Positions 1 to 35,707 of a stretch of 35,707 nucleotides of DNA are shown piece by piece. The position numbers and the translations under genes are program-made. The stretch is from assembly GCA_003141195.1 (NCBI GenBank), contig PLLC01000074.1, forward strand, positions 2,679-38,385. The letters are read 5' to 3'. The notes under the pieces are model-generated. The model saw only the letters and a program-made list of their open reading frames with translations. It did not search any database and was not told the DNA's origin. Numbering within the stretch: position 1 is the stretch's first letter; each line of letters starts with the position of its first letter. The DNA is from Syntrophaceae bacterium. Its GTDB lineage: Bacteria; Desulfobacterota; Syntrophia; Syntrophales; UBA5619.

Positions 1-28
1 CATGAAATCAGCATGTTGCAGTTTCACC

Positions 29-65
29 CACCCCCTAACCCCCTCCCGTCAAGGGAGGGGGAACA
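29..65. repeat. Copy A of a CCCTCC/GGGAGG palindromic repeat
   Basis: A C-rich arm followed by a G-rich arm forms a hairpin (CCCCCTCCCGTC then GGGAGGGGG) just upstream of the first gene. It is related to three further copies in this window, near 11860, 13056 and 14211. No gene is visible in bases 1-116. The only other landmark there is the AAAGGAG ribosome-binding site before the ATG at 117. The relationship to the other copies is seen by eye and is weaker than that among those copies. Confidence 0.6.
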
Positions 66-116
66 TATTTGGAAGAGTTTTGCAATTACCTCTGATTTAT
101 TGGAAAGGAGAAGAGC

Positions 117-788
117 ATGGTTCATGTGATCAACAAGATTGAGAGACCGGCAAAGGAGATCATCAACCGGTTCCGGGGCATCGGGACGGCGACCGTCCAT
201 GAAGCCTCCGGCAGGAAAGGGTACGTCGACTGCGCCATCAAACCCATTGCGAAGGGCGTCCGAATCTGCGGCCCCGCCTTCACCGTCCAATGCCACCCCA
301 AAGACAATCTGATGCTCCACAAGGCCCTGGAACGGGCGCAGCCGGGGGACATCCTGGTTGCGACGGTGGGGGGGTATTACGAAGCGGGTTACTGGGGAGG
401 CCTGATGGCGACATCCGCCGTGGGAAGAAAGCTCGGCGGGCTGGCCATCGATGGTACCGTGCGGGACTCGGAGGAGATGATCCGCATGGGATTTCCCATC
501 TTCTGCCGGGGATGCTGCATCCTCGGGACGGCGAAATCGACGCTGGGGCTGATCAACCATCCGACGCTCTTCGGCGGGGCCATGGTGAATCCCGGCGATC
601 TCATCCTCGGCGATGACGACGGTATGGTCATCGTAGAGCGCGCGGAATGCGAAGAGGTCCTGGCAAAATCGCTCGCGCGGACGGAAGCGGAAGAGAAGAA
701 GGCGGTTCATCTAAGGGCGGGGGTGTCCAGCGTGGAGTTCAACAAGCTGGGCAAGGTCTTTGAATTCCTGGGATTGAAAGAGGAATAG
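117..788 (+). CDS. RraA-like / 4-hydroxy-4-methyl-2-oxoglutarate aldolase family protein
   Basis: The 223-residue product has the typical length and fold signature of the RraA/HMG-aldolase family. It carries the GYWGG motif near residue 91 and GLAIDGTVRD at 108-117, whose Arg116 and Asp117 correspond to the substrate- and Mg2+-binding residues of the family. Members are class II pyruvate aldolases or oxaloacetate decarboxylases (LigK/GalC type); the name RraA comes from the RNase E inhibitor branch. The start is fixed by AAAGGAG seven or so bases upstream. It is followed four bases later by an Ldh_2 dehydrogenase and then an AOR, which favours a metabolic aldolase/decarboxylase acting on a 2-oxo acid over RNase regulation. 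The substrate cannot be read from sequence. Family call is secure, reaction is inferred. Confidence 0.88.
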   Translation: MVHVINKIERPAKEIINRFRGIGTATVHEASGRKGYVDCAIKPIAKGVRICGPAFTVQCHPKDNLMLHKALERAQPGDILVATVGGYYEAGYWGGLMATSAVGRKLGGLAIDGTVRDSEEMIRMGFPIFCRGCCILGTAKSTLGLINHPTLFGGAMVNPGDLILGDDDGMVIVERAECEEVLAKSLARTEAEEKKAVHLRAGVSSVEFNKLGKVFEFLGLKEE

Positions 789-792
789 GGCG

Positions 793-1836
793 ATGAAGGT
801 ACAGGCGGACCGACTGAAGGAGATCGCAATCCGGATCCTGAAGGGGCTCCATGCCGCCGAGGATGAGGCCGCCGTTGTGGCCGAGGCCCTCATCAAGGCG
901 GAGCTGAGGGGGATCGATACCCACGGCGTTCATCTTCTGACGTTGCTGCCGGAGCGCGTGGATGCAGGAATGCTTCAGATCCCGACGAAGCTGACCGTGC
1001 TGAAGGACAGCGGCGCGACGGCGCTTCTCGACGGTGGAAACGGCCTGGGGCAGGCGGCCGCCCACCGGGCGATGGGGATCAGCATCCGCAAGGCGAAGGA
1101 ATTCGGGGTCGGGTGCTGCCTGGTGCGGAACACCAACAACATCGGTATGCTCTCCGTCTATACCCTCATGGCGGCGCAGGAGAAAACGGTCGGGATCGTC
1201 ATGGCCAATGCCGCCGCGGCGATGTCCCCCTGGGGGGGAGCGGAGGCCTTTTTCGGTACCAATCCGCTCTCCATCTCCGTTCCCGGGGAGGCGGGCGCCC
1301 CTCCCGTGGTTCTGGACATGTCGTCCACCATGGTGGCCCGGGGCAAGATCCGGCGCGCGGATCGTCTGAAGGAAAGCATCCCCGAAGGGTGGGCCTTCGA
1401 TGAGACGGGAACGCCGACCACCGATCCGGCGGCGGCGCTCAAGGGGACGCTGATGCCCATCGGGGGACCCAAGGGGTACGGTCTCGCCCTGATGATCGAT
1501 GTCCTGGCTGGCATGCTTTCCGGTTCCCAGTACGGGCCGGAGATCAGGACCTTCCACCAGCTCGAGGGGCCCACGGGCGTCGGCGTCTTCACGCTGGCCG
1601 TTGAAATTGAAAGGTTCATGCCCCTCGGGCAGTTTGCGGCGCTCTTCCGGACCTACCTGGTGTCGATCAAGGCCTCCCCGAAGGCGAAGGGCGCTTCCCG
1701 GATCTACCTGCCGGGCGAGATCGAATACGAAAAGGAACAGCAGAATCTGAACGAAGGGATCGAGGTCAGTCCGACTACGGCCGGGAAACTGAACGCCCTC
1801 CTGAAGAAGTTCAAAAGTCCCCTTCGTCTGACATAG
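793..1836 (+). CDS. Malate/lactate/ureidoglycolate dehydrogenase family (Ldh_2)
   Basis: The 347-residue protein belongs to the NAD(P)-dependent Ldh_2 family (ComC, YlbC/AllD, DlgD), which oxidises 2-hydroxy acids or reduces 2-oxo acids. The diagnostic GIDTHGV motif is at residues 40-46 with the catalytic-type His44, GGNGLGQ follows near 81-87, and the C-terminal GGPKGYGLALMIDV block is present. Where most members have a Ser/Asn-x-His-Phe-Gly motif, this one reads NTNNIG (113-118), so the usual His is Asn116. It starts four bases after the RraA-like gene and is probably co-transcribed with it and the AOR. A 2-hydroxy acid dehydrogenase feeding the aldolase is a reasonable inference; substrate unknown. 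Confidence 0.88.
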   Translation: MKVQADRLKEIAIRILKGLHAAEDEAAVVAEALIKAELRGIDTHGVHLLTLLPERVDAGMLQIPTKLTVLKDSGATALLDGGNGLGQAAAHRAMGISIRKAKEFGVGCCLVRNTNNIGMLSVYTLMAAQEKTVGIVMANAAAAMSPWGGAEAFFGTNPLSISVPGEAGAPPVVLDMSSTMVARGKIRRADRLKESIPEGWAFDETGTPTTDPAAALKGTLMPIGGPKGYGLALMIDVLAGMLSGSQYGPEIRTFHQLEGPTGVGVFTLAVEIERFMPLGQFAALFRTYLVSIKASPKAKGASRIYLPGEIEYEKEQQNLNEGIEVSPTTAGKLNALLKKFKSPLRLT

Positions 1837-1848
1837 GGAGGCAACAAT

Positions 1849-3579
1849 ATGGAATGGATTGTCCGAGTCAACACGAAAACCGGCAAGATCTTGAAAGAAA
1901 AGGCCTCGCAGGAGGAGATGCGCTGGGGCGGCCGGCTTCTGATCTCCAAATTCCTCCTCCGTGAGGTTCCCCCGACATGCGATCCTCTCGGCCGTTACAA
2001 CAAACTGATCGTTGCCCCGGGACTTCTCGGCGGCAGCTCGGTCACCACGACGGGCAAGTTTTCCGTCGGGGGGAAAAGCCCGCTGACCCGCGGCGTCAAG
2101 GAGAGCGACGTCGGAGGGGAGGCGGGGAGGAAGATCGCCGCTCTCGGGATCAAGGCCCTCGTTCTGGAGGAATTGCCTGACGCGCCGACGACGACTGTGT
2201 TGAAGGTGGCCCTGGACCGGATCGAGCTCATCGAGATGCCCGAATTGAAGGGTAGGCTCGTCTCCGAGACGATCCGGATTCTCCGGGAACGCTTTGACAA
2301 GCAAGCCGGGATCGTCTGCATCGGCCCCGCGGGCGAGATGAAGATGGGCGGTTCGGGGGTGGCCGTGTCGGGTCCGCAGGATATCCAGGTCCGGTACGCC
2401 GCACGGGGCGGTCTCGGCGCGGTCATGGGTTCGAAGGGGGTCAAGGCGATCGTCGTGGACGATACCGGCGCGCCGCCCAAGCCGGCCTTCGACGAGGCCC
2501 TGCTCCGCGAGGCGGGAAAGGCCCTCGTGCAGGGGATCATGGCGGACCCCAAGACGGAGAACCGGCACAAATACGGAACCCCGGCGGTGCTTACCCTGTG
2601 CAATGAGATCGGCATTCTGCCGACGCGGAACTTCAGCGCCGGCCAATTCGAAAAGGCGGGAGAGATCTGCGGGGACAAGGTGGCGGAGATGATCGCAGAA
2701 AGGGGCGGCGAAGGGCGTTCGGGGACGCCCTGCGTCCGCGGCTGTGTGATCTCCTGCTCGAATGTCTTCTCCGACGCCGCGGGCAAGAAAATCGTCGCCT
2801 CGATCCAGTACGAGAACATCGCCCTGCTGGGGTCGAACTGCGGGATCGGCAACCTCGATGACATCGCTGAATTAGACGATCTCTGCAACCAGGTCGGCGT
2901 GGATGCGATCGAAACCGGTGCGGCGATCGGCGTCGCCATGGAGGCGGGCGTGATTGCCTTCGGGGATGCGGAAGGCGCCAAGGATCTTGTCCGGCAGATC
3001 GGCCGGGGAACCTGGCTCGGCCGTATCCTCGGAAACGGCGTGGTCGTGACCGGGAAGGTCCTGGGCGTCCGGCGCGTCCCGGCGATCAAGGGGCAGGCGA
3101 TCGCCGCCTACGATCCCCGCGCATTGAAGGGAAACGGCGTAACCTATGTGACCTCCCCGATGGGGGCGGATCACACGGCGGGCAACGCGCTGGAGACGGC
3201 AAAGACGGTAAACCCGCTGGGGATCGAAAACCAGGTGGAGGTCTCCCGGAAGTTACAGATCCGCGCCGCGATCCTCGATACGATGGGGCTGTGCCTCTTC
3301 ACCCGGCCGCCCTTTACCAAGAATCCCGATCTTTTCCTGCCGCTGTTAAAGGGCCGATACGGGTGGGACCTCGCGTATGCGGACGTGCAAAAGATGGGGC
3401 TGGATGTCCTGGAGACGGAGCGGGAATTCAACCGGCGCTCCGGGGCCGGGGAGGAGTTCAACGACATGCCGGAGTTCATGCGGGAGGAGCCGCTGCCGCC
3501 GATGAATTCCGTCTATGACGTGCCGATGGAGGAGATGCAGCGGATCTGGGAGGTCAAGATTCCGGAAAATGTTTTTTAA
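1849..3579 (+). CDS. Aldehyde:ferredoxin oxidoreductase family (tungstopterin enzyme)
   Basis: The 576-residue product is a full-length AOR-family protein. AOR enzymes use a tungsten (rarely molybdenum) bis-pterin and one [4Fe-4S] cluster to oxidise aldehydes to acids, or the reverse, with ferredoxin in the cytoplasm of anaerobes. The N-terminal pterin-binding domain is recognisable (TTTGKFSVGGKSP near 66-78). The cluster cysteines are C295, C299, C303 and a distal C482 in the GLCLF context. The first two are separated by three residues, not the two of the Pyrococcus enzyme. YDPRALKGNG near 421-430 and GADHTAG near 439-445 are further AOR hallmarks. GGGAGG upstream fixes the ATG. It follows the Ldh_2 gene by 12 bases. 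The aldehyde substrate is not predictable; BamB-like or other W/Mo paralogues cannot be excluded. Confidence 0.92.
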   Translation: MEWIVRVNTKTGKILKEKASQEEMRWGGRLLISKFLLREVPPTCDPLGRYNKLIVAPGLLGGSSVTTTGKFSVGGKSPLTRGVKESDVGGEAGRKIAALGIKALVLEELPDAPTTTVLKVALDRIELIEMPELKGRLVSETIRILRERFDKQAGIVCIGPAGEMKMGGSGVAVSGPQDIQVRYAARGGLGAVMGSKGVKAIVVDDTGAPPKPAFDEALLREAGKALVQGIMADPKTENRHKYGTPAVLTLCNEIGILPTRNFSAGQFEKAGEICGDKVAEMIAERGGEGRSGTPCVRGCVISCSNVFSDAAGKKIVASIQYENIALLGSNCGIGNLDDIAELDDLCNQVGVDAIETGAAIGVAMEAGVIAFGDAEGAKDLVRQIGRGTWLGRILGNGVVVTGKVLGVRRVPAIKGQAIAAYDPRALKGNGVTYVTSPMGADHTAGNALETAKTVNPLGIENQVEVSRKLQIRAAILDTMGLCLFTRPPFTKNPDLFLPLLKGRYGWDLAYADVQKMGLDVLETEREFNRRSGAGEEFNDMPEFMREEPLPPMNSVYDVPMEEMQRIWEVKIPENVF

Positions 3580-3588
3580 ACGAAGAAA

Positions 3589-3708
3589 ATGGAGAAGGAG
3601 ATGTGGGAGTTGAAGATGGTGCATATCACGATCATCAACACGGGGGATGAGGTTCTGCGTTTCGTCTGGATCTATTCCCCACAACTGGCGGGTCACCGGA
3701 AAGGGTGA
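3589..3708 (+). pseudogene. Cupin C-terminal remnant
   Basis: A 39-codon open frame ends with INTGDEVLRFVWIYSP, which matches the last beta-strands of small cupins (typically 'NTGDEPLRFLW.Y.PPG'). The metal-binding first half of the domain, with its HxH and Glu ligands, is missing, and nothing upstream encodes it because the AOR gene ends ten bases earlier. I read this as the tail left after an internal deletion. A functional micro-protein is possible but no separate ribosome-binding site is convincing. It sits between the AOR and the creatininase-family gene. Confidence 0.6.
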
Positions 3709-3735
3709 TCCTTAATAATGGAAAGGAGAGTAAAT

Positions 3736-4701
3736 ATGGGAAATTGGAAGTTTCCGCCGGACGGCGGACACATGGAAAAGCCGTCGAAGATCTACTACCA
3801 GACGATGACGAAGAAGGACGTTGAGGAACGGTTGAAGGTGAACGATATCCTGCTCATCCCGTTCGGTTCGACGGAGAACCACGGGGACGCGCAGCCCTAC
3901 GGCGAGGACGGGTTCATCGTAACCAGGATGTGCGAGATGATCGCGCAGAAGACCGGCTGCACCGTGGCCGAGCCGCTCTGGTACGCGTCGCACCCCTTCG
4001 CCCACCTGGGGCAGTCGGGGAACGTTCCTATCCCCGACGACCTGACCTCCGCGATGGTGCGCTCGATCGTCTCGGGGTACTGGAACGCGGGATTCCGCAA
4101 GCAGATCCTGATGAGCAGCCACGGGCAGGAGTACATTATCCCGTCGGCCATCCAGGAGTGGGCCAAGAAGTTCCAGGTCCCCGCCGTGATCATCTTCCTG
4201 GACGTGATGAAGATCATGGGCGACGCGCTGAAGGACAAGGCCCACGGCGGCCCCTTCGAGACGCCGTTCCGCCACGGCGATGAGGCGGAGAACTCCATCT
4301 GCTTGGCGCTGTTCCCGGAGTTCGTGCAGATGGAAAACTGCGTCGACACCAAGACGTGGGGTTTCCTGCCCGAGGGGCACATCGACAAAGGCGGCGACAT
4401 CTACAACTACCCCATCCCCGGCCAGAGCCACGTCGGCGGCGGCGGGGTGGAGTTCGCCCTGTATCCGGAAGGCGTACTGGGAAAGCCCTCGCTGGCCAAG
4501 GCCGAGAAGGCCTACCCGGCCATCGAGATCTATATGAACTACGTGGTCAAGCTGCACAACGACATCCTGGCGAAGTTTCCTCCGGGGGTTCTGCCGGAAG
4601 CCAAGTACATGACTCAGAGGAGCAAGGAGGAGATCGATCTGCTACTCAAGGGACCGGACCGGGGCGGCAGGCACCTCTACACGGTTGCCTGGCCGTCATA
4701 G
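3736..4701 (+). CDS. iolN: Creatininase-family metal hydrolase, IolN-like (diketo-inositol / 3-dehydro-scyllo-inosose hydrolase)
   Basis: The 321-residue protein has the creatininase-family metal site: GSTENHG (44-50, Glu47/His49), Asp58 in GED, His129 in SHGQE, and the acidic HGDEAEN segment at 180-186. The surrounding pattern (HPFAHLG, GGPFETPF, PEGHIDKGG, C-terminal GRHLYT) is, from memory, that of IolN-type hydrolases, which open the ring of diketo-inositol in the Thermotoga-style inositol pathway rather than hydrolysing creatinine. The start at 3736 is preferred over 3718 because GAAAGGAG lies just upstream of it. Gfo/Idh/MocA and zinc dehydrogenases further downstream would supply the oxidised inositol. 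The family call is firm; the IolN assignment is a comparison from memory. Confidence 0.7.
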   Translation: MGNWKFPPDGGHMEKPSKIYYQTMTKKDVEERLKVNDILLIPFGSTENHGDAQPYGEDGFIVTRMCEMIAQKTGCTVAEPLWYASHPFAHLGQSGNVPIPDDLTSAMVRSIVSGYWNAGFRKQILMSSHGQEYIIPSAIQEWAKKFQVPAVIIFLDVMKIMGDALKDKAHGGPFETPFRHGDEAENSICLALFPEFVQMENCVDTKTWGFLPEGHIDKGGDIYNYPIPGQSHVGGGGVEFALYPEGVLGKPSLAKAEKAYPAIEIYMNYVVKLHNDILAKFPPGVLPEAKYMTQRSKEEIDLLLKGPDRGGRHLYTVAWPS

Positions 4702-4729
4702 GATGTTTAATCTTCTCTTAGGCTGTAAT

Positions 4730-4765
4730 CCCCCGCCGCTTGCGGCGGGGGTGGTTCATTCTTTT
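4730..4765 (+). terminator. Rho-independent terminator after the IolN-like gene
   Basis: A ten-base GC-only stem (CCCCCGCCGC / GCGGCGGGGG, 4730-4739 with 4742-4751) closes on TT and is followed by a T-rich stretch ending in TTTTT. This ends the first operon. A second short hairpin (TCCCGCCG / CGGCGGGA, 4789-4807) lies further on in the leader of dctP. Confidence 0.85.
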
Positions 4766-4845
4766 TGAGATGTAGGTTTGGGCGGCGTTCCCGCCGATCC
4801 GGCGGGATTTGAGAAGGCAGTCAACTTGAAAAGGAGGGAGAGAAA

Positions 4846-5886
4846 ATGAAAAAGTCAGCGTTGTTGTTTGGGTTTGTGATCGGATTGTTTTTGGTGATTT
4901 CCGGTTGGGGATTTGTCTCGCCTGTCCAGGCGGCAGCCCCGGTGGAAATCAAATTGGCTCACGGGGATCCCCCGGATCTCTTTACTTCCAAGAAGGCGGC
5001 GGGCTCCACGGTCTTCAAGCTCATGATGGAGACTCAAGGTGTTGATGTGAAGTTATTTCCCGCGGGTCAGCTCGGAGCGGAGCGGGAGATCGCCGAGGGG
5101 GTGAAACTCGGGACCATTCAGATGGGCATGGTGTCGGCGGTCCTCGCCAATTATTTCAAACCGGTCCAGGTGCTCGATATCCCCTATCTCTTTTCAAATA
5201 ATGCGGTGGCCTGGAAAACGATGGACGGCTGGTTCGGACATGAATTGGCGGCGGCCTGTTTGAAAGAGACGGGGATACGGATTCTGGCCTATGATCAGGT
5301 GGGGTTCCGAAATTTTACAAACTCCATTAAACCCATCCATACACCTGCGGACCTGAAGGGCATGAAAATCAGGGTTATGGAAGCCCCCGTCTACATTGCC
5401 ATGATGAAGGCGTTAGGCGCGTCTCCGACGCCGGTCCCCTGGACCGAGACCTATACGGCTCTTCAGCAGAAGGTGGTCGACGGACACGAGAACCCGGTGG
5501 CGTCAGTCAAATTTGGCAAGATCTATGAGGTGAACAAATACTATACCCTGGATGGGCATACCTATGGGGTGAGTTTTATCATGATCAATGAGAAATTCTT
5601 CCAGAGTTTGCCCAAAGACACCCAACAGATCATCAGGGAGGTTGCGCCGGCGGCCGCCTGGGCGTCAAGGGGCATCGACACGCTCGATTCAGCTACCGGA
5701 CTTCAGTTTTTGAAGGAACATGGGATGGAGATCTACACCCCGACGGCCAAGGAAAAGGATCTGTTCAGGCAGGCGACCCAGAAACCGGTTCTTGACTACC
5801 TGGTAGGGCAGATCGGCCAGACGTGGATCGACAAAGTGCAGAAGGCGGTCAAGGAAGCGGAAGCGGACGTGGCTAAGGGGATGTAA
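4846..5886 (+). CDS. dctP: TRAP transporter substrate-binding protein DctP
   Basis: The 346-residue periplasmic receptor starts with a signal peptide (MKKSALL, hydrophobic core, cleavage probable after the AQA-like PVQAA near residue 30). The DctP fold is recognised by the LAHG start of the mature protein, FPAGQLGAEREIAEGVKLGTIQ-like helix near 71-92, and KGMKIRVME at 171-179. Arg176 is the residue that salt-bridges the substrate carboxylate in the family. TRAP receptors bind organic acids such as C4-dicarboxylates, sugar acids or 2-oxo acids. AAGGAGGGAG upstream gives a strong ribosome-binding site. The cognate DctQM membrane protein starts 317 bases downstream, beyond a probable terminator, so receptor and permease levels may differ. 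Substrate is presumably one handled by the neighbouring catabolic enzymes. Confidence 0.93.
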   Translation: MKKSALLFGFVIGLFLVISGWGFVSPVQAAAPVEIKLAHGDPPDLFTSKKAAGSTVFKLMMETQGVDVKLFPAGQLGAEREIAEGVKLGTIQMGMVSAVLANYFKPVQVLDIPYLFSNNAVAWKTMDGWFGHELAAACLKETGIRILAYDQVGFRNFTNSIKPIHTPADLKGMKIRVMEAPVYIAMMKALGASPTPVPWTETYTALQQKVVDGHENPVASVKFGKIYEVNKYYTLDGHTYGVSFIMINEKFFQSLPKDTQQIIREVAPAAAWASRGIDTLDSATGLQFLKEHGMEIYTPTAKEKDLFRQATQKPVLDYLVGQIGQTWIDKVQKAVKEAEADVAKGM

Positions 5887-5891
5887 GAAAA

Positions 5892-5940
5892 GAGGTCAAG
5901 GGGGGGGCGCACGCTTGATTCCCCTCCCCTTGACTTTCTG
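5892..5940 (+). terminator. Hairpin terminator downstream of dctP
   Basis: GTCAAGGGG (5895-5903) pairs with CCCCTTGAC (5926-5934), extendable inward by GGGG/CCCC with one bulged T. It is followed by TTTCTGTT. It would reduce read-through from dctP into the membrane component, a common way to make receptor in excess. The T-tract is short, so it may be leaky. Confidence 0.6.
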
Positions 5941-6203
5941 TTGCAATGGGTCTCGTCACATTCCATAAACCATGCCGCTCGTTGGGCCAATCCCGCGAAA
6001 GCATGAATCGTGGAGGTTTGACCGGATTCAGGCTTGCGCGGAATTGACACACTTGGTTTTGGCAATTGACCGGTGTATCGCTTGCCGCCATCGGGGCAGG
6101 GATGGCCGTTCGTTCTGATGAACAGTAAATCCTCAGGATGACTGCAAGATGTTGCGTCAAAGCGGGTGAGAGTATCGTATAAACTGATTGAAGGAGATTT
6201 GAA
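5941..6203. other. Non-coding interval between dctP and dctQM
   Basis: I see no credible gene here. A TTGACA hexamer occurs at 6044-6049 but no good -10 box lies 16-18 bases after it, so I do not call a promoter. A ribosome-binding site (GAAGGAG) precedes the dctQM start at 6204. Confidence 0.4.
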
Positions 6204-8030
6204 ATGGCACTCTTCCGGGATCATGCGGAGAAAGTTTTCGATTGGATCGTAGCACTCGCCCTGTTTGCATTGAACGTGCTCGTCTTTACCCAGGTGGTCA
6301 GCCGGTACATTTTCAACAGCCCCATTTCCTGGACGGAAGAGATGGCGCGCATCCTGTTCGTCTGGATCTGTTTTATGGGGACGTTTCTGGCCCTCAAAAC
6401 GAAGGGCCATATCGCCATTGAAACGCTGTTGAACACCTTTGTCGGTGCCAAGGCGAGGGGGTATGTTACGGCGACGGCCGATTTCCTTATCCTCTACTAC
6501 TGTATCTATCTCGCCTATATGGGAGTAGTGATGGTACACAAAACGACACAGGATTTCACGCCGGTGATGCTGATTCCCTTTTCCTATCTCTATGTAGCAA
6601 TTGCCCTTTCCGGTACCTTGATGGTCTGCTATCTTCTGATGCGCGCCTTCAGCCTGGAGAGGAAGACACTCATCATTTCCTTTCTCGCTTCCATCGCCCT
6701 GTGCGGCGTGGTTTATTTCATCTTCGGCAGAGGGGGGTTTACCGGGGGGAATCTCGTTGCCGTGATGCTCGTTTCCTTTTTCCTTTTCATCGTGGCCGGC
6801 ATGCCCATTGCGTTTGCCCTCGGCATCGGCAGCACGCAATTTCTGCTCTTGTACCAGCAGGTGCCCCTCGTTGTGACCCATACCCGCCTGTTCGGAGGGA
6901 TCGACTCCTTTCCCCTGCTGGCCGTTCCTTTTTTCATTCTTGCCGGTGAATTGATGAATCTCGGCGGGGTGACCGTGCGGCTCGTCGCCCTGGCCAAGGT
7001 GATCGTGGGTCATATCCGCGGCGGTCTGGGCATGGTCGTCGTGGTTGGGGAATACTTTTTTTCCGGCATTTCCGGTTCGACGATCGCCGACGTCTCGGCG
7101 ATCGCCTCCCTGCTGACCCCGGCCATGAAAAAGGCGGGGTACAGTTCGGAAGATACCGTCTCCATCGTTTCTTCGGCCACGGCCATGGGGATTCTCGTTC
7201 CGCCGTGCATCCCCATGGTGGTCCTTGGCGGGATCACCGGCATCTCCGTGGGCGCCCTTTTCATGGGGGGGTTTCTCCCCGCCATCGTCATCTCCCTTTG
7301 CATCATGGCGCTTATTTATTACAAGGCGGTCAGGGCGGGCATGGCTGTGGACAAAAAGGCCACTTTCAAAGAGGCCGTCAAAGCGACGGGAGGGGCGATC
7401 ATACCCCTGATGCTCCCCGTGATCATCTTGGGCGGCATCATCGGCGGCGCGGCCACGCCGACGGAAATCTCCGTGATAGCCGTCCTGTATGCCTTCATCC
7501 TCGGGAAGTTTTTTTACAAGGAAATCCCGTGGAGCGAAATCGTCCCCATTCTCACCCGATCCGCGATCATGACGGGCAGCGTGATGTTCCTCGTCGGGAC
7601 CGCCTCGATCCTCTCCTGGATCCTGTCCATCAATCAGATTCCGCAAAGGATCGGGGAACTGATCGTCCATTTTTCAAGCTCCCCGTTTGTTTTCCTCCTT
7701 CTTTGCAACCTGTGCTTCATTCTCATCGGCTGCGTGTTGGAAGGGCTCCCCGCCATGCTGATCCTCGTTCCGATCTTTCTGCCCCTGACCGTACAATTCG
7801 GGGTCAACCAACTCCATTTCGGAATACTGGTAATCGCCTCTCTGGGCATCGGACTTTTCCTGCCGCCGCTCGGGATGGGGATCTACATCGCCTGTGCCTT
7901 TGCAAAGCTGGACATCGGGAAATCCATTGTGCCGTTCATGCCGTATTTGGCTTGTCTGATCGTCGGGCTTTTGATCATTACCGCATTTCCGTGGTTTACC
8001 CTGGTTCTTCCCGGAATTTTCTTTAAATGA
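6204..8030 (+). CDS. TRAP transporter fused small/large permease (DctQM)
   Basis: The 608-residue membrane protein fuses both TRAP membrane subunits. Residues 1 to about 160 form a DctQ-like four-helix domain with a SWTEEMAR motif near 34-41. Residues from about 180 on form the DctM transporter domain of the ion-transporter superfamily, with GMPIAFALGIG, FFILAGELMN, FFSGISGSTIADVSAI and a C-terminal block of helices ending in FPWFTL. Fused DctQM proteins of about 600-650 residues are well known. It works with DctP in Na+-driven import of an organic acid. GAAGGAG upstream supports the ATG. Confidence 0.93.
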   Translation: MALFRDHAEKVFDWIVALALFALNVLVFTQVVSRYIFNSPISWTEEMARILFVWICFMGTFLALKTKGHIAIETLLNTFVGAKARGYVTATADFLILYYCIYLAYMGVVMVHKTTQDFTPVMLIPFSYLYVAIALSGTLMVCYLLMRAFSLERKTLIISFLASIALCGVVYFIFGRGGFTGGNLVAVMLVSFFLFIVAGMPIAFALGIGSTQFLLLYQQVPLVVTHTRLFGGIDSFPLLAVPFFILAGELMNLGGVTVRLVALAKVIVGHIRGGLGMVVVVGEYFFSGISGSTIADVSAIASLLTPAMKKAGYSSEDTVSIVSSATAMGILVPPCIPMVVLGGITGISVGALFMGGFLPAIVISLCIMALIYYKAVRAGMAVDKKATFKEAVKATGGAIIPLMLPVIILGGIIGGAATPTEISVIAVLYAFILGKFFYKEIPWSEIVPILTRSAIMTGSVMFLVGTASILSWILSINQIPQRIGELIVHFSSSPFVFLLLCNLCFILIGCVLEGLPAMLILVPIFLPLTVQFGVNQLHFGILVIASLGIGLFLPPLGMGIYIACAFAKLDIGKSIVPFMPYLACLIVGLLIITAFPWFTLVLPGIFFK

Positions 8031-8154
8031 GCTTCCGATTCGAGGGGCTGCAACAGGCACTGAGAAGGATGAAATGGTAAGTGTCGATTTTTCTTAAAGC
8101 CGGTGGGCGAGGCAAAAGCGGATAGGCCGGAAGGCGGCCTTTGCTGAAGGGGGC

Positions 8155-9436
8155 ATGATGAGATTAGCCCGGGACGAACAGGAGATGTTGGAAGGCAAAG
8201 AAGGCCCGGCCCGGCAGAAGGCGATGGAGCTGCTGGTGAAGTACGCCGAAGGGCTGGGCGCCGACCGCTTTGTCGATACCAATAACGCCACCGTCATCGT
8301 CGGCTCCATACCCGATGTCAAGATCGTTCAAAAGGTTGTCCCCTCCCTGGACGCCGACGAAATCGCCTCCCGGTTTCTCCTCGACAGTGACGAGCGGGTG
8401 GTGCTGGATAAGGTGAAGGCATTTACGACGACGAATGCCACCTTTCGGGACCAGAGATACCCCGACCTCCAGAGAGGGGGAAAGCCCCACTGCGATCTGC
8501 TCCAGAAGATGGTGGATTACTTGAAACGGGTGGGTGTCATCCATCTTGCCACGTGCACTCCCTATCAGCGGAAATATTCCGATGAAGGGGGAGCATTGCG
8601 CCTGGACGGAGTCGTCGGCAGTCGCTTTCTGCAACTCCGTGCTCGGCGGCCGCACCAACATCGAAGGGCTGCACAGTTCCTTCGCGTCGGCCGTCACCGG
8701 GAAGACGCCCCTGTGGGGGATGCATCTAAGTGAGAACCGTTTCGGCAACGTCATTGTTGATGTCGAAGTCGATATGGAACTGATCCGGGACTGGTATCTG
8801 ATGGGATATTATGTCGGAAGCCAGGTCGGACTCGATATCCCTATTTATACCCATATCAACCGGGTGCCGGACCTGACCCGGCTGATGGGTTTATGCGCCG
8901 CCGGAATCGCTTCGGGAAGCATCGTCAAGTTTCACATTGTGGGAATCACCCTGGAAGCCCCGACCCTCGAAGCAGCCAGCGGAAACGGGAAGAATCTGAA
9001 GGTCCTGAAATTCGGGAAGAAAGAGCGCCGGATCGCCTACGAAAGGCTGAATCATTCCGACAGCGATGAGGTGGACATTGTGGTCCTGGGCTGTCCCCAT
9101 GCCGGTTTGGACCGTATCAGGACGATTGCCGGGATGCTTGAAGGGAAGAAGATCCATAAGAATACCCGTCTCTATATTACGACCTGCCACCCGATCAAGA
9201 ACACGGCCGACAAACAGGGATTTACTGAGATCATCGCCAAGGCCGGCGGTTCGGTGTGGGAAGATGCCTGCGGACTTGTCCTGTCTGTCGATCCTTCAAC
9301 GGTCTTTGCCTGCGACTCGGCCAAGATGGCGAACTACCTTCCCGGAGAGACCGGGTCGAAAAACACCTGGTTCGGCACGACCGAAGAGTGCATCCAGGCA
9401 GCCATCACCGGAAAGTGGCGAGGGGAGCTGAAATGA
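8155..9436 (+). pseudogene. Aconitase X large (catalytic) subunit, frameshifted
   Basis: Two overlapping frames together encode a bacterial AcnX catalytic subunit. The first (8155 to about 8568) gives the N-terminal 138 residues ending in ATCTPYQ. The second continues from about 8570 with GNIPMKGEHCAW, ESSAVAFCNSVLGGRTN and, later, VLGCPHAG and TCHP, ending at 9436. The conserved TCTPYxxGNxP motif straddles the break, so one extra base (or two missing) lies close to 8569. AcnX enzymes are Fe-S or mononuclear-metal dehydratases, for example cis-3-hydroxy-L-proline dehydratase or archaeal phosphomevalonate dehydratase. Cys134 (TCTPY) and the Cys of GCPH are cluster-type ligands. The intact small subunit gene overlaps its stop codon, so either this is recent decay or an assembly/sequencing error. 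Confidence 0.85.
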
Positions 9437-9846
9437 GGAAAATCGTCCTGCGGGGGAGAAGAATCAACGGAGGGGCGGCGGAAGGTGAGGCGCTCGTTAC
9501 GAAGGAGTCGTTGGGAGGTTTCGGCTGTTTCGATTTTGACACGGGAAAAGTGATTGATTTCGGCCATGAATGGTATGGCCAAACCGTGTCGGGAAAGATA
9601 CTGGTATTCAGAACGGCCAAGGGGTCGTCGGCGTGGTCGATTGCCCATCAGGCGTTGCGGTTTGTCGGCAAGTCTCCGAAGGCTTATGTCACCAAAGAAT
9701 GCAACCCCCAAACGGTCCTTGGCTCCGTGGTTGCTCGCGTACCGGCCGTAACCGAGTTTGATCAGGACCCTACGGAGGTGATTTCTACCGGAGACTGGGT
9801 AAAAGTCGATGCCGATCAGGGCTTGGTTGAAATCACGAAGAAATAG
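9433..9846 (+). CDS. Aconitase X small subunit (swivel domain, DUF126)
   Basis: The 137-residue protein is the AcnX swivelling domain. It begins with MRKIVLRGRRINGGAAEGEAL, the family's opening strand, and has FGHEWYGQTVSGKILVF (residues 36-52) and GSSAWSIA. In bipartite bacterial AcnX enzymes this subunit closes over the active site of the large subunit. The start codon overlaps the stop of the large-subunit frame (ATGA at 9433-9436), showing translational coupling and supporting the view that the large subunit was recently intact. Substrate is unknown; hydroxyproline metabolism is not otherwise visible here, so another hydroxy acid is likely. Confidence 0.88.
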   Translation: MRKIVLRGRRINGGAAEGEALVTKESLGGFGCFDFDTGKVIDFGHEWYGQTVSGKILVFRTAKGSSAWSIAHQALRFVGKSPKAYVTKECNPQTVLGSVVARVPAVTEFDQDPTEVISTGDWVKVDADQGLVEITKK

Positions 9847-9860
9847 CGAAAGCGGTTGGG

Positions 9861-10658
9861 ATGAAGTATTCCATTTGTATCGAAAATCTTTATAAGGATC
9901 GTTCCTTTGAAGACAAATTTTCCGCAGCCCGAAGCGATGGGTTTGAATACTGTGAGTTCTGGACATGGAAGGATAGAAACTGGAAGGATATCAAGAAAGC
10001 CATTGCGGATTCAGGAATCAAAATCGCCGCCTTCTCGGGTGACGACGAGTACTCCCTGATCAATCCCGATGAGAACCGCCTTTATGCCGAGTTTTTGAGG
10101 GAATCGATCAAAAAGGCGAAGGAGATTCATTGCCGCTACCTTGTGATTCACTCCGATGCGCTGAATCAGGACGGAAGCGCAAAGGAGATGGTCAAGCCGC
10201 TCAGCTATGAAGCCAAGCTTTTGAATATATACAAGGTCCTTAAGGGCGTTGCTCCCTTTGCGGAAATGGAGGATGTTACGCTTGTCCTTGAACCGCTGAA
10301 TACCCGGTTGGGGCAGCCCAGGGCGCATCAGAACTATTTTCTGGATCATCCCCAAACTGCCTTTGAGCTCACCCGGCAGGTCGGATCGGAAAAGGTTAAA
10401 GTTTTATATGACATTTATCACATGCAGTTGATGGCCGGCAACATCATTCATACGCTGAAAGAAAACATGGATCAGCTTGGCTATATCCATCTCGCAGATG
10501 TTCCCGGAAGTCATGAACCCGGCACAGGGGAGCTTCATTGCAATAATATTTTAAAGGCACTCGATTCCATGGGATATGCCGGGTTTGTCGGATTTGAGCT
10601 GCTTCCCTCTGAAACGGACGAAAAGGCAGTCAAAGCAATTCAAGGGATTTGGATTTAA
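9861..10658 (+). CDS. Hydroxypyruvate isomerase-like sugar isomerase/epimerase (TIM barrel)
   Basis: The 265-residue protein is a xylose-isomerase-like TIM barrel. Conserved metal and acid-base residues are Glu144 (LVLEPLN), Asp184 in YDIYHMQ, His210 in YIHLAD and Glu246 in FELLP. HEPGTGE at 218-224 is the signature of the Hyi/OtnI branch. OtnI converts 2-oxo-tetronate to 3-oxo-tetronate, the step before the DUF1537 kinase encoded at 16455; Hyi converts hydroxypyruvate to tartronate semialdehyde; IolO, a more distant relative, epimerises 5-keto-L-gluconate. Context with both the IolN-like hydrolase and the kinase/aldolase pair leaves two roles open, with OtnI-like activity favoured by the motif pattern. 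It begins 14 bases after the AcnX small subunit. Confidence 0.82.
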   Translation: MKYSICIENLYKDRSFEDKFSAARSDGFEYCEFWTWKDRNWKDIKKAIADSGIKIAAFSGDDEYSLINPDENRLYAEFLRESIKKAKEIHCRYLVIHSDALNQDGSAKEMVKPLSYEAKLLNIYKVLKGVAPFAEMEDVTLVLEPLNTRLGQPRAHQNYFLDHPQTAFELTRQVGSEKVKVLYDIYHMQLMAGNIIHTLKENMDQLGYIHLADVPGSHEPGTGELHCNNILKALDSMGYAGFVGFELLPSETDEKAVKAIQGIWI

Positions 10659-10694
10659 CGCCGCCAATGGTTTAATCAATTCAAAGGAGGATAT

Positions 10695-10796
10695 ATGAAA
10701 AAGATCTTGTTTCTGCACGGGGTCAATCACAACATGTTCGGCAAGAGGGATCCGGTCCAGTATGGCACGGTAATGCTCGATGAGATCAATCAATGA
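10695..10796 (+). pseudogene. Truncated type II 3-dehydroquinase stump (aroQ N-terminus)
   Basis: A 33-codon frame with an excellent ribosome-binding site (AAAGGAGG) encodes a protein start nearly identical to that of the intact gene at 29539: both share MKKIL, LHGVN, NMFGKRDP, YGT and LDEIN. It then stops at TGA straight after DEINQ, losing the remaining three-quarters of the enzyme. The next gene begins 15 bases later. It is the 5' scar of a second aroQ-like copy, left by deletion or recombination. It could be translated but cannot be an enzyme. Confidence 0.85.
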
Positions 10797-10810
10797 AATA
10801 AGGAGGAAGT

Positions 10811-11857
10811 ATGAAAAAAGTGCGATTGGGTTTGATTGGAATGGGAATGATCGGGAAGCTTCATGCGGAGACCATGAGCAAGATGAAGGATATCGAGTTT
10901 GTGGCTGCTTCCGATGCCGATGCGAAACACCAAAAGACGGCCACGGAGCTCGGAACCAAATTTTACCAATCCTACAAGGAGATGATCGGGAAAGACACGC
11001 TGGATGGCGTGGTGATCGCCGTTCCGAACGAGCTCCATCTCCCGGTGGGTGCCACCTGCGCGAAAAAAGGGTTGAATATCCTTATGGAAAAACCCATTGC
11101 GGCCGACCTTGAATCCGCGGACCGCCTGATTCAGGCAGCCAAGGAGAATAAGGTGATTCTTATGGTCGGTCACCACCGGAGGCATAACCCGATGATCGAA
11201 GAGCTCCGGCGTATCGTGAGGGGAGGAGAGATCGGAAAACTCGTCGGCGTCACGGTTCTCTGGTCCTTATACAAACCAAAGGACTATTTTAAGGGACCCT
11301 TTGCCTGGAGGGCGCAACCGGGTGGAGGTCCGATCCGGATCAACTTGATCCATGAGATCGACAATATCCGTTACATCTGCGGCGACATCACGCGGTTGTA
11401 TGCGGAGGTGAGCCATGAGGCGAGAAAATTCCCGGTTGAGGACACGGTCAGCATCAGCCTGCGAATCGCGGGCGGCGCAGTCGCGAATATTTTTCTCACC
11501 GATACGGCCCCCGGAAATGTCGGATACGAGGCCAACACCGGTGAGAACCTCTTCTTTTACCAGAGCCCTCAGAACTGCTACTACTATTACGGCACGGAGG
11601 GAGTGGTGACCTTCCCGGGGATGAAAAAATTCTTCTATCGGGACCCTGCGAAAGCGGGATGGCAATACGCCCTCTGTGAAGAGGGAATCAAGATCGACCG
11701 CGAGGATCCTTACACCCGGCAGATCAGAAACTTCTGCGGGGTCATCCAGGGCACGGAAAAGCCAAAGATCGACGGAGTGGATGCCAGGAAAACGCTGGAG
11801 GTTGCCCTGGCGATTCAGAAATCAGGAGAAACGGGCCAGGCCATCGTTTTTGGATGA
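10811..11857 (+). CDS. Gfo/Idh/MocA-family oxidoreductase, copy 1 (inositol/sugar dehydrogenase-like)
   Basis: The 348-residue protein has an N-terminal Rossmann domain with GMGMIG (10-15) for NAD(P), the MEKP motif with Lys94, and a C-terminal alpha/beta domain whose active-site HEID (His181, Asp184) occurs in GGGPIRINLIHEID. This is the layout of inositol 2-dehydrogenase (IolG) and related cyclitol/sugar dehydrogenases, which oxidise a ring hydroxyl to a ketone. AGGAGG precedes the ATG. A close paralogue of the same length follows directly, so the two may oxidise different positions or isomers of one substrate. In the Thermotoga-type inositol pathway such an enzyme supplies the keto-inositol that a zinc dehydrogenase and then IolN process; all three types occur here. 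Exact substrate is inferred only. Confidence 0.9.
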   Translation: MKKVRLGLIGMGMIGKLHAETMSKMKDIEFVAASDADAKHQKTATELGTKFYQSYKEMIGKDTLDGVVIAVPNELHLPVGATCAKKGLNILMEKPIAADLESADRLIQAAKENKVILMVGHHRRHNPMIEELRRIVRGGEIGKLVGVTVLWSLYKPKDYFKGPFAWRAQPGGGPIRINLIHEIDNIRYICGDITRLYAEVSHEARKFPVEDTVSISLRIAGGAVANIFLTDTAPGNVGYEANTGENLFFYQSPQNCYYYYGTEGVVTFPGMKKFFYRDPAKAGWQYALCEEGIKIDREDPYTRQIRNFCGVIQGTEKPKIDGVDARKTLEVALAIQKSGETGQAIVFG

Positions 11858-11960
11858 CCCATCCCCGCCCCTCCCTTCCCCGGCCGAGGGGGAGGGATAC
11901 AGGAGCACCATCCCTCCCCGCTTGTGGGGAGAGAGACAGGGAGGGGAGAATTTTCATATA
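11856..11960. repeat. Copy B of the palindromic repeat
   Basis: The sequence between the two Gfo/Idh/MocA genes consists of alternating C-rich and G-rich arms (CCCCTCCCTTCCCC / GAGGGGGAGGGATACAGG, then CCCTCCCCGC / GTGGGGAG). It ends in ATTTTCATATA, the same end as copy C. Its left edge (GGATGA) coincides with the stop codon of the upstream gene. The copy carries a second hairpin and is therefore longer than copy C. Confidence 0.75.
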
Positions 11961-11977
11961 GAAGTCAGGAGGGTAAG

Positions 11978-13024
11978 ATGGAAAAAGTGAGAATCGGCTT
12001 GATTGGTTTAGGGTTGATGGGGACACCCCACGCCAGAATCCTGAAAAAGGTCGAAGAGTGCGACCTTGTGGCCGCCGCTGAAGTCGATGAGAAGCAAAAA
12101 AAGGTTGCGGAGGAGCTGGGGATCAAATTCTATAAGAACTATGAGGAGATGATCGAAAAGGAAACCCTCCAGGGGGTCATCCTTGCCCTTCCCAACCATC
12201 TCCATGCGCCGATCGGCATCGCCTGCGCCAAGCGGGGGCTTCATCTTTTTGTCGAAAAGCCCATTGCCCCGAGCGTCGCCGAGGCGGACCGCCTCATAGC
12301 GGCGGCGAAAGAGAACAAGGTTCAGATATTGGTGGGGCATCAAAGGCGATTCAGTAGTCTCGTTGAAAAGGCCCGTGAAATCGTCACCGGAGGTCAACTG
12401 GGCCGGCTGGTGGGCGTCACCATCACGTGGGCTCTGCTGAAACCGGGGTCCTATTATGAGGGTCCTCTGTCCTGGAGAAAAGAACAGAAGGGCGGCGGGC
12501 CGATCCTGATCAATCTGATCCACGAGATCGACAACCTCAGGTATATCTGCGGCGAGATCGATGAAGTCTATGCCCAGGTGAGCAACCGGATCAGGAACTT
12601 CCCTGTGGAGGATACCGCCAGCATCACCTTGCGATTCAAGAGCGGAGCCATAGGAACGGTCTTCCTGACCGATTGTTCGCCTTCCCTGACATCCTGGGAA
12701 GGGACGACGGGGGAAAACCCGCTGCTCTACAGCGATTTCGGGAATTGTTACAATTTCTTCGGTACGGACGCCTCCCTGTTGTTTCCCCAGATGAAGAGAC
12801 GCTACTATGCCGACCCGACGAAGGTGGGGTGGAATTATCCCATCACCGAGCAGGGATACAAAATACCCCGGGAAGATCCCTACATCAAAGAATTCAGTCA
12901 CTTTTGCAGAGTAATCCAAGGAAAAGAAATCCCGCGGACTTCCGGAGAGGATGGGAGGAGGACCCTGGAGGTGACCCTGGCGATCAAGAGGTCGGGAGAA
13001 ACAGGTCAACCCATCCGGTTGTGA
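11978..13024 (+). CDS. Gfo/Idh/MocA-family oxidoreductase, copy 2
   Basis: The 348-residue protein is a paralogue of the preceding gene with the same domain order: GLGLMG (10-15), VEKP with Lys94, and HEID (His182, Asp185) in GGGPILINLIHEID. The alignment runs almost without gaps from end to end, indicating tandem duplication. I chose the ATG at 11978 because CAGGAGGG lies just upstream; an upstream in-frame ATG at 11924 falls within the repeat and is unlikely. Notable differences are HQRRF versus HHRRH at 121-125 and the region around 160-172, both near the expected substrate pocket, so substrate specificity may differ. Role as for copy 1: NAD(P)-dependent oxidation of a cyclitol or sugar acid. 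Confidence 0.9.
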   Translation: MEKVRIGLIGLGLMGTPHARILKKVEECDLVAAAEVDEKQKKVAEELGIKFYKNYEEMIEKETLQGVILALPNHLHAPIGIACAKRGLHLFVEKPIAPSVAEADRLIAAAKENKVQILVGHQRRFSSLVEKAREIVTGGQLGRLVGVTITWALLKPGSYYEGPLSWRKEQKGGGPILINLIHEIDNLRYICGEIDEVYAQVSNRIRNFPVEDTASITLRFKSGAIGTVFLTDCSPSLTSWEGTTGENPLLYSDFGNCYNFFGTDASLLFPQMKRRYYADPTKVGWNYPITEQGYKIPREDPYIKEFSHFCRVIQGKEIPRTSGEDGRRTLEVTLAIKRSGETGQPIRL

Positions 13025-13055
13025 TGGCCCCTGCCCGAGGCGGGCATAACGAAGG

Positions 13056-13123
13056 ATGAAAATCACCCCCACCCCTCCCTCCCCCGTCGAGGGGGAGGGA
13101 TACAGGGAGGGCGGCATTTTCAT
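13056..13123. repeat. Copy C of the palindromic repeat, with ATGAAAAT/ATTTTCAT ends
   Basis: This is the clearest copy. Terminal inverted repeats ATGAAAAT (13056-13063) and ATTTTCAT (13116-13123) bound an imperfect palindrome with CCCTCCCCC-GTCGA-GGGGGAGGG at its core. It lies in the 125-base gap upstream of a zinc dehydrogenase. Size and structure resemble a REP/MITE-like element. Confidence 0.8.
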
Positions 13124-13149
13124 ATAAAATGAAGAGGAGGTTCTCTGAT

Positions 13150-14181
13150 ATGAAAGCCATTGTGAAAACGAGTCCAGAAGCAGGAGTTTTCGAGGTGAAG
13201 GAGGTTCCTAGGCCGAAACCTGGGCGGGGTGAGATCATGGTCCAGGTGAAGGCGGCAAGTCTCTGCTACACCGACGTCGCCATTTTGAACAACAAGTATA
13301 AGGGACGAAGGCCGGTGCCCATCCCCATCGTCATGGGCCATGAAGGGACGGGAGTGGTTTACGAATTGGGAGAAGGGGTGGAAAACGTCTCGGTGGGGGA
13401 CCGCGTCGGTCTGGAAGTGCTTTATGGATGCGGCGCCTGCATCAATTGTCTCAACGGGAACACCAACATGTGTATGAACTGGAGGCACATCGGCATTACC
13501 TACGATGGAATCTTTGCCGAGTATGTGGTGGTTCCGTCCCGCGGCGCCCACAAGCTTCCGGACAATGTCTCTTTTGTCGATGCCGCCTGCCTTGAACCCA
13601 TCAGCCTGACCGTGCGGACGCTGACGCAGGTGAAACCCATGGTGGGCGATACCGTCGCGATCTTCGGACCGGGGGCGATCGGTCTCTTTCACCTTCAGGC
13701 CTTCAAGGCCGCCGGGGCCGGTCAGGTGATCATGATCGGGATCGATCAGGATGTAAAGCGATTCGAGACCGCCAAGGCATTGGGGGCCGATCACATCGTC
13801 AATTCGAGCAGGGAAGATGTGGTGAAACGGGTCCGGGAACTGACCGATGGCTTCGGGGCCGATATCGTCGTGGAAACGGCGAGTTCGCCCGTTGTTATCC
13901 CGCTCGCGATGGAGGTGGCGGCTGCACGGGCTCGTGTTTCCACGTTCGGCCTCTATCCCGAGGCAACGGTCAGCCCCCTCACCATCAATCGAAGCGGCTT
14001 GCAGATCTTTGGCGACGTTGGATCTTTGCCTCGCTATTTTGTCACGGCGGTCCGCTGGATGAAGTATGGGAAGGTCAAGGCAACACCCCTGGCCAATCGA
14101 ACTTTCCGTCTGGAAGAGGCCAAGGATGCCCTTGAGGCGGCCCGGCTGGGGGAAGTTGCGAAGGTCATTTTTGAGCTATAG
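13150..14181 (+). CDS. Zinc-dependent alcohol/polyol dehydrogenase (MDR family), copy 1
   Basis: The 343-residue medium-chain dehydrogenase has catalytic-zinc ligands Cys39 (SLCYTD) and His64-Glu65 (GHEGTG). Four structural-zinc cysteines are at 94, 97, 100 and 108, and a GPGAIG nucleotide-binding motif is near 174-179. GAGGAGG eight or nine bases upstream selects the ATG at 13150 over 13129. Sorbitol, threonine and IolM-type inosose dehydrogenases belong to this family; with the Gfo/Idh/MocA pair upstream, a second oxidation of a cyclitol or sugar acid is plausible. The gene is bracketed by oppositely oriented repeat copies C and D. Confidence 0.9.
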   Translation: MKAIVKTSPEAGVFEVKEVPRPKPGRGEIMVQVKAASLCYTDVAILNNKYKGRRPVPIPIVMGHEGTGVVYELGEGVENVSVGDRVGLEVLYGCGACINCLNGNTNMCMNWRHIGITYDGIFAEYVVVPSRGAHKLPDNVSFVDAACLEPISLTVRTLTQVKPMVGDTVAIFGPGAIGLFHLQAFKAAGAGQVIMIGIDQDVKRFETAKALGADHIVNSSREDVVKRVRELTDGFGADIVVETASSPVVIPLAMEVAAARARVSTFGLYPEATVSPLTINRSGLQIFGDVGSLPRYFVTAVRWMKYGKVKATPLANRTFRLEEAKDALEAARLGEVAKVIFEL

Positions 14182-14210
14182 CAGGGGACCGTTTCTTTGA
14201 CGGGATGGCG

Positions 14211-14281
14211 CTGCTCCTCCCTCTCGACGGGGGAGGGGCAGGGGTAAATTTCATCCCTACGTTGTGTCCGCCGCGGGCGGA
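14211..14281. repeat. Copy D of the palindromic repeat, inverted relative to copy C
   Basis: Read on the opposite strand this matches the left part of copy C and its flank. It has a C-rich/G-rich core (CTCCCTCTCGACGGGGGAGGGG here), then GGGGTAAATTTCATCC, then CGTTGTG and a CCGCCGCGGGCGG block that corresponds to CCCGAGGCGGG left of copy C. It lacks a clear distal end. Together C and D form an inverted pair around the zinc dehydrogenase gene. Confidence 0.7.
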
Positions 14282-14302
14282 GGATTGGTTGCAGACCTTT
14301 GA

Positions 14303-14332
14303 CGACCCTGCGGATGGTTTTCCGCAGGGTCG
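14303..14332. other. Perfect 12-bp hairpin upstream of the second zinc dehydrogenase
   Basis: CGACCCTGCGGA (14303-14314) and TCCGCAGGGTCG (14321-14332) are exact inverted repeats with loop TGGTTT. The run after the stem is A6, not T, so it is not a normal terminator for + strand transcripts. It stands about 24 bases before the ATG at 14357 and could be a leader structure, an operator or a repeat-derived palindrome. Confidence 0.6.
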
Positions 14333-14356
14333 AAAAAATTACAGGATGGTGAAAAC

Positions 14357-15343
14357 ATGCGTGAATTGTATCTCGAAAAACCCGGCGACTTAAAGATCAG
14401 GGAAAGTGGACCGGCCACGGCGCCCAAAGACAATGAGGTAAAAGTCAAGGTGATCTACGGAGGGATTTGCGGCTCGGACCTGAGGGTTCTCAGAGGGACT
14501 ATCCCTTATGCGACCTATCCTTGCCGTCCCGGCCATGAAATTTTGGGGACGGTCGTTGAGGCGGGGGAAAAATCGCCGTATCAGGTCGGGACCAAAGTAG
14601 CGTCTTTTCCCAATACCTACTGCGGTAAATGTGAATTCTGCCTGCAAGGCAGAACCAATATCTGCGCGAATAAGAAATCCTTTGGGGTCACCTGCGATGG
14701 TCTCTTTGCCCAAGAGATTATTCTGGATTCCGAGTTCGTGGTGCCTATTCCTGCAGATCTTGTGGATGAGAGGGCAATATTGGTCGAGCCGTTTGCCGTG
14801 AACGTCCATGCCTTGAAGAGAACCAATATTTCCAAGGGGAAATCGGTGGCCGTAATTGGTTGTGGGACTGAAGGCTTGCTGGCGATCGCCCTCCTGAACC
14901 ATATGGGCGCCGATATAACCGTGCTGGATATCAACCCGATCAAAATGGAAAAAGCGAAGAGTTTTAATAAAAATATAAAAGCGATGTATCCTGCTGATGC
15001 GAAAGACCAAGTATTTGATGTCGTGGTTGAAGCTGCCGGAGTGAAGGCGTCCATCGAGCAGGCGTTCCAGCTCGTGAAACCAGGGGGGGCTTTGATTTCA
15101 TTAGGCATTACCGGAGATGCGATCAATTACCCGGCCCTGCGCATCACCCGCGGCGAGATCACCATTTACGGGACCATCATTTACACGAAGAAAGATTTCG
15201 TGGACGCATTCGCCCTCCTGCAAGATCCTGCATTTAATGTTGCACCCATCCTTTCGAGGATTGATCCTTTTGCGAAATATCAGGAAGCATTTGACGATGC
15301 GTTAACCGGTAACTTCGCCAAAATCGTTCTTGATTTTCGGTAG
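14357..15343 (+). CDS. Zinc-dependent alcohol/polyol dehydrogenase (MDR family), copy 2
   Basis: The 328-residue protein carries catalytic-zinc ligands Cys38 (GGICGSD) and His60-Glu61 (PGHE). Structural-zinc cysteines are at 89, 92, 95 and 103 (CGKCEFC...C). A Rossmann GCGTEG replaces the more usual GxGxxG. It resembles sorbitol/L-threonine-type dehydrogenases and is only distantly related to the zinc dehydrogenase immediately upstream, so it is not a simple duplicate. It probably oxidises a secondary hydroxyl of a polyol or sugar acid with NAD. The ketopantoate-reductase-like gene begins 30 bases downstream. Confidence 0.88.
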   Translation: MRELYLEKPGDLKIRESGPATAPKDNEVKVKVIYGGICGSDLRVLRGTIPYATYPCRPGHEILGTVVEAGEKSPYQVGTKVASFPNTYCGKCEFCLQGRTNICANKKSFGVTCDGLFAQEIILDSEFVVPIPADLVDERAILVEPFAVNVHALKRTNISKGKSVAVIGCGTEGLLAIALLNHMGADITVLDINPIKMEKAKSFNKNIKAMYPADAKDQVFDVVVEAAGVKASIEQAFQLVKPGGALISLGITGDAINYPALRITRGEITIYGTIIYTKKDFVDAFALLQDPAFNVAPILSRIDPFAKYQEAFDDALTGNFAKIVLDFR

Positions 15344-15373
15344 GCTTAAGAAAATGGGCAACGGGAGATAAAA

Positions 15374-16325
15374 ATGAAAGTCTGTGTTCTGGGCGCCGGG
15401 GCAATGGGCAGCTCTATCGGGGGGTTGCTGGCGAATGGAGGATCGGAAGTATATTTGCTGGACACGTGGGCGGAGCACGTCGATGCGATCAACAGCCAGG
15501 GGCTGAAGCTCAGGGTGGGAGCATCCGAGATAGTGGCCAAGGTCCGGGCGGCAACGGACTGCCGGGGGATAGGGCCGGCGGACCTCATCATCGTTCTGGT
15601 GAAGTCCTTCAATACGCGGGAAGCCATTGAAAATGCCGGTCCGATCATTGGGGAGAAAACGGTGATTATGTCTCTCCAGAACGGTCTCGGCAATGAGGAA
15701 ATCATCGGGGAAGTGGTCGGGAAGGAACATGTGGTGGGTGGGAGAACATTTGCCGGCGGCTCGGTACTTGCCCCCGGGCATGTGATTGCCAGCACCACGG
15801 GTAAGCCCACCTATATTGGGGAACTCGACGGCGCGATCACGCAAAGAGTGAGCCTGATGGCCGAGGAATTCAAACGAGCCGGCTTGTTGATCACCGTGAG
15901 TTCCAATATCGTCGGGATCATGTGGGATAAGCTCTTGGTCAACGTTGCCACCGGCGCCCTCTGCGGCATCACCGGGCTGCCGTATGGCGGGCTGTACAAG
16001 ATGCCGGAGCTCAGGGACTGCGCACTCGAAGCGGTATCGGAGGGGATCGCGGTCGCAAAGGCAATGGGCGTAACGCTGTCTACGAAGGAGCCCCAGGAAG
16101 CGTGGTTCAAGGCGTCCGAAGGGCTGCCCGAGGATTTCAAACCATCCCTCCCTGCAAAGTTTAGAAAAAGGGTTGAGAACCGAGATCGATTTCATCAATG
16201 GGGCGGTCGTCAGATATGGGGAGAAATGCAAGGTTCCGACGCCTGTCAACAGGACGTTGATGGCCGGCATCAAGGGAATTGAATACCGATTGACGCAATA
16301 CGCAAAGAAAGGGGAACATATATGA
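15374..16325 (+). pseudogene. Ketopantoate reductase family (ApbA/PanE) dehydrogenase, frameshifted near the C-terminus
   Basis: The first frame (15374 to about 16150) encodes a PanE/ApbA-type protein: GAGAMG (7-12) for NADP(H), KSFNT, SLQNGLGNE, and a WDKLLVN segment with the catalytic-type Lys. After FKPSL the frame goes wrong. The expected family ending (LQSLEKG, RTEIDFINGAV, PTPVNRTL) is intact one frame over and runs to the stop at 16323-16325. One extra base near 16151, in a CCCTCCCT context, explains it. The lost part includes the catalytic Glu of the EIDFING motif, so the unshifted product should be inactive. PanE relatives act as 2-hydroxy/2-oxo acid reductases beyond pantoate synthesis. 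The corrected stop overlaps the next ATG (ATGA). Real decay and sequencing error are both possible. Confidence 0.87.
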
Positions 16326-16447
16326 AGAGGTTGATCCTGATAGGTTTCGGCGTGGTCCTCATCTCCGGCGTCTCCGGTCTCAAGGGGATGGTTTGGGCGG
16401 CGGATAGATATCCCGTAAAGCCGATCATCTTGGTGGAAGGAAAATAA
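16322..16447 (+). pseudogene. N-terminal remnant of a Bug/TctC-family receptor
   Basis: A 41-codon frame encodes a signal peptide (MKRLILIG, hydrophobic stretch, cleavage near VWAAD) followed by RYPVKPIILV. That is the characteristic first strand of mature Bug/TctC receptors of tripartite tricarboxylate transporters ('YP.KPI..IVP'). It then ends in TAA where about 290 further residues would be expected. No TctA/TctB genes are present. It overlaps the corrected end of the preceding gene by four bases, so it was once in that operon. Confidence 0.7.
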
Positions 16448-16454
16448 AGATTAA

Positions 16455-17693
16455 ATGAAGAATCTAACTATTATTTCGGATGACTTGACCGGCGCCGTGG
16501 ATTCGAGCTCGTTTTCCATGGCAAGTGGAAGTAGAGTGCGTGTTGAAATTACTTATGAAAACGATATCCTTCCTCACAACGGTCGGGAAGTGATTTCTAT
16601 TAATCTGTCTTCGAGAACCCTTAACGGCGAAGAATCCCGCAAACGGCACAAAGAGCTTGCAGCGAAGATTCGAAATCTGTCGGATCAGCTCGTCATGAAA
16701 AAAATGGATACCGGATTCCGTGGAAACGCGACATTTGAGATGGAAGGTATTATGAAAGGGCTTGGAATGGAGGTGTGTTTTGTTCTGGACCATTCTCCAT
16801 CCAGAAATACATTTACCTTATATGGAAACCAATATGTCGAAGGGGTGATTCTCCCCAAATCCGTATTCGGCAAGGAAGATCCATTAAAGCGACAACAGTC
16901 CGCCTATATTCCGGACATTTTAGCGAAAGACGCTACCCTACCGGTAGGACTTGTCGATATTGATAAAGTGAAAGGGAACCGTTTGCTGGAGGATGTTCTG
17001 GACGCGACCGAGAAAGGTTTCCAGATCCTCGTATTTGATGTGACAGGGGACGCGGACTGTTCAAAAATCATTCGTACGTTGGCCCCACATTATGCGAACG
17101 CACTTTGGGCCGGTTCCAACGGACTCGGATGGGGCCTTGCGGACTATCTGTATGGGAAGCCAAAAGAAGCCATCTACACGCCCAGGAAAGATTTGCGATG
17201 TGCATGTTTTACCGCATCTGCCTACAGCGTAGTCAGAAGACAGATAGCAGCAGCACAAAAAAGGGGATTATCAGAAGTGATCCTGGATATGGACAAAGTC
17301 GTATCAGGAGATCACTCGGCGCTTAGCGAGGCAATCCGGAACTGCCTGAAGGCAAGCGAAGGTGGAAAGTTCATCTTATCCCCTCGGCTTTCACCTGGAA
17401 AGGGTGGCGAGAAAGTGTCGGATCTGATTCTGGCCTCCATCGCGGAATGCGCTGAGAAAATCTGTGCGTCGATTGACTTCGACCGCATTGTCGTCATCGG
17501 CGGAGAAACATCATATGCAATCCTGCATGGCTTAAAAATCACAAAACTCTATCTGACTGAAAAACCTGAAACAGGGATTGGCACCGGTACGATTGGAGAC
17601 GGTCCCTATACGGGAAAGAGTTTCTCCATTAAAGGCGGCTCCATTGGATCGGAAGCTGCGCTCTGCCGGATGCTTGGCATGGAAGAGGAATAA
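16455..17693 (+). CDS. Four-carbon acid sugar kinase family (DUF1537, OtnK/DtnK-like)
   Basis: The 412-residue protein has the two-domain DUF1537 layout. The N-terminal substrate domain has ISDDLTGA (7-14) and KKMDTGFRGN, equivalent to the family's 'K.DSTLRGN'. The C-terminal nucleotide-binding domain has VIGGETS and a closing GGSIGSEAAL. Characterised members phosphorylate 3-oxo-tetronate (OtnK), D-threonate (DtnK) or related acid sugars using ATP. A class II aldolase follows 17 bases later, the standard OtnK-OtnC pairing, whose combined product is dihydroxyacetone phosphate. Base composition is clearly lower in GC than the AOR or aroA regions (51 of 120 bases in 16501-16620 by hand count), suggesting separate acquisition. 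Within-family substrate is uncertain. Confidence 0.9.
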   Translation: MKNLTIISDDLTGAVDSSSFSMASGSRVRVEITYENDILPHNGREVISINLSSRTLNGEESRKRHKELAAKIRNLSDQLVMKKMDTGFRGNATFEMEGIMKGLGMEVCFVLDHSPSRNTFTLYGNQYVEGVILPKSVFGKEDPLKRQQSAYIPDILAKDATLPVGLVDIDKVKGNRLLEDVLDATEKGFQILVFDVTGDADCSKIIRTLAPHYANALWAGSNGLGWGLADYLYGKPKEAIYTPRKDLRCACFTASAYSVVRRQIAAAQKRGLSEVILDMDKVVSGDHSALSEAIRNCLKASEGGKFILSPRLSPGKGGEKVSDLILASIAECAEKICASIDFDRIVVIGGETSYAILHGLKITKLYLTEKPETGIGTGTIGDGPYTGKSFSIKGGSIGSEAALCRMLGMEEE

Positions 17694-17710
17694 TCAAGGA
17701 GGAAATTATC

Positions 17711-18298
17711 ATGGAAAAAGAGTATAAAGACAAGGTAGCGGATATCATTAAATATTCCGTACGGGGATACGATCGTTTTTTAACGATTGCAGACAGCGGG
17801 AATGTGAGCAGCAGGTATCAGAACGGCATCCTGATAACCGCTAGCGGCGTCTCGCTCAAGGAAGTGACGGAAGACAGTGTCCTTTATGTCGGCATGGATG
17901 GGAAGACCCTTTCGAATCCGGCCGGGCTGAAACCTTCCAAAGAAACGCCGTTGCATCTGGCCATCTATCGGCTGCGTCCGGACGTGCAGAGCGTGTATCA
18001 TGTCCATCCTCCCTATGCGACGGTGTATGCGATCAAAGAGAAGGAAATTCCGTTCCTGACTTCCACGGCAAAACGCAAGATCGTAGCTACACTGCTGGTT
18101 CCTTATGCCACGCCGGGCTCAGAAGAACTCAGCCGCTATGTCAGTGACACAATTTCCAGGGAGGATCGTTCGATCCATTCGCTGCTTTTGAAGGATCATG
18201 GGATCGTAATATTTGAAAAATCTTTAGAACTGAGCTTCAATCTGGCAGAACTTTTAGAGGTGACAGCCAAAATATCCATTTTGTCAAATTTGATATGA
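17711..18298 (+). CDS. Class II aldolase/adducin family protein (OtnC-like)
   Basis: The 195-residue protein is a zinc-dependent class II (L-fuculose-phosphate-type) aldolase. Metal and catalytic residues are visible: Glu78 in SKETPLH, His97 and His99 in YHVHPP, and His163 in KDHGIV. SGNVS at 29-33 is the phosphate/substrate loop. Next to a DUF1537 kinase, family members act as 3-oxo-tetronate-4-phosphate decarboxylases or related aldolases. AAGGAGG upstream gives a strong start. It ends the low-GC two-gene unit; nested inverted repeats follow at 18321. Confidence 0.9.
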   Translation: MEKEYKDKVADIIKYSVRGYDRFLTIADSGNVSSRYQNGILITASGVSLKEVTEDSVLYVGMDGKTLSNPAGLKPSKETPLHLAIYRLRPDVQSVYHVHPPYATVYAIKEKEIPFLTSTAKRKIVATLLVPYATPGSEELSRYVSDTISREDRSIHSLLLKDHGIVIFEKSLELSFNLAELLEVTAKISILSNLI

Positions 18299-18320
18299 TT
18301 TTTATGGGAAATTGTCGAGA

Positions 18321-18371
18321 CGGACATAGAATTAAAATATCAATGATTTCCATTTGATATATGTTTGTCCG
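18321..18371. other. Nested inverted repeats after the aldolase gene
   Basis: CGGACA (18321-18326) pairs with TGTCCG (18366-18371) and, inside, ATATCAA (18337-18343) pairs with TTGATAT (18354-18360). The interior is AT-rich. It lies in the 143-base gap before the SMP-30 gene. It could be a weak terminator or a regulator-binding site; no canonical T-run follows. Confidence 0.4.
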
Positions 18372-18441
18372 AACCGGGACTGTTCAGGAATTAATCAGTA
18401 GAGGCGACGATCAGTTTAAGTTGAACCATAAAGGTTGAGAC

Positions 18442-19272
18442 ATGAATGAACGATCCGTAAGTGTTTTTGTCACCGGGTTCAAGTTTCCGGAAGGTCCTAC
18501 TTTTGATCGCGACGGTCATTTGTTTGTGGTAGATGTCGAAACAGGCGATATTTCCAAAATCTCGCCGGAAGGCCGGGTAAAAATCTTCTTCAATACGGGG
18601 GGAGCACCCAACGGAGCAAAATTCCACGCGAATGGGGATCTCTATGTGGCCGACCGTAAGATGGGGATTATCGCGATTTCTCCAAGCGGAGAGATGCGGG
18701 TGATCGTGGATCACTATCAGGGGAAGAAGTTTAACGGTCCCAATGACCTTATCTTTGATTCCAGCGGGAATCTCTATTTTACGGACCCTCACGGATCCTC
18801 CGCGGAAAATCCGTTCGGGTGTGTTTACCGGGTTTCGTCTCGCGGCGAAGTGACCCTTTTGGCCTCGGGATTGGCCTTTCCCAACGGCTTGGTCTTATCC
18901 CAGGATGAGCGGTATCTGTTTTTAGCCAATACTCGCAAAAATAGGGTCTTACGATATGTATTGGATCCGCCCCCTTTCCGAAGTTACCTATTTTCTCAGT
19001 TGAGCGGAGGGTGGGGGCCCGATGGAATGGCATTTGACGTGGCCGGGAATTTATATGTCGCTCACTATGGGGGTGGAGATGTAATCATCCTCAACCCGAA
19101 GGGAGAACCCGTTGAACGGATACCGGTAGGGGGGCTTCATCCGACAAACGTTGCATTCGGAGGGCCGGACCGCAGGATTCTGTTCGTTACCGAGGTAGGG
19201 ACTGGTGCCATCTATCGATTCAAAACGGATCACGCAGGCCTCCCGTTGTTTGGAGATATGGACATACGGTAA
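18442..19272 (+). CDS. SMP-30/gluconolactonase family protein
   Basis: The 276-residue six-bladed beta-propeller has the metal-site residues of the SMP-30/gluconolactonase family: Glu17 (FPEGP), Asn101 (GPNDL), Asn148 (FPNGL) and Asp194 (GPDGM). Family members hydrolyse sugar-acid lactones (gluconolactone, xylonolactone and others) with a divalent cation. No signal peptide is visible, so it is cytoplasmic. In this setting it would open a lactone made by one of the sugar dehydrogenases upstream. It is separated from the aldolase by 143 bases and from the aroA-like gene by 66 bases, so operon membership is unclear. Confidence 0.88.
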   Translation: MNERSVSVFVTGFKFPEGPTFDRDGHLFVVDVETGDISKISPEGRVKIFFNTGGAPNGAKFHANGDLYVADRKMGIIAISPSGEMRVIVDHYQGKKFNGPNDLIFDSSGNLYFTDPHGSSAENPFGCVYRVSSRGEVTLLASGLAFPNGLVLSQDERYLFLANTRKNRVLRYVLDPPPFRSYLFSQLSGGWGPDGMAFDVAGNLYVAHYGGGDVIILNPKGEPVERIPVGGLHPTNVAFGGPDRRILFVTEVGTGAIYRFKTDHAGLPLFGDMDIR

Positions 19273-19338
19273 AACAGGTTTTACTCTGCCGGTCTTCGAT
19301 AGCAACTGACATGCATTGAGGAGTCTGGAAAAAAATCC

Positions 19339-20607
19339 ATGAGAATGATCAGCGAGAGATCGACGCTCCGCGGCGACGTCCTGATTCCGACGAGCAAGTC
19401 GCACACCATCCGGGCGGTGACCATCGCCGGCCTGGCGCACGGGAAGTCGATCATTCACCATCCCCTGGAATCGGGTGATGGTCTTGCGGCGGCCAGGGCG
19501 GCCGGCATGTTCGGGGCCGGGATCGATCTGGGTGACTCCTGGGAGATCGAAGGGGTGGGCGGTCATCCGCGTGTGCCCGGTAACGTTGTGGATGTCGCCA
19601 ACTCCGGGACTACAATGAATTTCTGCATGGGAACGGCAAGCCTGGCGGAGGGGACGACCGTACTGAGCGGCGACCGTCAGATCGTCAGGCGCTCCGTCCA
19701 GCCGCTGATCGAGGCGCTAAACGGGCTTGGCGCGGAGGTGGTTTCGACCCGGAACAACGGTCTTCCTCCGGTCGTGGTCCGGGGGCGTCTGAAGGGGGGC
19801 AAAACGCGGCTCAGCGGGATCGTCTCCCAGTACGTTTCGAGCCTTTTGGTTCATTGTCCCCTGATCGAGAAGGATTCCGAGTTCGAGGTCTACGATGTTC
19901 ACGAGAAACCCTATATCCGGATGACTCTGAAATGGCTCGATCGTCAGGGGATCCGCTATGAATCCTCCGACGACCTGAGCCGTTTCAAACTTTTCGGGGG
20001 GCAGTCTTATTATGGCCAGGACGTGACCATCCCCGGCGATTTTTCATCCGCAACCTTTTTCCTGGTTGCGGGCGTGTTGTGTGATGCGGACATCACGCTG
20101 CTGGGGCTGGATATGAACGATGTCCAAGGGGACAAGAGGGTCGTGGCCTGTCTCCAGGAAATGGGGGCGCCGATCCGGCTTGAAAACGGGGGCGTCCATG
20201 TACGGTCGGGAGCCCTGCAGGGCATCGAGATCGACATGGCCGACATTCCGGATGCACTTCCGGCGATGGCTGTGGTGGGATGCTTTGCAAGGGGGAAGAC
20301 CGTTCTGCGCAACGCGGCCAATGCGCGGCTCAAGGAGACGGACCGGATATCGGTCATGGCCGCGGAACTGGGGCGTCTCGGCGCCCGGGTGGAAGAACTC
20401 CCCGATGGAATGATCATCCATGAAAGCAGTCTCAAGGGCTGCCCCGTCCGGGGGTACGGCGACCATCGGGTGGTGATGTCCCTGTCCGTCGCCGGCCTGG
20501 CCATCCCCGGCCGGACGGAGGTGGACACGGCGGAGGCGGTTGAGGTTACGGTTCCGAACTTTGTGCAATTGATTCAGGGTCTCGGGGGGAAGATGAACAG
20601 GGAGTAG
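19339..20607 (+). CDS. aroA: EPSP synthase family protein (AroA-like), atypical active site
   Basis: The 422-residue protein is a two-domain enolpyruvyl transferase homologous to 5-enolpyruvylshikimate-3-phosphate synthase. Conserved elements are SKSHTIR (19-25, Lys20/Arg25), NSGTT (88-92), VSQY, PGDFSSATF, RLKETDR and GDHRVVMS. Two places are unusual: the family's GTxMR Arg (E. coli Arg100) is Asn94, and the 'RPM/RPI' after the second loop is R118-S-V, keeping the PEP-binding Arg but not the Pro. A chorismate-synthase-like gene and an ABC importer follow in the same operon, unlike typical housekeeping aro clusters. It may make EPSP with altered properties or act on a related cyclic substrate. 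The ATG at 19339 is accepted; ATG 19345 is an alternative. Confidence 0.85.
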   Translation: MRMISERSTLRGDVLIPTSKSHTIRAVTIAGLAHGKSIIHHPLESGDGLAAARAAGMFGAGIDLGDSWEIEGVGGHPRVPGNVVDVANSGTTMNFCMGTASLAEGTTVLSGDRQIVRRSVQPLIEALNGLGAEVVSTRNNGLPPVVVRGRLKGGKTRLSGIVSQYVSSLLVHCPLIEKDSEFEVYDVHEKPYIRMTLKWLDRQGIRYESSDDLSRFKLFGGQSYYGQDVTIPGDFSSATFFLVAGVLCDADITLLGLDMNDVQGDKRVVACLQEMGAPIRLENGGVHVRSGALQGIEIDMADIPDALPAMAVVGCFARGKTVLRNAANARLKETDRISVMAAELGRLGARVEELPDGMIIHESSLKGCPVRGYGDHRVVMSLSVAGLAIPGRTEVDTAEAVEVTVPNFVQLIQGLGGKMNRE

Positions 20608-20712
20608 CATGCGGGATGATACGGACCGCGATTTTCTTGCGTCGCGTCTGCGGGGTCCGTTGCTCCGGAAACACGATCCTTTCCAGTTATGGCATGAAAG
20701 AAGAGGAGGGGT

Positions 20713-21873
20713 ATGCAGGGCAATACCTTTGGGCGGGTTTTCCGCGTTACGGCCGCGGGTGAATCGTACGGCCCGGCCTTACAGATCATCGTGGATGGGG
20801 TGCCTCCCGGAGTGCCCATCACCGAGACGGAAGTTCAGTATGAGCTCGACCGCCGTCGTCCGGGCCAGAGCGCCATCACCTCGCCCCGTCAGGAAAAGGA
20901 CAGGGTTCAAATCGTGGCCGGCGTTTTCGACGGCCGCACCACCGGCGCGCCGGTCGGCATGATCATCTACAACGTCGATACGGAACCCTTCCATGTCAAG
21001 CAGTATGCAAGGGTGATGGAGCGGGTGCGGCCCGGACACGCGGACTACACCTTTCATATCAAATACGGACGTTTCCGGGACTGGCGGGGCGCCGGTCGTT
21101 CCAGCGGTAGGGAGACCGCCTGCCGGGTGGCTGCCGGGGCGGTGGCCAAGAAGATTCTCGGCCGGGAAGGAATCGAGGTGCGGGGCTATACGAAAGAGAT
21201 GGCCGGAATAGCGGCCGGTTCGAACCTGACCTGGAACGACATCGTCGCCAATACGGAAACCAATATTGCCCGTTGCCCCGATCCTGCGGCGAGCGAAAGG
21301 ATGATCGCCAAGACCCTGGAGGCCGCCCAAAAAGGGGATACCGTCGGCGGGATCATTGAGGTGATCGCCCGTGGGGTCCCTGCCGGTCTGGGCGAGCAGG
21401 TCTTTGACAAGCTGACGGCCGCCCTGGCCCATGCCATGACGAGCATCGGTTCCGTCAGGGGTATCGAGTTCGGGGACGGTTTCGCGGAGGCGCGCCGGCT
21501 GGGCAGCGAAAACAACGACATCCCTTATTATGACGAGAAGGGGGTTGTTCGTTTCCGCACCAACCGCTGTGGCGGGATGCTCGGCGGAATCAGCAACGGT
21601 GACGACATCGTTTTTCGGATTGCCGTCAAGCCGACCTCAACCATCTCCATCGATCAAATGACGATCAACGTGATCCAAAAACGAAATGAAAAACTCGCTG
21701 CGGAGACGCGCCGGGACCCGACCATCGTTCCCCGAGTGGTGCCGGTGGCCGAAGCCATGACGGCGATGGTGCTGGTGGACTTTCTGATGATGTGGAACGG
21801 GTACCGTTCGCTCCGCCACGACATGGAAGGTCCCCAGATCGGGCAGGAGATATTGTCGGCGCCGGATGCGTAG
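20713..21873 (+). CDS. aroC: Chorismate synthase family protein (AroC-like) with His-to-Tyr active-site change
   Basis: The 386-residue protein aligns throughout with the FMN-dependent chorismate synthase family: GNTFG (3-7), RRRPGQ (47-52), RPGHADYT (106-113, His109 kept), GRSSGRET, NRCGGMLGGISNG, and RRDPTIVPR with its Asp. The family's near-invariant GESHG reads GESYG, so the first active-site His is Tyr19; the codon is TAC. In fungal chorismate synthase that His and the later one are both needed for catalysis. The protein is otherwise intact. Following an AroA-like enzyme with its own altered site, it could be a specialised paralogue catalysing a related 1,4-elimination, or a slow chorismate synthase. 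GAGGAGG precedes the ATG. The ABC importer starts 28 bases later. Confidence 0.9.
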   Translation: MQGNTFGRVFRVTAAGESYGPALQIIVDGVPPGVPITETEVQYELDRRRPGQSAITSPRQEKDRVQIVAGVFDGRTTGAPVGMIIYNVDTEPFHVKQYARVMERVRPGHADYTFHIKYGRFRDWRGAGRSSGRETACRVAAGAVAKKILGREGIEVRGYTKEMAGIAAGSNLTWNDIVANTETNIARCPDPAASERMIAKTLEAAQKGDTVGGIIEVIARGVPAGLGEQVFDKLTAALAHAMTSIGSVRGIEFGDGFAEARRLGSENNDIPYYDEKGVVRFRTNRCGGMLGGISNGDDIVFRIAVKPTSTISIDQMTINVIQKRNEKLAAETRRDPTIVPRVVPVAEAMTAMVLVDFLMMWNGYRSLRHDMEGPQIGQEILSAPDA

Positions 21874-21901
21874 GAGGGCGCCGAAAAACTGAGGGAATCT
21901 C

Positions 21902-22681
21902 ATGACGGTGAAGATCGAGGCAAAGGATCTGACGAAGGTCTATCCGTCCCGGAACGGGCCGATATGCGCCCTGCGCGACTTCTCCCTTCGCGTGGAGGAA
22001 GGAGAATTCGTCTGCATCGTGGGTCCCTCCGGCTGCGGGAAATCGACCTTTCTCCGGATCCTCGGAGGTCTCATCACGCCGAGTTCCGGCCGGGTCGAAC
22101 TTTTCCCGCGGGATGAGAAGGCGCCGCTCCAGAACATCGTCTTTCAGGAATATGCCATTTTCCCCTGGAAGACGGTTCTGGACAATGTGGCCTTCGGTCT
22201 GGAAATGCGCGGCGTTCCCCGGACAAAACGGCGGGAGACTGCCCGCGACTGGATCCGGAAGGTGGGCCTGGCGAAGTTTGCCGATGCCTACCCCCACCAG
22301 CTCTCCGGCGGCATGAAGCAGCGGGTGAGCATCGCCCGGGCCTTTGCGAACGATCCCGAGATTCTCCTCATGGATGAGCCCCTCGGCGCCCTCGATGCCC
22401 AGACCCGGGTCATCCTCCAGGGGGAGCTGGTCCGCCTGTGGGAGGCCTCCCGCAAGACCGTGGTCTACATCACCCACAGCATCGAGGAGTCGGTCCTCCT
22501 GGGAGACCGGATCGTTCTGATGACCGCCCATCCCGGCACGTACAAGACCGAATTTTCCGTACCCTTTGCGCGCCCCCGCAGTTTTGAGCTGACCGGCGCG
22601 CCCGAATTTGCGCGCCTGAGTTACGCCATCTGGCAGGAACTCGAAGTGGAAGTGAAGCGCACCATGGAGAAACAGTTATGA
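21902..22681 (+). CDS. ABC importer ATPase, nitrate/sulfonate/taurine type
   Basis: The 259-residue ATPase has Walker [10 protein letters not shown] (41-49), a Q-loop at FQEYAIFPW (81-89), the signature LSGGMKQR (134-141), Walker B ILLMDEP (154-160) and the switch His in YITHS. The sequence FPWKTV after the Q-loop and the overall length are typical of the SsuB/TauB/NrtD group. It energises the permease encoded next, whose ATG overlaps its stop (ATGA). Together with the receptor at 23705 it forms a complete importer placed in the same run as aroA- and aroC-like genes. Confidence 0.93.
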
Positions 22682-23580
22682 GCGGATCTTGTTGGCGTAT
22701 GGCTTCCTGCACCCGGGATCGTCTTATTTCCGTCTTCTTTCCGCTGGCCCTTCTGGCCCTCTGGGAGATGGCGGTACGGCTGCAGTGGCTCGACGGGCGT
22801 TTCTTTCCTGCGCCCACGGCCGTGGCCGCGGCCCTCTGGGAGCTCACGGTCAAGGGCGAGCTTCTGGGAAAACTCTGGCTCCTGCCCGGGTTGGTCGCCG
22901 CGGGAGACTTTTCGGGCGCCCGGAAGGTGTTCGCGGAGGGGCACCTCTGGGTGAGCCTGTTCCGGATTTTCTCGGGGTTTTTTGTGGGCGCCGTTCCCGG
23001 CATCATCCTCGGGGTCGTTATGGGGATGAACCGGACGATCCGGGTCGCCCTCGACCCGGTTGTTTCGGCGGTTTACGTCCTCCCCAAGATCGCCATCCTT
23101 CCCTTGGTGATGCTGGTCTTCGGCATCGGTGAGGTGAGCAAGATCGTGATCGTCGCCATTGCCTCTTTCTTCCTTGTCCTGATCAACACCACGGTGGGTG
23201 TGCGGGACATCGAACCCATCTTCATCGAGGCGGGCAGGAACTACGGGGCTAACCGCCGGCAGATGTTTCGCCACATCATCATCCCGGCGGCTCTCCCCAT
23301 CATCTTCTCGGGCCTCCGGCTGAGCCTCGGCACCTCCCTGATCGTCATCATCGCGGCCGAATTCGTGGCTGCCAATTACGGCCTGGGCTACCTCATCTGG
23401 TTTTCCTGGCAGACCCTGCTTACGGAAAACATGTTCGCCGGCCTCGTGGTCATCATGATCCTCGGGGCGCTGTTCACGAGCGGTCTCCAGGCCCTGGAAC
23501 GGCGGCTCATGCCCTGGCAGAGGGAGGAGATGCCGGCCTCTGCCGACGGGGCGGATGTGGGAGGAACGGGCAAGGTATGA
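22678..23580 (+). CDS. ABC importer permease, nitrate/sulfonate/taurine type
   Basis: The 300-residue integral membrane protein has several hydrophobic helices and the ABC-permease coupling (EAA) loop EAGRNYGANRRQMFRHI followed by IPAALP, near residues 182-204. It belongs to the SsuC/TauC/ThiX group. The N-terminal region carries an inserted-looking segment (residues about 50-85, TVKGELLGKLWLLPG) before the conserved core, as in many family members. Translationally coupled to the ATPase through a four-base overlap. Substrate is presumably that of the receptor downstream. Confidence 0.92.
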   Translation: MSGSCWRMASCTRDRLISVFFPLALLALWEMAVRLQWLDGRFFPAPTAVAAALWELTVKGELLGKLWLLPGLVAAGDFSGARKVFAEGHLWVSLFRIFSGFFVGAVPGIILGVVMGMNRTIRVALDPVVSAVYVLPKIAILPLVMLVFGIGEVSKIVIVAIASFFLVLINTTVGVRDIEPIFIEAGRNYGANRRQMFRHIIIPAALPIIFSGLRLSLGTSLIVIIAAEFVAANYGLGYLIWFSWQTLLTENMFAGLVVIMILGALFTSGLQALERRLMPWQREEMPASADGADVGGTGKV

Positions 23581-23704
23581 CGCCGGGAGGGCGCCTGTTG
23601 CGCACCCACCGGTCAACATATTCCCTTCGCGTCCCCTGACGTGGACCGGTTGTCCGGGGCGGAGGATGGCGAAGGGAGAACAGGGGAAAACAAGGGAGGG
23701 CATG

Positions 23705-24718
23705 ATGAAGAAAGGCAAAGTGGTTTTGGGTTGGATCGGCGCCGTCGTGCTGCTGATGTCCCTTGCCGGTCCGGCGGTCGCCGCCGACAAGGTCAAGGTC
23801 GCATACGTCGCCATCATGAATTTTGCGCCCCTCTATCTGGCGATCGAGCGCGGGTTCATGAAGGAGCAGAACATCGAAGTGGAGATGCAGAAGGTCGCCT
23901 CCGGAACCGAGGCGATGGCGTTTCTCGCCCAGGGTTCCCTCGATGCCGGGGGGATCGGCATTGGGGCTTCGACCTATAACGCCTTCAACAAGGGGTTCGA
24001 CCTGCGCATCGTCGGATCGGCTGCGGTGCAGCCCCGGAAGGACGGACCCACCATCATCATCGTCCGGAAGGATCTGCGGGATTCCGGCAAGGTGAAGTCG
24101 GTGGCCGATCTCAAGGGGATGAAGGTCGCCCTCGCCGGAGGTCCGGGGACGACGGGCGCCTATTTCGTTGCCCGGGCGCTGAAGGATGCGGGGCTGACGG
24201 TGAAGGACATCGAGATCGTGAATCTGGCCAATCCCGACATGCCGCTGGCCATCGAGAAGTCCTCCATCGATGCGGCTCTCGTCGGGCCTCCCTACTCGGA
24301 TCAGATCCTCGCCGGCGGCAAGGGCGTGCTCCTGGCCAAGGATACGGCGCCCGGCGCCATGACGACCGTCTTCATGTATTCGGGGAAATTCATCAAGGAG
24401 CGCCCGGACGCGGCCAAGCGGTTCATGGTTGCGCTGGTCCAGGGGTCCCGGGCGATGCAGGGAAACAAATACCTCGACCCGGCCAACATGAAGGGCTATC
24501 TCCGGTATGTCACCTCCACGGAGGCGGCCATCCGGGCCGGGAAACCGCAGGTCTACGATCCCGACCTCAAGGTGGATATCGACAGCGTCAAGAACATGGA
24601 AGAGATCTTCCGCTGGGCCGGCTGGACGAATTATACGACCGAGATTCCCCAGGAGAAGATGGCCGATGCCTCTTTCGCGGCCAACGCGGTGAAGGTTCTG
24701 GGACCGTACAAGCCCTGA
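23705..24718 (+). CDS. ABC importer substrate-binding protein, SsuA/THI5-like
   Basis: The 337-residue periplasmic protein has a signal peptide (MKKGK, hydrophobic core, cleavage near PAVAA-D at residue 27) and the SsuA/THI5-like two-lobed fold: KVAYVAIMNFAPLYLAIE at the mature N-terminus, KGMKVALAGGPGTTGAYF around 134-151 and ALVGPPYSD. Members bind small organic or amino-sulfonate ligands, pyrimidines, aromatic acids or phthalate-type compounds. The start is 23705 or the adjacent in-frame ATG at 23702; AGGGAGGG lies upstream. Genes with the shikimate-type enzymes in the same run suggest a cyclic or aromatic acid ligand, which is only an inference. Confidence 0.9.
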   Translation: MKKGKVVLGWIGAVVLLMSLAGPAVAADKVKVAYVAIMNFAPLYLAIERGFMKEQNIEVEMQKVASGTEAMAFLAQGSLDAGGIGIGASTYNAFNKGFDLRIVGSAAVQPRKDGPTIIIVRKDLRDSGKVKSVADLKGMKVALAGGPGTTGAYFVARALKDAGLTVKDIEIVNLANPDMPLAIEKSSIDAALVGPPYSDQILAGGKGVLLAKDTAPGAMTTVFMYSGKFIKERPDAAKRFMVALVQGSRAMQGNKYLDPANMKGYLRYVTSTEAAIRAGKPQVYDPDLKVDIDSVKNMEEIFRWAGWTNYTTEIPQEKMADASFAANAVKVLGPYKP

Positions 24719-24894
24719 CGGACATTGCGGCATAAGGATTATCTTCTCAAGTGAGGGAAACCTTCATAATGAGTCAATAGAAGGGAGGTGGTGCAAAGGG
24801 GGGAGAAAAGTGGATGCGGAGCTTTCTGAAACGTGGCTTTAGGAATAGAAATAATGGGATTACAAAGAGGAGCATAATGAAAAGGAGGAACATC

Positions 24895-26079
24895 ATGGTA
24901 AGAAAAATCTGGTTGGTAAGCTTTTTGGCAATAGTGGCGTGCACTTTTCTGTTGAGCTCTCCTGTTTCAGCCCAGCAGGACAAAGTGACGCTCGCGATCG
25001 TGGCCGAGCAGAGCGGAGGCGGTGCTGTCGTTGGCGAAAGGTGGACCAGAGGCGTACAGATGGCGGGGGACGAAATAAATGCGTCCGGCGGCATACTGGG
25101 GAAAAAGGTCGAATTCTTCATCATTGATACAAAAACGGAAGCGCCCGTAGCCGTTGCTGCTGTTCGGAAGGCCATAGCAAGCAATCCTTTTGCCGTCATG
25201 GGTCCAGTCTACAGCGGATCCTCAATTGCTTGCATGGGGCTTTTGGCGGAGGCCGGCATACCGCAATTTGTCGCTTCCGAGTCTCCTAACATTGCGACAA
25301 AAAACGACCCGAAAAATCCCAACACCTTTTTGTCAAGCCTCAATGTCGATCTCTCCGTGCAGAAGGTGGCAAACTGGATTACCGATGTGCTGAAGACGAA
25401 AAAAATGGCCATCCTTTGGGTTAATAATGAGTTTGGAAGGTCTGGCAAGGACGCCCTCAAAAAGGTCCTGACGCCGAAGGGCGTGGAGATCGTCATTGAC
25501 CTGGCTGCCGAATTAGGACAATCCTCCTTTACAGGGGAATTGGCCCGCGTCAAGAGCTCAGGCGCCGATACACTCTTTGTCTATATGAACGAGGAGGAAA
25601 GCGGGAAAGTCCTGCCCCAGATCAGAGAGATGGGGATCGACAAGCAGATGAAGATCATAGGTGAAACCACGATACTTACCGAAGATACATTGCGACTTGC
25701 AAAGGACGCCGCCAATGGAGTCCAGGGACATGTGGGGCTGAGCCCCGCGGCTGCCCCTTTGAAACCCGTAACGGATAAATACTTTGCGAAATACAAGGAG
25801 TACCCCGATCATAATTTCTATAAAGGATACATTTCCATGTATGTATTGAAGGCGGCTGTGGAGGATAACAAATCCTTCGACCAGCAGAAATTCAGGGATA
25901 GAATGAAGAATCGCGTCTTCTGTCGCAAGGATTACCCGGGGATCCTCATGGATGTCTATTATGACGGTAAAGGAGATATTGATCGGCAGACCTTTCTCAT
26001 CAAGATAGAGAATCAGAAACAAACCATGTCAGGTATCCTGCAGCCCATGAATCCGGGAAATTTCGCCGGCTGCAAGTAA
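24895..26079 (+). CDS. livJ: Liv-type ABC substrate-binding protein (LivJ/LivK family)
   Basis: The 394-residue receptor has a signal peptide ending near PVSAQQ (residue 24) and the type I periplasmic-binding fold of the branched-chain amino acid family: EQSGGGAVVGERWTRGVQ near the start of the mature chain, NASGGILGKKVEF, and GPVYSGSS. I chose the ATG at 24895 with AAAGGAGG six bases upstream; an ATG at 24877 (adding MKRRNI) has its own reasonable site. Such receptors bind amino acids but also aromatic acids, amides and other compounds, so the Liv name does not prove leucine transport. It heads a five-gene importer operon, after 176 bases without a gene in which I see no clear promoter. Confidence 0.9.
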   Translation: MVRKIWLVSFLAIVACTFLLSSPVSAQQDKVTLAIVAEQSGGGAVVGERWTRGVQMAGDEINASGGILGKKVEFFIIDTKTEAPVAVAAVRKAIASNPFAVMGPVYSGSSIACMGLLAEAGIPQFVASESPNIATKNDPKNPNTFLSSLNVDLSVQKVANWITDVLKTKKMAILWVNNEFGRSGKDALKKVLTPKGVEIVIDLAAELGQSSFTGELARVKSSGADTLFVYMNEEESGKVLPQIREMGIDKQMKIIGETTILTEDTLRLAKDAANGVQGHVGLSPAAAPLKPVTDKYFAKYKEYPDHNFYKGYISMYVLKAAVEDNKSFDQQKFRDRMKNRVFCRKDYPGILMDVYYDGKGDIDRQTFLIKIENQKQTMSGILQPMNPGNFAGCK

Positions 26080-26102
26080 CAAAGATTATAAGGAAAGGAG
26101 AA

Positions 26103-26136
26103 GGTTCCGTGGGGGCCGAAAGGCTTCCACGGAACC
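26103..26136 (+). other. Stable GAAA-capped hairpin between livJ and livH
   Basis: GGTTCCGTGG (26103-26112) and CCACGGAACC (26127-26136) are exact inverted repeats. Inside, GGCC and GGCT enclose a GAAA tetraloop. No T-run follows, so it is not a classical terminator. Its place just after the receptor gene fits an mRNA-stabilising or partial read-through structure that gives more receptor than permease. The livH start codon lies 13 bases further on with only a weak ribosome-binding site. Confidence 0.75.
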
Positions 26137-26148
26137 ACAGAGACAATT

Positions 26149-27015
26149 ATGATAGAACAACTGCTGATTAAAGGTCTTTCGCTCGGCGCGATCTACGCGA
26201 TGATCGCCATCGGGTTCTGTCTTCTGTGGCAGAGTTCCAGGCTGGTAAATTTTGCCGAAGGCGAATTTGTGACCATACCGGCCTTTCTCATGGTTTTCTT
26301 CTACAGTGTGCTCAAACTGCCCTTCGCTCCGGCCATCATCGCCGCCATCATTGTTTCCGCTTTTCTTTTGGGATTCGTGATGAAAAAAACCCTGGTCGAT
26401 GCCCTGATTGCCAGAGGAAACACGCCCTTTGTCGTGACCACCATTGCGCTCGGTTTTTTAGTCAGGGATTCCTTGACCGTATTCGCAACGCCCGAAGCCC
26501 TGCATTTTCCAAGCATGATTCCTCAAACGCCTCTGCAGTTTGGCGGGGCCATGTTCTCTTCTCTCGATCTCTGGAATATATTCGTGGCTGCCGTTGTGAT
26601 CGTTTGCCTTCACTTGTTCATCCGAAAAACAAAACAGGGGAAGGCGTTGCAGGCCGTGGCTCAGAACCGTGAAGCAGCGGGCATTATGGGAATCGATGTG
26701 CAGAAAATGATCCTCATGGCTTTCGTCATTAATGCGGTGCTGGTCGCCTTTTCCGCTTCTCTGGCAGCCCCAATCTATATGGTGAAATATGACATGGGGA
26801 ACGAGCTTGGGCTCAAAGCATTCTACGCGGCGATCATCGGCGGATTCAATCAGGTAAAGGGGGCTCTTCTGGGAGGGCTTCTCGTGGGGTTGATCGAAAT
26901 CTTCACGGCGGCCTATATTTCGACGCAGTATAAGTCAGGATTTGTACTGATCGTTCTCATCGCGGTGATTCTCTTTAAACCGGAAGGCATTCTGGGAACG
27001 AAGGAGCAGTTATGA
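26149..27015 (+). CDS. livH: Liv-type ABC permease LivH
   Basis: The 288-residue membrane protein shows the LivH pattern: GLSLGAIYAMIAIGF in the first helix, VNFAEGEFV, the EAA-like loop with AVAQNREAAGIMGIDV (about 179-194), and GLKAFYAAIIGGFNQVKGALLGG near the end. It pairs with LivM to form the transmembrane pore. Its ribosome-binding site is weak and lies under the hairpin that precedes it, which may lower its expression relative to the receptor. Confidence 0.93.
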   Translation: MIEQLLIKGLSLGAIYAMIAIGFCLLWQSSRLVNFAEGEFVTIPAFLMVFFYSVLKLPFAPAIIAAIIVSAFLLGFVMKKTLVDALIARGNTPFVVTTIALGFLVRDSLTVFATPEALHFPSMIPQTPLQFGGAMFSSLDLWNIFVAAVVIVCLHLFIRKTKQGKALQAVAQNREAAGIMGIDVQKMILMAFVINAVLVAFSASLAAPIYMVKYDMGNELGLKAFYAAIIGGFNQVKGALLGGLLVGLIEIFTAAYISTQYKSGFVLIVLIAVILFKPEGILGTKEQL

Positions 27016-27051
27016 GAAGGAGGGATAGAAGGACAATAAGGGAGGTAAATC

Positions 27052-28032
27052 ATGGATAAGATCAATCAGGGGATGAGGTGGCAAAAGATGGTTGCCGGCA
27101 GTCTTTGCGGACTTGTTCTTCTCATCCTGCCCTCTGTAATCTTTAAATCGCAGTATTTTCTGTACCTCTCCAGCCTGGCCTGCATCTATATGATCGTTTC
27201 GTGCGGCCTCAACATTACGATGGGGTACGCCGGGCAGATATCGCTTGCCCAGGCAGGCTTCCTGGGGATAGGGGCCTACACCGGCGCGTTGTTGGGTTCT
27301 ACACTCGGGTTCTGGGTAACGCTTCCCCTGGGAGGGCTCATTGCCTTTGTCATCGGCCTGGGGCTCGGTTTTCCGTCACTGCGGGTGAAGACCCACTTTC
27401 TGGCAATGGTGACCATAGGATTCACGGTCATCGTCTACCTCGTCCTTATGAACGAACAGCAGTGGACCGGAGGTCCTTACGGCATCTTCAACATCAAAAA
27501 ACCTTCAATAGGTCCTTTTGCGTTCACCTCACCGGCGGCGTACCACATCGTTGTGGCCGTTGTCACTTTTATCCTCCTCTTTTTTGCCTTCTGGGCTTTA
27601 AATTCCCCCTGGGGAAGGGCCTTCAAGGCGATCCGCGAGAACGAGGGAAGAGCGGAGATGCTCGGGGTGAGCATCCGCAATTACAAGCTGATGGCCTTTG
27701 CCATCGGAGCGGGGTATGCCGGCGTGGCCGGAGGCCTGATCGGCCCTCTCTTCGGATATATCGATCCGACGATGTTTGCGCTTGGGTTCTCTTTCCTGTT
27801 CCTCCTGATGGTTGTTGTCGGAGGATTGGGGCGGTTTGAGGGTGCTTTACTGGGAGCCATCATCGTGGCGATTCTGCCTGAAACACTCAGATTTGCGGAG
27901 CAGTACTATCCCATCATCTTCGCATTGGCCGCGGTATTAATCATGATTTTTATGCCTAAAGGCTCCGTATCCTTCGTTGATTGGGTATATAAAAAGCTGA
28001 CGGGGAAAGAAGAACTTCAATTGACCAAATAA
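27052..28032 (+). CDS. livM: Liv-type ABC permease LivM
   Basis: The 326-residue membrane protein has the LivM hallmarks GYAGQISLAQAGFLGIGAY (about 59-77), PSLRVKTHFLAM, WGRAFKAIRENEGRAEMLG and GGLGRFEGALLGA. GGGAGG upstream of the ATG supports the start. It is the second pore subunit of the importer. Confidence 0.93.
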   Translation: MDKINQGMRWQKMVAGSLCGLVLLILPSVIFKSQYFLYLSSLACIYMIVSCGLNITMGYAGQISLAQAGFLGIGAYTGALLGSTLGFWVTLPLGGLIAFVIGLGLGFPSLRVKTHFLAMVTIGFTVIVYLVLMNEQQWTGGPYGIFNIKKPSIGPFAFTSPAAYHIVVAVVTFILLFFAFWALNSPWGRAFKAIRENEGRAEMLGVSIRNYKLMAFAIGAGYAGVAGGLIGPLFGYIDPTMFALGFSFLFLLMVVVGGLGRFEGALLGAIIVAILPETLRFAEQYYPIIFALAAVLIMIFMPKGSVSFVDWVYKKLTGKEELQLTK

Positions 28033-28046
28033 GGTGGTGACGGCGC

Positions 28047-28802
28047 ATGAAAGTATTCGAGACGAGAGGGTTAAAGAAATCTTTTCAAGAGTTTTCGGCA
28101 TTGAAAGGGGTAGACATTCACGTCAATGAAGGCGAGCTGTTCGGGTTGATCGGGCCTAACGGTTCGGGTAAGACGACCTTTTTCAATTGCGTAACCGGGA
28201 CCCTTAAATGCTCGGGAGGAAATGTCTTCTTCCGGGGGAAGGATATCACCAATAAAGGCCCCGATGCCATATACAAGATGGGAATCGGCAGGACCTTTCA
28301 GTTGATCGAGATGTTTCCGCGGATGACGGTGCTGGACAATATGCTGCTGGCTATCCAGGAAAGCCAGGGGAGCATGTTCGGGCGGCTGCTGACGATGAAC
28401 GAGGACGGGAACGTCAAAAGAGCGCTCGATCTTCTGGGGTTTTTGAAGATCTCCCATCTTAGAGACGAGTATTCAAAAAACCTTTCCTACGGACAGCAGA
28501 AACTTCTGGACTTCGGAATGGTACTGATGACGAACCCGAAGCTGATTCTCCTCGATGAACCCACCTGCGGCGTCGAGGCGGAGATGCGCCAGGAGTTGAT
28601 GAATTATATAAGGGATCTGAATAAACAGGGCCATACCATTATTGTCATCGAGCATAATATGGATGTCGTCATGAACCTCTGCACGAGGATCGCGGTATTG
28701 GATGCCGGCGAGAAGATTGCCGAGGGAACGCCGGAAGAGATCCAGAATAACGCACAGGTCATCGAAGCATACTTTGGCACGGAGGAAGACGAAGAATGTT
28801 AG
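28047..28802 (+). CDS. livG: Liv-type ABC ATPase LivG
   Basis: The 251-residue ATPase has Walker A GPNGSGKTT (36-44), the LivG-specific GIGRTFQLIEMFPRMTVLDN region, signature LSYGQQK, Walker B LILLDEP followed by TCGVEAEM, and the switch His in VIEHNMD. LSYGQQ in place of LSGGQ and TCGVE in place of the usual AAGLN are common variants in this branch. The stop overlaps the start of livF by seven bases. Confidence 0.93.
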   Translation: MKVFETRGLKKSFQEFSALKGVDIHVNEGELFGLIGPNGSGKTTFFNCVTGTLKCSGGNVFFRGKDITNKGPDAIYKMGIGRTFQLIEMFPRMTVLDNMLLAIQESQGSMFGRLLTMNEDGNVKRALDLLGFLKISHLRDEYSKNLSYGQQKLLDFGMVLMTNPKLILLDEPTCGVEAEMRQELMNYIRDLNKQGHTIIVIEHNMDVVMNLCTRIAVLDAGEKIAEGTPEEIQNNAQVIEAYFGTEEDEEC

Positions 28803-29512
28803 AAATAACAGATCTGGTTGCAGGATATGGGAAGTCGGAAGTGCTGCGGGGGATCAGCCTTGAGGTAAAGGAAGGGCAGATTGCTATTATCATAGGGCCC
28901 AACGGGGCAGGAAAAACCACGCTGTTCCGCACCATTTTCGGTCTCCTCCCGACACGGAGCGGCAAGATTCTCTTTGAGAACGAGGATCTTACAAAAATGT
29001 CCTCGCTGACAAGGGTCAAGAAAGGCATTGCCCTGGTTCCCCAGGGAAGGAACGTGTTTCCGGACTTGAATGTTCTTGAAAACTTAGAGATGGGCGCTTA
29101 TACCGTTGTGGCGGATAAGAAGGAGATCCAGGCAAGGATGGAAGAGTGCTACAGGCTTTTCCCGGTGCTTCGCGAAAGGAGAATACAGAGGGCCGCCACA
29201 CTGAGCGGTGGAGAACAGCAGATGCTGGTTATTGCCAGGGCGTTGATGAGCAAGCCGAGATTCATGATGCTCGATGAACCTTCACTGGGCATCTCTCCGC
29301 GTCTCGTGAAGGAAATCTTTAAAACCATCCATACCATCAATCAGACCACCAATACAACAATCGCACTGGTCGAGCAGAATGCCAAGATAGCCTTAAAGCT
29401 TGGTCACGTCGGTTATGTCATGGAGGGCGGTCAGATCAAGATGAGCGGAACAACCCATGATCTGGCCTGCGATGAGAGGGTTAAACATGCCTACCTTGGG
29501 AAAAGGGAGTGA
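28796..29512 (+). CDS. livF: Liv-type ABC ATPase LivF
   Basis: The 238-residue ATPase has Walker A GPNGAGKTT (34-42), VPQGRNVFPDLNVLENL as the Q-loop region, signature LSGGEQQM, Walker B FMMLDEPSLGISP and LVEQNAK with the LivF-type Gln in the switch region. It overlaps livG by seven bases and completes the importer. A type II dehydroquinase gene follows after 26 bases, apparently in the same transcript. Confidence 0.93.
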   Translation: MLEITDLVAGYGKSEVLRGISLEVKEGQIAIIIGPNGAGKTTLFRTIFGLLPTRSGKILFENEDLTKMSSLTRVKKGIALVPQGRNVFPDLNVLENLEMGAYTVVADKKEIQARMEECYRLFPVLRERRIQRAATLSGGEQQMLVIARALMSKPRFMMLDEPSLGISPRLVKEIFKTIHTINQTTNTTIALVEQNAKIALKLGHVGYVMEGGQIKMSGTTHDLACDERVKHAYLGKRE

Positions 29513-29538
29513 AGAAGAGGAAATCCTTCGGAGGAATT

Positions 29539-29982
29539 ATGAAGAAGATCCTGGTATTGCACGGCGTCAATTTCAACATGTTCGGGAAGAGGGACCCGGC
29601 CCATTACGGGACCATCACCCTCGATGAGATCAATCGGAAATTGGTGGAACTGGGGAAAGAACTGGGCTGCATGGTCGAGACCTTCCAGACCAACTTTGAA
29701 GGGGCGATCTGCGAGAAGATCCACCAGGCCCACATCGACAAGGTGGACGCCGTCCTGATCAACGCCGGCGCCTGGACCCATTACAGCTACGGCCTGCGCG
29801 ACGCGCTTGCCATTCTCAAGGTCCCCATCGTGGAGGTCCACATGTCCAACATCCACGCGCGGGATGAATTCCGCCATTTTTCCGTGATCGCGCCGCTAGC
29901 CAAGGGGCAGATCGCGGGATTCGGCCTCCAGAGCTACCTGCTGGGCCTGCGGGCCGCCGTGGAGCTGCTGAAAGAGGCGTAA
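29539..29982 (+). CDS. aroQ: Type II 3-dehydroquinate dehydratase family (AroQ-like)
   Basis: The 147-residue protein has the typical length and residues of type II dehydroquinases: the catalytic-type Tyr in RDPAHYG (residue 23), Asn in FQTNFEG, INAGAWTH in place of the common INPGAYTH, HMSNIHARDEFRH with its His and Arg, and a C-terminal GFGLQSYLLGL. The opening LHGVNFN differs from the usual INGPNLN. GGAGGA upstream selects the ATG at 29539. It is placed between a Liv-type importer and a molybdopterin oxidoreductase, so it may serve catabolism of an imported quinate- or shikimate-like compound rather than aromatic amino acid synthesis. A truncated second copy of its 5' end is present at 10695. 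Confidence 0.88.
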   Translation: MKKILVLHGVNFNMFGKRDPAHYGTITLDEINRKLVELGKELGCMVETFQTNFEGAICEKIHQAHIDKVDAVLINAGAWTHYSYGLRDALAILKVPIVEVHMSNIHARDEFRHFSVIAPLAKGQIAGFGLQSYLLGLRAAVELLKEA

Positions 29983-29984
29983 AG

Positions 29985-32270
29985 GTGACAGAGAAGGTCT
30001 TCTATAATACCTGCCCGGCGGCCGGGTGCCACCAGTTGTGCGCGCTGAAGGTCCATGTCGAGGAGGGCAGGATCCGCAAAGTGGAGTCCGCCGACTACCC
30101 CGGAGACCCGGCGGCGAGGTCCGTCTGCCTCAAGGGACTCGCCGCCCCGCGTCTGGTCTACCATTCCGACCGCCTGAAATATCCGCTGAAGCGGATCGGG
30201 GAGCGGGGAGAGGGAAAGTGGCAAAGGATCTCCTGGGATGAGGCCCTGGACACGATCGCCGCCAAGCTGCTGGAGGTCAAAGAGAAGTACGGTTCCCAGT
30301 CGGTCAAGATCATGGCCGCCAGCAGCAGCCACGTGGGCGTTCTCATGGGAAGGTTGATGGCGGCCCGGTTCGCGAACGCCTGGGGCGCGGGAGGCGTTTT
30401 CGAGGCCAAAAGCCATTGGCTTGCCGACATGAGGGTGCCGGCGGCGAGCCTTTTGACCCTGGGAGATTCAGGACAGACCCATCGACCCCGGGATGTCGTT
30501 CATTCAAAGATGATCATCGTCTGGGGCGGAAATCCGGCCGAGACGCACATTCCGAACATGCGGTTCATCCTCGATGCGAAGGACCAAGGGGCAAAGCTGG
30601 TCGTGATCGGTCCCCTGTTCGATGCCACCGCCGCCAAGGCCGACCGGTGGATCGCGATCCGGCCGGCGACGGACGCCGCTTTGGCGATGGCCATGATCCA
30701 TGTCATCATTCGGGAGGGGCTTTACGACCGGGATTACGTGATGCAGCATACGGTTGCCCCTTTTCTGGTTTCAGAGAAAGATGGGCGGTTTCTCCGGCAG
30801 GACGGGAAGCCTGCGGTTTGGGACGAGACGGCGCAGGAATCACGCCCCTTTGATGCGGCCGCCTTGCCGGCCCTCCAGGGAACCTTCAACACGGGCGGCG
30901 GCGCCTGTAAAACGGCTTTCCATCTTCTGACGGAAAAGGCCGCGTACTACACGCCCGAGCGGGCCGAGGAGATCATCGGGGTACCCGCGGAGGAGATCCG
31001 GTCGCTCGCACGGGAGTATGCCGCGGCGAAGCCGGCGACGATCCGGATGTACTATGGGGTTTCGCGCACCCTCAACAGCACGCTTAGCTGCCGGGCGATG
31101 ATCATCCTGGCCGCGCTGACCGGCAACATCGGCGTGCCGGGCGGCGGCGCACCCGTCCCGCAGGTCTTCTCCCCCATCGTGCTGGACGAACAGGCGGTTG
31201 CCAACCCTCCCGGGGCGCCGGGGGTGCAGGTCCTTCCCGGCACCCCTTCGTCCATGAGGGGCTGGGCGGCGATCCGGGAGGGGAAGCCTTACCCGATCAA
31301 GGTCTTTTTCAACGCCTACCGCAACGACCTGCAGTGCGACGGCCATCTCGAAGGGTACCGGGAGATCTTCGCGCCGATGGAACTGGTGGTCGTGTCGGAT
31401 ATCTTCATGACCCGGACCGCCCGGTACGCGGACATCGTCCTGCCGGATGCGACCATCTACGAACGGGACGACATGGTCGTAAACGGCGACTACCTTCAGT
31501 TGCTGGAGAAGGCGATCGAGCCGCTTCACGAGGCCCGGACGGCCCTCGATGTGTGGTCCGCACTGGCCGAACGCGTGGGGTTGGGGGAGTACTTCCGCCA
31601 CACCCCGCAGGACTACATGAGGATGCTCCTCGCCTCCGGCCATCCCTCCGTCGACGGGATTACCTTCGAACGGCTGGAAGCGGAGAAGATCGTCCGGGGC
31701 AACCTGCCCTCTCCCCCGGAGATCCCCTTTGCCCGGGGGAACTTCCCGACGCCCTCGGGGAGAATCGAGTTTTACAACGAGTCTCTGGTGGAATTTGGCG
31801 AGGAGCTGCCCTTCCACCGGGAGACATTGGAGAGTCCCCGCCGCTCCCCCCTGGCCGGGCGCTACCCGCTGATCTTCCTCTCGGCAAAGGTCCGGGCCAC
31901 CATGCATTCGATCATGGCGAACGTGGACTGGATGCAGGAGGTTTCCGAAGAGCCTCTGCTCCATATCAACCCGGCGGATGCACAAAAGCGCGCCGTTGCG
32001 GACGGCGATTGGGTGGTGGCCTTCAACGACCGGGGGAGGGTGAAGCTCAAGGCCAGGCTGAGCGAGGCCGTTCCGCCGGGAACGGTCAATGTGCCCCACG
32101 GCTGGTGGCCCGAACGGTTTGCGGAAGGGCACTACAGCGACCTTCTCCATCGGATCGACGACCTGACCACGATCGACCCGGTCCTGGAGAGCGAGACCGT
32201 CGTCGGCGACTCCCGGGCCTGCTCGGGGTTGATTCATTTCGACTGCCTCGCCGAGGTGGTGAAGGCATAG
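29985..32270 (+). CDS. Molybdopterin oxidoreductase, DMSO-reductase family, cytoplasmic
   Basis: The 761-residue enzyme has the N-terminal [4Fe-4S] motif Cys10-x4-Cys15-x3-Cys19-x28-Cys48, followed by CLKG, RLKYPLKRIG and WDEALD, which resemble DmsA/PhsA-type catalytic subunits. Molybdopterin domains follow, including VWGGNPAETH and a C-terminal dinucleotide-binding domain with NVPHGWWPE. The four-residue gap between the first two Cys is one longer than in DmsA. There is no twin-arginine signal, so it should stay in the cytoplasm. It starts with GTG two bases after the aroQ-like stop, preceded by AGAGG. With the ferredoxin downstream it forms a two-subunit soluble enzyme without a membrane anchor. 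Substrate unknown; hydroxylation/dehydroxylation of a cyclic acid is one possibility. Confidence 0.9.
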   Translation: MTEKVFYNTCPAAGCHQLCALKVHVEEGRIRKVESADYPGDPAARSVCLKGLAAPRLVYHSDRLKYPLKRIGERGEGKWQRISWDEALDTIAAKLLEVKEKYGSQSVKIMAASSSHVGVLMGRLMAARFANAWGAGGVFEAKSHWLADMRVPAASLLTLGDSGQTHRPRDVVHSKMIIVWGGNPAETHIPNMRFILDAKDQGAKLVVIGPLFDATAAKADRWIAIRPATDAALAMAMIHVIIREGLYDRDYVMQHTVAPFLVSEKDGRFLRQDGKPAVWDETAQESRPFDAAALPALQGTFNTGGGACKTAFHLLTEKAAYYTPERAEEIIGVPAEEIRSLAREYAAAKPATIRMYYGVSRTLNSTLSCRAMIILAALTGNIGVPGGGAPVPQVFSPIVLDEQAVANPPGAPGVQVLPGTPSSMRGWAAIREGKPYPIKVFFNAYRNDLQCDGHLEGYREIFAPMELVVVSDIFMTRTARYADIVLPDATIYERDDMVVNGDYLQLLEKAIEPLHEARTALDVWSALAERVGLGEYFRHTPQDYMRMLLASGHPSVDGITFERLEAEKIVRGNLPSPPEIPFARGNFPTPSGRIEFYNESLVEFGEELPFHRETLESPRRSPLAGRYPLIFLSAKVRATMHSIMANVDWMQEVSEEPLLHINPADAQKRAVADGDWVVAFNDRGRVKLKARLSEAVPPGTVNVPHGWWPERFAEGHYSDLLHRIDDLTTIDPVLESETVVGDSRACSGLIHFDCLAEVVKA

Positions 32271-32279
32271 GATTGTAAA

Positions 32280-32771
32280 ATGGGTGATCGGCAGTACAGT
32301 TTGGCATTTGATGAAAGAAGGTGCATCGGTTGCCGCACCTGCGTCATCGCCTGCAAGGTGGAGAACCAACTGGAGGCGGGCTCGTGGATGAGGGTGCTCA
32401 CCCGCGGCGGCGCAACCGCGGAGAGTCCCGCCGGCACGTACCCGGGGCTCAGCCTCTCCTGGCAGCCCGACACCTGCCGGCACTGCCCGGATCCGCCCTG
32501 CCGGGAGGCGTGTCCTTCCGGGGCGGTTTACAAACGACCGGATGGGATTGTGCTGATCGACCGTGAGAAGTGCACCGGCTGCCGCATCTGCGCCGACGCC
32601 TGTCCTTACGATGCCATCCGTTTCGATCCAGAGGGATACGCGCAGAAGTGCACCCTTTGCAGCCACCGGATCGACCGGGGGCTGGAGCCCTTCTGCGTAA
32701 AAGAGTGCATCTGCGGCGCCATCCGTCTTAAGGGAATCCGGCGGACCCGCAGCACTGAAAATGGAGAATGA
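32280..32771 (+). CDS. Four-cluster ferredoxin subunit (DmsB/HycB type)
   Basis: The 163-residue protein has four cysteine groups for four [4Fe-4S] clusters: CIGCRTCVIAC (15-25), CRHCPDPPCREAC, CTGCRICADAC with CP, and CTLC plus FCVKEC. This is the layout of electron-transfer subunits of DMSO-reductase-family enzymes. It lacks a membrane anchor and a signal peptide. It begins nine bases after the catalytic subunit stop, so the pair should exchange electrons with a soluble donor or acceptor such as ferredoxin or NAD-linked enzymes. The AOR in the same window is another possible redox partner, which is speculation. Confidence 0.92.
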   Translation: MGDRQYSLAFDERRCIGCRTCVIACKVENQLEAGSWMRVLTRGGATAESPAGTYPGLSLSWQPDTCRHCPDPPCREACPSGAVYKRPDGIVLIDREKCTGCRICADACPYDAIRFDPEGYAQKCTLCSHRIDRGLEPFCVKECICGAIRLKGIRRTRSTENGE

Positions 32772-32774
32772 TTC

Positions 32775-33551
32775 ATGAATGAGATGCATCCGTTGTTTTC
32801 ATTGAAGGGAAAGGTTTCCATGATTACCGGGGCGGCCCGGGGGATCGGACTCGGCATGGCCAAGGTCCTGGCCGGCGCCGGCTCCGAGCTGATCCTGATC
32901 GACGTCCTGGAGGAGGAATTGAAAGAGGCGGCCCGGGAGATTTTCCTGGAGACGGGGAAAAGGCCTCTGGCGATCACCGGAAACCTCGGGAACATGGACG
33001 ATATCAAACGGATGGTTCGAGAAGCCCATGAACGCCATCCCCGGATCGACTGCCTGATCAACAATGCGGGGACGACGGTCCGCAAGCCGTTTGTGGAGAT
33101 CACCCCGGAGGAGTTCGACCGGGTGATCGTGGTGAACCTCAAGGCCGCCTATTTCCTGAGCCAGAAGGTCGCCCGGGGAATGATCGAGGCCGGCAGGGGG
33201 GGAAAGATCATCACCGTCGCCTCATCCACGAGCTTCCTCGGCGTGAACAACCTGTCGGCCTATGGCGCCTCCAAGGGGGGCATCTACGCCCTCACCAAGG
33301 GGATGGCCGTCGAGCTTGCCCCGCACAGGATCTGCGTCAACGCCGTCGCCCCCGGATTCTTCCAGACCAACCTCACCCAGGCCGTCTGGGAGGACCCGCA
33401 GAGGCGCGACTGGGCGGTCTCGCGCGTTCCCCTCGGAAGGCTGGGCAAACCGGAGGATATCGCCGGGTCGGTGATCTTTCTGGCGTCGGCCGCCTCCGAT
33501 TACATCACGGGGCAGGTCCTGATCGTTGACGGAGGCTGGATCTCCGCATGA
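32775..33551 (+). CDS. Short-chain dehydrogenase/reductase (classical SDR)
   Basis: The 258-residue protein is a classical SDR: TGAARGIG (18-25) for the cofactor, NNAG (96-99), catalytic Ser near 151, Tyr163 and Lys167 (YGASK), and PGFFQT. Asp43 at the end of the second strand favours NAD over NADP. It is most like 3-oxoacyl-ACP-reductase, gluconate 5-dehydrogenase or 2-deoxygluconate dehydrogenase branches, which accept sugar acids and cyclic ketones. It begins three bases after the ferredoxin gene. It could oxidise or reduce a ring hydroxyl on the product of the AroQ/molybdopterin steps, or be a shikimate-type dehydrogenase substitute. Confidence 0.92.
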   Translation: MNEMHPLFSLKGKVSMITGAARGIGLGMAKVLAGAGSELILIDVLEEELKEAAREIFLETGKRPLAITGNLGNMDDIKRMVREAHERHPRIDCLINNAGTTVRKPFVEITPEEFDRVIVVNLKAAYFLSQKVARGMIEAGRGGKIITVASSTSFLGVNNLSAYGASKGGIYALTKGMAVELAPHRICVNAVAPGFFQTNLTQAVWEDPQRRDWAVSRVPLGRLGKPEDIAGSVIFLASAASDYITGQVLIVDGGWISA

Positions 33552-33591
33552 ACCTTCCATGCTCAGCCTGCCGGATTGCCGGGGAAGATCG

Positions 33592-34848
33592 ATGACCGGC
33601 GCCCGAAGATACGCCTGGATCGCCTTCTGGATCATCTCCGCCCATTACCTCATCGGCAATTTCCACAGGGTCTGTCCTGCGGTGGTTGCCCCGGAGCTGA
33701 TCAGTGCATTCGGGATCAGCGGCGCCTCCCTGGGCATCCTCGCCTCGAGCTATTTCTTCGCCTACGGGGCGATGCAGATCCCCGTGGGGATCCTTGCCGA
33801 CGCCTGGGGGGTGAGAAGGACGGTAATCCTCTTCGGCGGCCTGACGGCCCTGGGCGGCGTTGCCTTCGGGCTTTCTCCCTCCTTCGGATGGGCGACGGCG
33901 GCCCGGATCCTCGTCGGCGTCGGGGTCTCCGCCTTTTTCGTCTGCGCCATGAAGCTCTTTGCGAACTGGTTCAAGGGGAGCGAATATGCGCGTATTTCCG
34001 GACTGTTTCTCGCCTTTGGCGGCGTCGGCTGGCTCTTCGCCACGACCCCGCTGGCCTTCGTGGCGCAGAGCCTGGGCTGGCGGGCGGCCTTCCTCTTCAT
34101 CGGGGGGATCGGGATCTTCCTGGTGGTCTGCACTTGGTTCTGGCTCGTGGAGAGGCCCGGGGACGAGAAGGATTCGCAGACGAAGGGGCCGTCCGCCAGT
34201 AACCCGCCCGCAAGCCGGGGCTTCCGGCGTTCTTTTTTGCTGGTGATCCGGACATGGCGATTTTGGGTCCTGGTCCTCTGGACCTTCTGCATCAACGGAA
34301 TTCAATTTGGGTTCCTCGGGCTCTGGGCCGGTCCGTATCTCATGGATTCCTATGGGTTGTCGAAGCCTGCGACGGGGACCGTCCTGTCGATGGTGGCCTT
34401 TTCCATGATCTTCGGCGCCCCGCTTCTCGGTTTCCTCTCCGACCGGGTCCTCGCGAGCCGTAAAAAGGTGCTCATGGGGGGCGCCGCAATCCTTTCCCTC
34501 TGCTGGGCCGCCCTGATAGCCTTCCACGGGAATCTTCCCTACGTTGTGCTCTGCGGCGTTTTCTTCTTCATGGGGCTGACGTCGAGTGCGATCGGCACCA
34601 TCGGGGTCACGGCGGCCAAGGAGCTCTTTCCGAACGACATTGCCGGCACGGCGATCGGAACGATGAATGTTTTTCCTTTCATCGGCGGCATGATCTTCCA
34701 GCCGGTCGCCGGGATGATCCTGGATCGGTCCGGCGCCGCCGCCCCCTATCCGCCCGCCGCCTATCTCCCCATGATCTATCTCTTCCTTGCCGCCGCCGTC
34801 GTCGCCTTCCTGAGCAGCCTGTTCGTCAAAGAGACGTTCAAACGATAG
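33592..34848 (+). CDS. MFS transporter
   Basis: The 418-residue protein has about twelve hydrophobic segments in two halves separated by a charged loop near residues 190-215. The first-half loop GILADAWGVRRT (about 68-79) is the MFS A-motif, with FLSDRVLASRKK as its second-half counterpart. It resembles anion:cation symporters and oxalate/formate or hexuronate-type carriers. I chose the ATG at 33592, with GGGGAAG upstream, because earlier in-frame starts add a hydrophilic stretch. It begins 40 bases after the SDR and is the last gene of the run. Import of an organic or sugar acid fits the context. Confidence 0.88.
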   Translation: MTGARRYAWIAFWIISAHYLIGNFHRVCPAVVAPELISAFGISGASLGILASSYFFAYGAMQIPVGILADAWGVRRTVILFGGLTALGGVAFGLSPSFGWATAARILVGVGVSAFFVCAMKLFANWFKGSEYARISGLFLAFGGVGWLFATTPLAFVAQSLGWRAAFLFIGGIGIFLVVCTWFWLVERPGDEKDSQTKGPSASNPPASRGFRRSFLLVIRTWRFWVLVLWTFCINGIQFGFLGLWAGPYLMDSYGLSKPATGTVLSMVAFSMIFGAPLLGFLSDRVLASRKKVLMGGAAILSLCWAALIAFHGNLPYVVLCGVFFFMGLTSSAIGTIGVTAAKELFPNDIAGTAIGTMNVFPFIGGMIFQPVAGMILDRSGAAAPYPPAAYLPMIYLFLAAAVVAFLSSLFVKETFKR

Positions 34849-34849
34849 C

Positions 34850-34896
34850 CGGACGGATCATGCAGTGGGAATCCGGGCGCCTGCCCGGGCCGTCCG
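34850..34896. terminator. Two-part GC-rich hairpin after the MFS gene
   Basis: CCGGGC (34873-34878) and GCCCGG (34883-34888) enclose GCCT. CGGACGG (34850-34856) and CCGTCCG (34890-34896) can pair around it. It begins right after the MFS stop codon. There is no T-run, so termination is only probable. The rest of the 199-base gap to 35048 shows no gene. Confidence 0.45.
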
Positions 34897-35047
34897 GGGG
34901 GTCGGCAATTCGGTCCTTGCAGAATCCGCGGATGTCTGTTAGCTTTCAGGCGACTTCCGGTCGTTTGAGGCGAAGGGTTTCCCGCCCCGGACGACTTTTG
35001 GGGAGGAGGCTTGCTAGGGGAAGATCCTTTTTTTAAGAGCGGACACC

Positions 35048-35707
35048 TTGATCCATTCCATCATTGCGGCAAAGGCGCGGAGCGAATTTTCCCGGGCGAT
35101 GCGTTTCGAGGGCGGGGGCGTCCCCCGTGTGCCGCCCCCCGGGGATTACCGCCCCCGGCTTCTCTATCTCCACATCCCGTTCTGCGAGCGTCTCTGCCCC
35201 TACTGTTCCTTCAACCGCTTCGTCTTCGAGGAGGAGCTCTGCCGAGACTATTTCCGGGCGCTCCGGAAGGAGCTGCTCCTCTACCGCGACCTCGGGTATG
35301 ATTTCGGGGGGATCTACGTGGGGGGAGGGACGCCGACGGTCCTGATCGACGAGCTCACGGAAACGATCGCGCTGGCGCGGGCCTCCTTCCACATCCGGGA
35401 ACTGTCGGTCGAAACGAACCCGAACCACCTGACGGAGGATCGCCTGACGGCCCTGCGGCAGGCGGGCGTCAACCGTCTCTCCGTAGGCGTCCAGAGCTTT
35501 GACGACGGCCTGCTCCGGAAGATGGACCGGTATGAAAAGTACGGGAGCGGGGCCGAGATCGCCGAGAGGCTCCGCAACACCCTTGGGCGGTTCGGGACGC
35601 TCAACGCCGACATGATCTTCAATTTCCCGACGCAGACGCCCGACATGATCGACCGCGACCTCGAAACCCTGCTTTCCGTCGGCGTGGATCAGGTCACATG
35701 GTACCCC
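35048..35707 (+). CDS. HemW/HemN-like radical SAM protein (partial, runs off the window)
   Basis: The open frame encodes a coproporphyrinogen-oxidase-like radical SAM protein. LYLHIPFC-x3-C-x2-C (Cys46, Cys50, Cys53) is the SAM-cluster motif. YVGGGTPT, SVETNP and RLSVGVQSF are the following hallmarks. The 3' end is beyond base 35707. I favour a TTG start at 35048, just after an in-frame stop at 35015-35017, because it gives a basic/amphipathic N-terminus seen in some relatives; ATG 35099 is the alternative. Family members include the heme chaperone HemW and oxygen-independent coproporphyrinogen dehydrogenases, plus other methyltransferase-like functions. It follows a probable terminator and is likely unrelated to the catabolic run. 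Confidence 0.85.
   Translation, partial: MIHSIIAAKARSEFSRAMRFEGGGVPRVPPPGDYRPRLLYLHIPFCERLCPYCSFNRFVFEEELCRDYFRALRKELLLYRDLGYDFGGIYVGGGTPTVLIDELTETIALARASFHIRELSVETNPNHLTEDRLTALRQAGVNRLSVGVQSFDDGLLRKMDRYEKYGSGAEIAERLRNTLGRFGTLNADMIFNFPTQTPDMIDRDLETLLSVGVDQVTWYP

Follow-up and report, generated by a model that had tools for sequence, protein, structure and literature searches.

Organisation of the locus

The window, by which we mean the whole stretch of 35,707 nucleotides that was analysed, contains adjacent genes for an EPSP-synthase-family protein (AroA') and a chorismate-synthase-family protein (AroC'), followed by the genes of an ABC importer. An island of catabolic genes lies in the same stretch. 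The features, in order, are:

117..15343, + strand: catabolic island core, with RraA, LDH2, AOR, creatininase, TRAP, AcnX, Hyi, two GFO/IDH and two ADH genes
19339..20607, + strand: AroA', EPSP-synthase-family protein of the AroA2 clade, 422 aa (ORF, profile match, alignment)
20713..21873, + strand: AroC' (Tyr-type), chorismate-synthase-family protein, 386 aa (ORF, profile match, alignment)
20767..20769, + strand: Tyr19 codon, TAC, within GESYG (sequence)
21902..22681, + strand: TauB/NitT-type ABC importer ATPase, 28 bp after aroC'
22678..23580, + strand: TauC-type ABC importer permease (conserved order)
23555..24718, + strand: substrate-binding protein of the TauA/NMT1 type, with a probable true start near 23702 (signal peptide)
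29509..29982, + strand: AroQ', 3-dehydroquinate dehydratase of type II, its catalytic motifs intact on visual inspection
32775..33551, + strand: SDR dehydrogenase, near AroQ' in UBA6112 too (86% identical)

Residue changes in AroC' and AroA'

AroC' matched PF01264, TIGR00033 and NF003793 over its full length with 404-432 bits (415 bits for PF01264), above the cut-offs of 212 and 321. The first-pass annotation had read its motif as GESYG, with Tyr19 encoded by TAC, and this reading held, as did both open reading frames. The His of GESHG (His17 in N. crassa, His11 in M. tuberculosis) has been called common to all known species (PMC2386126), and is described as the proton donor to the leaving phosphate in chorismate synthase (PMC2386126, PMC7144000). 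In our alignment, this column held His in all 35 His-type AroC proteins compared and Tyr in 8/8 members of the other clade. Without the leaving-group His, AroC' falls outside the canonical His type, and the Tyr-type clade is, judged from its sequences, a natural exception to a residue held to be universal. The His of the RHD motif was also replaced, by Arg334, to give RRD; the 35 His-type proteins had His (32) or Ser (3) at this site. Ala127 aligned where Gly is usual. His109 and Asp335 (N. crassa His106 and Asp367) were invariant in the Tyr-type AroC of the window and of family f54, described below, and R59, R129, R133 and R333 were retained across the same proteins. An AlphaFold model of AroC' built from three sequences had a mean pLDDT of 30 and was discarded.

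AroA' scored 397.6 bits against TIGR01356, the aroA equivalog model, for which the cut-off is 287.25. The replacement of the GTxMR Arg by Asn94, reported from the sequence at the outset, was verified by alignment to Arg100 (E. coli numbering), a column with Arg in 17/17 canonical AroA proteins compared and Asn in each of the four AroA' proteins known from the window's genus. Val403, Glu189 and Val162 were found at the equivalents of Lys411, Ser197 and Ser169, respectively. The Arg100/Ser197/Lys411 residues of EPSP synthase were Asn/Glu/Val in 4/4 AroA' copies, and the alignment retained the equivalents of K22, R124, D313, E341, R344, H385 and R386 in these same copies. In the E. coli enzyme the retained positions are PEP-binding or catalytic residues, and Ser197, the position occupied by Glu in AroA', is presumably a 3-phosphate ligand. 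Of the four AroA' copies of the genus, those of the window and UBA5619 have the RSV tripeptide that had been noted in place of RPM/RPI, and the two from UBA6112 read RPV; RSV is therefore not a conserved feature, and it was rejected as a signature of AroA'. Nor did the impression that everything else in the two proteins was intact survive the alignments, given the changes at 411, 197 and 169 in AroA' and at Arg334 and Ala127 in AroC'.

Conservation within the genus and the catabolic island

Orthologues of AroA' and AroC' were found in two more species of the genus, Syntrophaceae bacterium UBA5619 (G004) and UBA6112 (G009). The named genome collection yielded loci only in UBA5619 and UBA6112 with two short AroA' peptides as the query, which distant relatives would escape. 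The gene order AroA'-AroC'-TauB-TauC-TauA was identical in all three species. Between them, dN/dS was 0.068-0.070 for AroC' and 0.13-0.15 for AroA', which marks both as functional genes. Both proteins also exceeded the curated NCBIfam aroA and aroC cut-offs, and no stops were seen, in agreement with the first-pass view that the pair is not decaying. UBA6112 carries two AroA' copies and, nearby, an N-terminal fragment of AroC'. This fragment (L038:13869-14048, about 60 residues) follows ADH2 and is a broken copy.

Much of the island recurs in relatives. Its core (RraA, LDH2, AOR, creatininase, TRAP, ADH1/2, AroQ') is largely present in UBA6112, without the two GFO/IDH genes. In G020 the core, including GFO/IDH, largely recurs beside the canonical aro operon, without AroA' and AroC'. 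AroQ' is 82-84% identical to the AroQ adjoining the canonical aro operon in G020 and G014, and in UBA6112 the island also encodes a dehydroquinase of type I as well as corrinoid methyltransferases. The gene content suggests a ring-acid catabolic setting, and none of the island genes points to a use for the AroC' product.

The island is a mosaic by its GC3 differences, with values of 0.49-0.67 at window positions 16455-19272 and 24814-28802, and of 0.76-0.84 in the AroA'-AroC'-Tau genes and the canonical aro genes. The aconitase X gene at 8155-9436 lies in two frames (8155-8733 and 8534-9436), indicating a frameshift in the gene or the assembly. In another family, a short contig (L040, G035:C47:1-4675) encodes the C-terminal end of AroC' at 96% identity, with LivKHMGF immediately after it, either from a transfer or from a binning error.

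A canonical aro set in the same genome

Outside the window, its genome (G000; 3.27 Mb, 96% complete) contains one more aroC, whose motif is GESHG, and one more aroA. They lie on contig C77 in the order pheA-aroA-aroK-aroC-tyrA, with trpE nearby, so that the check for a second, canonical aroA/aroC proposed in the first-pass annotation found one next to aroK and tyrA. The window pair is not the sole copy and has no aroK between or beside its genes, unlike the housekeeping aroA-aroK-aroC arrangement. Because this normal set lies elsewhere in the genome, the AroA'/AroC' pair is accessory.

The canonical locus of G000 (L041:7177-9557) lacks aroD and aroE, as do those of G002, G003 and others; in G004, G010 and G019 both genes lie between pheA and aroA. 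No AroD or AroE match was found in G000 at E<=1e-6, and the AroQ' of the window may be the sole dehydroquinase of this genome.

Related pairs across the phylum

The wider search scanned 395 genomes of the phylum. All eight Tyr-type AroC proteins fell in one clade (support 97/91, 98% of bootstraps), and the His-type AroC of the window's genus lay outside it. The AroA partners of the Tyr-type proteins, together with related enzymes of other families, formed another clade, AroA2 (support 98/96). Tyr-type AroC occurred in three lineages, always adjacent to AroA2 on the same strand with no aroK between. In family f54 (G223, G438, G509), the GESYG AroC adjoins an AroA with NSGTSTN, and an AroD-AroE fusion lies upstream of both. 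The adjacent pair of G157 (f24) is more divergent; its AroC has GGSYQ in place of GESHG, sits on a long branch and lacks other active-site residues as well, which makes the placement and function of this AroC less sure. In every AroA2 member compared, Ser197 was replaced by Glu and Lys411 by Val or Ile. At Arg100, Asn was found in the window's genus and f54, Tyr in the group that we call YY, and Arg in G157, and one partial sequence did not span the site. The AroA tree favours neither f54 nor the YY group as the nearer relative of AroA' (AU test, p 0.62 and 0.48). Of the pattern proposed at the outset, in which the altered AroA and AroC would share separate clades next to an importer, both clades were recovered; the importer adjacency held in the genus and not in f54. 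Searches of open papers found no description of the Tyr-type AroC clade.

Plasmid-borne relatives were rejected as close kin, as all 66 records fell below 60% identity; the eight listed were 46-48% identical and annotated aroC. Partial extra aroC genes of the GESYG type lie at contig ends in differing contexts (L115 and L119 in G223, L118 and L120 in G357), which suggests several copies collapsed in assembly. In G157, a DHQ synthase II and a DeoC/LacD-type aldolase adjoin AroE (L193:2663-4452), an archaeal-style early shikimate pathway, and the Tyr-type AroC lies elsewhere in that genome.

The YY group (G443, G198, G203, G215, G177) connects AroA2 with transport. Here AroA2 adjoins TauABC, TTT or TAXI-TRAP importers, and the loci (L097, L099, L098, L102, L096, L101) include IclR regulators in some cases and a chorismate-mutase-type gene in two. 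The link between an EPSP-synthase-type enzyme and an importer, first remarked on in the window, is thus supported as a recurring pattern. PF01264 (AroC) was not found in any of the five YY genomes, nor AroE and TrpE in G443, G198, G177 and G215; G203 has AroE and AroK. Since some of these importer operons occur in genomes without detectable AroC, AroE and TrpE, part of the AroA2 clade probably acts outside the shikimate pathway and chorismate synthesis, and the clade would not be uniformly chorismate-making. This is an unexplained use of an EPSP-synthase-type enzyme.

Function of the Tyr-type pair

The Tyr-type protein was the only PF01264 member found in G223, G438, G509 and G157, a set whose tightest case consists of draft genomes that are 84-95% complete. 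In G509 the GESYG aroC gene is split over two contig ends. Trp operons are present in G223, G438 and G157, and G509 gave a weaker TrpE/PabB match only. Because G223, G438 and G157 need chorismate for these operons, the Tyr-type enzyme most likely makes it in such relatives, and Tyr19 by itself is most likely no signal of a new product. The first-pass annotation had taken the altered residues as a sign of a possible new product, and had named GESYG among ordinary housekeeping enzymes as the observation that would tell against this. That is largely what was found: in G223, G438 and G509 no AroC other than the GESYG protein was found, this protein is encoded with AroDE-AroA, and the first two genomes have trp operons. 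Two further genomes, G256 and G284, encode a normal AroK and a His-type AroC, and their sole EPSP synthase is of the same AroA2 type, so that AroA2 can probably use shikimate-3-phosphate. As the Tyr clade supplies the only AroC found in several tryptophan-making genomes, the role of the GESHG His becomes directly testable by comparing Tyr and His forms.

We consider that the intact, co-inherited and divergent AroA' and AroC' have about an even chance of being a working EPSP-synthase/chorismate-synthase pair, accessory in the window, where it accompanies a TauT-type importer in a catabolic island, and the sole copy elsewhere. What was observed is both sequences, their two clades, the conserved adjacency, purifying selection and a normal second set. 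AroA' would catalyse enolpyruvyl transfer from PEP to the 5-OH of an acid of the shikimate type, and AroC' would perform the reduced-FMN 1,4-elimination that gives chorismate. Tyr19, perhaps with Arg334, would stand where the canonical His protonates the leaving phosphate, and we suggest that one of these two residues may take over leaving-group activation. In the window's genus, the module would probably help the island, with its AroQ', dehydrogenases and importers, to take up or convert a ring acid of the shikimate/quinate type, while bulk aromatic amino-acid synthesis would be covered by the canonical set. This role within the island is the weakest step of the explanation.

The first-pass annotation itself proposed a dedicated route, in which an imported cyclic acid is enolpyruvylated and phosphate or another group is eliminated to give a chorismate-like compound other than chorismate. 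The accessory position of the pair beside a full canonical set, its fixed linkage to TauBCA in three species and the two AroA' copies in UBA6112 are consistent with such a route, as are the AroA2 kin that adjoin TauABC, TTT or TAXI-TRAP importers in other families, several with IclR and some in genomes that yielded no AroC, AroE or TrpE. However, those kin in pathway-less genomes have no AroC partner, the Tyr-type protein is the only AroC found in the trp-operon genomes, AroC' otherwise retains the residues that surround phosphate and flavin, and no candidate substrate presents itself. A new substrate for the window pair is possible, and the dedicated route as a whole appears unlikely, though worth keeping in view.

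The distribution of shikimate kinase raises another alternative. PF01202 was not found in any of the four Tyr-only genomes (G223, G438, G509, G157) and was present in 9/10 genomes with a His-type AroC (Fisher p=0.005, with lineages that are not independent and genomes that are drafts). The canonical order is aroA-aroK-aroC, and the AroA2/Tyr-AroC module never has aroK between its genes in any lineage. The missing PF01202 could reflect a non-homologous kinase or a kinase-independent route. In the latter, AroA2 would take an unphosphorylated or differently substituted shikimate, and the Tyr-type AroC would expel another leaving group to make chorismate without AroK. The altered residues fit this idea, as they include the phosphate-protonating His of AroC and the AroA Ser that we presume to bind the 3-phosphate. 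Nonetheless, in G256 and G284 the same AroA2 occurs alongside AroK and an AroC of the His type, which favours a non-homologous kinase over the kinase-independent route and weakens Glu at Ser197 as proof of an unphosphorylated substrate. The AroC arginines R59 and R333 are also retained. The GHMP-type shikimate kinase, one such non-homologous enzyme, is the archaeal form; a motif scan for it in G438 gave none in 0.34 Mb (about 8% of the genome). Kinase-family swaps do occur in this part of the tree, as in Desulfovibrio, where a shikimate-kinase-like protein serves as the homoserine kinase (PMC5764234). We therefore regard the kinase-independent route as distinctly unlikely. Its fuller form is improbable; there, AroA2 and Tyr-AroC would make up a kinase-independent branch with a non-phosphate leaving group and chorismate or a close analogue as product, housekeeping in some relatives and importer-linked and accessory in the window's genus. 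The missing aroK leaves a gap in the route to chorismate of the Tyr-only genomes.

That AroA' and AroC' are degenerating or inactive duplicates, as the loss of conserved active-site residues and the broken AroC' copy in UBA6112 might hint, is scarcely credible and was rejected on the dN/dS of 0.07-0.15 over three species, together with the lack of stops and the same changes fixed in several lineages.

Comparison with known systems

AroA' is a full-length homologue of EPSP synthase (AroA, EC 2.5.1.19, PF00275/TIGR01356), above the equivalog cut-off and with the catalytic residues retained. It differs from that enzyme at the Arg100, Ser169, Ser197 and Lys411 equivalents, and belongs to a separate clade, being about 35% identical to the AroA of its own genome. 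AroC' is likewise a full-length homologue of chorismate synthase (AroC, EC 4.2.3.5, PF01264/TIGR00033), about 50% identical to canonical relatives. It retains the flavin-site His109, Asp335 and the Arg-rich site, but has Tyr for the GESHG His and RRD for RHD.

The window pair shares its AroC partner with f54 and its importer with the YY group. As in the window, the AroDE-AroA-AroC operon of f54 has a GESYG AroC adjoining an AroA in which Asn, Glu and Val occupy the Arg100, Ser197 and Lys411 positions, respectively; the f54 AroC is 52-55% identical to AroC' and the f54 AroA 46-49% identical to AroA'. However, the f54 AroC is the sole one found there, encoded with AroDE and without an importer, whereas the window has the importer and its genome a canonical second set. 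The YY enzymes resemble the window AroA' in being AroA2 proteins with Glu at Ser197, Val or Ile at Lys411 and an importer linkage, and are unlike the window pair in having Tyr at Arg100 and no AroC partner.
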